A stretch of DNA of 46,462 nt from Bacteroidales bacterium. Its GTDB lineage: Bacteria; Bacteroidota; Bacteroidia; Bacteroidales; UBA932. Position numbers and translations under genes: made by a program. The notes below the pieces were generated by a model. That model had not been told where the DNA came from. It did no database searches and was given only the letters and a program-made list of their open reading frames with translations. Location: the NCBI GenBank assembly GCA_017447815.1, contig JAFSMS010000101.1, positions 1 through 46,462 of the forward strand, read 5' to 3'. Below, one piece after another: positions 1 through 46,462 of the stretch (position 1 is the stretch's first letter; the number at the start of each line of letters is the position of its first letter).

Positions 1-1
1 A

Positions 2-88
2 TTAAATCAATTATTTATCGCTTTTTCGGAGACCCGCGCCGTGGTGGATATTCTTCCGCTCGGGCCGGTTCTATGGGCTTACCGATAG
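2..88 (+). CDS. Possible 3' end of a gene entering from the left
   Basis: An open frame runs from the window edge to a TAG at 86-88 and encodes a sensible-looking tail ending in PLGPVLWAYR. It is only 28 codons long, and frame 1 is also open to a stop at 94-96, so the coding call is weak. No family is recognised. Confidence 0.2.
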   Translation, partial: LNQLFIAFSETRAVVDILPLGPVLWAYR

Positions 89-175
89 CCGCATAGATGA
101 GCCTCCAAAATGAAGCAGGTTATTTTTTTACGTTTACTAACCACTGTGCATAAGCATAAGCTTAAACCTTTTTTT

Positions 176-2098
176 ATGGATGTACTAAAAAAAGTCACTT
201 CCTGGTACTTCAGCAAAAACGTTTTGCCGTACTGGGTAATTTTGCTGGCCGACGCCTTCACGGTGTTCGTGTGCAGCATCTTTACCTACTGGATTGCTCA
301 TAATACGCCAATCACCTACGAACACCACACCGCCCTCTTCTATACCTCTTTGTTGTATGCCGGCATCAGTTGGATCGGCGCCCGTGTGTTCAAGACGTAT
401 TCCGGCGTTCTCCGGTACTCCAGTTTCGTGGATCTGCTCAAACTGGTCTATGCCAATCTGCTCTCCCTGGCCGTCGCTTTGGGGGCGCATTTCCTGTTCA
501 AGTACCTGGATGTGGAGGCCCTGAGTGTCATGAGTCCGGCCAACACCGTCGTGTCTTTCCTGCTGGCCACCCTGGCCATGTGGGGAATCCGGATTCTGGT
601 CAAACTCCTGTTCGACAGTTCCAACGTTGACGGAAAAGCCCCGCGCTCGCTGATTTACGGCGCCCTTACGGGCGGCATTTCGCTGGCCAAGAATGTCCGT
701 TCGCAGTCGCCGCTCCAGTTCGACCTGCAAGGCTTCATCACCCACGAACACCGCATCAAGGACATGATGCTGATGGGTCTTCCGGTTTACACGCTGGATG
801 AGGATTTGGAATCCGTCTTCAAAAAGCAGCGGATCCAGGCGGTCCTCGTGAGCCCTCTCCGGGTAAAGGAGTTCCGTGACAATACCAAGATCCAGGATAT
901 TCTCATCGCCAACGGCATCAAAATCTACATGGCCCATGAGGTGACGGAAGCCAACATCAAGGACGGCGAACTCCAGTCCGAAGACGTTCAGCTCCGTGAG
1001 GTGAGCGTGGAAGACCTTCTGCCCCGCCAGGAAATCCGCGTGGACCTTAAATCCGTAGGCGAACTCCTCGCCGGCAGGCGGGTGCTCATCACCGGATCGG
1101 CCGGCTCCATCGGTATGGAAATCGTGCGCCAGGTGGCCCGTTTCCATCCGGAGAAGATGATGCTCATCGATCAGGCCGAAACCCCGCAGCACGACGTCCG
1201 CCTCATGATGGCCCGGGATTATCCGGATGTTCCCTGCGACGTGGTGGTCACCAGCATCAGCCGCCGTACGCGCATGGAAAGCGTTTTCAGCACGTTCCGT
1301 CCGGACTATGTGTTCCATGCCGCCGCCTACAAGCATGTGCCCATGATGGAGGACAACCCCTCCGAAGCGGTGATGAACAACGTTTACGGCACCAAGGTGA
1401 TTGCCGACATGAGCGTGAAGTACGGCGCCAAGAAGTTCGTGATGATTTCTACCGACAAGGCGGTGAATCCCACCAACGTGATGGGCTGCAGCAAGCGTAT
1501 CTGTGAGATCTACGTCCAGAGCCTGGACCGCAAACTCAAGGCGGAAGGCGGAGAACACACCCAGTTTGTCACCACGCGTTTCGGCAATGTGCTGGGTTCC
1601 AACGGGTCCGTGATTCCGCTGTTCCGCGAACAGATCAAGAACGGCGGACCGGTCACGGTGACCGACGAGCGCATCGTCCGCTTCTTCATGCTCATCCCCG
1701 AGGCCTGCAAACTGGTGCTGGAAGCCGGAACCAAGGGCAACGGCGGTGAAATCTTCGTCTTCGACATGGGCGCTCCCGTAAAGATTGCCGACCTGGCCAA
1801 GCGCATGATCGCCATGTCTGGCGCCAAGAATGTGGAAATCAAGTACACCGGCCTCCGGGAGGGCGAAAAACTGTACGAGGAAGTGCTCAACGAACTGGAG
1901 GGCACCAAGCCCACGTTCCACGAGAAAATCCGTATCGCCCAGGTCCGTGAGTACGACTATGACAAGGTGAACCGCGATATCGAAGAACTGGTGGAGATTT
2001 CCAAGCAGTTCGACGACATGGAAACGGTGCGGAAGATGAAGCAGATCGTGCCGGAATACAAGAGCAACAACTCCAAGTACGAAGTGCTGGACAAATAA
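176..2098 (+). CDS. CapD-like nucleoside-diphosphate-sugar 4,6-dehydratase, membrane-anchored
   Basis: This 640-residue protein belongs to the CapD/PglF/FlaA1-type family that dehydrates UDP-GlcNAc-like sugars for capsule, O-antigen or glycoprotein synthesis. About four hydrophobic helices fill the first 150 residues, followed by a CoA-binding-like domain. The catalytic Rossmann domain opens with ITGSAGSIGMEI, and the lysine of the short-chain dehydrogenase pair lies in STDKAVNPTNVMG. The length matches the family. The ATG at 176 is preferred because its product starts just before the first membrane helix; an in-frame ATG at 110 would add 22 residues. The exact sugar substrate is not visible. 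It stands apart from the rhamnose and glycosyltransferase genes some 15 kb downstream. Confidence 0.88.
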   Translation: MDVLKKVTSWYFSKNVLPYWVILLADAFTVFVCSIFTYWIAHNTPITYEHHTALFYTSLLYAGISWIGARVFKTYSGVLRYSSFVDLLKLVYANLLSLAVALGAHFLFKYLDVEALSVMSPANTVVSFLLATLAMWGIRILVKLLFDSSNVDGKAPRSLIYGALTGGISLAKNVRSQSPLQFDLQGFITHEHRIKDMMLMGLPVYTLDEDLESVFKKQRIQAVLVSPLRVKEFRDNTKIQDILIANGIKIYMAHEVTEANIKDGELQSEDVQLREVSVEDLLPRQEIRVDLKSVGELLAGRRVLITGSAGSIGMEIVRQVARFHPEKMMLIDQAETPQHDVRLMMARDYPDVPCDVVVTSISRRTRMESVFSTFRPDYVFHAAAYKHVPMMEDNPSEAVMNNVYGTKVIADMSVKYGAKKFVMISTDKAVNPTNVMGCSKRICEIYVQSLDRKLKAEGGEHTQFVTTRFGNVLGSNGSVIPLFREQIKNGGPVTVTDERIVRFFMLIPEACKLVLEAGTKGNGGEIFVFDMGAPVKIADLAKRMIAMSGAKNVEIKYTGLREGEKLYEEVLNELEGTKPTFHEKIRIAQVREYDYDKVNRDIEELVEISKQFDDMETVRKMKQIVPEYKSNNSKYEVLDK

Positions 2099-2151
2099 AC
2101 CCCGCCCGGCGATTCTTGTAAAATAAAAAGATTTTTTATCTTTTTGCTTAA

Positions 2152-2159
2152 TATTTTTG
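2152..2159 (+). promoter_or_regulatory. Bacteroidota -7 element (TATTTTTG) for the arginine operon
   Basis: TATTTTTG matches the TAnnTTTG -7 consensus of Bacteroidota and sits 58 bases before the deiminase start. A second candidate, TATATTTA at 2191-2198, is weaker. Confidence 0.5.
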
Positions 2160-2186
2160 CGCAGAACGAGGAGTTTTGCGCAAAAA
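2154..2186. promoter_or_regulatory. Inverted repeat in the arginine operon leader
   Basis: TTTTTGCGCA at 2154-2163 is perfectly complemented by TGCGCAAAAA at 2177-2186 across a 13-base spacer. It overlaps the likely -7 element and transcription start, so it could be a repressor operator or a leader hairpin. No regulator is identified. Confidence 0.45.
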
Positions 2187-2217
2187 GTGTTATATTTACG
2201 GAGGTAAAAGATTTTTT

Positions 2218-3132
2218 ATGGAACTTCATGTAACATCGGAGACAGGAAGGCTCAGGGCCGTCGTGCTGGGGCTTCCAACCTCTCCGGGCCCTACGCCCGC
2301 GCTGGAAGAGACTTTCGACAGCAAATCCTACGAATCCGTTCTGCACGGGGTCTATCCCAAAGAGGAGGATATGATCCGGGAAATGGGCGCCTTCGAGGAA
2401 ATCCTCCGGAAATACGACGTGGATGTCTATCGGCCCCGGCCCGTGAAAGACTGCAACCAGGTGTTCTCCCGGGACGTGGGGTTCGTGATAGACGACAAGA
2501 TTATCGTGGCCAACGTGATCCCCGACCGCCAGGAAGAGATTGATGCCTACGAGGACATCTATCGGCAAATCCATTACAAGCAGATTTACAACCTCCCCGA
2601 GTCCGTGCATGTGGAAGGGGGAGACGTGGTCCTGTACAAGGACTATATCTTCGTCGGCCAGTACAATTTCCCGGACTACAGCCAGGTGAAGACCGCCCGG
2701 ACCAACCGGCTGGCCATCGATTACCTGAAGATGATTTTCCCGGACCGCGTCATCCTGCCGCTCAACCTCCTGAAAAGTGATACCGACCCGTACGAGGGCA
2801 TCCTTCACCTGGACTGCACCTTCATGCCGGTGGGCCCGGACAAGGCCATCATCTACAAGCGCGGCTTCATGAACCCGCGGGATGCCGACCACCTGATCGA
2901 AATCTTCGGCCGGGACAATGTCTTCGAAATCACCACCGAGGAAATGTATGCCATGAACCCCAACATCTTCTCCATTTCGGAGAACGTGGTCGTGGTGGAA
3001 GAGCATTTCTATCGGCTTATCAAGCATTTGCGCGAAAGATGGGGCTTCACCGTAGAAACGGTCCCTTACCGCGAAATATCCAAGATGGGCGGCCTTCTCC
3101 GCTGCTCTACATTACCGCTCAGAAGAGACTAA
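2218..3132 (+). CDS. Arginine deiminase-family (guanidino-group modifying) enzyme
   Basis: This 304-residue protein has the signatures of the amidinotransferase/deiminase superfamily: FSRDVGFVID, the VEGGDVV loop, a catalytic-type His in LHLDCTF and the nucleophilic Cys in GGLLRCSTLPL near the C-terminus. It lies immediately before carbamate kinase and ornithine carbamoyltransferase, so it probably converts arginine to citrulline and ammonia. It is much shorter than classical ArcA (about 400 residues), and the same superfamily includes dimethylargininase-type enzymes, so the substrate is inferred from the neighbours. The start is the ATG at 2218, preceded by GGAGGT at 2200-2205; an upstream in-frame TTG at 2176 is less likely. 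Confidence 0.82.
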   Translation: MELHVTSETGRLRAVVLGLPTSPGPTPALEETFDSKSYESVLHGVYPKEEDMIREMGAFEEILRKYDVDVYRPRPVKDCNQVFSRDVGFVIDDKIIVANVIPDRQEEIDAYEDIYRQIHYKQIYNLPESVHVEGGDVVLYKDYIFVGQYNFPDYSQVKTARTNRLAIDYLKMIFPDRVILPLNLLKSDTDPYEGILHLDCTFMPVGPDKAIIYKRGFMNPRDADHLIEIFGRDNVFEITTEEMYAMNPNIFSISENVVVVEEHFYRLIKHLRERWGFTVETVPYREISKMGGLLRCSTLPLRRD

Positions 3133-3137
3133 TAAAT

Positions 3138-4085
3138 ATGACTAAACTGGCTATGATTTCTCTCGGCGGGAATGCACTTCTTCGCGCCGGGCAAAAAGGA
3201 ACTTTCCCCGAGCAGGTGGAAAACATACAGCGCACCTGCGAAAACTTGATTCCGCTGTTGAAGCAAGGCTATCATATCGTCATCGGACACGGAAACGGTC
3301 CCCAGGTGGGAAACGGCCTCCTGCGGCATCAGGCGGGCGAATGCCAGTACGGGCTTCCCGCTCAGCCGCTGGATTTCTGCGGCGCCGAGACGCAGGGCGC
3401 CATCGCCTACCTCATCGAGACGGACTTGGATCGCGTGATGGCCGCCCACGGAATAGACCGCCGGGTGGTGAGTCTTTTTACCCGTGTAGAGGTCAGGGCC
3501 GACGACCCCGGTTTTCAGAATCCCACCAAGCCGATCGGCCCGTTCTATCCGGAGAAACCGGCCGCAGAAGGCACCTTCCGTGAAGACCCGAAGGGCCGCG
3601 GTTGGCGCCGAGTGGTGGCTTCGCCCGTCCCCGTCGCCATCCAGAATGTGGACCTGGTGGGCCGCCTGGCCCGGGAAGGCTATATCGTCGTCACGGTGGG
3701 CGGCGGCGGCATCCCGGTGGTCCGGGACGGGCAGTGCCCGGCCGGGCCGGGAGGGAAGGTGGCCCTGAAGGGGGTCGAGGCCGTCATCGACAAGGACCTC
3801 GCATCGGCCCTCTGCGCCCATGCCATCGGGGCCGATGAGTTCTACATCCTCACCGACGTGCCCAAAGTGTATATCAACTTCCGCCGCGAAGACGAGAAGG
3901 CCCTGGACACCCTCACCGTGGCGGAGGCCCGCCGCTACCTGGCCGAGGGACAGTTCGCCGAGGGCTCCATGGCCCCCAAGGTCCGCGCCGGCATCTATTT
4001 TATCGAAAAAGGCGGAAAACAGTGTATCATAACTGAGGCAGGGGAGTTAGGCAATCCCTCCTGCGGAACCAGAATCACACAATAA
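3138..4085 (+). CDS. arcC: Carbamate kinase
   Basis: The 315-residue product begins [19 protein letters not shown] and contains [12 protein letters not shown] and [10 protein letters not shown], which are hallmarks of carbamate kinase in the amino acid kinase family. It makes ATP from carbamoyl phosphate and ADP, releasing carbamate that decays to ammonia and CO2, which is the energy-yielding last step of arginine fermentation. It starts five bases after the deiminase gene and ends two bases before the carbamoyltransferase gene, so the three are surely cotranscribed. The ATG at 3138 gives the normal family N-terminus. The enzyme is cytosolic. Confidence 0.94.
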
Positions 4086-4087
4086 TT

Positions 4088-5089
4088 ATGGAACAAAACC
4101 TCAAGAATCGCAGTTTCCTGAAACTGCTGGACTTTACCCCGGAAGAAATCCGTTATCTGCTGGATTTGGCCCGCGACCTCAAGAAGGCCAAGAAAACCGA
4201 CATGGAAGTACAACATCTCAAGGGCAAGAATATCGCGCTCATCTTTGAGAAGACTTCTACGCGCACCCGCTGCTCCTTCGAGGTGGCGGCGCACGACCAG
4301 GGTGCCCATGTCACCTACCTGGGCCCTACGGGCTCGCAGATCGGCATCAAGGAGACGATGAAGGACACCGCCCGTGTGCTGGGCCGGATGTATGACGGCA
4401 TCGAGTACCGCGGCTTCGCCCAGGCTACGGTGGAGGAACTGGCCCGCTATTCCGGCGTGCCGGTGTGGAACGGCCTCACCAACGAATTCCATCCCACGCA
4501 AATCCTGGCCGATCTCCTCACCATGCAGGAACACTCCACCAAACCGCTCAACCAGATTAAGTTCGCTTATCTTGGAGACGCCCGCTTCAACATGGGCAAT
4601 TCGCTCCTGGTGGGCGGCGCCAAGATGGGCATGGACGTGCGCATCGTGGCCCCGAAAGCCCTCCAGCCCGGGGAACAGCTGCAGGCCGAGTGCCTGAAAG
4701 TGGCCGCCCAGACGGGTGCCCGCATCACCATCACCGACGATGTGGATGCCGGCGTGAAGGACTGTGACTTTATCTACACGGATATCTGGGTGTCCATGGG
4801 TGAGCCCGACAGCGTGTGGAAAGAGCGCATCGACCTGCTGCTCCCGTACCAGGTGAACGCCAGTCTGATGGAGCGCACCGGCAACCCCGACTGCAAGTTC
4901 ATGCACTGCCTCCCGTCCTATCACAACCGTGACACCAAGGCCGGCGAACAGGTGTACCAGAAGTTCGGCCTGGACGGCGTGGAAGTCACCGAAGAGGTGT
5001 TCGAGGGCCCGCAGAGCATTGTCTTTGACGAGGCCGAGAACCGTTTGCACACCATCAAGGCTGTGATGGTGGCAACACTTGGAGAATAG
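4088..5089 (+). CDS. argF: Ornithine carbamoyltransferase
   Basis: This 333-residue protein carries the carbamoyl phosphate site STRTR (in [13 protein letters not shown]), the HPTQ motif ([11 protein letters not shown]) and the ornithine-site HCLP ([10 protein letters not shown]). These mark true ornithine carbamoyltransferase, in contrast to the acetyl- or succinylornithine enzymes used for arginine synthesis in many Bacteroidota. Placed between carbamate kinase and cytidine deaminase, it most likely works catabolically, splitting citrulline phosphorolytically to ornithine and carbamoyl phosphate. The length is normal. No arginine/ornithine antiporter gene is seen nearby. Confidence 0.93.
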
Positions 5090-5113
5090 CGGGATTTTTT
5101 ATAACTTTCGGCC

Positions 5114-5596
5114 ATGAGTAAGAAAAGACTGACTATTGACTATGAGGAATTTGCCTCTGTGGATGAGATGACGCCCGAAGACCGGAAACTGGTCGGCCTG
5201 GCGTTGGAAGCCCAGAAGGGATCGTATTCCCCTTATTCTCATTTCCAGGTAGGTGCCGCTCTTCTTCTGGCCGACGGAACCATCATCAAGGGCGCCAACC
5301 AGGAGAACGCCGCCTATCCCTCCGGCCTCTGTGCAGAGCGCACGGCCCTGTTCGCCGCCGGAGCCAATTATCCGGACGTTCCCCTGGAGTGCCTTGCCAT
5401 CGCCGGAAGCGACCATGGCGTGCTGTGCGAAAGCCCGGCCTCGCCCTGCGGAGCCTGCCGGCAAGTGATGGCGGAGTATCAGAAAAAATTCGGCAAGCCG
5501 CTCAAAATCATTCTGGTGGGAAGCAAGAGAATCCGCAAATTCTACAAGGTGGAAGATATTCTGCCCTTCATTTTTGACAGCCTGAAAGTGGAATAA
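5114..5596 (+). CDS. cdd: Cytidine deaminase
   Basis: The 160-residue protein hydrolyses cytidine or deoxycytidine to uridine or deoxyuridine in pyrimidine salvage. It shows the zinc and catalytic motif CAERTAL and the second zinc motif PCGACRQ, with YSHFQVGAALL near the N-terminus. The size fits the homotetrameric one-domain type. It starts 24 bases after argF and could ride on the same transcript, which would link arginine and pyrimidine catabolism; a weak TAACTTTC element at 5101-5108 may also drive it. The gene is followed on the opposite strand by the SRP RNA. Confidence 0.94.
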   Translation: MSKKRLTIDYEEFASVDEMTPEDRKLVGLALEAQKGSYSPYSHFQVGAALLLADGTIIKGANQENAAYPSGLCAERTALFAAGANYPDVPLECLAIAGSDHGVLCESPASPCGACRQVMAEYQKKFGKPLKIILVGSKRIRKFYKVEDILPFIFDSLKVE

Positions 5597-5601
5597 AAAA
5601 A

Positions 5602-5698
5602 GGGAAAGCCCCTTACATCGCACCGCTACGACCTCTTACCCTTGCTACATTCCTGTCCTGGGGGGATTCAGAGGGAGCTGGTCGTGTAAGACTTTCCC
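5602..5698 (-). ncRNA. ffs: Small bacterial signal recognition particle RNA (4.5S-like)
   Basis: Read on the minus strand, the 97 bases fold as one long hairpin: GGGAAAG at the 5' end pairs with CTTTCCC at the 3' end, TCTTAC with GTAAGG, and ACGACC with GGTCGT. The apical part contains GGACAGGAA and AGCAAGGGTAAG, which resemble the conserved SRP domain IV internal loop and tetraloop region of Bacteroidota 4.5S RNA. A perfect -7 element lies just upstream. The RNA pairs with Ffh to target membrane proteins. The call rests on motif recognition and hand folding. Confidence 0.8.
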
Positions 5699-5703
5699 GG
5701 GTA

Positions 5704-5711
5704 CAAAGGTA
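5704..5711 (-). promoter_or_regulatory. -7 element (TACCTTTG) of the SRP RNA gene
   Basis: On the minus strand TACCTTTG ends five bases before the RNA 5' end, the expected spacing for a Bacteroidota promoter. The identical octamer precedes both tRNA-Asp and tRNA-fMet in this window. Confidence 0.75.
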
Positions 5712-5724
5712 GCAATTTTTTTTT

Positions 5725-6912
5725 ATGATCGCAATTTATACCATCACTTCCGGCCTGCATGACGAGCAGTCCGTCTCCAAAATCAGCGATGCCTTCCTTC
5801 ACGGCATCTTTCCCGAAGGCGGATTCGACTACCGGGGCTCCAACTTCCAGGACTTCGGAAGCCATACGCTGGACCTGATTTATGTGCGGACCGGCGGGGC
5901 CGAGGGCATCTTCAAAAGCCTTCTTCCGGAGATGCTGTCCCGCGGGATCGAGCGCTATTACCTGCTGACCTCCGGAAAGAGCAATTCGCTGGCCGCGTCG
6001 CTGGAAATCCTGTCATACCTGAAGCAGCAGGGCCTCCAGGGAGAGGTGCTGCACGGCTCCCCGGAATATTTGAAAGAGCGGGTGAAACTACTGGAGAAGG
6101 TGGCCGATGCCCGCCGCAGGCTCAACGGCGTCCGGATCGGCGTCATAGGGCAGCCTTCCGACTGGCTCATCGCCAGCCACGCAGATGCCGTGAAGGTGAT
6201 GGACCGCCTGGGCGCCCGCTTGGTGGAAGTGCCCATGGAGGAACTTCTGCAGGAGATTGCCAAAGCCCCCCAGGATGCCGCTCCGGCCGACGAGATGGCT
6301 CCCAAGGTGCGGGACGCCTTCCCCGGCGCCACCCGGATTTACCATGCCCTGCAGGTGATTGTGGAGCGTTACGGGCTCGGCGCCTTCACCCTGCGCTGCT
6401 TCGACCTGCTTACTGCCGTGGGCAACACGGGCTGCCTGGCCCTGGCTTCTTTCAACGCCGACGGCATCCCTGCGGCCTGCGAAGGGGATGTGCCGGCGCT
6501 GCTGTCCATGATGATCGCCCAGGCGCTTACCGGAAAAACGGGCTTCCAGGCCAATCCGGCCCGGATCGATGTGGAGACGGGCCAGATCCTTTTCGCCCAC
6601 TGCACCGTTCCTTTCAATATGGTCACCAACTGGAATTACGACACGCACTTTGAGTCCGGCATCGGCGTGGGCATCCACGGCGAACTGCTGCAAGGCCCGG
6701 TGACGGTGTTCAAGGTCTCCGGCAATCTGGAGCGCCATTTCGTGGCCGAGGGCGAACTGATCTACAATCAGTATGAGGATCATCTCTGCCGGACGCAGGT
6801 GATGCTCCAACTCTCTCCGGCCGATGCGCGCTATTTCCTGACCGACCCCATCGGCAACCATCATATCATTCTGCCGGGTCGTCACAAGGCCCTTTTGGAG
6901 GCGCTGCTATGA
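5725..6912 (+). CDS. L-fucose isomerase-like (COG2407-type) protein
   Basis: This 395-residue cytosolic protein resembles the fucose/arabinose isomerase C-terminal fold: a Rossmann-like first half (LDLIYVRTGGAEGIFKSL, YYLLTSGKSNSLAASLEIL), a middle with GVIGQPSDWLIAS, and a C-terminal part with CEGDVPALLSMMIAQ and the His-rich GIHGELLQGPV. True fucose isomerases are near 590 residues, so this is a short homologue and the sugar substrate is unknown. It overlaps the following fur gene by four bases, so the two are translationally coupled; a metal-related role is possible because these isomerases bind divalent metal. The start ATG lies 14 bases from the SRP promoter on the other strand. Confidence 0.7.
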   Translation: MIAIYTITSGLHDEQSVSKISDAFLHGIFPEGGFDYRGSNFQDFGSHTLDLIYVRTGGAEGIFKSLLPEMLSRGIERYYLLTSGKSNSLAASLEILSYLKQQGLQGEVLHGSPEYLKERVKLLEKVADARRRLNGVRIGVIGQPSDWLIASHADAVKVMDRLGARLVEVPMEELLQEIAKAPQDAAPADEMAPKVRDAFPGATRIYHALQVIVERYGLGAFTLRCFDLLTAVGNTGCLALASFNADGIPAACEGDVPALLSMMIAQALTGKTGFQANPARIDVETGQILFAHCTVPFNMVTNWNYDTHFESGIGVGIHGELLQGPVTVFKVSGNLERHFVAEGELIYNQYEDHLCRTQVMLQLSPADARYFLTDPIGNHHIILPGRHKALLEALL

Positions 6913-7328
6913 GTCTGGAACACTTGCTGGAGCATCATGGCGTAAAGGTTACGGCCAACCGGCTGCTCATCGCCCGGGCGCTGGAGCAGGCGGGCCGTCC
7001 GCTCTCGCTCATGGAACTGGAGCAGGAGATCGATTCCATCGACAAGAGCAATATCTTCCGGGCGCTGGTGGCCTTCAAGGAGGTGCATCTGGTGCATGTG
7101 CTGGAAGGGGACCCCGTGCGCTATGAACTGTGCCACAGCCACCATGCCGACCACGACGACGACCTGCACGTCCATTTTTACTGCACGCGCTGCCACAGGA
7201 CCTACTGCATGGAGGAAACGCCCATCCCGCCCATCCGGGTGCCGGAAGGCTATGTGGCCGAAGAGGCCAGTTATCTGGTCAGAGGGATTTGTCCAGCATG
7301 TGCCGAAGGGCCAGTCCGGCCAGCGTAA
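6909..7328 (+). CDS. Fur-family metal-responsive transcriptional regulator
   Basis: The 139-residue protein has the Fur winged helix (VTANRLLIARALEQAGRPLS, DKSNIFRALVAFKE), a His-rich sensor stretch (CHSHHADHDDDLHVHFYC) and two zinc-knuckle CxxC pairs (CTRCHRTYC and CPAC). It is expected to be a cytosolic dimer that represses metal uptake or stress genes. Which metal it senses (iron, zinc or peroxide via iron) cannot be told from the sequence. It overlaps the isomerase-like gene by four bases, and its 3' end overlaps the convergent tcdA gene by 50 bases. Confidence 0.9.
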   Translation: MSLEHLLEHHGVKVTANRLLIARALEQAGRPLSLMELEQEIDSIDKSNIFRALVAFKEVHLVHVLEGDPVRYELCHSHHADHDDDLHVHFYCTRCHRTYCMEETPIPPIRVPEGYVAEEASYLVRGICPACAEGPVRPA

Positions 7329-7995
7329 ATCCGAAGATTCCCGTAATATGGGCCATCGTTCCGTTGGCCACCGCTTTTCCCGGCCCCGGGTCCATTTCCG
7401 GACCTTGGTTAGGGAGGACTTCTTCGTCATAGACGCAGAGGAAGGGCTTGGCGGGGAGGGTGCCGTTTTTGCGGAGGCGCTTCCGGAGGGCGGCGCCCAG
7501 CGGACAGCCGCGTACCTCGAAGAATTCCGCCACCCGTATTTTCGTGGGATCCATCTTGCAGGCGGCGCCCATGGCGCTGAAGAATCCGGCCTGCGTGGCG
7601 CTGGCTTCCAGGATGAGGTTGGCTTTGTCCGTCAGGGAATCGATGGCGTCGATGATAACGTCGTAGCCGCTCAGGTGGAAATCGGCCCCGAGGGTGTAGC
7701 GCTCCTGGAGGGCCGTCACTTCGCAGGCGGGGTTGATGGTGGCGAAGCGTTCCTTGAGAACCTCCACTTTGGGCCGGCCTACGGTTTCCAGCGTGGCGGG
7801 GAGTTGGCGGTTGATGTTGGTGATGTCCACGCAGTCCGGGTCAACCAGGGTGAGATGGCCAATCCCGCTCCGTACCAGGGATTCCGCGCACCAACTGCCC
7901 ACGCCGCCCACGCCGAAGAGGATGACGCGGGCATCGGCCAGGCGCTTCAGGGCTTCCGTGCCGACGAGGCGCTCGGTGCGGGAAAGGGGGTTCAT
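7279..7995 (-). CDS. tcdA: tRNA threonylcarbamoyladenosine dehydratase (TcdA/CsdL)
   Basis: This 238-residue E1-like enzyme cyclises t6A to ct6A at position 37 of ANN-decoding tRNAs using ATP. The nucleotide site is visible in VILFGVGGVGSWCAESLVRSG, followed by LVDPDCVDITNINRQ, the Asp-binding loop VIIDAIDSLTDK and the C-terminal RKNGTLPAKPFL segment typical of TcdA. It is the last gene of a leftward operon and overlaps the hydrolase gene by four bases. Its tail runs 50 bases into fur on the opposite strand. Confidence 0.92.
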   Translation of the reverse strand: MNPLSRTERLVGTEALKRLADARVILFGVGGVGSWCAESLVRSGIGHLTLVDPDCVDITNINRQLPATLETVGRPKVEVLKERFATINPACEVTALQERYTLGADFHLSGYDVIIDAIDSLTDKANLILEASATQAGFFSAMGAACKMDPTKIRVAEFFEVRGCPLGAALRKRLRKNGTLPAKPFLCVYDEEVLPNQGPEMDPGPGKAVANGTMAHITGIFGFTLAGLALRHMLDKSL

Positions 7996-8897
7996 AACCA
8001 GGATTTCAGGAGGGCGGCGACGTCTCTCCAGACGTCCTCTTTGCCGATTTCGTTCAGGATTTCGTGGCGGAGGCCGGGATACACTTTGCTGGTGACGGTC
8101 CGGTAGCCGCGGGCACGGATGAAACTCACGGCCCGGGAGAACTTCCGGATGTTCACGATGCAGGGGTCGTCGGCCCCGGCGATGAAGTGGATGGGCAGTT
8201 CCGGCCGGGTGACGTTCCAGTCGTCCACGTCGTAGGTTTCTTCCATCAGGCCCAGCAGGCCCTGGTAGCCGAGGACGGTGAAGGGGAAGCCGCAGAGGGT
8301 GTCGTTGTTGTAGGCCTGGACGTTGGCTTTGTTGGTGGAGAGCCAGGCATTGTCGCCTTCCTGGGCGAAACGCTTGTTGTACCCGCCCGTGGCCATGTTT
8401 TCCAGGAATTTGGAACGGTAGCGCCTGCCTTTGAATAGGGCGATGAGCCGGGTGAGGAGGATGCCCGTGCCGGCGGCGCCGTTGCGGGACGGGGAGCCGC
8501 AGACCACCAGGCCGTCAATCTCGCTGTCGTAGCGCTTGGTAAAGCAGCGGACGATGAGGGACCCCATGCTGTGGCCCATCAGGAACACCTTTTTCCCGGG
8601 ATACAGATCTTTTGCATACCGGACGACGGCCAGCGTGTCCGCTACCAGCAACTCGTCTCCTTTCTTGTCGAAGTGCCCCAGGTCGGCCTTGTCGGTCACC
8701 GTGGCGCCATGGCCGCGGAGGTCGGTGATGAGGCAGGCGAAGCCCTTCTCGGCCAGGTAGGTCATGAAGGGGAAGTAACGCTCCTTGTGCTCGGCCATGC
8801 CGTGTACCAGAACCAGGACGGCTTGCGGGGTTTCGGGAGTTTCGAGGGCGGCGGCCAGTTGCAGGCCGTCAGGAGCGGGGATGGGGAAGGTTTTCAT
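7992..8897 (-). CDS. Alpha/beta hydrolase of the serine aminopeptidase/monoacylglycerol lipase type
   Basis: The 301-residue protein has the early oxyanion-type loop VLVHGMAEHKERY, the nucleophile elbow GHSMGS, the aspartate in FIAGADDPCIV and the histidine in YPGLRHEILNE, giving a complete Ser-Asp-His triad in the order of the S33 lysophospholipase/monoglyceride lipase group. There is no signal peptide, so it acts in the cytosol. The natural ester or amide substrate is unknown. It overlaps its neighbours on both sides by four bases, so it is tightly coupled to rluA and tcdA. Confidence 0.88.
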   Translation of the reverse strand: MKTFPIPAPDGLQLAAALETPETPQAVLVLVHGMAEHKERYFPFMTYLAEKGFACLITDLRGHGATVTDKADLGHFDKKGDELLVADTLAVVRYAKDLYPGKKVFLMGHSMGSLIVRCFTKRYDSEIDGLVVCGSPSRNGAAGTGILLTRLIALFKGRRYRSKFLENMATGGYNKRFAQEGDNAWLSTNKANVQAYNNDTLCGFPFTVLGYQGLLGLMEETYDVDDWNVTRPELPIHFIAGADDPCIVNIRKFSRAVSFIRARGYRTVTSKVYPGLRHEILNEIGKEDVWRDVAALLKSWL

Positions 8898-9862
8898 CGG
8901 ACAAAACGGTCAAAGGATTCGGGGAGAGGGGAGAGGCAGCGCACGATTTTCTGGCTGTAGGGATTGCGGAAGACCAGGGTCTGCGCATGCAGGGCGAGCC
9001 GGCGGATGGGGTCGGTCTCGGCCCCGTATTTGTCGTCTCCGGCCACGGGATGGCCCAGGTCGGCGGCATGGACGCGGATCTGGTTCTTCCGGCCGGTTTC
9101 CAGGGAGAACTCCACCTGGGTGTAATGGCGGCTGCGCTGGAGCACCTTGTAGTGCGTGATGGCCAGTTGGCCGTCTTTCACCTCCTTGGGGTAGGAGTAC
9201 ATTTTGAGGGATTTGGGGCTTTCCAGGAGCCAGCTCTGTACGGCGCCGCCGTCCTTTTCCACGTTCCCTTCCAGCCAGGCAACGTATTTGCGCTCCAGCA
9301 CCAGTTCTTTCCACTTGCTCTGCAGGAGGTCCTTGGCGCGCTCGTCCTTGGCGAAGATCACGGCGCCGGAGGTGCCTTTGTCCAGACGGTGGACAATCCA
9401 CACCTTGGCGGTGCTGCGGTCGGGCTCCTTGCCGGTGAGCAGGTCTTCCTTGCGCTGCATGCGGGCGTTGATTTTCACGTAGGCGTTCAGGAGGGCGTAG
9501 AGGGTTTTTTCGCGGTGGCCGCTCTTGGCCTGGGAGCCGTGGGCGGTGGAGACGGAGAGCATGCCGGAGGGTTTGTCCACCACCAGGTAATGCTCGTCCT
9601 CGAAGAGGATTTTCACGCCGGCTTTCTCCACTTCCTCGCGGGCGTCGCTGCGGGTGGCGCGGGCAATGGAGACGCCTTTGGGCAGAATCTGGAGCGTGTC
9701 GCCTTTCCGGAGGGGTTGGTCGAAGGCCGTGACGGGCTTGCCGTTCAGGGTTATCTGGCCTTTGGACAGCATGTTCTTGACGCTGGTGCGGGACTGCTGG
9801 GGCAGTATCTCGAAGAGATAGGCGAGCAGGGCGCCCTCGTGCGCTACTTTATACTGGGTCAT
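8894..9862 (-). CDS. RluA-family 23S rRNA/tRNA pseudouridine synthase
   Basis: The 322-residue product has an N-terminal S4-like RNA-binding segment (SRTSVKNMLSKGQITLNGKPV), then the pseudouridine synthase core with the catalytic Asp in VHRLDKGTSGAVIFAKD and the GRKNQIRVHAADLGHPVAGDDKYG motif. It isomerises specific uridines in rRNA or tRNA; the exact site cannot be deduced. The ATG at 9862 is chosen because it gives the family N-terminus and overlaps the upstream stop in ATGA; the frame stays open further upstream but that part is not RluA-like. Confidence 0.9.
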   Translation of the reverse strand: MTQYKVAHEGALLAYLFEILPQQSRTSVKNMLSKGQITLNGKPVTAFDQPLRKGDTLQILPKGVSIARATRSDAREEVEKAGVKILFEDEHYLVVDKPSGMLSVSTAHGSQAKSGHREKTLYALLNAYVKINARMQRKEDLLTGKEPDRSTAKVWIVHRLDKGTSGAVIFAKDERAKDLLQSKWKELVLERKYVAWLEGNVEKDGGAVQSWLLESPKSLKMYSYPKEVKDGQLAITHYKVLQRSRHYTQVEFSLETGRKNQIRVHAADLGHPVAGDDKYGAETDPIRRLALHAQTLVFRNPYSQKIVRCLSPLPESFDRFVR

Positions 9863-10455
9863 AATTCTTCCAAACAATTGTGTAAGTCTTTGGGCAGCAG
9901 GCTCATGAAGTGATCCAGCGTGCCGTGCGGGATGAGGATGGTTTCCAGGGACTCGCAGTCGTCGAAGGCGTCCTCGCCAATCTCCTGCAGCCCTTTGTTC
10001 AGTTTCACCTGATACAGGTTGATGCAGCCCTGGAAGGCCCTGGGGCCGATGGTGCGGAGTTTCGCAGGCATGCTCACCCTTTCCAACTGCCAGCAGTCCA
10101 CAAAGGCCGATTCCCCGATTTCCACCAGGGAGGTGGGCAGTTTGATGGTGAGCAGTTCCCCGCATTCGGCAAAGGCATTGGCGCCGATATGGGTGACGGT
10201 ATTGGGCAGGTGGATTTTTTCCAGGTAGGACGATCGGTCCTCCAGCGGGACTTCCTCTCCGATCTTGAGCCCGGCCATGTAGTCCTGAAAGGCGAAAACG
10301 TTGTCGCAGATGACTTCACAGCCTTCCTGTACGCTTACTTCGCCGGGGAAATTCTCCGCATCCAGAAGGCGTTTTCCATCGGCCGAATAACTAAGGCAGT
10401 TCTCGCTGTCCCAGATATCCCGGGCAAGCTCTTCCGGCGTGGCGGCTGTGTTCAT
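9859..10455 (-). CDS. Cytosolic leucine-rich repeat protein (BspA-like, LRR_5 type)
   Basis: The 198-residue protein contains about five BspA-type repeats with the pattern L-P-x-x-V/L-x-x-I-G-x-x-A-F-x-x-C, for example LPNTVTHIGANAFAEC, LPTSLVEIGESAFVDC and MPAKLRTIGPRAFQGC. BspA proteins are usually exported adhesins, but this one has no signal peptide and is embedded in an RNA-modification operon, so an intracellular protein-protein role is inferred. It is coupled to the pseudouridine synthase by a four-base overlap. Confidence 0.85.
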   Translation of the reverse strand: MNTAATPEELARDIWDSENCLSYSADGKRLLDAENFPGEVSVQEGCEVICDNVFAFQDYMAGLKIGEEVPLEDRSSYLEKIHLPNTVTHIGANAFAECGELLTIKLPTSLVEIGESAFVDCWQLERVSMPAKLRTIGPRAFQGCINLYQVKLNKGLQEIGEDAFDDCESLETILIPHGTLDHFMSLLPKDLHNCLEEL

Positions 10456-10459
10456 GGGG

Positions 10460-10921
10460 CTAGAAATTTTTTACGAAGTCAATGTCCTTTTTGAGCATTA
10501 CTTTGGGCTCCATCTTGGACACTTTCTGGAAAAGTTTGAACTGGTAGGCGGGAGAAAGATAGACCCTGTGCTCGTTCTTGCCCTTCCGCCACCATTTATA
10601 AAAGGCGATGGGGTCTGTGTCGTAGGGAATACGGGCTTCAATCTCCGAGGTGTAGCCGGGAAAATCGATGATCATCTTGAGGCCGGTGATGCGTTTGTAG
10701 TACTCGTAATCGGCTCTGCGCAACTTGGAAACGAGTGGGGCAAACACTTCATATTGATCTACTTGCAGGATTTTTTCCTTCACGATCATCCGGTGGATGC
10801 GAACAGGGTCCTTGTGTAGCCATTCGGTAAGGGAATAAGTCTCCGGACCATTTTCACAGTCCAGGGTTAACATGTCCGAAGAGAGGTAAATCTTTTCGCT
10901 ATCCAGGGGAAAATTTTCCAT
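10460..10921 (-). CDS. Conserved-looking protein of unknown function, first gene of the leftward operon
   Basis: The 153-residue protein is not recognised. It starts MENFPLDSEKIYLSSDMLTL, is rich in charged and aromatic residues, and has a basic C-terminal half (FYKWWRKGKNEHRVYL). It has no signal peptide or membrane segment. The ATG at 10921 is preferred over an in-frame one at 10942, because the longer form would begin inside the likely -7 element at 10940-10947. Only four bases separate it from the leucine-rich repeat gene. Confidence 0.7.
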   Translation of the reverse strand: MENFPLDSEKIYLSSDMLTLDCENGPETYSLTEWLHKDPVRIHRMIVKEKILQVDQYEVFAPLVSKLRRADYEYYKRITGLKMIIDFPGYTSEIEARIPYDTDPIAFYKWWRKGKNEHRVYLSPAYQFKLFQKVSKMEPKVMLKKDIDFVKNF

Positions 10922-10939
10922 TTTTTGGCGGCTACGCAG

Positions 10940-10947
10940 CAAATATA
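10940..10947 (-). promoter_or_regulatory. -7 element (TATATTTG) of the five-gene leftward operon
   Basis: TATATTTG on the minus strand lies 18 bases before the first ATG and would transcribe the genes down to tcdA at 7279. It is back to back with the promoter of the DUF4332-like gene. Confidence 0.65.
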
Positions 10948-10979
10948 AGAATTTTTTTTCTTTTTTCAGTGATTTTTTT

Positions 10980-10987
10980 TATCTTTG
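10980..10987 (+). promoter_or_regulatory. -7 element (TATCTTTG) of the DUF4332-like gene
   Basis: A perfect TAnnTTTG match 40 bases before the ATG at 11028, placed divergently to the leftward operon promoter. Confidence 0.7.
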
Positions 10988-11027
10988 AAGATGAAAAGTG
11001 AACTTAATCCCTTAATTTTTATAAACC

Positions 11028-11435
11028 ATGGCTTACAAAATCATTGACATCCAAGGAATCGGCCCCGTCTATGCCGAAAAACTCATCGCCGTCGGTATCG
11101 AAACTGTCGACCAGCTCCTCGTGGAAGGCGCTTCCGCCAAGGGCCGCAAGGCTCTGGAAGAAAAGACCGGCATCCGCGGTGACCTCATTCTCACCTGGGT
11201 GAACCATGCCGACCTGTTCCGCATCAAAGGCGTAGGCCCCCAGTTCTCCGAACTTCTGGAGGCCGCCGGTGTTGACACCGTGAAGGAACTCCGCAACCGC
11301 AACGCCGCCAACCTCGCCGCCAAGATGCTGGAAGTGAACGAGGCCAAGCACCTTTGCAAGCGTACCCCCGTGGAAAAGGAAATCCAGAAGTACATCGACC
11401 TCGCCAAAGAACTCGAACCGGTAGTTACCTACTAG
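11028..11435 (+). CDS. DUF4332-like helix-hairpin-helix protein
   Basis: The 135-residue protein has two helix-hairpin-helix-like motifs: IIDIQGIGPVYAEKLIAVGI near the N-terminus and LFRIKGVGPQFSELLEAAGV in the middle. This is the arrangement of DUF4332 proteins, which resemble nucleic-acid-binding HhH domains of ligases and polymerases. A DNA-binding or structural role is likely but undemonstrated. It is a single-gene unit with its own promoter and is followed by a very strong hairpin. Confidence 0.8.
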   Translation: MAYKIIDIQGIGPVYAEKLIAVGIETVDQLLVEGASAKGRKALEEKTGIRGDLILTWVNHADLFRIKGVGPQFSELLEAAGVDTVKELRNRNAANLAAKMLEVNEAKHLCKRTPVEKEIQKYIDLAKELEPVVTY

Positions 11436-11472
11436 TCTCCCCGTGGCAGCCAACCCGCTGTCACTGAGTTGT

Positions 11473-11517
11473 TTACGTACAATCCTCTGCGCTTTTTGCG
11501 CAGAGGATTGTACGTAA
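11473..11517. terminator. Perfect 20-bp inverted repeat after the DUF4332-like gene
   Basis: The arms 11473-11492 and 11498-11517 are perfectly complementary over 20 bp around a five-T loop. It lies 37 bases after the stop codon. No long T run follows it, so it may be a terminator of the kind common in this phylum, an RNA-stabilising 3' hairpin or a protein-binding palindrome. Confidence 0.6.
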
Positions 11518-11651
11518 TTGATTGTGTTGCAAGGGCTTACTTGCCAGTGGTTTGAGGGTGGTGGAGGGGCGGGGAAGAGGCGGCCGGCCGGAGATATGTA
11601 AAAAAATTAAAAAAAATTGTCGGCACCCCTTGCAGATTCAAAAATAGTTTG

Positions 11652-11659
11652 TACCTTTG
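11652..11659 (+). promoter_or_regulatory. -7 element (TACCTTTG) of tRNA-Asp
   Basis: Perfect match 31 bases before the mature tRNA 5' end. Confidence 0.75.
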
Positions 11660-11690
11660 CAATCCCGAAAGGGAAGTTCACTGAAAACTT

Positions 11691-11765
11691 GGTGCGGTAG
11701 TTCAGTCGGTTTAGAATACCGGCCTGTCACGCCGGGGGTCGCGAGTTCGAGCCTCGTCCGCACCG
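11691..11765 (+). tRNA. tRNA-Asp(GTC)
   Basis: The acceptor arms GGTGCGG and CCGCACC pair fully, the anticodon loop is CTGTCAC with GTC, and the T arm contains GAGTTCGAGCCTC. The 3' CCA is not encoded. The gene has its own promoter and terminator. Confidence 0.96.
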
Positions 11766-11769
11766 CTTA

Positions 11770-11804
11770 AAGAAGCCTCACAGACACCTGCGAGGCTTCT
11801 TTTT
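11770..11804 (+). terminator. Intrinsic terminator of tRNA-Asp
   Basis: AAGAAGCCTC at 11770-11779 pairs with GAGGCTTCTT at 11792-11801, followed by a T run. The A run on the other side lets it also serve the convergent dtd gene, which ends at 11807. Confidence 0.85.
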
Positions 11805-11806
11805 GA

Positions 11807-12259
11807 TTATTCCCTGTTTTTCGTGTCGATGCAGATGGTCACTGGGCCGTCGTTTACGAGGGAGACTTGCATGTCGGCGCCGAATTCCCCGGTTCCCACC
11901 GGATGGCCGATGGCGGCCGACAGCGCTTCGCAGAACTGCCCGTAGAGCGGAATGGCCATATCGTGCCCGGCCGCTCCGATATAGGAGGGCCGGTTGCCTT
12001 TCCGGGTAGAGGCCATCAGCGTGAACTGACTGACAACCAGGGCTTCGCCTTCCACATCGGTCACGCTGCGGTTCATTACGCCCGCTTCGTCGTTGAAGAT
12101 GCGGAGCCCCGCAATCTTTTTCACCAGCCAGTCGATATCCTCCCGGCCATCCTCATGGCCGATTCCAAGGAGGATCAGCAGTCCCGGGCCGATGGCCGAT
12201 TTCACCGCCCCGCCGATGGCGACGGATGCGGAAGATACTCTTTGGATTACTGCGCGCAT
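11807..12259 (-). CDS. dtd: D-aminoacyl-tRNA deacylase
   Basis: The 150-residue protein starts [15 protein letters not shown] and contains VSQFTLMAS and, near the end, [19 protein letters not shown], the signature motifs of Dtd. It removes D-amino acids and glycine mischarged on tRNAs in the cytosol. The ATG at 12259 gives the canonical N-terminus; the frame is open 16 codons further upstream, but that extension is not family-like. It is convergent with tRNA-Asp and divergent from the alcohol dehydrogenase. Confidence 0.95.
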
Positions 12260-12314
12260 ACTGTTTATCAATCCGTCAGGGGCAAATTTAATCATTTTTA
12301 TCGGCAAAAAATGT

Positions 12315-12322
12315 TATTTTTG
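12315..12322 (+). promoter_or_regulatory. -7 element (TATTTTTG) of the alcohol dehydrogenase gene
   Basis: Perfect TAnnTTTG match 28 bases before the ATG at 12351. Confidence 0.6.
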
Positions 12323-12350
12323 CAACAGTCAGATTTGAAATGCACACGAT

Positions 12351-13529
12351 ATGATTCACGATTTTGTTTATGACATCCCGGTCAAGGTGTACTTTGGCAC
12401 GGAACAACTGAAGAATTTGGGCCCTGAACTCAGGAAGTATGGCACGCGGGTGCTGATGACCTACGGGGGAGGATCCATCAAACGAATCGGCCTGTACGAC
12501 CGCGTGGTGAAGGAAATCCGCGATGCGGGGCTGGAACTGTACGAACTTTCCGGCATCGAACCCAATCCGCGGGTCGCTTCCGTGCGGGAAGGCGCGCGCC
12601 TGTGCAAGGAGCACCGGATCGACGTGCTGCTGGCCGTGGGCGGCGGTTCCACCATCGACGCCACCAAGTGGATTGCGGCGGCGGCCTGCGTGGACCACGA
12701 TGCCTGGGATTTTTTCGACTATAAGATCTGGGCGCCCGTGGAGAAGGCCCTGCCCGTGTTGGATATCCTCACCCTCTCCGCGACCGGCTCGGAGATGGAC
12801 AGCGGCGGCGTCATCTCCAATCCGGACACCCGGGACAAGCACGGCCGCATGCATCCGCTGCTGCTCCCGAAGGTCTCCTTCCTGGACCCGTCCACGACCT
12901 TCAGCGTCAGCGCTTACCAGACGGCCTGCGGCAGTGCCGATATGCTCTCGCACATCATCGAGGTGTACTTCAACATGGACCAGGACCTCTACATGCTGGA
13001 CTGCGTGATGGAGGGCCTGATGAAAACCATCATCAAGTACACGCCCGTCGCCATCCGGGAGCCGGACAACTACGAGGCCCGTGCCAACCTGATGTGGGCG
13101 TCTTCCTGGGCCATCAACGGCTTTGTGGACGGCGGCAAGCAGCAGGCGTGGAGCTGCCATCCGATGGAACACGAACTGTCGGCCGTCTATGATATCACCC
13201 ACGGTCTGGGGCTGGCCATTCTCACGCCCCGCTGGATGAAATACTGCCTGGACGAAAGCACCGTTTCCAAGTATGTCCAGTTCGGGGTCAACGTGCTGGG
13301 CATCAGTCCCGAAAAGGCCCCGATGGACATTGCCAACGAGGCCATTGAGCGTTTCGCATCCGTCCTCTTCGATTCCTTCGGCCTCCAGCGGACGTTCCCG
13401 GAGGTGGGCATCGACGAAAGCCATTTCGACAGCATGGCCGAAAAGGCCGTGCAGGGCGGCGCCATCGACGGCTTCAGGACATTAAAAAAGGAAGATGTGC
13501 TGAACATCTTCCAAATGTGCATGAAATAG
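12351..13529 (+). CDS. Iron-containing alcohol/aldehyde dehydrogenase (YqhD/BdhA-like)
   Basis: The 392-residue protein has the group III alcohol dehydrogenase features: the NAD(P)-binding GGGSTIDATKWIA, TLSATGSEMDSGGVI, and metal-ligand histidines in DMLSHIIEVYF and in SCHPMEHELSAVYDITHGLGLAIL. The order and length match the YqhD and butanol dehydrogenase group, which reduces aldehydes using NADPH and may serve redox balance or aldehyde detoxification. The physiological aldehyde is not evident. It is a single-gene unit with its own promoter. Confidence 0.92.
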   Translation: MIHDFVYDIPVKVYFGTEQLKNLGPELRKYGTRVLMTYGGGSIKRIGLYDRVVKEIRDAGLELYELSGIEPNPRVASVREGARLCKEHRIDVLLAVGGGSTIDATKWIAAAACVDHDAWDFFDYKIWAPVEKALPVLDILTLSATGSEMDSGGVISNPDTRDKHGRMHPLLLPKVSFLDPSTTFSVSAYQTACGSADMLSHIIEVYFNMDQDLYMLDCVMEGLMKTIIKYTPVAIREPDNYEARANLMWASSWAINGFVDGGKQQAWSCHPMEHELSAVYDITHGLGLAILTPRWMKYCLDESTVSKYVQFGVNVLGISPEKAPMDIANEAIERFASVLFDSFGLQRTFPEVGIDESHFDSMAEKAVQGGAIDGFRTLKKEDVLNIFQMCMK

Positions 13530-13555
13530 CCTTTTAACTCGGCCCGCAGGCGGAA

Positions 13556-13981
13556 TTACTCCACGGTGATCTGTTTGCGGGCTTTTTCTGCCTCCGCTTT
13601 CTTGATCTTGGGCAGGTTCACGGTGAGGACACCGTTCTCTACCTTGGCGGCGATGGCTTCGCGGTCGGTGTCTTCCGGGAGCAGCATCGTCTGCTGGAAC
13701 TTGGTGTAAGAGAACTCGCGGCGCACATAGTGGCCTTTCTGCTTCTCGTTCTCGCTGCTCTTTTTCTCCATGTTGATGACGAGGTCTCCGTCTTCATCCA
13801 GATGGATGTCAAAATCGGCCTTGGTCATACCGGGGGCGGCCAGTTCCAACTGATAGGCTTCCGGGGTTTCTAAAACATTGATGGCCGGGGCGGTGGCCTT
13901 CGGGCGTTCCATCCAAGTGTTGTCGAAGAAATCGTTGAAGATGTCGGGCATCCAATTCTGATTATGTTTTGCAGGTACCAT
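13556..13981 (-). CDS. Small heat shock protein of the Hsp20/alpha-crystallin family
   Basis: The 141-residue protein has an alpha-crystallin domain (YQLELAAPGMTKADFDIHLDEDG to KVENGVLTVNLPK) and the C-terminal KQITVE extension carrying the I-x-V anchor. It acts as an ATP-independent holdase in the cytosol. The start is the ATG at 13981, preceded by AGGAGAT. A cluster of short palindromes lies 120-155 bases upstream and could be its heat-shock control site. Confidence 0.93.
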   Translation of the reverse strand: MVPAKHNQNWMPDIFNDFFDNTWMERPKATAPAINVLETPEAYQLELAAPGMTKADFDIHLDEDGDLVINMEKKSSENEKQKGHYVRREFSYTKFQQTMLLPEDTDREAIAAKVENGVLTVNLPKIKKAEAEKARKQITVE

Positions 13982-14102
13982 AGTAGTAATCTCCTATTTT
14001 AAGTTTTTGTTTTTCTTTTTCTTTTCGGGCCGATCCGCTGACCGGCGTTCGGCATAAGGAAAGGCAAATCCGGGACCAGTGACGAAAAATGGTCAAAAGG
14101 TT

Positions 14103-14135
14103 GACAAAATGTCGCAAAATGTTGCCAGAATGGCA
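14103..14135. promoter_or_regulatory. Three adjoining short palindromes between hsp20 and the NusG paralogue
   Basis: GACAaaaTGTC (14103-14113), GCAAAATGTTGC (14114-14125) and TGCCAgaaTGGCA (14123-14135) follow one another with a period of about 10-11 bp and share the core CA-rAA-TG. This looks like a cooperative operator. It could act on hsp20 to the left or on the NusG-uvrA operon to the right. Confidence 0.45.
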
Positions 14136-14197
14136 GTAAAAACTGTAAAATTGGCGTTATTCACACGCGCGCGTGAAGAAATCCAAGAAATAAATTG

Positions 14198-14205
14198 TAC
14201 TTTTG
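14198..14205 (+). promoter_or_regulatory. -7 element (TACTTTTG) of the NusG paralogue operon
   Basis: TAnnTTTG match 22 bases before the ATG at 14227. The GC-rich palindrome CACGCGCGCGTG at 14164-14175 lies where the -33 region is expected and may be an operator. Confidence 0.6.
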
Positions 14206-14226
14206 TAACCCCCAAAATCCATCAAG

Positions 14227-14892
14227 ATGCTGCATTGGTATGCCCTCAAAATCTTCTATAACAAGGTCTTCAACTGGGAAGGCCTTCTGGAAGACAAAGG
14301 CCTTGAGACCTATCTGGCCGTGCAGAAAGTGCAGTTGAAGGGCGCGGCGCATCTGGCTGCCAGGAAAAGGCTGGCCGGGGAGACCGCGCGGAAAGACATG
14401 CGCTACATCGAGGACGGACCGGTGATCTATGAGCGGAAGCCGCTCGTGACCTCCCTTCTCTTCGTGAAGGCCGACTTGGAGGAAATCAATGAGATTCAGG
14501 CGCTTCTGAATGAGAAGGATGCCTTCGGCCGCGTGAAGGGATTCATTTACCGGAGCGCCGACAAGGAGAGTTACGCCACCATATCGGCCCGGGAGATGGA
14601 GATTTTCAAACTGGTCGTGGAGTCCGGCGCCGGCGGGCTGGAGTTTTTTGCCGATGACGATTTCACCCGTTTCAAGAAGGGGAGCAAGGTTCGCGTGAAG
14701 GAAGGGCCGCTCAAAGGGGCCGAGGGCTACATCAAGCGCATCCGGAAAGACCGCCGGCTGCTGGTGTGCATCGAAGGCGTCATCGCCGTGGCCACATCCT
14801 ACATCCCGCCGGAGAACCTGGATATTATAGAAGAAGAGTTATGCCTGCAGAAGGAAATATCATCATCCGAAAAGCCCGGGTCAACAACCTGA
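14227..14892 (+). CDS. UpxY-like NusG paralogue (transcription antiterminator)
   Basis: The 221-residue protein starts MLHWYALKIFYNK, the NusG N-terminal pattern, and has a KOW domain (FKKGSKVRVKEGPLKGAEGYIKRIRKDRRLLV). Specialised NusG paralogues of this type bind RNA polymerase and help it read through long polysaccharide operons in Bacteroidota. Here it leads an operon of uvrA and three glycosyltransferases, which fits antitermination of that unit. Its 3' end overlaps uvrA by 52 bases. It is clearly not the housekeeping nusG, which normally sits next to secE and rplK. Confidence 0.85.
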   Translation: MLHWYALKIFYNKVFNWEGLLEDKGLETYLAVQKVQLKGAAHLAARKRLAGETARKDMRYIEDGPVIYERKPLVTSLLFVKADLEEINEIQALLNEKDAFGRVKGFIYRSADKESYATISAREMEIFKLVVESGAGGLEFFADDDFTRFKKGSKVRVKEGPLKGAEGYIKRIRKDRRLLVCIEGVIAVATSYIPPENLDIIEEELCLQKEISSSEKPGSTT

Positions 14893-17651
14893 AGGACATC
14901 ACCGTGGAAATCCCCCGGAACCGCCTGGTGGTGGTGACGGGCGTCTCCGGCAGCGGAAAAAGTTCCCTCGCCTTCGACACGCTTTTTGCCGAAGGGCAGC
15001 GCCGCTTTGCGGAAAGCCTTTCCTCTTATGCCCGCCAGTTCCTGGGCCGCATGGTGAAGCCCGACGTGGATGTCATCGAGGGCATTCCGCCGGCCATCGC
15101 CATCGAGCAGAAGGTGAATATCCGGAACCCCCGCTCCACCGTGGCCACCACGACGGAAATCTATGACTACCTGCGCATCCTGTTCGCCAGGATCGGACGC
15201 ACCTATTCGCCCGTGAGCGGGGAGGAGGTGAAAGCCCACACGGTGAAGGATGTGCTGGACGCCATCGACGACGGTAAGCCGCACGCCCTGTACATCCTGG
15301 CCGACCTCTGCTGGGACAGCCGCCAGGACCGGGTGGAACTGATGCTCGGCCTCAAGGAAGAAGGGTACGGCCGCCTGTTCTCCCCGCAGCAGGGCACCAT
15401 CTTCCAGATAGAAGATGTCCTGAAGATGGACGGCGACTACCCCGAAGGCCTCTGGCTCCTGGTGGACCGCGTAAAAACGTCCGCTGCCCTGGATGCCGAT
15501 CTGCGCACCCGTCTGAACGCCTCCGTCCAGGCGGCCTTCGACAAAGGCAACGGAGACATGGCCCTTTGGAGCCCGGAGGCGGAAGCCGGACTCCTGCGCT
15601 TTTCTTCGCGCTTTGAAAAAGACGGGCTGGTGTTCCGGCAGCCGGACGAGTACCTTTTCTCCTTCAACAGCCCGCTGGGCGCCTGCCCGGTGTGCGGCGG
15701 CCTGGGAAAGATCGTGGGCGTGAGCGAGGACCTGGTGGTCCCCGACAAGACCAAGAGCATCTACGACGGCGCCATCGCCTGCTGGCGGGGAGAGAAGATG
15801 AGTTGGTTCAGGGACCTGGTCATCAAGAACTCGGAAAAATACGGCATTCCCATCTTCGAACCCTATTGCAAACTCACTGAAGCGCAGAAACGCACCCTCT
15901 GGGAGTCTCGCGCCACCATGGGCGACGAAAGCACCATCGTGGGCATCAACGAGTTCTTCGAGTGGGTGGAAGCCAATCGTTATAAAATCCAGTATAAATA
16001 CATGCTCAGCCGCTATTCCGGCCGGACTACCTGCCATTCCTGCGGCGGCAGCCGGCTCCGGAAAGAGGCCCTGTATGTGAAAATCGGCGGAAAAACCATC
16101 CATGACCTCCTTTCCATGACCGTGGAGAGTCTTCTCCGCTGGTTCCGGGAGGTCCCGCTCACCGAGTATGAGCGGGACGTGGCGGGAAAAGCCGTCGAGG
16201 AAATCACTTACCGGCTCCAGTGCATCCAGGATGTGGGCTTGGGCTATCTGACGCTGAGCCGGACCATGAACACCCTCTCCGGCGGAGAGAGCCAGCGGGT
16301 GAACCTGGTGACGGCCCTCGGCAGTTCGCTGGTGGGGTCCATGTACATTCTGGACGAGCCGTCCATCGGCCTGCATCCCCGGGATACGGAGCGGCTCATC
16401 GCCGTGCTCCGGCGCCTCAGGGACATCGGCAATACCGTTGTGGTGGTGGAGCATGACCCCGAGATCATCCGGGCGGCCGACTGCCTCATCGACCTGGGCC
16501 CCAGGGCCGGCGTGAACGGCGGCGAGGTGGTCTTCCAGGGCGTGGTAGGGGAGGAAAGCACGGCCCAGACGGAGCGTTCCCTCACCCTCCAGTACCTCAA
16601 GGGCATCCGGAAGCCGTATCTGCGGGAGAAGAACCCCTGGCACTATTCCATTACGGTGCAGGGGGCCATGCAGAACAATCTCAAGGACATCGACGTCCGC
16701 TTCCCGCTGAATGTGTTGACCGTCGTGACGGGCGTTTCCGGCAGCGGCAAGAGTTCGCTGGTGGGCGATATCCTGTATCCGGCCCTGCACCGCCGCCTCA
16801 ATGAGACCGGAGACCTCCCGGGAACCTTCAAGGGACTCGCCGGAGACCTCAGCCGCATCACCCGCGTGGAGTATGTGGACCAGAATCCCATCGGCAAGAG
16901 CAGCCGTTCCAATGCCGTCACCTACCTCAAGGTTTACGACGACATCCGCAAACTCCTCTCCGAGCAGCAGTATGCCAAAATCAACGGCTTTACGCCTTCC
17001 TACTTCTCCTTCAACCAGGACGGCGGGCGCTGTCCCGAGTGCCAGGGAGACGGATTCGTGAAGATCGGGATGCAGTTCATGGCCGATGTCACCATGGTTT
17101 GCGAATCCTGCGGCGGCAAGCGCTTCAAGCCGGAGATCCTGGAAGTGAAATACCGCGACAAGAATGTCGATGATATCCTGAACATGAGCGTGGAGGAGGC
17201 CATGGCCTTCTTCGGCGCGCAGAAGGAGGAGGCGGCCCGGACCATTGCCGCCAAACTGCAGCCGCTGGCCGACGTAGGGCTGGGCTATATCAAGTTGGGA
17301 CAGCCCTCCAGCACGCTTTCCGGCGGTGAGAGCCAGCGCATCAAACTGGCGTATTTCCTCTCGCTGGCCGAAGGCGGCCGCGAAAAGATTCTTTTCATCT
17401 TCGACGAACCCACCACCGGCCTGCATTTCTACGATGTGGAGAAACTCCTGAAGGCCTTCGACGTGCTCATCGGCAAGGGACACACCGTGGTGGTCGTAGA
17501 GCACAACGTGGATGTGATCCGCAGTGCCGACTGGGTCATCGACCTGGGCCCAGACGCCGGCGACAAAGGCGGCGAGGTGGTCTTTGCCGGCACTCCGGAA
17601 GACCTTGTTAAAAATGGTAAAACCTTTACCGCACAGTATCTCAAAGCATGA
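14841..17651 (+). CDS. uvrA: Excinuclease ABC subunit A
   Basis: The 936-residue damage-recognition ATPase of nucleotide excision repair shows both ATP sites (GVSGSGKSSLAFDTL near residue 34 and a second GVSGSGKSSLVGD), ABC signatures LSGGESQRVNL and LSGGESQRIKL, and zinc-binding CxxC pairs (CPVCGG, CHSCGG, CPECQG, CESCGG). It works with UvrB and UvrC. The ATG at 14841 gives the standard start MPAEGNIIIRKARVNNLKDI. It overlaps the NusG paralogue by 52 bases and the next glycosyltransferase by four (ATGA), so translation is coupled across unrelated functions. Confidence 0.97.
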   Translation: MPAEGNIIIRKARVNNLKDITVEIPRNRLVVVTGVSGSGKSSLAFDTLFAEGQRRFAESLSSYARQFLGRMVKPDVDVIEGIPPAIAIEQKVNIRNPRSTVATTTEIYDYLRILFARIGRTYSPVSGEEVKAHTVKDVLDAIDDGKPHALYILADLCWDSRQDRVELMLGLKEEGYGRLFSPQQGTIFQIEDVLKMDGDYPEGLWLLVDRVKTSAALDADLRTRLNASVQAAFDKGNGDMALWSPEAEAGLLRFSSRFEKDGLVFRQPDEYLFSFNSPLGACPVCGGLGKIVGVSEDLVVPDKTKSIYDGAIACWRGEKMSWFRDLVIKNSEKYGIPIFEPYCKLTEAQKRTLWESRATMGDESTIVGINEFFEWVEANRYKIQYKYMLSRYSGRTTCHSCGGSRLRKEALYVKIGGKTIHDLLSMTVESLLRWFREVPLTEYERDVAGKAVEEITYRLQCIQDVGLGYLTLSRTMNTLSGGESQRVNLVTALGSSLVGSMYILDEPSIGLHPRDTERLIAVLRRLRDIGNTVVVVEHDPEIIRAADCLIDLGPRAGVNGGEVVFQGVVGEESTAQTERSLTLQYLKGIRKPYLREKNPWHYSITVQGAMQNNLKDIDVRFPLNVLTVVTGVSGSGKSSLVGDILYPALHRRLNETGDLPGTFKGLAGDLSRITRVEYVDQNPIGKSSRSNAVTYLKVYDDIRKLLSEQQYAKINGFTPSYFSFNQDGGRCPECQGDGFVKIGMQFMADVTMVCESCGGKRFKPEILEVKYRDKNVDDILNMSVEEAMAFFGAQKEEAARTIAAKLQPLADVGLGYIKLGQPSSTLSGGESQRIKLAYFLSLAEGGREKILFIFDEPTTGLHFYDVEKLLKAFDVLIGKGHTVVVVEHNVDVIRSADWVIDLGPDAGDKGGEVVFAGTPEDLVKNGKTFTAQYLKA

Positions 17652-18481
17652 AAACAGCCGTCCTCACCATGGTTCGCAACGACGATTTCTACCTTCGCAA
17701 GTGGGTGGAATATTACGGCCGTGAACTGGGGCGGGACAACCTCTATATCTTCTTCGACGGCAAGGACCAGGCGGTGCCGCCCTTCTGCGAAGGCACCCAC
17801 TGTGAGGTGCTGGAGAAGATCGGCACGGATGTGGTGTCCAATGACAAGGGGCGCGTGGCGGTGATGAGCGCCAAGGCCGCGGAACTCCTGGCGGCCGGCT
17901 ATGAGCGGGTAATCGGCACCGACGCCGACGAGTTCCTGGTGCCGGATCCGGCCCTCGGCAAGGGGCTGGCGGCCTATCTGGAAGGGATGCCCGTGAAGGG
18001 GTGCCTGTCGGCCCTGGGGCTGGATGTGGGGCAGAAACTGGGCGAAGAGGACGACATCCGGGAAGACGCCCCGTTCCTTTCGCAGCGGCACTATGCCCTC
18101 CTGGGCACGCGCTATACCAAGGCTTCCATCCTTTCGGAACCCCTGGAGTGGGGAAGCGGTTTCCACCGGGTGAAAGGACGGAATTTCCAGATCGCTCCGG
18201 ATTTGTATCTTTTCCACCTGGGCTATTTTGACAAGGCCCGCATCGAGGCGCGCTTCGCCGATTCTTCCCGCCGCGAACAGGGCTGGGAGCGGCATCTTCT
18301 CAAGCGCACCCGCGTGATCCGGACGGTGAGCCGGAAAAAGCCCCGTTCCTTTGCCTTCTGGACCCGTTTTGCACGCCTGTGCCAAACGCTGGTCCGTCCG
18401 CCCTATGCCTGGAACAAGCCGGCCATGTTCGGCCTGAAAATTGTGGTTCGTATTCCGGACCGTTTTGCCTCTGTGCTCTGA
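17648..18481 (+). CDS. Glycosyltransferase of the GT2_4/GT92-like type
   Basis: The 277-residue protein begins MKTAVLTMVRNDDFYLRKWV, typical of the glycosyltransferase family 2 variant that acts at remote capsule or lipopolysaccharide sites, and has the metal-binding GTDADEFLV. No membrane segment is obvious, so it acts at the cytosolic face. It overlaps uvrA by four bases and is followed two bases later by another glycosyltransferase. Donor and acceptor sugars are unknown. Confidence 0.82.
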   Translation: MKTAVLTMVRNDDFYLRKWVEYYGRELGRDNLYIFFDGKDQAVPPFCEGTHCEVLEKIGTDVVSNDKGRVAVMSAKAAELLAAGYERVIGTDADEFLVPDPALGKGLAAYLEGMPVKGCLSALGLDVGQKLGEEDDIREDAPFLSQRHYALLGTRYTKASILSEPLEWGSGFHRVKGRNFQIAPDLYLFHLGYFDKARIEARFADSSRREQGWERHLLKRTRVIRTVSRKKPRSFAFWTRFARLCQTLVRPPYAWNKPAMFGLKIVVRIPDRFASVL

Positions 18482-18483
18482 AT

Positions 18484-19398
18484 ATGGAAGAACCCCTCAT
18501 ATCCGTTGTCGTCCCCATCTATGGGGTGGAGGCCTATATCGGCGAGTGCGCCCGTTCCCTCTTGGCGCAGCCATCTGACAATGTGGAGTTTATCTTTGTA
18601 AACGACGGTACCCGGGACCGCTCCATGGAGGTGCTTTCCCAGGTGCTGGACGCCTGTCCCGGCCGCGCGGTGAAAATCATCAACCAGGCCAATGCCGGCC
18701 TGCCGCAGGCCCGCATGGCCGGTATCCGTGCCGCAGAAGGGGAGTATATCATGCATCTGGACGCGGACGACTGGCTGGAAGCCGGCGCCCTGGAACGCCT
18801 TTGCACCGAGGCCCGCACCACCGGGGCCGACCTCATCTACTACGATTTCTGGAAAGAGTACGGAACCCGCAGCAAACTGGACCGGGAAAGGGATTTCACC
18901 CCGGCCGGCAAGACCGGCTGGATGCGCCGCCTGTACCGGGACGGCGCCTATGGCTATGTCTGGTGCAAAATGGCCCGGAAAAGCCTTTACGAGGGCATTT
19001 TTGTCCCTCGCCACACCATGCACGAAGACGTGGTCTTCTCCACCCAACTTATCTTCCGTGCCGCCAGTTTCGTGCATCTGCGGCAGCCGCTGGTGCATTA
19101 TCGGCGCAACAATCCGTCCGCCTCGACGCGGGTGGCCAGGAAGATCCGCCGCGGGCAGATGGCCCGGAATTATCTGGACCTGTATGAGCATTACCGCGAC
19201 TCGCTGGCGGGGTCTCCGGTGGAGCCCGTGCTGAATGACCTGCTCCTGAGGGCGGCCTATGTGGGCTTCTCGCTGGACCGGGACCTGTTCCGGGAGCGTC
19301 CTTACCTGAAAGAGATGGCCCGCCATCTTCCCCTGATGCCTTTCCACCGGGTTCTGCTTGCGGAACAGTTGATTCTCAAACTGTGGCTCCTATGGTGA
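18484..19398 (+). CDS. Family 2 glycosyltransferase
   Basis: The 304-residue protein has the GT-A N-terminus ISVVVPIYGVEAYI, the FVNDGTRDRSM nucleotide loop and the metal-binding LDADDWLE, with HEDVVFSTQL as the acceptor-side ED motif. It probably adds one sugar to a surface glycan precursor. The ATG at 18484 directly follows the previous stop. The next gene overlaps it by seven bases and is clearly related (shared VNDGT, DADD and MHxD motifs), suggesting an old tandem duplication. Confidence 0.9.
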   Translation: MEEPLISVVVPIYGVEAYIGECARSLLAQPSDNVEFIFVNDGTRDRSMEVLSQVLDACPGRAVKIINQANAGLPQARMAGIRAAEGEYIMHLDADDWLEAGALERLCTEARTTGADLIYYDFWKEYGTRSKLDRERDFTPAGKTGWMRRLYRDGAYGYVWCKMARKSLYEGIFVPRHTMHEDVVFSTQLIFRAASFVHLRQPLVHYRRNNPSASTRVARKIRRGQMARNYLDLYEHYRDSLAGSPVEPVLNDLLLRAAYVGFSLDRDLFRERPYLKEMARHLPLMPFHRVLLAEQLILKLWLLW

Positions 19399-20282
19399 AA
19401 GTGTCGGTGATTGTCCCTGTCTATGGGGCCGAAGCCTATATCGCGCAGTGCGCCCGTTCCGTCCTGGGCCAGACCTGGGACAACACCGAGTTCCTCTTCG
19501 TGAACGACGGCACCCCGGACCGGAGCATGGAAATCCTCAGGGAGGTGATCGGCCGGGAATTCCCGGGAAAGGATGTCCGTATCCTCGAGAAAGCCAACGA
19601 AGGGGCTCCGCTGGCACGGCAGAAGGGCCTGGAAGCCGCCACAGGGGATTATATCCTTTATGCCGATGCCGATGATTTTCTCGAGCCCGGAATGGTGGAA
19701 AAACTGGCCCTTGCCGCTACGGAGGCCGATGCCGACATGGCTTACTGCGCTTTTTACAAGGGTTCGCGCGTGTGCCGGGACCGCCTGTTCTCCTCCGGAA
19801 AGGAGTTTTCCCGTGACATGCTGGCCTACCGCGCCTATGGCTATCTCTGGAACAAACTCCTCCGCCGCTCTCTTTTCGAAAGCCGCTACTGTTGTCCGCG
19901 CTATGGCATGCACGATGACATGGTCCTTCTTTGCCAAATCCTGCCCGGAGCCCGGAAACTGGTCCGGGTAGAGGATCCGCTGTATCACTACCGCTGCGAC
20001 AATGCCGCCTCCATCTCCCACCGGGGAAAGGCGGCAAGGGATGCGGAATCGGCCCGTAACTTCTTGGAGATGATCCGTTTCTGGGAAGGGGAGAAGGAAA
20101 TTCCCTTTGCCGGGTCACTGCCGCTTCTGTATGCGCGCGCCGGCTGGGCGGCCTATCGCTACGACCGTTCCCTTCCGGCCGATTATCCCGAACTCGCCGC
20201 CCGTGTGCTGGCGCTCCCTTCGGCTCCGGAGCATCCGCTTCGCTTCTGGCGGGTGAAACGCTGGCTCCGTATGGCGAAATAA
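19392..20282 (+). CDS. Family 2 glycosyltransferase, paralogue of its neighbour
   Basis: The 296-residue protein starts MVKVSVIVPVYGAEAYIAQC and carries FVNDGTPDRSMEIL, YADADDFLEPGM and GMHDDMVLLCQIL. It shares the domain order of the preceding gene and ends with a basic tail (FWRVKRWLRMAK). The ATG at 19392 overlaps the upstream stop; a GTG nine bases earlier would add three residues. Together the three glycosyltransferases and the rhamnose genes downstream suggest a rhamnose-containing surface glycan. Confidence 0.9.
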   Translation: MVKVSVIVPVYGAEAYIAQCARSVLGQTWDNTEFLFVNDGTPDRSMEILREVIGREFPGKDVRILEKANEGAPLARQKGLEAATGDYILYADADDFLEPGMVEKLALAATEADADMAYCAFYKGSRVCRDRLFSSGKEFSRDMLAYRAYGYLWNKLLRRSLFESRYCCPRYGMHDDMVLLCQILPGARKLVRVEDPLYHYRCDNAASISHRGKAARDAESARNFLEMIRFWEGEKEIPFAGSLPLLYARAGWAAYRYDRSLPADYPELAARVLALPSAPEHPLRFWRVKRWLRMAK

Positions 20283-20294
20283 GAGAATTATCAC

Positions 20295-20302
20295 TATTTT
20301 TG
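20295..20302 (+). promoter_or_regulatory. -7 element (TATTTTTG) of rfbCD
   Basis: It lies 33 bases before rfbC in a 52-base gap. The surrounding 20 bases, TTATCACTATyTTTGCAGTG, recur at 32307-32326 after the helicase gene. Confidence 0.6.
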
Positions 20303-20334
20303 CAGTGTAAAAAAGTACTGGCGCGCAAGCAATC

Positions 20335-20913
20335 ATGATTAAAGTCATCGAAACAGAGATTCCCGGCGTTTTCATCCTTGAGCCTCAGGTGTTCGGAGAT
20401 GAAAGGGGATATTTTATGGAAAGTTGGAGTCAGCGGGATTTCGATGCCGCCGTGCGCCCCATCCTTTTTGTGCAGGACAACGAAAGCAAAAGCCGCTACG
20501 GTGTGCTCCGGGGCCTGCATTTCCAGAAGGGAAGGTATTCGCAGAGCAAACTGGTGCGCGTAGTGTGCGGCCGGGTGCTGGACATCGCGGTGGATATCCG
20601 TGTGGGGTCGCCCACCTTCGGCCGGCACGTAGCCTGCGAACTGTCGGGAGAGAATCATCGGCAGTTCTTCATCCCCCGCGGTTTTGCCCACGGTTTTTCC
20701 GTCCTCAGCGGCGAGGCCCTCTTCCAGTACAAGTGCGACAATCCCTATGTGCCCTCGGCGGAAGGCGCCATCGCCTGGGATGACCCCGCCCTCGGCATCG
20801 ACTGGGGCCTCCCCGAGGCCGATATCATCCTGTCGGAGAAAGACCGTCATCACTTGCCCCTTTCCCGGGCGGAAGGTCTTTTCGACTATCATACAGATTA
20901 TTACGCCCTATGA
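20335..20913 (+). CDS. rfbC: dTDP-4-dehydrorhamnose 3,5-epimerase
   Basis: The 192-residue cupin enzyme has FGDERGYFMESW near the start, the catalytic-type His in VLRGLHFQKG and the RGFAHGFSV and FQYKCDNPY motifs of RmlC. It epimerises carbons 3 and 5 of the 4-keto-6-deoxy sugar on the path to dTDP-L-rhamnose. It overlaps rfbD by four bases. The first two pathway genes (rfbA, rfbB) are not in the window. Confidence 0.96.
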   Translation: MIKVIETEIPGVFILEPQVFGDERGYFMESWSQRDFDAAVRPILFVQDNESKSRYGVLRGLHFQKGRYSQSKLVRVVCGRVLDIAVDIRVGSPTFGRHVACELSGENHRQFFIPRGFAHGFSVLSGEALFQYKCDNPYVPSAEGAIAWDDPALGIDWGLPEADIILSEKDRHHLPLSRAEGLFDYHTDYYAL

Positions 20914-21776
20914 AAATCCTCGTTACCGGCGCCTGCGGGCAACTGGGCATGAGCCTTCGTTCCGTCCTTCCGGAAGGGACGGTCTATACCGACGTTGCGC
21001 CGGGGGCTCCCCGTTATCTGGATATCACCGATCCCGGGGCCGTCCGTTCCCTGGTGGCGGAGGAGAAAGTGGACTGCATCGTCAACTGTGCGGCCTACAC
21101 CAACGTGGAAGCGGCCGAGGACCACGTCGAACTGGCCGAAAAACTCAATGCCCGGGCGGTGGAGAACCTGGCCCTGGCCCTGAAAGCCGTGGACGGGCTT
21201 CTGGTGCACATTTCCACGGACTATGTCTTCGGGACCGAACCCTATAACCGTCCCTGCCGGGAAGACCAGAAAGGGACGCCTACGGGCGTGTACGGCCTCA
21301 CCAAGCTGCATGGGGAGCAGGCTGTGCTCTCTTCCGGGGTGCGCCATGTCATCATCCGCACCGGCTGGCTGTATAGCGAATATGGCAAGAATTTCGTGAA
21401 GACCATGCTCCGTCTCACGGCGGAAAAGCCTTCCCTGAAGGTGGTCTTCGACCAGGTGGGCACTCCCACCTACGCCGGAGACCTGGCGGCCGCCGTCGGC
21501 ATCCTCCTTTCCCGCGTCCCCGGGCAAAGCGAAATCTTTCACTACAGCAATGAGGGCGTGTGCTCGTGGTACGACTTTGCCAAGGCCATTGCGGCTTATG
21601 CCGGCCATACGGGCTGCGATATCCAACCCTGCCACAGCGATGAGTTCCCGTCCAAGGTGCATCGGCCCGCCTATTCCGTGCTGGACAAGAGCAAGATCAA
21701 GGAGCATCTGGGCCTTCGCATCCCGTACTGGACCGATTCCCTGCAAGTCTGCCTCCGGAACCTCCTGGCTCAGTAG
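20910..21776 (+). CDS. rfbD: dTDP-4-dehydrorhamnose reductase
   Basis: The 288-residue short-chain dehydrogenase has the nucleotide loop ILVTGACGQLGMSL, the conserved NCAAYTNVEAAEDH, STDYVFGT and the YxxxK pair in YGLTKLHGEQ. It makes the last step to dTDP-L-rhamnose with NAD(P)H. It is translationally coupled to rfbC. Its last seven bases overlap the convergent fimbrial lipoprotein gene. Confidence 0.96.
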   Translation: MKILVTGACGQLGMSLRSVLPEGTVYTDVAPGAPRYLDITDPGAVRSLVAEEKVDCIVNCAAYTNVEAAEDHVELAEKLNARAVENLALALKAVDGLLVHISTDYVFGTEPYNRPCREDQKGTPTGVYGLTKLHGEQAVLSSGVRHVIIRTGWLYSEYGKNFVKTMLRLTAEKPSLKVVFDQVGTPTYAGDLAAAVGILLSRVPGQSEIFHYSNEGVCSWYDFAKAIAAYAGHTGCDIQPCHSDEFPSKVHRPAYSVLDKSKIKEHLGLRIPYWTDSLQVCLRNLLAQ

Positions 21777-22690
21777 CCGTTCCTTGCCAGGGCGCTTTGG
21801 TCCACGCGCCAGCCGTCCTCTTCCAGTCCGTCCCCTTCCGGCTTTACCGTAATGCGGTAGAGAACGTTTCGGCGCACCGTATAGACGCCGGGGCTTTCTT
21901 GCAGGAAGAAGCGGTAAACCAGGTATTCGCCGGCTCTCGTGTGGAAAGAGTCCGAGTGGTATTCCATCTTGATTTCGATGTAGGAGCAGTCGGCCCGGGA
22001 CGGCTCCGGACGCTCTCCCTGGGCGTTTTCCAACAAATAAACCCCCAGGCTGCCGCCTTCGTTCAGGGCTCTCACCTGGGACCAGTCCTTCAGATAGCCG
22101 TTGGCGAAAAAGTGCAGGCCCCGGCTCTCCCCGGACAACTGGACGGAGGACGGGCAACTCCCTACTTTCACTTGCCGCACAACCAGTTGCACGTCCTCAT
22201 CCAGCGCCCGCCGGTCCACTGACAGAACCACTTTCGCCATCAGTCTTTCCAGCGGTATTTCCATTTGTTCCGTCGTTTCCTGATTCTCCAGGATGGACAC
22301 CATGGGGATTCCGGACCGGAACTCGTCCGGGTAGGCCATGTGGTAGCGGTAGGCCCGTGCTTCTTCCAGCGTCCGGCAGGGGAGTTCGTAGCCCAGGTTG
22401 GCGGCTGCCAGGAAAGTGTAGGGAACACCCTTCAGGAGGTATGTCCGGTGGCAGACGGCACCGCCCCGGTATTCCATCTGCCGGCCGGAAACGAAGACCT
22501 TCTCTTCAAGTTCTCCGAGCGGGTTGAAGATGAGAAGGTTGTAGTCGGAGATGTGCTCCTCGTCCGGGTCGGCTGCACGCGTTGCCGGAGTCTGAGTTTT
22601 CAGAACGATCGTTGCCGGGCAGCGTTCAGGCATCGGCATGCGCGTGCAGGCGGCCAGGATCAGAAGCGGTATGATGGTGAACTTTTTCAT
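21770..22690 (-). CDS. FimB/Mfa2-like fimbrial anchor lipoprotein
   Basis: The 306-residue protein has a lipoprotein signal (MKKFTIIPLLILAAC) with lipidated Cys15, and a body with EHISDYNLLIFNPLGELEEKVF, resembling the FimB/Mfa2 family that anchors and regulates type V fimbriae of Bacteroidales. It would be attached to the outer membrane. The start ATG at 22690 overlaps the preceding gene by four bases. No obvious FimA/Mfa1-type main pilin is adjacent, so the fibre partner is unknown. Confidence 0.72.
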   Translation of the reverse strand: MKKFTIIPLLILAACTRMPMPERCPATIVLKTQTPATRAADPDEEHISDYNLLIFNPLGELEEKVFVSGRQMEYRGGAVCHRTYLLKGVPYTFLAAANLGYELPCRTLEEARAYRYHMAYPDEFRSGIPMVSILENQETTEQMEIPLERLMAKVVLSVDRRALDEDVQLVVRQVKVGSCPSSVQLSGESRGLHFFANGYLKDWSQVRALNEGGSLGVYLLENAQGERPEPSRADCSYIEIKMEYHSDSFHTRAGEYLVYRFFLQESPGVYTVRRNVLYRITVKPEGDGLEEDGWRVDQSALARNGY

Positions 22691-23697
22691 CCGAAGATTT
22701 CGGTTTTCGGGGTTTCTTCCTCCCAGGGAAGGCAGTGGAGTTCCAGGATGACGGCTCCGCTTTCCGCAGGGATGTCCGGCGCCGGGGATCCCATCCTTCG
22801 CAGGGTGATGTCCAGGTCGATCCGGGTGTCCGGTGCAAGGGAGGGGAGCGGAATGGGATAGAAGCAGGGCTTGTCGCCGATGCGTCCTTCCAGGACCAGG
22901 TGCGTGGGGGCGCCCGGATAACAGTAGAATGTCTGTTGGGGATAGAGGCGTGTTTTCCCTACCTCGCCGATGCCTTTTTGCCACAGCATATCCGGCTCCG
23001 GAAGTGCCCGGACGGCCAGGGTGTCCAGAAACCCCGGGTTCATCCAGGAAACCGGCTCTCCGCCTTCTTCTCCCAGCGGCCGGTATTCGGACCCTGCATA
23101 GGATAAAAAAGTTTGCGTGTTAACGAACCGGGATTGGGCGTAGGGCCTGCCGCTGAAATCACAGGAGACGGAGCGGAGCCGGATTGCCGTGAGCATAGGG
23201 CGGAGTTGGAGTTTCGCCTGGCGGGAATTGCCCGCCGGCAGCAGGATTTCTCCGCAAAGAAGCGGAGTGCCGCTGCTTTCCCTGTCCAGGGAGAAGGTAT
23301 GTTTGCAGAGGTTGCCGTAGGTGCGGATCCGGGCCCACTGGCTTTTCTCGCCGGCCTTCCCCGACAGGGCCACCAGGTGTTTGGGGCCGGAGGTTGAGAC
23401 GCCGAAGGCCTTGCCCTGCGGCAGGAGGAGCTGCTGATAGGAGTCCAGGAGTTGCGCTCCCGGGGGCGTATCGAAGAAGAAGAGGTCGATGGCGTCCGGC
23501 ACCGCTCCTTTCGTCGCGCACGCAACGGTAATCTCGATGGGTTGCGAAACCGTTTCCCGTGCGCACGAAGCCAAAAAGGCCGGACCCTGCAGGATGGCAG
23601 AGAGTGAAGCCGCAGACGCGCAGCGAGCGAAACGCCCCGAGAAGATGTGGTGATGTGGTAACTGAGAATTCCGGCCTGTATTTGTGCTTCGTGACAT
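22687..23697 (-). CDS. Second fimbrial-type (Mfa-like) lipoprotein
   Basis: The protein of about 336 residues has a hydrophobic stretch ending in FLASC, a plausible lipobox, then a beta-rich body containing IDLFFFDTPPGAQLLDSY, a pattern shared with fimbrillin-family lipoproteins. The ATG at 23697 is preferred over one at 23724 because the -7 element covers 23722-23729; even so, the n-region before the hydrophobic core would be unusually long. It is coupled to the next gene by ATGA. The exact family is uncertain. Confidence 0.6.
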   Translation of the reverse strand: MSRSTNTGRNSQLPHHHIFSGRFARCASAASLSAILQGPAFLASCARETVSQPIEITVACATKGAVPDAIDLFFFDTPPGAQLLDSYQQLLLPQGKAFGVSTSGPKHLVALSGKAGEKSQWARIRTYGNLCKHTFSLDRESSGTPLLCGEILLPAGNSRQAKLQLRPMLTAIRLRSVSCDFSGRPYAQSRFVNTQTFLSYAGSEYRPLGEEGGEPVSWMNPGFLDTLAVRALPEPDMLWQKGIGEVGKTRLYPQQTFYCYPGAPTHLVLEGRIGDKPCFYPIPLPSLAPDTRIDLDITLRRMGSPAPDIPAESGAVILELHCLPWEEETPKTEIFG

Positions 23698-23721
23698 GTG
23701 CAGATGCGATTGTTTCGGAAG

Positions 23722-23729
23722 CAAAACTA
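23722..23729 (-). promoter_or_regulatory. -7 element (TAGTTTTG) of the fimbrial lipoprotein pair
   Basis: On the minus strand a TTG triplet lies 21 bases upstream of TAGTTTTG, matching the -33/-7 layout of Bacteroidota promoters. Copies of a CGTAAAAAA repeat begin just upstream. Confidence 0.55.
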
Positions 23730-23754
23730 CGCACAGGAGGTCCAGAAATCCAAG

Positions 23755-23850
23755 AATCGTAAAAAAGAAAGTGTTGTTTCAGGTGTTTTCAGCCTTTCGC
23801 CGCCTGTTTTTTACGGTCAATCGTAAAAAAAGAATCCTGTTTTTTACGAT
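23755..23850. repeat. Four alternating copies of CGTAAAAAA
   Basis: AATCGTAAAAAA occurs at 23755-23766 and 23819-23830, and the inverse CCTGTTTTTTACG at 23803-23815 and 23836-23848. Orientation alternates forward, reverse, forward, reverse, so neighbouring copies form inverted repeats. The array fills the gap between the nqr terminator and the lipoprotein promoter and is a candidate operator. Confidence 0.6.
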
Positions 23851-23867
23851 GGGGCGCGATGCAAAAG

Positions 23868-23899
23868 AAAACCGGTCCTGGAATACCAGAACCGGTTTT
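23868..23899 (-). terminator. Terminator of the nqr operon
   Basis: AAAACCGGTCCTGG at 23868-23881 pairs with CCAGAACCGGTTTT at 23886-23899 with one mismatch and a four-base loop. On the minus strand it is followed by a T-rich stretch, 19 bases after the nqrF stop. Confidence 0.85.
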
Positions 23900-23917
23900 G
23901 GGAAGATACCCCGGGGA

Positions 23918-25192
23918 TTAACCGCCGAAGTTGTCGTAGAGGATGCTCTCGGGGGCTACGCCCAGGGAGTCCAGCAGTTCGTTCACGCACTTGACCATCA
24001 TCGGCGGGCCGCACATGAAGTATTTGATGTCCTCGGGAGCCTCGTGGTTCTTGAGGTAGGTCTCGTACATCACGTTGTGCACGAAGCCGGGCGTGTACTT
24101 GACACCGGCGGCGTCGGCGGCAGGGTCCGGACGGTCCAGGGCCAGGGTGAAGTGGAAATTCGGGAATTCCTTCTCGATTTCCGCGAAGTCTTCCAGGTAG
24201 AAGGCTTCCACCAGGGCGCGGGCGCCATAGAAGAAGCGCACGGGCTTTTTGGTCTTCAGGGTCTTGAACAGGTGCATGATGTGGCTGCGCAGAGGTGCCA
24301 TACCGGCGCCACCGCCCACGAAGATGTATTCCTGGGTGTCGGGGTCGTCCTTCGGGAGAAGGAACTCGCCGTAAGGGCCGGAAATCATCACCTTGTCACC
24401 CGGCTTGCGGGAGAACACGTAGGTGGAGGCGATTCCCGGAGGAACACCGGGGACAAACTTGAACACGCCCTTGGGCTGGGTACGGTCGAACGGCGGGGTT
24501 GCGATACGTACGTTCAGTTTGATGAGGTCTTTTTCGGCAGGATACGAGGCCATGGAGTAGGCCCTGATGGTAGGTACGGTGTTCTTGAACTTCAGGGAAG
24601 TGATGCCGTACTTCTCCCAGTCACCCTTGTAGATATCGGCCACGCCCATGTCGGCGAAGTCGGCCTCGTATTCGGGAATGTCGATCTGGATGTATTCACC
24701 GGACTTGAAGTCGATATGCTCGCCTTTGGGCAGGCGCACGGTGAATTCCTTGATGAAGGTGGCCACGTTCTCGTTGGAAATGACCTCGCATTCGAGTTTC
24801 TTGACGCTGAGGGCGCTTTCCGGAACGGCAATCTGGATGTTGTCCTTCACTTTCACCTGGCAGCCCAGACGCCAGCCTTCCTTGATCTGCTTGCGGGAGA
24901 AGAAACCCGTTTCAGTGGGAAGGATGGTGCCGCCGCCTTCCAGGACCTGCAGTTTGCACTGGCCGCAGTTGGCCTTGCCGCCGCAGGCGGAGGGGAGGAA
25001 GATGCCGTGGTCGGCCAGGGTGTGCATCACGTCACCGCCGGGAGTGACTTCCAGTTCCTTGGTGCCGTTGTTGATGTTGATCTTGACGGTGCCGGAAGGG
25101 GTGACGGCGGCCTTGATGATGAGCAGGAGAGCGACCAGAATCAGGGTCACCACTGTGATGACGATGATCGAGAAGATAATTGTATTACCCAT
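23918..25192 (-). CDS. nqrF: Na+-NQR subunit F (FAD and 2Fe-2S NADH dehydrogenase subunit)
   Basis: The 424-residue subunit has one N-terminal membrane helix (IIFSIIVITVVTLILVALLL), a plant-type ferredoxin domain with CGGKANCGQC plus a fourth Cys in RLGCQVKV, an FAD-binding part with RAYSMASYP, and an NADH part with YIFVGGGAGMAPLRSHI and FYGARALVEAFY. It accepts hydride from NADH and feeds electrons into the complex. It is the last gene of the operon and is followed by a strong terminator. Confidence 0.97.
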   Translation of the reverse strand: MGNTIIFSIIVITVVTLILVALLLIIKAAVTPSGTVKININNGTKELEVTPGGDVMHTLADHGIFLPSACGGKANCGQCKLQVLEGGGTILPTETGFFSRKQIKEGWRLGCQVKVKDNIQIAVPESALSVKKLECEVISNENVATFIKEFTVRLPKGEHIDFKSGEYIQIDIPEYEADFADMGVADIYKGDWEKYGITSLKFKNTVPTIRAYSMASYPAEKDLIKLNVRIATPPFDRTQPKGVFKFVPGVPPGIASTYVFSRKPGDKVMISGPYGEFLLPKDDPDTQEYIFVGGGAGMAPLRSHIMHLFKTLKTKKPVRFFYGARALVEAFYLEDFAEIEKEFPNFHFTLALDRPDPAADAAGVKYTPGFVHNVMYETYLKNHEAPEDIKYFMCGPPMMVKCVNELLDSLGVAPESILYDNFGG

Positions 25193-25204
25193 AGTGCGTT
25201 CCTC

Positions 25205-25801
25205 CTACAATGAAATGCCCATGAAGGTCATGAAGGCGATACCCATCAGACCCACGGTGATGAAGGTGATACCCAGGCCCTTGAGGGCGTCCGGGACATT
25301 GGAGTAACTCATTTTCTCGCGGATGGCTGCCAGGGATACGATAGCCAGGAACCAGCCGATGCCGGAACCCAGGGCGTAAACGGTGGCTTCACCGATATTG
25401 ATGAAGTCTTTCTGCTGCATGAACAGGGAACCGCCCAGGATGGCGCAGTTCACGGCGATCAGGGGCAGGAAGATACCCAGTGCGGAATAGAGTTCGGGAG
25501 AGAACTTCTCCACCAGCATTTCTACGATCTGTACGATGGCGGCGATGACGGCGATGAAGACGATGAAACTGAGGAAACTCAGGTCAACCCCTTCGATGAG
25601 GGCGTCCGGAGCCAGTACATAGGTGTTGAGAAGATAGTTCACGGGAAGCGTGATCAGGAGCACGGCGATAACCGCGACACCCAGGCCAGCTGCCGTTTTG
25701 ACATTCTTCGATACCGCCAGGAACGAGCACATTCCCAGGAAGTAAGCGAAGATCATGTTGTCCACAAAGATGGACTTGGTGAATAAGCTAAGATATTCCA
25801 T
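25205..25801 (-). CDS. nqrE: Na+-NQR subunit E
   Basis: The 198-residue integral membrane protein has six hydrophobic helices, including [20 protein letters not shown] and [12 protein letters not shown], which hold the two Cys residues that bind the intramembrane iron centre shared with NqrD. It is homologous to NqrD in inverted topology and to RnfA. It sits 12 bases before nqrF. Confidence 0.96.
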
Positions 25802-25814
25802 AAGGCGTTACAGT

Positions 25815-26429
25815 TTACTTTTCCTGGAGATCTTTCTGGATAGAGCGCTGCACCCACACGATGCATCCCAGGAGGATGAGGGCGAAGGGCGGCAGGATGA
25901 CCAGGTTGTTAGGTACATAGCCGAAGCGGTTCAGGATATCGATGCCGAACAGGGTTCCGCTGCCCAGAAGTTCGCGGAAGAAGGCGACGACGAGGAGAAT
26001 CATGCCGTAGCCGGCACCGTTGGCGAGTCCGTCGAGGAAGGAAGGCCAGGGCTTGTTGCCCAGGGCGAACGCTTCGATGCGGCCCATCACGATACAGTTG
26101 GTGATGATGAGGCCGATATAGACGGACAACTGCTTGTCGATGGCGTAGGTGGCCTCGAAGGATTTGAGAATCTGGTCCACGAGGATTACCATCATGGCCA
26201 CCACCACCAACTGGACGATGATACGCACGCGGCCGGGAATGGTGTTACGCAGCAGGGAAAGGATGAGACTGGAAATGCCCGTGACAACAATGACGGAGAG
26301 GGCCATCACCAGGGCACCCTTCATGGTAACGGTAACCGCCAGGGAGGAGCAAATGCCCAGCACCAGGACGGTAATGGGGTTCCCCTTGAAAATGGGGTTC
26401 AGAATGGTTTCTTTCAGTTTTGCATCCAT
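25815..26429 (-). CDS. nqrD: Na+-NQR subunit D
   Basis: The 204-residue membrane protein has six hydrophobic helices with VLVLGICSSLAVTVTMKGAL and LIITNCIVMGRIEAFAL, the two Cys-bearing motifs that pair with NqrE around the iron centre. Its length and spacing (13 bases to nqrE, three bases from nqrC) are typical of the conserved operon. Confidence 0.96.
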   Translation of the reverse strand: MDAKLKETILNPIFKGNPITVLVLGICSSLAVTVTMKGALVMALSVIVVTGISSLILSLLRNTIPGRVRIIVQLVVVAMMVILVDQILKSFEATYAIDKQLSVYIGLIITNCIVMGRIEAFALGNKPWPSFLDGLANGAGYGMILLVVAFFRELLGSGTLFGIDILNRFGYVPNNLVILPPFALILLGCIVWVQRSIQKDLQEK

Positions 26430-26432
26430 AAC

Positions 26433-27350
26433 TTAGTCCTCCTTGTGTTTCATGTTTCCGCTACATTCGGGGCATTCGCAACCGGGGCAGTGGCAGCCGT
26501 CCTGACCGGGAGTGCAATGACAGTCGCAAGGGCAGTCTTCGCAGGGGCAGGATGCGCATTTGCAGGGGTTTTTCTGCATGTCGGTGGAGCCAAGAAGAAT
26601 GGCAACCCCGAAGTGGTTGGCATAGGCGCCCAGCCAGGTGTCGATGGCGGCATCAAGGCCCTGGGAAGTCATGGTGGCGCCGGTAATGGCGTCAATCTTG
26701 TTGTCGATCAGGGACTTGCCTTCGGCGTCCTTGGGAGCGCCGCCTTTCACGATTTCAAAGACGTTGGCGTTGGAGAAATCGACCTTTTCGCCTACGAATT
26801 CGTTTTGGAAAGCAGGGTCATCCTTGATTTTGGCACCCAGGCCGGCGGTCTCCGACTCGTGGTCGAAGTATGCGCCCTTGATGACAGGGGTTCCCTGTTC
26901 GAAGGCGATGTAACCCCAGATGGGGCCCCAGAGGCCGGCGCCGTAGATGGGCACCACCACCGTTCCGTTCTTGAACAGGAAGACGGGCAGTTCGGGCTCT
27001 CCGGTTTTGTTGGCGCCGCCTTTGATGTTGTAATTCTGACGCTTGAGTTCGCCGGGGCTGTACACTTTGTCCAGGGGCAGGTCGCTGACCTTTTCACCCT
27101 TGAGATTGATGGTGTAGGCCTCGTCGATTTCCTGGGCGTACTTTTCCAGTTTGGCGGTGTTGCTGAGTTTGTCCATTTCGGCCTTGGTGCCATACTGGGC
27201 GGCGGTGAGCATCTGGGAGATGGTCTCGGCCTTTTCGTTGGCGTCCTGCTTGGCCTTGAGGCTCTGGGATACGAAAGCCAGGAGCGCTGCTACGACCACC
27301 ACGATGATGGTGGTGTAGATGACTGTATATACATTGTTATTTGTATTCAT
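26433..27350 (-). CDS. nqrC: Na+-NQR subunit C with an unusual cysteine-rich C-terminal tail
   Basis: The 305-residue subunit has one N-terminal membrane helix (VYTVIYTTIIVVVVAALLAFV) and the covalent FMN site DAITGATMTSQ with Thr226, expected on the periplasmic side. After the normal domain end near residue 258 comes a tail with 13 Cys between residues 263 and 296, mostly CxC and CxxC (KNPCKCASCP, CEDCPCDCHC), ending in MKHKED. Family members usually lack this and are about 45 residues shorter. The tail is in frame and uninterrupted, so it is not a frameshift artefact in the sequence given. It could bind metal or form disulfides; no function is known to me. Confidence 0.95.
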   Translation of the reverse strand: MNTNNNVYTVIYTTIIVVVVAALLAFVSQSLKAKQDANEKAETISQMLTAAQYGTKAEMDKLSNTAKLEKYAQEIDEAYTINLKGEKVSDLPLDKVYSPGELKRQNYNIKGGANKTGEPELPVFLFKNGTVVVPIYGAGLWGPIWGYIAFEQGTPVIKGAYFDHESETAGLGAKIKDDPAFQNEFVGEKVDFSNANVFEIVKGGAPKDAEGKSLIDNKIDAITGATMTSQGLDAAIDTWLGAYANHFGVAILLGSTDMQKNPCKCASCPCEDCPCDCHCTPGQDGCHCPGCECPECSGNMKHKED

Positions 27351-27362
27351 AGCGCGATTCCT

Positions 27363-28484
27363 TTAAGCGTTTAAGGCTTTCTTGGCCCTGCGGCTGGTGT
27401 GCACGGACACGACGCAGTGGTCGATGAGCGGAGCCATGGTGTTCATGAACAGGATGGCGAGCATCATGCCTTCCATGTAACCGGGGTTCCACAGGCGTAC
27501 GACAACGGCCAGGGCGCCTACGAGGAAGCCGTAGATCCACTTGCCGGTCTCGGTCTGGGCGGCGGTGACAGGGTCGGTGGCCATGAAGACGGAGCCGAAG
27601 AGGAAGCCGCCCATCACCAGCTGGTAGTAGCAGGGAACGGCGGTGGCACCGGCCATCTGACCCAGCCAGCCCACGAGGAGGCCGCCGGCGACGGAGGAAA
27701 CCATGATCTTCCAGGAGGCTACGCCGGACCAGACCAGCAGGAGGGCGCCGATGAGGATGGCGATCACGCTGGTTTCACCGGTACTGCCGGGGATGAAGCC
27801 ATAGAACATGTCCATGAAGGAATAGGAACCCACGGCACCGGTGGCGGCGTCGAAGCCGCCGTCGTGGGCGATGGCCAGGGGCGTGGCGGCGCTGATGGCG
27901 TCCACGTCACCGAGACCGGCCCATGTCTTGGACACCCATACGCTGGAGCCGGACATGCTGGAGGGATAGGAGAAGAACAGGAAGGCGCGGGCCACCAGGG
28001 CCGGATTCCAGATGTTCATGCCGGTGCCGCCGAAGACCTCCTTCACGAAGATGACGGAGAAAGCGACGGCGAGGGCGAGCATCCACAGGGGAACGTCCAC
28101 GGGGACGATCAGCGGAATCAGGAAACCGGTGACGAGGTAACCTTCGTTCACTTCTTCACCACGGATCTGGGAACTTGCGAATTCGATGGCAAGGCCCACT
28201 ACATAGGAGACCACGAACAGCGGGAGCATGCGGAGGAGTCCGTAGAAGAACATCCGCCAGAAGCCCCATTCGAGGCCGTAAAGGGTTGCGGTCTGGAGAC
28301 CCACGTTGTACATGCCAAAGAGGGCAGCGGGAACCAGCGCGATCACAACCATGATCATCACGCGCTTGAGGTCGATACCGTCACGCACATGGGCGCCCTT
28401 GCGGGTTACCGTTCCGGGAACACGCAGGAAGGTGTCGAAAGCGTCATAGGTGGAATACCACCAGGGTTTTTTCTCTTCTGCCAT
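27363..28484 (-). CDS. nqrB: Na+-NQR subunit B
   Basis: The 373-residue membrane subunit has about ten hydrophobic helices and the covalent FMN motif AISAATPLAIAH. NqrB also binds riboflavin and the quinone and forms the sodium channel. VFGGTGMNIWNPALVARAFLFFSYP is a highly conserved family block. It is slightly shorter than the Vibrio protein, as is common in Bacteroidota. The gene starts four bases after nqrA. Confidence 0.96.
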   Translation of the reverse strand: MAEEKKPWWYSTYDAFDTFLRVPGTVTRKGAHVRDGIDLKRVMIMVVIALVPAALFGMYNVGLQTATLYGLEWGFWRMFFYGLLRMLPLFVVSYVVGLAIEFASSQIRGEEVNEGYLVTGFLIPLIVPVDVPLWMLALAVAFSVIFVKEVFGGTGMNIWNPALVARAFLFFSYPSSMSGSSVWVSKTWAGLGDVDAISAATPLAIAHDGGFDAATGAVGSYSFMDMFYGFIPGSTGETSVIAILIGALLLVWSGVASWKIMVSSVAGGLLVGWLGQMAGATAVPCYYQLVMGGFLFGSVFMATDPVTAAQTETGKWIYGFLVGALAVVVRLWNPGYMEGMMLAILFMNTMAPLIDHCVVSVHTSRRAKKALNA

Positions 28485-28488
28485 AGTC

Positions 28489-29811
28489 TTATGCCATTTC
28501 TTTGATCATGAGATCGATACCCTGGCCGATGATGGCCTGGATCTCGTTCTTGGAAGGGTCAACGTAGTCACAGAGGGCGAGGTCTTCGGGGAGCACCTCG
28601 TAAATGCCGAATTTCTCCATCTTTTCGATGTCACCGGCCAGGCAGGCCTTGATGAGGTAGATGGGGAAGATGTCCATGGGAGTGACATCTTCGAAGCATT
28701 TGGTTTCCACGAAGGCGCGCGGGCCGCCGTGCATGTTGGTGTCCATGTCGTACTTCTTTCGGGGGGTGAGCCAGGAGAAGTAGCTCCAGGACGAACTGTA
28801 CACTTTGGGACGGATGGGCTTGGCCCAGCCGAACCACTCCCGGTCATAGCCCTCGCGGAGGAGGGTGACCTGGTTGTCGAAGAAGCCGAGGCAGCCTTCC
28901 GCGCCGAGGCATTCGCCGGTGAGGACGTCTCCGCCGATGACGCGGACGCCTTCACCGACCTCGGTGAGGGATTTCACGGGCGTGCCGGGAAGGGCCGTTA
29001 CATAGCCGGTCTTGGGAGCGGCGGGGCCGGTGACGGCCACCTTGCGGGTGAGGTCCAGTTTGCCGGTGTTGACCACGTGGCCGATGGCGGCCAGATGCAG
29101 GAGAGAGACCGTCCAGACAAGTTCACCCTTCCGGATGGGGGCGATGTGGCTGATCTGGACGCCGACGTTGCCGGCCGGATGGGGACCGGAAACGGTGTAA
29201 ACGGAAGCGTTGGACACGCCGGCAAACGGAGAGCCCTTGGCCACGCCGATGTGCACGGGGGCGATCTTGGCCAGCACATCGATGCCGGCCTGGATGTCCT
29301 TCAGGGCATCACCGAGTACGAAGGCACTGTCTGCTGCAAGCGGAGCCGTGCTGAAAGAGGAAACGAAAATTGCCTTGGGCGTTTCTTCGGGATGGGCCAT
29401 GACGCCGTAAGGGCGCTGGACCAGCGAACCCCAGAGGCCGCTCTTGAGGAGGAGGTCTTTGGTTTCAGCCGCCGAAGCCGGGGCCTTGGAACCGAAGTCC
29501 ACATAGTCCTGTTGGGCATCGGCCTTCACGAGAACTGCAAGCAATTTTCTCTTTTCGCCCCGGACGATCTGCTGCACCGTACCGCTGACGGGGGAGGTGA
29601 ACAGAATCTCGGGACGCTGTTTGTCGGCCATCACGGGGGAGCCTGCCTTCACCGCATCGCCTTCCTTGACCAGCAGCCTGGGAACCAGGCCTTTGAAATC
29701 GGTGGGCTTTACGGCAACAACGTCAGGACTCACGGTTTTGATGACTTCCGGGACGGCGGCACCCTTGATGGGAATGTCGAGTCCCTTTTTCAAAGCGAGA
29801 TTGTTAGACAT
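28489..29811 (-). CDS. nqrA: Na+-NQR subunit A
   Basis: The 440-residue peripheral subunit begins MSNNLALKKGLDIPIKG and includes VKEGDAVKAG, HIGVAKGSPFAG and, near the end, FPIYLIKACLAGDIEKMEKFGIYEV and ALCDYVDPSKNEIQ, all typical of NqrA, which docks on NqrB and contributes to the quinone site. The ATG at 29811 gives the canonical N-terminus; an in-frame ATG at 29838 would add nine residues that are not family-like. It is the first gene of the operon. Confidence 0.96.
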   Translation of the reverse strand: MSNNLALKKGLDIPIKGAAVPEVIKTVSPDVVAVKPTDFKGLVPRLLVKEGDAVKAGSPVMADKQRPEILFTSPVSGTVQQIVRGEKRKLLAVLVKADAQQDYVDFGSKAPASAAETKDLLLKSGLWGSLVQRPYGVMAHPEETPKAIFVSSFSTAPLAADSAFVLGDALKDIQAGIDVLAKIAPVHIGVAKGSPFAGVSNASVYTVSGPHPAGNVGVQISHIAPIRKGELVWTVSLLHLAAIGHVVNTGKLDLTRKVAVTGPAAPKTGYVTALPGTPVKSLTEVGEGVRVIGGDVLTGECLGAEGCLGFFDNQVTLLREGYDREWFGWAKPIRPKVYSSSWSYFSWLTPRKKYDMDTNMHGGPRAFVETKCFEDVTPMDIFPIYLIKACLAGDIEKMEKFGIYEVLPEDLALCDYVDPSKNEIQAIIGQGIDLMIKEMA

Positions 29812-29840
29812 TATTGATACAGTTTTGTGTATTTGCAAAA

Positions 29841-29854
29841 AACTTCGCGAAGTT
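29841..29854. promoter_or_regulatory. 14-bp palindrome between nqrA and the helicase gene
   Basis: AACTTCGCGAAGTT is a perfect palindrome in the divergent promoter region, 30 bases upstream of nqrA and 42 bases before the helicase start. A related TTTCGCG lies at 29871-29877. It is a candidate operator for nqr, the helicase gene or both. A weak -7 element for the helicase gene, TAATTTCG, lies at 29868-29875. Confidence 0.4.
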
Positions 29855-29895
29855 ACGAAATTTTTACTAATTTCGCGTTATAAATATGGGTCAAT

Positions 29896-32295
29896 ATGAG
29901 CGAGATTTTGAAGGATTTGAACGATGAGCAGAAGAAGGCCGTCACCTGCACGGAAGGTCCCGTGCTCATTGTGGCGGGAGCGGGGTCGGGGAAGACCCGT
30001 GTATTAACTTCCAGAATAGCCTATCTGATAGAGAAAGGAATCGCTCCGGAGCGCATTCTTTCCCTTACTTTTACGAAGAAGGCGGCCGGGGAGATGAAAG
30101 AGCGCATCGCCCTCATGGTGGGGGAGCGCCAGGCCCGCCGCATCTGGATGGGAACCTTCCATTCCGTCTTCATCCGTTTTCTCCGGGAGTATGCCGGTGT
30201 CATCGGCTTCCCCCAGACGTTTACCATATACGATACGGCCGATTCGGTGAGCGCCGTCAAGACGTGCATCCGGCAACTGAATCTGGATGACAAACTGTAC
30301 AAGCCCAAGGAGGTGCTCTCCCGCATCTCCAAGGCCAAGAACGACCTCGTAACCCCGACGCCCTACAGGAACGGCGCCGGCGGCTACCGGGAAGAGGACG
30401 GCCGGCACAAGAAGCCGGAAATCTACCGCATCTATGCCCAGTACTGCCAACTGTGCCGGCAGGCGGGCGTGATGGATTTCGACGATATCCTCCTGTACCT
30501 GAATATCCTGCTCAAGCAGAGCCCGGACGCCCTGCAGGCCATATCGGCCCGGTTCAGCCATATCCTGGTGGACGAGTACCAGGACACCAACATGGCCCAG
30601 TACCTGATCCTGAAAAAACTGGCCTCGGATCACCAGAACCTCTGTGTGGTGGGTGACGATTCCCAGTCCATCTATGGCTTCCGCGGGGCACAGATCCAGA
30701 ATATCCTCAATTTCCGCAAGGATTTCCCGGAGGCCCGGACTTTCCGGCTGGAGCGCAATTACCGCAGCACGCAGACCATCGTCAACGCGGCCAATTCCCT
30801 CATCGCCCACAACGAAGGCCGCATTCCCAAACAGTGCGTGTCCATGGGGGAGAAGGGAGAGGTCATCCACCTTGTCCGCGCCTATACCGAGCAGGAGGAA
30901 GCCATGCAGATCGCATCGGCCATCCTGACGCGCATGCGGGCCGAACAGGCCGAGTATGAGGACTTTGCCGTCCTGTACCGGACCAATTCCCAGTCGCGCG
31001 CGCTGGAAGAGCAGCTTCGCCGCCGCAACATCCCCTATATGATTTATTCGGGCAATTCCTTCTTCGAGCGGGCGGAGGTGAAGGACATGATGGCCTATTT
31101 CAAACTGGCAGTCAATCTGAACGACGACGAATCGTTCAAGCGGGTGGTGAACAAACCGGCCCGGGGCATCGGCGACACTTCCCTGAATGCCCTCGTGACG
31201 GCGGCGCAAGCCTCCCGGCTGTCCCTTTTCAAGGCGGCTGCCCTGCCCGATCTGGAGCAGTTCGGCCTCAAGAGCGCCGCCATCGGCAAAATCCGGGCTT
31301 TCTGTACCCTGATGGAAAAGACCGCCCAGGAAGCGGTGGCGGGAGACGCCTTCGACGTGGCCCGTTCGCTGGCCTCCGACAGCGGGCTCTACCTTTTCTA
31401 TAAGGCCGACAATTCCGTGGAGGGGCAGAGCCGCTTCGCCAACATCGAGGAACTGCTGAACTCCGTGAAGGCCTACGTGGAGGACGTGCAGGGAGATTAC
31501 CGGAATTCGCTCGTGGAGGACGGAGCCGTACAGGATGCCTCCCTGGTCCCCGATGCAGACCTTCCCCGGGTGTCCCTGGCCGATTATCTGGAAAATGTCT
31601 CGCTTCTTTCCAATGCCGACGTGGCCGACGACGAGACCAACAACAAGGTGGCGCTGATGACGGTGCACACCGCCAAGGGTCTGGAGTTTCCCTATGTGTT
31701 TGTGGCCGGCATGGAAGAGAACCTGTTTCCCTCCGGCGGCTGGATGGTCACGCCGAATGAACTGGAGGAAGAACGCCGGCTCTTCTATGTGGCCCTGACG
31801 CGGGCCAAGCGGGCGGTTTCGCTCTCCTATGCCGAGACCCGGATGCGAAACGGCAAGCACGAGTCCAATGCGCCCAGCCGTTTCCTGCGGGAACTGGCCC
31901 CCCAGTATCTGGACCACCCGCTGCGCCGGGAGGACATGCAGGCCGCGTCCGAAGAGCCGGACTCCGGCGGTTTCCGCTGGTCTTCTCCCCGCCGCTTCCG
32001 TTCCGAGGAGCGCCGGTATCCCTCGGCTCCGGCCCCTTCGGCCAGTCATGCCAGCCCGCGGATTCCTTCGGCTCCCGCGGTGGAGCGCCCGCCTTTGATC
32101 GACGCCGATTTTGTCCCTGAACCCATGTCTTCCTTCCGGGTGGGGGAGGAAATTGAACACAATCGGTTCGGGGCAGGAAAAGTCCTTGAAATAAGTGGTC
32201 AGGTGCCCGATTTAAAGGCAAAAATTCTCTTCGAAAAGTACGGTGAAAAACTTCTTTTGCTAAAATTTGCGAAAATTCGTCATAAAAAGTTTTGA
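29896..32295 (+). CDS. pcrA: UvrD/PcrA-type superfamily 1 DNA helicase
   Basis: The 799-residue helicase shows the Q motif (LNDEQKKAV), Walker A GAGSGKTRVL, Walker B DEYQDTN, motif III GDDSQSIYGFRGA, motif IV FRLERNYRST, motif V TVHTAKGLEFPYV and motif VI VALTRAKRAV. The C-terminal tail has a low-complexity Pro/Ser-rich linker and then FRVGEEIEHNRFGAGKVLEI, the RNA polymerase-binding Tudor-like domain found in PcrA and UvrD. It unwinds DNA 3' to 5' in repair and clears replication-transcription conflicts. Confidence 0.95.
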   Translation: MSEILKDLNDEQKKAVTCTEGPVLIVAGAGSGKTRVLTSRIAYLIEKGIAPERILSLTFTKKAAGEMKERIALMVGERQARRIWMGTFHSVFIRFLREYAGVIGFPQTFTIYDTADSVSAVKTCIRQLNLDDKLYKPKEVLSRISKAKNDLVTPTPYRNGAGGYREEDGRHKKPEIYRIYAQYCQLCRQAGVMDFDDILLYLNILLKQSPDALQAISARFSHILVDEYQDTNMAQYLILKKLASDHQNLCVVGDDSQSIYGFRGAQIQNILNFRKDFPEARTFRLERNYRSTQTIVNAANSLIAHNEGRIPKQCVSMGEKGEVIHLVRAYTEQEEAMQIASAILTRMRAEQAEYEDFAVLYRTNSQSRALEEQLRRRNIPYMIYSGNSFFERAEVKDMMAYFKLAVNLNDDESFKRVVNKPARGIGDTSLNALVTAAQASRLSLFKAAALPDLEQFGLKSAAIGKIRAFCTLMEKTAQEAVAGDAFDVARSLASDSGLYLFYKADNSVEGQSRFANIEELLNSVKAYVEDVQGDYRNSLVEDGAVQDASLVPDADLPRVSLADYLENVSLLSNADVADDETNNKVALMTVHTAKGLEFPYVFVAGMEENLFPSGGWMVTPNELEEERRLFYVALTRAKRAVSLSYAETRMRNGKHESNAPSRFLRELAPQYLDHPLRREDMQAASEEPDSGGFRWSSPRRFRSEERRYPSAPAPSASHASPRIPSAPAVERPPLIDADFVPEPMSSFRVGEEIEHNRFGAGKVLEISGQVPDLKAKILFEKYGEKLLLLKFAKIRHKKF

Positions 32296-32326
32296 TAATC
32301 AATATTTATCACTATCTTTGCAGTGA

Positions 32327-32392
32327 AGTTTTTCATAGTTTAAGTTTAGGTTAAGTTATCGGCCCTTCGCAGTGATGCGAGGGGCCGGTTAA
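32327..32392 (+). ncRNA. Candidate small RNA after the helicase gene
   Basis: A perfect -7 element, TATCTTTG at 32313-32320, is followed about 40 bases later by a terminator-like hairpin: CGGCCCTTCGCA at 32360-32371 pairs with TGCGAGGGGCCG at 32376-32387 with one G-U pair, then GTTAATTT. This defines a transcript of roughly 65 bases with no open reading frame. It could also be a terminator unit between the convergent helicase and glutamine synthetase genes with a fortuitous promoter. Confidence 0.35.
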
Positions 32393-32428
32393 TTTAATGT
32401 TTCGGGTGCTGTTTAGGGATAAAAAGTC

Positions 32429-33943
32429 CTATCCGCAGTAGAAATACTGGGCGACAAGCTTTCGCATCAGTTTCGTGTCATTGCGGGCTTCTTTGTGCAA
32501 ATTCTCGTCATGATGCGCGTAGAGGGCCTTCAAAATGCCGTCGATCATCCGGGGACGGAAAACGTCGGCCTGTTCGTAAACGCTCCGGCTTTCTTCCAGA
32601 CAATGGGCGGATTCTGTACAACAGGTGGGCAGTTGGGCCAGGGTTGCCAGGCGGCCGGCATTTTCGCTTTTATGGATGTCCATGTCCACGTAGGTGTCTT
32701 CTGCAATTTTCAGGGCTTTTTCTTCGGGCATTTCCAAGCCGATGCGGGCGGCTACGCAGAGACCGGCCATGAGCTGGTAGATATCGGCCGAGCAGTCGGG
32801 GCTGCGCATCTCGAAGGTTTGCTTGCCGGTGGTGTCGTGGTCGGTGGGCTTTTCGTTGGGATTGGCCTTGGAGCACATGTCGGTGCCGGCGCTCCAGCCC
32901 AGCGGAACGCGGACCAGGGCGCTGCGGTTGCAGTCTCCCCAGCATACGTTGGTGGGTGCTTCCTGATGGGGGACCAGCCGGAAGTAGGAGGTGGGGTTCT
33001 TGTTGCCGAAGGCCGTGATGGACGGGGCCATGGTCATGAGGCCTGCGATGGCGCGGCGGGCTTCCTTGGAAAGTTTGCCGTCGGGACCCAGCGTAACGTT
33101 CTTCCCGCCCCGCATCAGGCGCATGTGGATATGCATGCCGGAACCGGCCTTGCCGGTGGTGATCTTGGGGGCGAAACTCACGTCCAGATTATAGCGGTAT
33201 GCAAGGTTGCGGATCACCCATTTGGCCAGCAGAAGCTGGTCGGCCGCCGTTTCGACCGGGCAGGGGAGGAATTCGATCTCGTTCTGCTCGTAAACTTTTC
33301 CGTCCAGGGTGAAGTTGCCCACTTCGGAGTGGCCGTACTTGATCTGACCGCCGGTCTTGGCGACGTGGTCCATGCATTCGCGGCGGAAATCGTTCAGTTT
33401 GGCGAAGGGCTCGCTTTCGTGGTAGCCTTTCTGGTCGGTGGCGGGGAAGAGTTTGTCTTCTTCGCAGATCACGTAATATTCCAGTTCTCCCATGGCCTCG
33501 AACTGCAGGCCCGTGGATTTCTCGAAGGCCTTTTCGGCCCGCATGAGCGTGGCATGGGGAGCGCAGTCGAAGGGCTCACCGTCCTTGTTGAAAAATCCGC
33601 AGAGGAAGCACAGGGTGGGGATCTCGTTGAACGGGTCCACGAAGGCCGTGCGGTAGCGCGGAACAACGTAGAGATCACTGTTTCCGGCTTCGATAAAGGA
33701 GGGGAAGAGGCTGGAACCGTCCACCCGCTCGCCTTCCGTGAGGATGGTCTCGGCATAGGCGAGGCTGTTCACGGTGAAATTGAGGGTTTTTACCCGGCCG
33801 TCTTCGGCAGGATACATAAAGTCGATCATCCGGATGTTTTTCTCGCAGATGAAGGTGAGCATATCTTCGCGGGTGAAGTCTTCGGGGTGCTTTTCGAGAA
33901 AAGACACCACTTCGTTGGGATTTAGTGCAATGTTTTTATCCAT
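32429..33943 (-). CDS. glnA: Glutamine synthetase, type I
   Basis: The 504-residue enzyme carries the glutamine synthetase catalytic blocks: FEAMGELEYYV (metal Glu), NEIEFLP, GKAGSGMHIHMRL (ATP-site His), NPTSYFRLVPHQEAPTN and the EMRSPDCSADIYQ segment. It makes glutamine from glutamate, ammonia and ATP. An adenylylation-site tyrosine is not evident. It is monocistronic with a clear promoter (33963-33970). The preceding arginine pathway produces ammonia, but no direct link is visible. Confidence 0.93.
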   Translation of the reverse strand: MDKNIALNPNEVVSFLEKHPEDFTREDMLTFICEKNIRMIDFMYPAEDGRVKTLNFTVNSLAYAETILTEGERVDGSSLFPSFIEAGNSDLYVVPRYRTAFVDPFNEIPTLCFLCGFFNKDGEPFDCAPHATLMRAEKAFEKSTGLQFEAMGELEYYVICEEDKLFPATDQKGYHESEPFAKLNDFRRECMDHVAKTGGQIKYGHSEVGNFTLDGKVYEQNEIEFLPCPVETAADQLLLAKWVIRNLAYRYNLDVSFAPKITTGKAGSGMHIHMRLMRGGKNVTLGPDGKLSKEARRAIAGLMTMAPSITAFGNKNPTSYFRLVPHQEAPTNVCWGDCNRSALVRVPLGWSAGTDMCSKANPNEKPTDHDTTGKQTFEMRSPDCSADIYQLMAGLCVAARIGLEMPEEKALKIAEDTYVDMDIHKSENAGRLATLAQLPTCCTESAHCLEESRSVYEQADVFRPRMIDGILKALYAHHDENLHKEARNDTKLMRKLVAQYFYCG

Positions 33944-33962
33944 GGTTCAGTGGTTAGGGCAA

Positions 33963-33970
33963 CAAAGATA
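33963..33970 (-). promoter_or_regulatory. -7 element (TATCTTTG) of glnA
   Basis: Perfect TAnnTTTG on the minus strand, 19 bases before the ATG at 33943. Confidence 0.7.
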
Positions 33971-34006
33971 CCCAATCTTTGCCGATTTGTCAATACCCTT
34001 CAACCA

Positions 34007-34120
34007 TCGAGGGGCAGCCCCTCGAGCCCCCCGCGGCCTTAACCCCTTCCCGTATTTTCCGCTGCGCGCAAAATCCCGGGCCGGCCGTGCGCCTGCAGGC
34101 GCAGTCGCTTCGCTCCGAAG
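34007..34120. repeat. Hairpin-dense GC-rich intergenic tract
   Basis: This non-coding tract holds TCGAGGGG-cag-CCCCTCGA (34007-34025), the 16-bp palindrome TGCGCCTGCAGGCGCA (34088-34103) and CTTCG-ctc-CGAAG (34108-34120). It adjoins the 35-nt palindromes and the transposase-like gene and may be part of the same extragenic repeat cluster. Confidence 0.5.
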
Positions 34121-34129
34121 GCTGCAAGT

Positions 34130-34164
34130 GCTGTCATCGTCCCACCTGCTGGACCCCAGACAGC
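34130..34164 (+). repeat. 35-nt REP-like palindrome, copy A
   Basis: It starts GCTGTCATCGTCCCA and ends ACCCCAGACAGC, with GCTGTC and GACAGC as outer arms. It is the same length as copies B and C. Confidence 0.75.
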
Positions 34165-34180
34165 ATTTTTGGCCGATTTT

Positions 34181-34215
34181 GCTGTCATCGTCACATATAT
34201 TGGACCCATGACAGC
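34181..34215 (+). repeat. 35-nt REP-like palindrome, copy B
   Basis: It starts GCTGTCATCGTCACA and ends GGACCCATGACAGC, in the same orientation as copy A after 16 bases. The flank CACTT to the right mirrors AAGTG beside copies A and C. Confidence 0.75.
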
Positions 34216-34237
34216 ACTTCAGAGCCCAGGTGGCGGC

Positions 34238-35107
34238 TCACGCACGATCCAGAAGTTGGGCGGCATCGGCATACGTGATGCCTACCACGCGCGCGATTTG
34301 CTTGGGGTCGGCACTGAACCTGTAGCGAATTTGCCGCAGACACTCGGCCTGCTCGTCGGCATTTAGGTCTCCAAAATGCTTTTTCCCGAACAGCGTTCTG
34401 TATAGGTCCGGAAGGGCAGCCAGAATATTCTGATCCCTGAAGGAAGGCAGATGCTGGTTTTCCAGGCGCTTTTGCGCTTTGGATGAGGTGTTCAGGAAAT
34501 AATTCATCCGGCCGGGCGTGCCATATAGCTGCTCTACATATCGGGTATTCACATAGCATTCTGGCAGGATATAGCCACCCGGTCCGATGAGCCAGTCCGC
34601 AGGAAGTGCATCTACATCGTTGGTATGCATGAGTTTAATCAGTTTCCGTTTTGACAGTTGGTCTACACGGGTTCCACTGGTCTTGCCTGTCGATGAAAAG
34701 AACACATCTCCCGTGCCCCAGGGGTACTGGCTGGGTGCCAGGCAAATATTGGCCGCCACGCAGTTCATTTGCACATAGGCTATTACCCGCCGGACCGCGT
34801 CTTCCACATCCTCCACTTCCTGAATGTCCACGCTGTTGCGGCGAAGGAACTCCTTCTCACCGTACTTGTTGCGCAAGTAGCGTGAATATCGGCACTTGAG
34901 CGCGTCGATAAAGACTTTTACATCTTCCCATCGCCCATTCACCACAAAGTGCAGATGGTTGGACATAAGAATAAATGCCAAGACAGTAACCCGTCCCCGG
35001 ACGGCCTGAATGGCGACATAGTTCATCCCGGTGATAAAGTCTTCATCGTCCCGAAACCACAATCCTTCTTCCAGATGGTCTGTAGAGACCAGATAGCATT
35101 TTCTCAT
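34238..35107 (-). CDS. REP-associated tyrosine transposase-like (RAYT/Y1_Tnp) protein
   Basis: The 289-residue protein has the HUH nuclease pattern of IS200/IS605-like single-strand transposases: MSNHLHFVV with His51 and His53, and the downstream helix VRRVIAYVQMNCVAAN whose Tyr111 would be the catalytic nucleophile. The C-terminal part (residues 150-289) lies beyond the usual Y1 domain and ends in an HTH-like stretch (DPKQIARVVGITYADAAQLL). Its position between copies of a short palindrome supports a RAYT that mobilises REP sequences rather than a full insertion sequence. It appears intact. Confidence 0.78.
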   Translation of the reverse strand: MRKCYLVSTDHLEEGLWFRDDEDFITGMNYVAIQAVRGRVTVLAFILMSNHLHFVVNGRWEDVKVFIDALKCRYSRYLRNKYGEKEFLRRNSVDIQEVEDVEDAVRRVIAYVQMNCVAANICLAPSQYPWGTGDVFFSSTGKTSGTRVDQLSKRKLIKLMHTNDVDALPADWLIGPGGYILPECYVNTRYVEQLYGTPGRMNYFLNTSSKAQKRLENQHLPSFRDQNILAALPDLYRTLFGKKHFGDLNADEQAECLRQIRYRFSADPKQIARVVGITYADAAQLLDRA

Positions 35108-35165
35108 AGCAGCACAAAATCTCTCAATTAATCTTGCTTTTGCGCTGCAATTATCCCGCCAAATT

Positions 35166-35891
35166 TTACATTTTCAGGTATTTAGCCCGCTCTTCCGGTG
35201 GAAATTTTTCAATCGCATACCGCAACATGGTGCGGGGCATGGTTGGGATGCGGAGCGTCAGGAATGCTTTCAGCGCTTCACGGTCTCGCTTTCCCGCTTC
35301 TCGCAGCAACCAGCCTACGGCTTTGTGAATGAGGTCGTGGGGGTGATGAAGAAGCATGTCGGAGATGGCAAACGTATCGTTCAACTGACCGTGACGGACA
35401 AAGGTCATGGTGCTTACAATGCCTATCCGTTGCTCCCACAGGGTGCGGCCGTCCCGGGCCAGGTGGTGTAGAAGGCTGCGGTCCTCCTGCGGAAGGAGCC
35501 ACTGCCCCAGCAACGGATAACAGGACAGGTCCACCAGGTCCCAGTTGTTAATCCGGTCTGTATGAGAGAGATAAAAGTCAATGCAGAACTGCTGAACAGA
35601 TGTGCAGTTCCCGGCATCGCTCCACTTTGCAGGATGGGAAAAGATTTCCACCAGGGTGAGCAGCGCAGCCAGCCGGACCTCATGGTACTCGCTGGCGATG
35701 CATTCTTCCAACTGATCCGGGGTCACATTCCGCCAGCAGGCTTTCACTACTTCACGGGTAACCGGGACCTTAATGCCCAGAAACACATCTCCTTCCCCAT
35801 ACTGGCCGGGGCCGGTTTTGAAGAAGCGGGCCAACCCCGGCACCTGGGCAGGGTCGGCATGGCTGAGCATGGTCTGAAGCAGTGCATTCAT
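35166..35891 (-). CDS. AlkD-like DNA alkylation repair protein
   Basis: The 241-residue protein is made of HEAT-like helices and resembles AlkD glycosylases: FFKTGPGQYGEGDVFLGIKVPVTR near the start, SEYHEVRLAALLTLV, then INNWDLVDLSCYPLLG, and HKAVGWLLREAGKRD with the DNA-facing Trp and Arg. It would excise alkylated purines such as 3-methyladenine without base flipping. The ATG at 35891 is chosen; a TTG at 35933 would add 14 residues. A -7 element (TATCTTTG, minus strand 35897-35904) sits only five bases from this ATG, so the message may be nearly leaderless. Confidence 0.88.
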   Translation of the reverse strand: MNALLQTMLSHADPAQVPGLARFFKTGPGQYGEGDVFLGIKVPVTREVVKACWRNVTPDQLEECIASEYHEVRLAALLTLVEIFSHPAKWSDAGNCTSVQQFCIDFYLSHTDRINNWDLVDLSCYPLLGQWLLPQEDRSLLHHLARDGRTLWEQRIGIVSTMTFVRHGQLNDTFAISDMLLHHPHDLIHKAVGWLLREAGKRDREALKAFLTLRIPTMPRTMLRYAIEKFPPEERAKYLKM

Positions 35892-35935
35892 TTCCTCAAA
35901 GATACGCTTTTTGCGTGAAAAAACATCGCCCAAGT

Positions 35936-35970
35936 GCTGTCATGGGTTCAATAAATGGGACGATGACAGC
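35936..35970 (-). repeat. 35-nt REP-like palindrome, copy C
   Basis: It is inverted relative to copies A and B and just upstream of the AlkD-like gene. On the minus strand it starts GCTGTCATCGTCCCA and ends GAACCCATGACAGC. Together the three copies bracket the RAYT and AlkD genes. Confidence 0.75.
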
Positions 35971-36150
35971 AAAAAATTCCTTCTAATGTTTTAGAAAAGT
36001 GGCTTTACGGGCATCCTTATTCGATGAATGAGGCAGGTGATGTCGTGATTTGTGAAATTGGGAAGACTTTTGACGAGGCGCATTATTATGCCTGGCTGGA
36101 AACTGCACGTGTAAGCGCCAATATCGGTGACCGACGGGCTGTTTTTTTTG
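35967..36150 (+). pseudogene. Possible gene remnant between palindrome C and tRNA-Gly
   Basis: One frame reads VLEKWLYGHPYS then MNEAGDVVICEIGKTFDEAH and HYYAWLETARVSANIGDRRA with plausible protein composition, but it has no stop before it runs into the tRNA antisense strand and no proper start. It may be the stub of a gene cut by rearrangement, or chance. No family is recognised. Confidence 0.2.
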
Positions 36151-36153
36151 TTG

Positions 36154-36226
36154 AGCGAGATACGAGGCTCGAACTCGCGACCTTCGGCTTGGGAAGCCAA
36201 CGCTCTACCAACTGAGCTAATCTCGC
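36154..36226 (-). tRNA. tRNA-Gly(CCC)
   Basis: On the minus strand GCGAGAT pairs with ATCTCGC, the D stem is GCTC/GAGC, the anticodon stem is TTGGC/GCCGA with loop TTCCCAA, so the anticodon is CCC. The T arm holds GAGTTCGAGCCTC. No CCA is encoded. Confidence 0.94.
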
Positions 36227-36236
36227 TTGCGGACTA

Positions 36237-36244
36237 CAAATATA
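36237..36244 (-). promoter_or_regulatory. -7 element (TATATTTG) of tRNA-Gly
   Basis: Ten bases upstream of the mature 5' end, on the minus strand. Confidence 0.65.
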
Positions 36245-36256
36245 CACATTTTTTAT

Positions 36257-36264
36257 TATTTTTG
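36257..36264 (+). promoter_or_regulatory. -7 element (TATTTTTG) of hisS
   Basis: TAnnTTTG match 15 bases before the hisS ATG, divergent from the tRNA-Gly promoter. Confidence 0.6.
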
Positions 36265-36279
36265 TAAAAATTTTCAAAG

Positions 36280-37653
36280 ATGTCTGTTCAAAAACCCTCC
36301 ATTCCCAAGGGAACGCGCGATTTCGGCCAGAAGGAAATGGCCCGCCGCAATTACATATTCGATACCATCCGCAGTGTTTTCCGCACCTACGGTTACCAGC
36401 AAATCGAGACTCCGGCCCTGGAAAATCTTTCCACGCTGCTGGGCAAATACGGGGAAGAGGGAGACAAACTTCTTTTCCGCATCCTCAATTCCGGAGATGC
36501 GTTTGCGAAGGTGGATTTCCAGAAGCCGCTTGCTTCGCAGGTGTGTGAAAAGGGCCTCCGGTACGACCTCACCGTCCCTTTCGCCCGTTACGTCGTCCAG
36601 CATCAGAACGAGATTTCCTTCCCGTTCAAGCGTTTCCAAATCCAGCCGGTCTGGCGGGCCGACCGTCCCCAGAAGGGCCGCTACCGTGAGTTTTATCAGT
36701 GCGACGTGGATGTCATCGGCTCCCGTTCCCAATTGAATGAACTGGAACTGGTGCAGATGGTGGATGCCGTATTCGGCAAACTGAATGTCCGTGTGGGCAT
36801 CCACATCAACAACCGCAAACTGCTCACCGGCTTTGCCGAGATTGCCGGCGCTCCCGACAAGGTGGTGGACATCACCGTGGCGATCGACAAACTGGATAAG
36901 ATCGGCCTGGAGAAGGTAAAGGAAGAGATGGCCGAAAAGGGGCTGGATGCCCGGGGAATCGCTGTCATTGAGCAAATCCTTTCTCTGCAGGGCGGTTTTG
37001 AGGAGAAACAGGCTGCCATGAAAGCCCTTTTCAACGGCGGCAGTGCTTCCGGCATCGTCTCCGAGACGGGGCTCCGCGGTCTGGAAGAACTGGCCGAACT
37101 CTTCGGCCTCATCGACGCCGCCGGCGTTTCCGCTCCCGTGGAGATGGACCTCTCGCTGGCCCGCGGCCTTAATTATTATACCGGCGCCATCTTCGAGGTG
37201 AAGGCGCTGGACTGGGAGATCGGCAGCATCTGCGGCGGCGGCCGCTACGACAACCTCACCGGCATTTTCGGCCTTCCGGACCTTTCCGGCGTGGGGATTT
37301 CCTTCGGCGCGGACCGCATCTACGATGTTCTGACCGGGCTGGATCTGTTCCCGGTGTCGCTGGAAACGTCCACACGCCTGCTTTTCGCCGTGATGGGAGA
37401 GGAGGAGATGAAGTATGTCCTGCCCATTGCCAAGTCGCTCCGGGAAAAGGGCATATCCGTAGAGATTTATCCCGAAGCCACCAAACTGAAGAAGCAGTTC
37501 GACTATGCCGACAGGAAGTCCATTCCCTTCATTTCCATCAACGGCTCCAATGAAACCGCCTCCGGGACCGTCAATTTGAAAAACTTGGAAAGCGGTCAGC
37601 AGCAGTCGTTTAGTTTGTCCGACATGGAAGGAATTCTCAATTTCATTGCATAG
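36280..37653 (+). CDS. hisS: Histidyl-tRNA synthetase
   Basis: The 457-residue class II synthetase has motif 1 around [19 protein letters not shown], motif 2 [24 protein letters not shown], the histidine-specific [13 protein letters not shown] and [10 protein letters not shown], motif 3 [11 protein letters not shown] and a C-terminal anticodon-binding domain. It charges tRNA-His in the cytosol. It lies between tRNA-Gly (divergent) and tRNA-fMet (same direction, 44 bases on). Confidence 0.97.
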
Positions 37654-37679
37654 GATTTGGTTTTTTCTGAAAAAGTTCA

Positions 37680-37687
37680 TACCTTTG
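37680..37687 (+). promoter_or_regulatory. -7 element (TACCTTTG) of tRNA-fMet
   Basis: Ten bases before the mature tRNA, identical to the tRNA-Asp and SRP RNA elements. Confidence 0.75.
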
Positions 37688-37697
37688 CAATCCACAT

Positions 37698-37770
<73 letters not shown>

Positions 37771-37829
37771 CTACAATAAAGCGCCAATCACTTGAATTTC
37801 AAGCGGTTGGTGTTTTTCATTTTGGATAA

Positions 37830-37851
37830 TTGGCGTGCAAATGGCGTGTTA
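37830..37851 (+). promoter_or_regulatory. Candidate integrase arm-binding sites, left end
   Basis: TTGGCGTG (37830-37837) and ATGGCGTGTTA (37841-37851) match repeats near the right end (46085-46115). Repeats shared by both ends of an element close to the att cores suggest arm-type sites for the integrase N-terminal domain. Confidence 0.4.
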
Positions 37852-37865
37852 CTACTTTTTGCACG

Positions 37866-37948
37866 CAAAAACCGCCCGAATCCAGGGTATTGCCATGGGG
37901 GCCGGATCGAGGCGGTTTGTTGCGTTATTGTACTACCTCATAGGGAAG
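37866..37948 (-). ncRNA. Candidate short RNA 1 at the element left end
   Basis: On the minus strand TACCTTTG (37955-37962) is followed by about 80 bases ending in a hairpin, AAACCGCC (37911-37918 side) pairing with GGCGGTTT (37869-37876 side), then TTTTT. The loop portion contains further complementarity (CGATCC/GGATTCG). No credible ORF lies within. Confidence 0.4.
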
Positions 37949-38000
37949 ACAACACAAAGGTAGGAAAAAGATTTGATTCCGCAAGAGCCGGCCCTGAAAC

Positions 38001-38096
38001 GGAAAAGGACGGGCGGGTTTTGTTCCGTCCGTCCTTCCCCGGAGCAGGTGCCGCTGCTGTGTGGTGGGGATCCAAATTGTCGTAGGGGTATATTCG
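38001..38096 (-). ncRNA. Candidate short RNA 2 at the element left end
   Basis: On the minus strand TACCTTTG (38103-38110) is followed by about 95 bases ending in the hairpin at 38005-38036 (AAGGACGGACGG with CCGCCCGTCCTT, one mismatch) and a short T run. A further TACCTTTG lies at 38150-38157. The unit repeats the promoter-terminator layout of candidate RNA 1. Confidence 0.4.
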
Positions 38097-38178
38097 TCTA
38101 TGCAAAGGTAGAACTTATTCGGGAAATGAGCAAACAATATCCAGTGCCTCAAAGGTAAGAAGAAAAAACCGGATGGCG

Positions 38179-38514
38179 CTAATTTTTCGGGGAATTGGCC
38201 CCTATCCAAGCAGCCATTTTGTTTCGAGTTGCTGCAAGCCTGGCTCTCATTTCGGCCTCTTTTCTCATGATGGCTGCAAAACCGTACCCGCATCTATCTG
38301 CCTCTTTTTTCAGTTCGTCAAGCATTTGGAGTATTATACTCTCACCTTCTTTGGCAAATTGCAGAGCAGCATCCGCCATCACCTTGTAAGCCTTGTCGCT
38401 GGCGGCCTTATACTGCGGCATGTATTTTCTCACTATTGGTGCGGCGAAGGGTGGTAATTTCTCGATATTTGATTCTACCCTATCCCATCCGCCTTTATTC
38501 TTCGTCTTTTCCAT
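38179..38514 (-). CDS. Small helical protein of unknown function
   Basis: The 111-residue protein is not recognised. It is mostly alpha-helical and charged (AYKVMADAALQFAKEGESII, KKEADRCGYGFAAIMRKEAE) with no signal peptide and ends in a short hydrophobic segment MAAWIGANSPKN. It is the last gene of the element before the left-end promoters and lies 74 bases after the tape-measure-like gene, which probably shares its transcript. Confidence 0.65.
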   Translation of the reverse strand: MEKTKNKGGWDRVESNIEKLPPFAAPIVRKYMPQYKAASDKAYKVMADAALQFAKEGESIILQMLDELKKEADRCGYGFAAIMRKEAEMRARLAATRNKMAAWIGANSPKN

Positions 38515-38588
38515 ATTGATTTTTTTTCGTTATTGTTTTGACTATCAGTCTCTTTCATCTTGCTACCATGGTGTATAAGAAACGCCGC

Positions 38589-40229
38589 CTATCTCCCCCA
38601 ATTGTTCATGGTTTTCTGTCCGGAAAGAACGATGTCGGAGCCCCGGATGGTTCCCTTGACATAGACGGTCAGTTCCGTGTTGAAGTCTTGCGTGGAAACG
38701 CCGCTGGATCCGCTGCTGGCGGAGGCTGTGCTGGTGCTTGTGCTGCGGCCGCCGGTCTGCGCCAGGGCAGAGAGGCCGGATTTGGCCGCCGCTCCGATAG
38801 CAATAAGGCTGGCACCGGCTGCTACAAGGCCGATGCCTTGCAGAGAACCGAGAGCGTCTTTCAAAGTCTCGATACCAAGGCCGGATGCCATGAGGATTTC
38901 ACCTTCATGGATGGCCATGTCGGCAAGTGGAGTGAGAAGAACCGAGATGATGCGGCCGGGATTGAAGTCCTCCAAGCCCGCCATCTGGTCGAACAGTTCC
39001 TGGATGCCGTCTGTAAATCCGCCGACGACCGACTGTGTGAATTCAGCGGCCAGTTCTTTTGCTCTATTTAGACCTTCCTCGTATTCTCCATAAAACTCAT
39101 CCCATTCGGACATGTCCGGAGGAACAATCTCGATGGGCTCCAGTTTGATGGACTTATACATGTCGGAGAGATCTTGTTCCAACTTCTCCATCTGCTGCTC
39201 TGTAACCTCTTCAATCCGGTACAGTGCCCGGTCGAGGGTCATCTGGAGAGTGTCGCGGCCTTGAGAAGAGCCACCGCCCCCTCCGGAACCGCGGTCCCTC
39301 TGGGCCTTTATGCTGTTGATTTCTTGTTGAATGCGGAGCGTCTCTTCGGAGTACCGGGCTTCCTGATGGTAGTAATCAGCGATGGCCTTCTCCACTTGAA
39401 GGCGGTTCTCATCGCCGATTTTTGCAGAATATCCAATTGCCAGGCGTGCAAAATCACCTTTCCCAGCCTTGGTGGCGTTGGCCATCATCGTCCGGCCAAA
39501 ATAGCCGTTCAGCCCCCCGTTTTTATTGACCTGCTCGGCCGCTTGAAGGTATTGTTCTCCCTCTTTGGTTCCCAGCCACTCGAAGAATTCAGTGAATTTG
39601 TTCCGCATGGCCTTGAGTTGGCTATCCGTCCGGTCCTTCATGTTGACACCTACGCGCTGCATATAGTAGTCCAGCGTGGCATCCTTTATCCGCTCTCGGC
39701 CCCTTGTGGGGTTTTTCTCTAACTGCTCGTAAATCCTGAGCAGTTCCTTGCCCTTTGCGATACGTTCGTCATCCGTAAGATTCTGGTTCCTAAGACCTAC
39801 CCGCAGTTCATTGATGTGCTTTAGTTGCCTGGAGAGCGATATGTTATAGCTTGTATTGATTTCGCCCATGGCATCTTGGGCATCATATAGGTCCCGTGCA
39901 AGCCTGTTTGCCTCACGGAGGTCCGATATCAAGTTGGAAAAGTTAAGGGAAGCGATGGACGTCTTGAGGGTGTCGAACATTGCCGACATACCAGCGGTAA
40001 ACCTCCCGATAGTGTCTCCGAGGACCTGGTTCTGCTTGGAGAGTTCTTTTACTGTGGCGATTGCCCCTACTACGGCTGCGCTGACGGCAGCAAAGGCTAT
40101 CTTTGCGCCTCCGCCGATGCCCTTAATGGCGGAAAGCAGAGACTTTGATTCGCCCCCTGCTTCCTTCATTCCCCGGCTGAATTCATCCTTTTTCAGCCCG
40201 AGTTTTACAAACAAATCTCCGATTTTCAT
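38589..40229 (-). CDS. Phage tail tape-measure-like protein
   Basis: The 546-residue protein starts MKIGDLFVKLGLKKDEFSRG, the N-terminal pattern of tape-measure proteins in Bacteroidota phages, with a following Gly/Ala-rich hydrophobic segment (GAKIAFAAVSAAVVGAIATV), long coiled-coil helices, a Gly/Ser linker near residue 325, and a second hydrophobic stretch (GIGLVAAGASLIAIGAA). It is short for a tape measure, and no tail tube, baseplate or capsid gene is nearby. It has its own promoter. The ATG at 40229 is preferred over one at 40253 on family resemblance. Confidence 0.65.
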   Translation of the reverse strand: MKIGDLFVKLGLKKDEFSRGMKEAGGESKSLLSAIKGIGGGAKIAFAAVSAAVVGAIATVKELSKQNQVLGDTIGRFTAGMSAMFDTLKTSIASLNFSNLISDLREANRLARDLYDAQDAMGEINTSYNISLSRQLKHINELRVGLRNQNLTDDERIAKGKELLRIYEQLEKNPTRGRERIKDATLDYYMQRVGVNMKDRTDSQLKAMRNKFTEFFEWLGTKEGEQYLQAAEQVNKNGGLNGYFGRTMMANATKAGKGDFARLAIGYSAKIGDENRLQVEKAIADYYHQEARYSEETLRIQQEINSIKAQRDRGSGGGGGSSQGRDTLQMTLDRALYRIEEVTEQQMEKLEQDLSDMYKSIKLEPIEIVPPDMSEWDEFYGEYEEGLNRAKELAAEFTQSVVGGFTDGIQELFDQMAGLEDFNPGRIISVLLTPLADMAIHEGEILMASGLGIETLKDALGSLQGIGLVAAGASLIAIGAAAKSGLSALAQTGGRSTSTSTASASSGSSGVSTQDFNTELTVYVKGTIRGSDIVLSGQKTMNNWGR

Positions 40230-40273
40230 TTCTTTAAGCTGGTTTGTTATCAATTAAACAAGTGAAGACATGG

Positions 40274-40281
40274 CAAATATA
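40274..40281 (-). promoter_or_regulatory. -7 element (TATATTTG) of the tape-measure-like gene
   Basis: Perfect TAnnTTTG on the minus strand, 44 bases before the ATG, in the only sizeable gap of the left gene block. Confidence 0.55.
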
Positions 40282-40338
40282 AATGTTTCCCACCAGGCGG
40301 TAAATAGCAACACTTTGTTATCCGGTCCGAGGTGCGAA

Positions 40339-40785
40339 TCATTGTTTAGTAGTTGATACTGGAGCCGGCTGCTCCGCCTCGATCGCTGGCCAATACTCCC
40401 GGACTATTCCCCCGCCGGTGTCGGTCATTGTTTCCCGTACACCTGGGCCGGATTTCCAGCGCTGGAACGATTCCAGGACCTCCGCCGGGGTCAAAGGTAT
40501 TGCCGGCACGGTGTCGGCCTCCCCCTCCACGGGTATTTCGGCGAAACGGATTGCCACATAATCGCTACCGTTTCCCATCCATCTTTCAAGCTTTCCGCCG
40601 GGGGCGCTTATGCTGATATCATAGCCGACGCCGGCCTCCCCGTATCGTTCTACGGCCTGGGAGAATACCACTTGCCCGGCCTCATCTACGGCGCACGATA
40701 TCAAGCGAAAAGGGGATTTCCCAGACCCTCCCGCCAGGATAAAGGCCAAATACTGCCTGTTACTGATTCTCTCCGCGTCTTTCAT
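40339..40785 (-). CDS. Protein of unknown function in the element
   Basis: The 148-residue protein is not recognised. It contains YLAFILAGGSGKSPFRLISC early on, a beta-rich middle (VGYDISISAPGGKLERWMGN) and an acidic Pro-rich end. No membrane segment is seen. It overlaps the terminase-small-like gene by 26 bases in another frame, which supports cotranscription. A structural or assembly role is possible from position only. Confidence 0.6.
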   Translation of the reverse strand: MKDAERISNRQYLAFILAGGSGKSPFRLISCAVDEAGQVVFSQAVERYGEAGVGYDISISAPGGKLERWMGNGSDYVAIRFAEIPVEGEADTVPAIPLTPAEVLESFQRWKSGPGVRETMTDTGGGIVREYWPAIEAEQPAPVSTTKQ

Positions 40786-41119
40786 TGTTGTATCTCTCTA
40801 TCTCCCTGATCCTGTCGGCAATCCTGTCTATAACCTCATCGGGGGCCGTTTGCAGTAGTTTGGTCATTTCGTTGTACTCCGCTTGTATCGAGGCCTCCAC
40901 GGAAACGGCCTGCTGCTTGGGTACAATGTAGTTGAGCAACAGGGCAAACAATTTCACCCGTTCCCCCGGCTCCATCCCTTTGAGGTCCTTTTCTATCTGC
41001 TTGCGGTTGGCATCCACCAACTGCGTTAGCCACTCTTTCACGGTGGAGGTGGCTTTGTTGGGGGTGCCTTTGGCACGGCCTCCCAGCCGGCCGCGGCCGT
41101 CATTTTTGGATCTTGGCAT
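40760..41119 (-). CDS. Terminase-small-subunit-like / DUF5681-type protein
   Basis: The 119-residue basic protein starts MPRSKNDGRGRLGGRAKGTP, a Gly/Arg/Lys-rich start followed by NKATSTVKEWLTQLVDANRK and LLLNYIVPKQQAVSVEAS. This resembles small proteins found beside packaging genes in Bacteroidota prophages, which may recognise DNA for packaging. A large terminase is absent, so it might redirect a helper phage terminase; that is speculation. Confidence 0.55.
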   Translation of the reverse strand: MPRSKNDGRGRLGGRAKGTPNKATSTVKEWLTQLVDANRKQIEKDLKGMEPGERVKLFALLLNYIVPKQQAVSVEASIQAEYNEMTKLLQTAPDEVIDRIADRIREIERYNNERRGENQ

Positions 41120-41142
41120 ATCTTGGGCAATACTAAAACTTA

Positions 41143-41409
41143 CTACTTTTGTAACGGTCCAGGGGGCGGCGTATATGGCAAATTGTTGCTATTCCACCGA
41201 TCCAGGAAATACACAAGGCGGCGAGCATTGTCGAAACGGATCTGCACCCCGTTCGCAGCGTTGTAAACCGTCCCCCAATGGCAGCCTGTGGCCCTTGCGA
41301 TCTCTGCGATATTGAGGCCGGAACGGGCTATCTTTTCGGCTATCTCGTTGAGGCCTTTTTCCAGGTCGGCCCTGTATTCGGGCTCCGGGATATCTCTTTC
41401 TTCTGCCAT
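41143..41409 (-). CDS. Small helix-turn-helix DNA-binding protein
   Basis: The 88-residue protein has a Cro/CI-like helix-turn-helix, NIAEIARATGCHWGTVYNAANG, and a Pro-rich tail. It could be the element repressor or an activator of the left gene block. The ATG at 41409 leaves a 47-base gap to the loader gene; an in-frame ATG at 41499 would extend 30 residues into that gene and looks less natural. Confidence 0.7.
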   Translation of the reverse strand: MAEERDIPEPEYRADLEKGLNEIAEKIARSGLNIAEIARATGCHWGTVYNAANGVQIRFDNARRLVYFLDRWNSNNLPYTPPPGPLQK

Positions 41410-41456
41410 CGTTTCCTGTTCGGTTGGCGGTGTATCACATACGCACCCCCTGGGCA

Positions 41457-42218
41457 TCATACGCGGAACGATCTTGCACCGTAGGGGATCTTCTCGCACA
41501 TTTCGTTGAGGCGGTCCATAATCCGTGGGCCGTAGCCTGGAAATTGGGTCGTTCCGGCTATCTCTGCATCGCCCAGGTTGGTAGTTATCACCGTAGGCAG
41601 GGCGCGATCATAGCGCCTTTGGATCAGGTCGGCGATAGGCAGGTACTCCGTTCCGAAACTGTTCACCCGCTTGGGCTCCGGGCCTATATCGTCCAGGATC
41701 AGGAAGGATATTTCACAAATTTGGTTGAATTGGTCGCGGTGATCCTTCGCCATCGTGGCAACCGCCATGGCTGTTGTATAGGTGGGCACTATCACGGCGT
41801 TTTCCTTGCGCTCAAACTCTCGCACAACCTCGGGCGGGAAAAAGGCCTGGGCCTCCCGTTGCAGGCGCTCGCGGCCAGCTGGGCCGAAGGATTCCCGCAG
41901 GCGTTTGGCCATCGTTTGAAGGGCCCGCGCCATCGTGGTTTTCCCGGTCCCTGGGCGGCCGTAGAGCAATAAAGAATACTTGCGGGTGGGGTTGGTCAGC
42001 CACTCCGCTACGCCGCCAATTTGGGCCAGGGTGTCCGGGGTCGGTGTGAAGGCGTATTGGCCTCTTTCCACCTCAACGCGGTAGGCATCAGTAAGGAGCC
42101 GGGCGGCTGTTTCCTTGTTGATCGGGTAGCAAAAGCGCCGGCGGGCGGGCCTCTCGTTGCGAAGGTCCACCGCGCAGGCATCTACGGCACGATTCAGTAT
42201 TGTTTCTAGGCTCTCCAT
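41457..42218 (-). CDS. DnaC/IstB-like AAA+ helicase loader
   Basis: The 253-residue ATPase has Walker A LLLYGRPGTGKTTMARAL, Walker B FLILDDIGPEP, sensor-1 VITTNLGDAEI and an arginine-finger region PRIMDRLNEM. Proteins of this type load the host replicative helicase at phage or element origins, as lambda P and DnaC do. It starts four bases after the initiator-like gene, matching the O-P order of lambdoid replication modules. The ATG at 42218 is chosen; upstream in-frame sequence lies in the initiator gene. Confidence 0.85.
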   Translation of the reverse strand: MESLETILNRAVDACAVDLRNERPARRRFCYPINKETAARLLTDAYRVEVERGQYAFTPTPDTLAQIGGVAEWLTNPTRKYSLLLYGRPGTGKTTMARALQTMAKRLRESFGPAGRERLQREAQAFFPPEVVREFERKENAVIVPTYTTAMAVATMAKDHRDQFNQICEISFLILDDIGPEPKRVNSFGTEYLPIADLIQRRYDRALPTVITTNLGDAEIAGTTQFPGYGPRIMDRLNEMCEKIPYGARSFRV

Positions 42219-42222
42219 AGGC

Positions 42223-42990
42223 TTAAAACATGGTAGATTTGAAATTGTTTTGGTCATACTCGGGGATATCGGTACGGGCGCGGGTCGAGGGACTCGCAGT
42301 TGCCGGCCTGGGCGCTTTCGGCGGGTAGATTGTCGCATAGTTGGCGGCCATCGCCTCCGACACGATCCGGCGGGCCGTGTCCGGGTCACCGTTGGATAGT
42401 TCCTTCAATCGGTTGTAAAATTGCGTAAGCCCCTTGCGGCCCTTGTACGCCTGTTTCAGCTCCCGCTTGTACTCGATCCAGTCCCGGACTATATCCAGGA
42501 ATCGCGGGTCCTCAATGATAGATAATAATATATTTATATCTTCTCTTGGTGTTGTGGGATTGTGTGCGGTTTCGTGTGTGGCCTCCGCCGTTTCCCGTGT
42601 GCGGTTTCGTGTGTGGCCCTCCGCTGGCTGGCCCTCGTAACTATCAAATTCACAAATCGTTATGATAGTAAAGCCGCGTGCGGGGTCGTGTGCGGTTTGC
42701 TCCCCTTGACGGCGTGCGGGTCCGTGTGTGGTTTCGTGTGTGAGGCCGTCCCTTTTGAGGGTGTCCAGGGAGGAACGGACTTGCCACAAAGACAGGCCGC
42801 AAGCGGTTGATAGTGAACGGATTGAGGCCACAACTTGCCCCCGTTCTATCCGAATCCCGTTCCAGACTTTCGGCTCCCTGTTGGCCCGCAAAAGGAGGTG
42901 GATAAACAAGGCTAATTGTTGAGGCTTCCGGCTCAACGGCATATCCAGCAACCCCCGCGGTAGTTTGATATATCCGGGCTTGGTGTCCAT
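42223..42990 (-). CDS. Replication initiator-like protein with embedded iterons
   Basis: The 255-residue protein has an N-terminal winged-helix region (YIKLPRGLLDMPLSRKPQQL, VVASIRSLSTACGLSLWQVR) and a C-terminal helical domain (IIEDPRFLDIVRDWIEYKRE), like phage replisome organisers of the O/DnaD type. Between them lies a low-complexity segment rich in Thr, His and Arg (THETTHGP, HTRNRTRET, THETAHNP) that is the by-product of repeated DNA. Placed directly before the helicase loader, it probably binds the origin inside its own gene. Confidence 0.72.
   Translation of the reverse strand: MDTKPGYIKLPRGLLDMPLSRKPQQLALFIHLLLRANREPKVWNGIRIERGQVVASIRSLSTACGLSLWQVRSSLDTLKRDGLTHETTHGPARRQGEQTAHDPARGFTIITICEFDSYEGQPAEGHTRNRTRETAEATHETAHNPTTPREDINILLSIIEDPRFLDIVRDWIEYKRELKQAYKGRKGLTQFYNRLKELSNGDPDTARRIVSEAMAANYATIYPPKAPRPATASPSTRARTDIPEYDQNNFKSTMF
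42515..42747. other. Putative replication origin: iterons plus AT-rich tract
   Basis: Copies of GTGTGCGGTTTCGTGTGTGG lie at 42562-42581 and 42597-42616 (identical, 35 bp apart), GTGTGTGGTTTCGTGTGTGA at 42724-42743 (18 of 20), with partial copies at 42676-42695 and 42688-42698. The AT-rich stretch ATAATAATATATTTATAT at 42523-42540 adjoins them and could melt. CTATCA/TGATAG (42641-42668) forms an inverted repeat in the middle. Confidence 0.65.
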
Positions 42991-43002
42991 ATCGCGCCGC
43001 CG

Positions 43003-43326
43003 TTATTCGGGTTTTCCATTGGCAAGGATTGCCCGGCAGTCGCTCCGCCGGTACTTAACTGCTCCGCCAATGCGTACCCCCTCAATGTAGCCGGCCCTCC
43101 GCCAGCGGTAAAGGGTCCTATCGCATACTCCCAGCATCTTCCCGGCCTCTTGTGCGGTGAGCATCTTTTCCTCTTTCTCCGCCCGTTCCCGGGCCTCAAT
43201 CTCCGCCCGGTATCTTGCCATCGTGTCGGTAACGATCGAGGACCCCAGGGCCAACAGGTCGGCCGCCTGTACCGTAATACTCACTTGCGGGTACTGCTTT
43301 GCGATTTCCAAAATGTTCGTTTCCAT
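43003..43326 (-). CDS. Excisionase-family helix-turn-helix protein
   Basis: The 107-residue protein ends in an HTH_17/MerR-like excisionase domain: MLTAQEAGKMLGVCDRTLYR then GYIEGVRIGGAVKYRRSDCR. The N-terminal half is helical and may dimerise. It may act as directionality factor or as regulator of the replication genes, which start 12 bases downstream. Its promoter is not obvious; AACCTTTG on the minus strand at 43386-43393 is a weak candidate. Confidence 0.75.
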   Translation of the reverse strand: METNILEIAKQYPQVSITVQAADLLALGSSIVTDTMARYRAEIEARERAEKEEKMLTAQEAGKMLGVCDRTLYRWRRAGYIEGVRIGGAVKYRRSDCRAILANGKPE

Positions 43327-43482
43327 CGGTTGCGTAATTGCGTTGTTTTACCTATCCCGGCGGCCACTATGCCGGCCCCCGGCGTGACAAAGGTTGTACA
43401 ATCCGCAACAATAAAAAAGAGGCAACAGGCGGCAACCTGGAATTATTGCCCCTAATCCTCAACGGGGGCGGCTACAATAAAG

Positions 43483-43509
43483 GAGGGGCAACGCGAATTG
43501 TTGCCCCTC
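43483..43509 (-). terminator. Terminator of the integrase transcript
   Basis: GAGGGGCAAC at 43483-43492 pairs perfectly with GTTGCCCCTC at 43500-43509 around seven bases; on the minus strand it is followed by CTTTATTG. It lies just after the stop of the 303-residue unknown gene. The remaining gap 43327-43482 shows GGCAAC repeats but nothing else clear. Confidence 0.65.
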
Positions 43510-43534
43510 TTGTTGGTCAAAGGTGAAAAATGGA

Positions 43535-44446
43535 CTATACCCCGGAAAGAATTGCGCCAATATCGGCGTGCGTGTCGCAATACTTCTCGCGATTCCAGCG
43601 GGTGCGGAATTTTGACAATATGGTGGGGTCTATTGCCAGGCCGAATACCGCCGGGGCCACCTTTTCGCACATTTCCCGGGTGATTCCGTCAATGGTGGTG
43701 CTCCCGCCCATTTGGGCCACAAAGTCCAGGATCTGCCGGGGGCATACCTCCCGGTTGCGCTTGTCGGTCCATATCCAGGAAATACGGCCCTGTCGGTCAG
43801 CCGCCGGGTCAAAGGCGTTGCAAAAATCCTGGGCGGCATCCGGGGCGCTGCCGTCAATGTAGCCGGCATCCACAAGGGCGACGTATATCCGGGCCAATTC
43901 TTGGCGATTGTGGGAGGTTTGGAGGCTATACGGGGGTTTTCCTATCCCTGCGCCCGTTGCGGCCTCTGCGGGCTCGCTGGTGGCCTCTGCGGGCTCGCTG
44001 GTGGCCCGGACCGGAACCACCGGTGGGATGGATAGGTCGGGGAAATACTCGCTCACCATGAGCGCCAAACTGGTGAAATAGTCCTCCATGGTCCCCCACT
44101 CCACACCCGGCCGTCCTGGATCATCCGGGATGTCGGGCCATTCGTGCCCGGCCTGGTGGCAAATCCTTGCCACCCTGGACAGCATGGACACCAGGTGAAC
44201 AACACCGGGGGTGGCCGGTGATCCCTGGACAAACAACGCCTCCAACATGTCCCGGACGGGTTGCCGGTTGGCTTGGAGGGTGTCGGCCGTGGTCCTCAAC
44301 GCCCGCAACAAATAGGCCCGTTCCGGTTCGGTCGGTGGTGGCCCCACCTCATCGGTGAACCCCTGGCTCAAATAGTGTTGGCCTTGTGGCGTATATAGTA
44401 CACATCGCAACGACCTGGTGACGGTTTCAATGGGTTTCATGGTCAA
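43535..44446 (-). CDS. Unknown protein cotranscribed with the integrase
   Basis: The 303-residue protein is not recognised. The N-terminal half is helical (PERAYLLRALRTTADTLQAN, VVHLVSMLSRVARICHQAGH), the middle has a duplicated ATSEPAE linker, and the C-terminal part (QELARIYVALVDAGYIDGSA through ILSKFRTRWNRE) resembles small Bacteroidota mobile-element proteins ending in a helical DNA-binding-like domain. It overlaps the 79-residue gene by four bases, so both are coupled to the integrase transcript. Confidence 0.7.
   Translation of the reverse strand: MTMKPIETVTRSLRCVLYTPQGQHYLSQGFTDEVGPPPTEPERAYLLRALRTTADTLQANRQPVRDMLEALFVQGSPATPGVVHLVSMLSRVARICHQAGHEWPDIPDDPGRPGVEWGTMEDYFTSLALMVSEYFPDLSIPPVVPVRATSEPAEATSEPAEAATGAGIGKPPYSLQTSHNRQELARIYVALVDAGYIDGSAPDAAQDFCNAFDPAADRQGRISWIWTDKRNREVCPRQILDFVAQMGGSTTIDGITREMCEKVAPAVFGLAIDPTILSKFRTRWNREKYCDTHADIGAILSGV
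43961..44002 (+). repeat. Two tandem 21-bp repeats in the unknown gene
   Basis: Unit 43961-43981 is repeated exactly at 43982-44002 and encodes the duplicated seven-residue linker ATSEPAE/A. The number of units may vary by slippage. Confidence 0.85.
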
Positions 44447-44682
44447 AGTTGGTCACTCCCTCCAACGGCCCACACCTCAACGGAATAGGCTATTTCGTTG
44501 TTCAACATCCCGGCAACGGAACCCCATTTTTCGGCATTGGATTCCATCGTTTGTTCCGCATAGGATTTGCCACCCCGGGCCACAAGGGCATCAAAATAGA
44601 GTTGTTTGGCCGTTTCCAGGGATTTAAGGGCCTGCAACATCTTTTCGGTCACCGGCCCGATGGTGGGTTTGTTCTTGTCCAT
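44443..44682 (-). CDS. Small unknown protein after the integrase
   Basis: The 79-residue protein is not recognised. It has a helical N-terminal part (PVTEKMLQALKSLETAKQLY) and no membrane segment. It starts 26 bases after the integrase stop and overlaps the next gene by four bases, which supports it as real coding sequence. Confidence 0.65.
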   Translation of the reverse strand: MDKNKPTIGPVTEKMLQALKSLETAKQLYFDALVARGGKSYAEQTMESNAEKWGSVAGMLNNEIAYSVEVWAVGGSDQL

Positions 44683-44708
44683 ATCGTTGAATTTTGGTTG
44701 TCAAAGTC

Positions 44709-46046
44709 TTACACCAACATGTCCACCAATTCCCGCCTCATATCCTCATCGATGTCCCTGTATCGGGCAAAGGCCCGGGAGCCCTCACAATGGCCTGAAA
44801 GTTTGGCGATCAAATTCGGGTCTTTTACCTGCTTGTAGAGGTTGCCCACGAAGGTACGGCGGGCCAGGTGGCTGCTTGCGATCTCGTTCAGGGGGCGCTG
44901 CACCTCTTTGCGGGTCATAGGGTCCAGGATCGTAACGGGGCGGGTGAGGCCGGCCATGGTGAAGACCTCTTTTATTGCATCGTTGTACTTTTGGCAGGAC
45001 ACGAAGGGCAACAGGGCGGCCCGGTTGGGGTCGGCGTAGCGCTCCACGATCTCGGCGGCTATGCTATTGAGGGGGACCCGGACAATATCGCCGCGTTCGT
45101 CCTTCGTTTTGCTGGGCACATACTCCACGCCGCCGGCCACAAGGTTTTCCCGGGTCAGTTTCAACAGGTCCGACACCCGGCAGCCGATCAGGCACTGAAA
45201 TACGAAAATATCCCGCTGGACGGCCAGCCCGGGGCGCTTGGAAAGGTCAAACCGATAAAGGGCGTTTCTTTCCTCTACGGTGATATAATAGGGCGTTCCA
45301 TAGACGGGCGCACCGATACTGAAACGCAAAAACGGGTCATTGTCCGTGTTGCCATTTTTGACCGCGTGGGAAACAACCGCCCGCACAATGTGCATACGGT
45401 CTATTACCGTGTTGCTGCTGCGCTTGACTACGGGGCGGGCCTCCGGGCACACGGCCAACAATTCGGGGTGCTGGGCTATTATCTCGTTTTCGCTCCGCAG
45501 GTAAGCATCGAAGGCCCGCAGATCGTCCGGGGTGAGGGTGTCCAACTGCAGCCGGGAGCCGGTGAAGGCTTCGTAACGCAACAGGCAGCGCTGCACGGTT
45601 GCGGCCATCCTCTTGCGCTGCTGCGACACCTGCAGGCCGGCCAGGTAGTCGGCGAAGGCATCGGCCAGGTACACCGTGCGCCGCAGATCCTCGTACTTTT
45701 CAGGGAAATTGTAGCGGTCCACCGTGGAGGCCAGCCAATCGGCGGGGAGCGCCTTTTTACCGGCACCGGCCTGCAAAAAGGCCTCCATCACCGCAGCCCG
45801 CAGGCCTTGCAGGCGGGTGTTTATCTCGTTGAGGGATTCCACAAGCCGCCTTTGTTCCTCGTTCATCAGCCGCCAGCCGGGGACCTTCACCGCCTGGGTG
45901 TCGGCGTTCCAATACTCTGCGGGTGCATATACATTGGTTTTGGCTCGCTGGTTGATCCGGCTGCCAACTACAAAGCGGGTCAGGATTTCGTGCAGGCCGG
46001 TGCCCTTGTCAGCCTTCTTGGAAAGGGAATAGTAAAGAGTAGCCAT
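44709..46046 (-). CDS. Tyrosine recombinase (integrase) of the element
   Basis: The 445-residue protein has an arm-binding-like N-terminus, a SAM-like core-binding domain and a catalytic domain with Arg in IGCRVSDLLKL, HxxR in SSHLARRTF, the third catalytic-type His in LSGHCEGS, and the nucleophile Tyr in RAFARYRDIDED. This is the Bacteroidota phage/ICE integrase architecture (phage_int_SAM_5). It should recombine the tRNA-fMet core with the element core. It lies at the end distal to the tRNA and reads inward from its promoter at 46070-46077. Confidence 0.95.
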   Translation of the reverse strand: MATLYYSLSKKADKGTGLHEILTRFVVGSRINQRAKTNVYAPAEYWNADTQAVKVPGWRLMNEEQRRLVESLNEINTRLQGLRAAVMEAFLQAGAGKKALPADWLASTVDRYNFPEKYEDLRRTVYLADAFADYLAGLQVSQQRKRMAATVQRCLLRYEAFTGSRLQLDTLTPDDLRAFDAYLRSENEIIAQHPELLAVCPEARPVVKRSSNTVIDRMHIVRAVVSHAVKNGNTDNDPFLRFSIGAPVYGTPYYITVEERNALYRFDLSKRPGLAVQRDIFVFQCLIGCRVSDLLKLTRENLVAGGVEYVPSKTKDERGDIVRVPLNSIAAEIVERYADPNRAALLPFVSCQKYNDAIKEVFTMAGLTRPVTILDPMTRKEVQRPLNEIASSHLARRTFVGNLYKQVKDPNLIAKLSGHCEGSRAFARYRDIDEDMRRELVDMLV

Positions 46047-46069
46047 AATGTAGTATCAATAACGCACTA

Positions 46070-46077
46070 CAAAGGTA
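46070..46077 (-). promoter_or_regulatory. -7 element (TACCTTTG) of the integrase gene
   Basis: Perfect match on the minus strand 23 bases before the integrase ATG. Its setting CAAAGGTAGGAAAA recurs at 37955-37968 by the left end. Confidence 0.65.
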
Positions 46078-46084
46078 GGAAAAG

Positions 46085-46115
46085 CACGCCAATTTTACAA
46101 CTTTTTGGCGTGTTA
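46085..46115 (+). promoter_or_regulatory. Candidate integrase arm-binding sites, right end
   Basis: CACGCCAAT (46085-46093) and TTGGCGTGTTA (46105-46115) form an inverted pair and match the left-end copies at 37830-37851. The rest of the 46116-46257 gap shows no gene. Confidence 0.4.
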
Positions 46116-46257
46116 TTTGTCCGTATGTGTCCCGCGGTGTCGGTCTGTTCGGCCATCGGGCCCGGGCGCTGGATTGTTGCAAGTGTTGATTATCAGCGAT
46201 TTACGGAACGGCGGCGGCTGGACACCTTCGCACGCCACAGGATAGCCACGGAAATAT

Positions 46258-46278
46258 TTCGAGTCCTGCCTCCGCTAC
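46258..46278 (+). other. attR: second 21-bp core repeat
   Basis: Exact copy of 37751-37771. The sequence to its left (GGAAATA) is not tRNA-like, so this copy belongs to the element end and not to a second tRNA. Confidence 0.9.
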
Positions 46279-46320
46279 GAAACGAAACTACGGCAGCCAG
46301 ACGGCTGCCGTTTTCGTTTC
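46279..46320 (+). terminator. Original tRNA-fMet terminator, displaced by the element
   Basis: CGGCAGCC (46291-46298) pairs with GGCTGCCG (46303-46310), and the outer GAAACGAAA (46279-46287) with TTTCGTTTC (46312-46320). It begins directly after attR. Before integration it would have followed the tRNA immediately. The last 142 bases of the window (46321-46462) show nothing I can support. Confidence 0.7.
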
Positions 46321-46462
46321 TCGGTAATGATGCAAAAAACAGTTGGTGACGGCCGCCGCGAGGAGGGCCATTTTCCAGAGCCCACCGCAGCGTCGAGCCG
46401 TAGCCACCGAGCCTGGTAATGCGAGGTGGCGTCACCGCTTCTTTTTACCCTTCTCAGTATTA

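Follow-up and report, generated by a model that had tools for sequence, protein, structure and literature searches.

A candidate PICI-like phage satellite of Bacteroidales that carries a lone tape-measure gene

Proteobacteria and Firmicutes are known hosts of phage satellites, and the replication genes of one group, the PICIs, are of the primase-rep type. Satellites also occur in some marine and soil groups, according to PMC11389934, and our search of literature records, the scope of which did not include a 2023 satellite survey, yielded no account of satellites in Bacteroidota. PICIs are small islands that carry a terminal integrase, a regulator or excisionase and genes for replication and packaging (in part after PMC11364771). 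The cf-PICIs make their own capsids (PMC11389934, excerpt), and some of them harbour putative tape-measure protein (TMP) genes (PMC12987554, excerpt). A satellite-encoded tape measure has been studied in Vibrio: according to a 2026 Nature report, PLE11 builds chimeric tails with its own TMP, which enters the virions, deletion of tmp lowers PLE transduction by 96-99.9%, and chimeric tails are deduced for PLE1 and PLE4 from tmp deletions (PMC12987554).

Here we describe an integrated mobile element of 8,528 bp (positions 37751-46278), which resides in the tRNA-Met(cat) gene of a gut-type Bacteroidales bacterium. The window analysed comprises the entire contig C94 (46,462 bp) of a fragmented, 86% complete assembly. 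The element is bounded by two exact copies of the 21-bp repeat TTCGAGTCCTGCCTCCGCTAC (37751-37771 and 46258-46278), which occurs twice in the 2.5-Mb assembly, compared to no occurrence of a reversed control; in view of this length, copy number and location at a tRNA end, a chance origin of the repeats was rejected. A terminator-like stem is located just beyond attR (46290-46311), and the contig stops 184 bp past attR, within sequence recurring at other contig ends. Eleven genes, all open and all on the minus strand, make up the element (Table 1), and thus, the repeat search and the reading frames confirm the undamaged, unidirectional element between exact att repeats that had been proposed in a first-pass annotation. 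The target had been named tRNA-fMet; ARAGORN identifies a tRNA-Met(cat), which we take to be the initiator tRNA from the three G-C pairs in its anticodon stem.

The same site varies among related genomes. In the relative G199 a similar terminator (83%) directly follows the hisS-tRNA, and therefore, the tRNA-Met site is empty in this genome. G221 matches att and terminator at 97%, and in G201 the site is occupied by a different 18-kb island. Both ends of the element also contain candidate integrase arm-type sites: the motif TGGCGTGYWA, picked after viewing the ends, was found three times in the window, on each occasion near an end of the element, versus 0.24 expected, and a shorter form of the motif with one mismatch was not enriched across the whole window.

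Table 1. Features of the integrated element and its target site.
Feature	Position	Strand	Basis or remark
tRNA-Met(cat), target gene; 3'-terminal 21 bp (37751-37771) = attL	37698..37771	+	ARAGORN, repeats
Two candidate integrase arm-type sites TGGCGTGYWA, adjoining attL	37831..37851	+	motif; putative function
o111	38179..38514	-	no family assigned
Tail tape-measure protein (TMP), full length, 546 aa	38589..40229	-	start ATG 40229; family and synteny
o148, just upstream of TMP	40339..40785	-	no family assigned
o119, probable terminase small subunit	40760..41119	-	family and synteny
hth118, small HTH protein, directly before TerS-like gene	41143..41460	-	phmmer, gene order
DnaC-like helicase-loader ATPase	41457..42218	-	phrog_50 2.5e-24
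DnaD-like replication initiator / helicase loader, 255 aa	42223..42990	-	phrog_2514 9e-13
Excisionase-like HTH_17 protein, 107 aa	43003..43326	-	PF12728 7.7e-12; phrog_66 2.1e-12
o303, between integrase and excisionase	43535..44440	-	start ATG 44440; ORF from TTG 44446
o79, function not assigned	44443..44682	-	weak relatives in small elements L100, L252
Tyrosine integrase, 445 aa	44709..46046	-	PF00589/PF13102, phrog_1, trees
Candidate arm-type sites, attR side	46084..46115	46106-46115 +; 46084-46092 - (shorter motif)	putative function
attR, exact 21-bp copy of tRNA 3' end	46258..46278	+	repeats

The order integrase, excisionase and replication genes known from PICIs is present in the element. 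Profile searches bear out the intact integrase, the excisionase-like HTH protein and the pair of initiator and DnaC-like loader noted in the first pass (Table 1), and the excisionase-like protein also scores slightly below the cut-off of the TIGR01764 model. The DnaC-like reading frame spans 41457-42389, where comparison of start codons points to ATG 42218 as the probable start; single-sequence pattern scans for close relatives of the DnaC-like protein and the initiator returned nothing useful. In contrast to PICIs, the element encodes DnaD- and DnaC-like proteins instead of primase-rep, resides in a Bacteroidales host, carries a lone TMP and measures 8.5 kb rather than about 10-15 kb.

Several smaller genes belong to no assigned family. 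Relatives of o303 occupy the same position in the small elements L092/L036 (33% over 103 aa) and L093 (29% over 103 aa); the protein has no family in Pfam, PADLOC or NCBIfam and no match in phage records. The relatives of o79 in L100 and L252 were retrieved by phmmer at 0.0011 and 1.1e-5. For o148 neither Pfam, PHROG, PADLOC and NCBIfam nor the phage records gave a match, and a 65-residue similarity to a housekeeping-type protein was dismissed as chance. The o111 protein has no family in PHROG, PADLOC or NCBIfam, and among 219 genomes of the family it retrieved only itself.

The TMP aligns end to end with 12 phage or prophage TMPs at 29-60% identity (the maximum of 60% is to L172), with conserved N- and C-termini, and the possibility that the gene is a fragment was rejected, since the alignment covers the full length. 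This family is common to the element, the temperate-type phages L176/L265 and L190 and the fragments L172-L175. In phages its members sit after the tail chaperone, and a few of them match TMP PHROGs. The earlier label “tape-measure-like” is thus upheld by family and synteny, whereas the window protein alone matches no PHROG. Neither the TMP nor the whole element matched phage records, a single-sequence pattern scan for close TMP relatives gave nothing useful, and comparison of a TMP-family profile with solved structures returned nothing meaningful (best E 0.029).

All 31 viral TMP contigs examined, out of 80 returned, contain other structural genes. In the element, 26 phage queries detected no structural gene besides the TMP: TerL, portal and capsid were absent by the 15 queries of these kinds, two chaperones (from phages, not PLEs) gave no match, and neither tail tube, gp10 nor a distal tail gene was found, in line with the initial remark that structural genes are almost lacking. 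No lysis gene was recognised either. Among 393 genomes of the order there were eight other TMP matches, five with structural genes and three representing longer, distant TMPs; the seven TMP loci without structural matches (L028-L031, L379, L380, L385) likewise contain longer TMP frames of 796-1010 aa.

The gene o119 probably encodes a terminase small subunit (TerS), as judged by synteny. Members of its family are found in the small elements L098, L117, L123 and L142, and also in L102; in L098, TerL directly follows. Of 76 viral contigs returned, 42 were examined, several of them near-duplicates, and TerL lies near the o119 relative in 16 of these, while the queries used found none in 26. In Bacteroides phage BF1-TP2, the relative (annotated as DUF5681) is not adjacent to a terminase. 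Support for the earlier call of a terminase-small-like gene comes from synteny with TerL in relatives and not from a profile, as o119 itself matches no terminase profile in Pfam or PHROG. The neighbouring hth118 is related to proteins of L197 (phmmer 4.7e-9) and L172 (4e-4), TMP-bearing phage contigs that share the hth-TerS order. A single phage TerL query, run without positive control, had no match in the host assembly.

Elements of this kind recur in Bacteroidales. Among 80 contigs with a related integrase, 18 contain tRNA-bounded elements of 4.7-11.2 kb with tRNA-anchored repeats of 12-21 bp, where flanks of at most 10 kb and repeats sought 2.5-16 kb apart set a detection ceiling of ~11 kb. 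The weakest cases are L139 (12-bp repeat, large reverse-strand ORF) and L098, L123 and L155 (13-bp repeats); L100 (5.9 kb, 23-bp repeat) is outside this count. The usual layout is integrase, variable gene, excisionase, replication genes and small genes, with a TerS-type gene recognisable by sequence in six of the 18. L093 (5.6 kb) shows the order int-o303-xis-DnaD-DnaC identical to the element, its DnaD-like protein matching at 35%, and L092/L036 (6.9 kb, at tRNA-Arg) shares int-o303-xis. Others carry single packaging or morphogenesis genes: TerS and TerL in L098; TerS, a neck-type gp10 and a 391-aa protein resembling part of a tail protein in L151; and TerS, a gp10-like and a head-morphogenesis-type protein in L136, which is not att-bounded here. 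The recurrence anticipated in the first-pass annotation thus extends to size, layout and tRNA boundaries, but not to the TMP, which was found in none of 92 integrase loci (90 distinct); neither these loci nor the 393 order genomes revealed a second satellite with this gene.

By phylogeny, the integrase belongs with the integrases of small elements and stands apart from the majority of those on viral contigs. In the tree, it pairs with L092 inside a set of 28 rows (support 97, starred), which comprises 11 tRNA-bounded elements (including the window), 14 unassigned loci, two relaxase elements and one viral contig of 8.1 kb; the other set holds 30 of the 37 viral-contig integrases (support 84, not starred). 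A tree of 41 hand-picked rows places L190 and L265/L176, the two placeable full-size TMP phages, with the viral contigs (95/90, starred). The label “small element” does not cluster on either tree (16 changes, with 52 of 500 shuffles as low, and 11 changes, with 291 of 500 as low, respectively), and therefore, what unites the small elements is their layout rather than descent within a single clade.

Taken together, we read the element as a PICI-like, presumably helper-dependent phage satellite that resides in Bacteroidales and carries a lone tape measure, and estimate the probability of this sequence-based interpretation at about 0.55. Recurrent tRNA-bounded elements and the grouping of the integrase make it the best reading, whereas the TMP-bearing gene set did not recur in the loci searched. 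Also in its favour, a CRISPR spacer from a genome of the same genus agrees with a phage contig of the TMP family in 29 of 30 positions.

Alternatively, the element might be a prophage pruned by internal deletions, i.e., a dead or dying remnant with intact ORFs that lost the TerL-to-chaperone part of the late region, together with whatever followed the TMP. The order int-xis-DnaD-DnaC is indeed also found in phage contig L264, and hth-TerS-...-TMP in L172 and L197; moreover, the full-size phages L176/L265 and L190 combine a related integrase (43-46%) and the same TMP family in one genome, and no other TMP-bearing satellite was found. Yet, L190 and L176 are contigs of 33-41 kb with structural modules, and the integrases of L190 and L176/L265 fall into a different set from that of the element, the integrase and o303 of which are nearest to small-element versions. 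All genes of the element are open, and two deletions would need clean ends between genes. When 653 ORFs from 35 TMP loci were compared with the element, 56 matches fell within the TMP, and outside it were only the integrases of L188 and L190 and ten matches at chance level (E 0.002-0.043); for o148 and o111 no phage relatives were found. No full-length, closely related prophage sharing both gene set and insertion site turned up in the genomes sampled (o303, integrase and DnaD in 300 genus genomes each; TMP in 199 family and 393 order genomes), and overall, pruning appears rather unlikely. We consider it improbable that the TMP is a weapon, which competes with the TMP of an infecting phage, poisons tail assembly and protects the host of the element. 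Satellite- and prophage-borne defences do hit tail assembly (Tai, PMC11364771; Rta, PMC12987554; both from excerpts), and a single structural gene could be dominant negative, but a full-length TMP with conserved termini fits assembly better than blocking, and the best PADLOC hit of the element, to hth118, reaches only E 0.029.

Conjugative transfer by means of an oriT and a relaxase encoded elsewhere, with phage genes picked up on the way, would make the locus an integrative mobilizable element. The Bacteroidales mobilizable elements L069 and L070 contain a related integrase, excisionase and DnaC module adjoining a relaxase (PF03432, about 1e-7), and their integrases lie within the set of the window integrase. 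The element, however, carries the TerS-like and TMP genes instead, which have no known use in conjugation; no relaxase family was found among its scanned proteins, and two relaxase queries gave no match to the 18 related elements. A plain mobilizable element was rejected for want of a relaxase, and the version with a foreign one is very doubtful. That a phage fragment was fused to the chromosome in this metagenome-type assembly is scarcely credible: the contig does end in a repeat close to attR, but the perfectly matching att repeats at the end of a tRNA gene, the host-type terminator after attR, the single gene direction throughout and the candidate arm sites at both ends argue against misassembly.

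If the locus is a satellite, a helper phage would trigger its excision, and the DnaD- and DnaC-like proteins would load the host helicase to replicate it. The element TerS might then direct TerL and capsids of the helper to element DNA; excision, helper dependence and packaging are all inferred here from gene content. A complete TMP without any other recognised tail gene suggests that helper tails are borrowed and fitted with the satellite's own ruler: the TMP would take the place of the helper TMP inside helper-made tail tubes, resulting in a chimeric tail, the length of which is dictated by the satellite. Compared with its four nearest phage relatives, the element TMP lacks 31-38 aa, which, by our own scaling, would shorten such tails by a few nm.

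Like the V. cholerae PLEs (PLE11, PLE1 and PLE4), the element would be a satellite encoding its own tape measure. PLEs additionally encode a tail chaperone, and PLE11 also a baseplate hub, whereas the element TMP has no recognisable chaperone or hub; the PLE helper ICP1 is a contractile-tailed Vibrio phage, whereas the element TMP is of a type that belongs to phages with HK97-like gene order. Compared to cf-PICIs, which share a putative tmp, neither capsid, portal nor TerL was found in the element. More broadly, and at somewhat less than even odds, Bacteroidales may harbour a widespread, undescribed class of tRNA-integrated satellites, in which a core for integration and replication, exchangeable and frequently accompanied by TerS, is joined to borrowed morphogenesis genes, one or a few per element (TerL, neck, head-morphogenesis, a tail-protein piece or a tape measure). 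The present element would then rebuild helper tails by its own TMP without a recognised partner tail gene, a chimeric tail invented independently of the Vibrio PLEs.

If correct, this interpretation adds a satellite class to Bacteroidota, a dominant gut phylum, and tests how widely the recently described hijacking of tail assembly by satellites applies. With one tape-measure gene, the element would also provide the simplest case for asking whether a satellite resets virion tail length, and whether it thereby evades tail-directed defences.

The element is 8,528 bp long and adjoins a tRNA-Met(cat) gene, the 3' end of which is copied exactly, over 21 bp, at both element ends; no further copy of the repeat exists in the 2.5-Mb assembly. 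The element's eleven genes all lie on the minus strand and take up approximately 87% of it. The first-pass annotation had described a tRNA-integrated element bounded by exact repeats, with a one-directional gene set including integrase, excisionase and replication genes, and both descriptions are confirmed. Copies of the motif TGGCGTGYWA, picked post hoc from inspection of the element ends, occur three times in the 46-kb window (0.24 expected), each just within an element end, and fit candidate arm-type integrase sites. A terminator-like stem lies 3' of attR. The att-plus-terminator stretch has a 97% match in the related genome G221 and an 83% match in G199, and in relatives the terminator follows the tRNA. 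Since hisS, tRNA and terminator are contiguous in G199, the tRNA-Met site is empty there. The contig, which is the entire window, ends 184 bp past attR. Its terminal sequence recurs at several further contig ends in this assembly, which was therefore probably broken here by a repeat.

Coordinates and order of the features discussed (L-numbers, database loci)
Feature	Location	Positions	Remarks
Element	window	37751-46278	
Genes from attR side	window		all (-): integrase, o79, o303, excisionase-like HTH, DnaD-like protein, DnaC-like ATPase, small HTH protein, o119, o148, tape measure, o111 (o-numbers, length in aa)
tRNA-Met(cat)	window	37698-37771	
Terminator-like stem	window	46290-46311	
Recurrent contig end	window	46313-46461	outside element
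Island at tRNA-Met	L394 (G201:C43:36000-55990)	189-18604	18.3 kb
Integrase	L394	17199-18527	
Cas9	L394	3727-7374	1215 aa; Pfam RuvC_III, HNH_4, Cas9_a
CRISPR-type repeat array	L394	near 7.6-8.0 kb	
Related integrase upstream of TerS and neck-type gp10 gene	L136	15145-19468	
Same	L134	15938-16921	
Same	L151	5375-7606	
TerS-like and TerL genes, tRNA-Leu element	L098	9764-17406	7.6 kb, Prevotellaceae bacterium
Integrase adjoining TerL, portal, protease-like and capsid genes	L113	5464-12894	Prevotellaceae contig; portal and capsid by Pfam

Three aligned integrases were used as query against 84,980 species, each represented by one genome, and the best 80 of 179 relatives were kept. A locus was counted as an element if 12 bp or more of a tRNA 3' end were repeated in the sequence immediately ahead of the integrase and the two copies enclosed the integrase. 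Such tRNA-anchored repeats, expected by simple arithmetic at about 0.007 per tRNA, were present in 18 of these 80 loci and delimit elements of 4.7-11.2 kb at tRNA-Leu (16), tRNA-Arg (1) or tRNA-Lys (1). As in the window, the tRNA lies opposite the integrase end in all 18. By record titles, the hosts are Rikenellaceae, Prevotellaceae, Tannerellaceae and unplaced Bacteroidales or Bacteroidetes. Gene clustering yields a layout of integrase, variable gene, excisionase-like HTH gene (15 of 19 elements, window counted), a replication module of one of several kinds and then small genes. The closest in content are L092 (which covers the contig stretch of L036; 6.9 kb, tRNA-Arg; integrase 54-55%, followed by o303 and then excisionase) and L093 (5.6 kb, tRNA-Leu), where integrase, o303, excisionase, DnaD and DnaC genes are ordered as in the window. 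Other cargo includes an HSDR_N protein (L105) and a radical-SAM protein (L122). The anticipated recurrence of small tRNA elements with conserved order thus holds, but does not extend to the tape measure protein (TMP), which is absent from 92 integrase loci (90 distinct), the sole matches (E 0.077 and 0.14) being integrases.

Two loci of the same genus, L069 and L070, carry a relaxase beside this kind of integrase and have the integrase, excisionase and DnaC module in common with the element. The core module is therefore common to mobilizable elements too, and judging from gene content, satellites and mobilizable elements seem to swap cores here. An 8.1-kb contig from a viral collection (L252, IMGVR_UViG_3300021387_004136) harbours genes of this class for an integrase, an o79-like protein, an excisionase-like protein and a DnaB helicase, and gave no hit to any structural marker that was looked for.

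The window TMP by itself matches no profile. Viral relatives nevertheless align over its full length through the family alignment (L172-L174, 54-56% by tblastn; 29-60% in an alignment of 13), and among these 13 members phrog_2854 (tape measure) is matched by two (best 5.5e-5), and phrog_12506 and phrog_167 by one each. In phage contigs L172 and L173 the gene lies downstream of a tail chaperone gene. Other structural genes accompany the TMP in all 31 viral contigs examined (of 80 returned), in four of eight loci from 199 family genomes and in five of eight from 393 order genomes; the seven loci without structural matches have longer TMP frames (796-1010 aa). The same search, made with 26 phage queries, recovered no structural gene besides the TMP in the element, in agreement with the near absence of virion genes noted originally. 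The element TMP comprises 546 aa versus 577-584 in its four nearest relatives, with a gap at approximately columns 420-470 of 653.

The protein o119, which matches no profile, is a candidate terminase small subunit (TerS). Its relatives were examined in 42 of 76 viral contigs returned, some of them near-duplicates, and the large subunit (TerL) was sought with six queries: TerL begins no more than 225 nt from where the o119 match ends in 15 of the 42, and 675 nt from there in a sixteenth; several others have a terminase-size ORF at that place, unmatched by the TerL queries. The HTH gene before o119 resembles the one that precedes TerS in phage contigs bearing the TMP (L197, 4.7e-9; L172, 4e-4). 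Counting against this reading, the o119 relative of Bacteroides phage BF1-TP2 (annotated DUF5681) is not adjacent to a terminase. By sequence, six of the 18 elements have a TerS-type gene; o119 family members occur in L098, L117, L123 and L142, an Sf6-like TerS in L151 and a weak TerS (phrog_2538, 2.9e-4) in L092. In L098 the o119 relative overlaps the start of TerL (Terminase_3C 2.4e-20, phrog_2 1.2e-37), and the queries used revealed no capsid or portal gene.

Further single morphogenesis genes appear to reside on satellite-like elements, as suggested by the gene sets of L136, L134 and L151. The att-bounded L151 encodes TerS (phrog_309, 5.4e-22), a gp10-like protein (phrog_5377, 9e-47; phrog_5, tail completion or neck, 1e-4) and a 391-aa protein matching part of a 1360-aa protein with tail PHROG hits from viral contig L277. 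L136, not att-bounded here, encodes TerS, a gp10-like protein and a protein matching phrog_7625 (head morphogenesis, 2.4e-70), phrog_115 (minor head) and phrog_16625 (an ADP-ribosyltransferase-named family).

The element might have arisen by deletion from a TMP phage or as a small element that gained the gene. A quick tree of 122 integrases pairs the window with L092 (100*) within a 28-row set (97*) of 11 tRNA-bounded elements (window counted), 14 unassigned rows, two relaxase elements and one viral contig (L252); a separate 51-row set takes 30 of 37 viral-contig integrases (support 84, not starred). A second, careful tree, of 41 rows chosen by hand, recovers the pair (100/100*) in a set of 16 rows, most of them small elements (84/99, not starred), and places L190 and L265 (on the contig of L176), the two full-size phages with this TMP family whose integrases could be placed, among viral contigs (95/90*). 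Moreover, when 653 ORFs from 35 TMP loci were compared with the element, the TMP accounted for 56 matches and the integrase for two; ten others (E 0.002-0.043) are as chance gives. The trees and the ORF search therefore make acquisition of the TMP by a small element more likely than a recent deletion from a TMP phage. The element may instead be an older reduction of a prophage, with which the order of genes seen in phages and the related integrases in full-size phages are compatible. The shuffle results count against a common lineage of the small elements: their label requires 16 changes on the first tree (52 of 500 shuffles as low) and 11 on the second (291 of 500), and seven of 19 fall in the distant part of that first tree. 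The viral label does cluster (0 of 500 shuffles as low). L113, with an integrase of the 28-row set, could be a prophage or else a satellite that forms capsids.

The gene content is best read as that of a PICI-like Bacteroidales satellite whose only recognised virion gene is a tape measure, probably a member of a recurrent class of small elements integrated at tRNA genes. Integration, an open gene set and no recognised virion genes beyond a full-length TMP are apparent from the DNA itself, and the initial satellite proposal stands as the best reading on the recurrent class and the integrase grouping; the helper steps we infer. A helper phage would trigger excision, the element would replicate itself via helicase loading, TerS would direct its packaging, and the satellite TMP would be inserted into helper tails. 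For that last step, Vibrio cholerae PLEs offer a precedent, since they encode their own TMP: in PLE11 virions it replaces the phage TMP, tails are ~10 nm shorter, and tmp deletion lowers transduction by ~99.9% (PLE11), 96% (PLE1) or 99% (PLE4); putative tmp genes are noted there in PLE-like elements and cf-PICIs (PMC12987554). Because the tail chaperone feature of PLEs was not found in the element, it is not classed as a PLE. It is called PICI-like and not assigned to PICIs. A review names P4-like, PICI, cfPICI, PLE, PICMI, VEIMEs, Tycheposons and soil satellites (PMC11389934). The literature search, whose scope excluded bioRxiv preprints, found no title or abstract opening on satellites in Bacteroidota or Bacteroidetes.

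Regarding a possible helper, one TerL query, run with no positive control, had no match in the host assembly (86% complete). In the same-genus genome G201, the same tRNA-Met is occupied by an island that is flanked on either side by a complete tRNA copy and carries its own integrase, Cas9 and repeat array. Of six extracted G201 spacers, one agrees at 29 of 30 positions with L182, a phage contig of the TMP family, and therefore phages of the TMP group probably infect this genus; none of 300 shuffles of this spacer reached E 1e-4.
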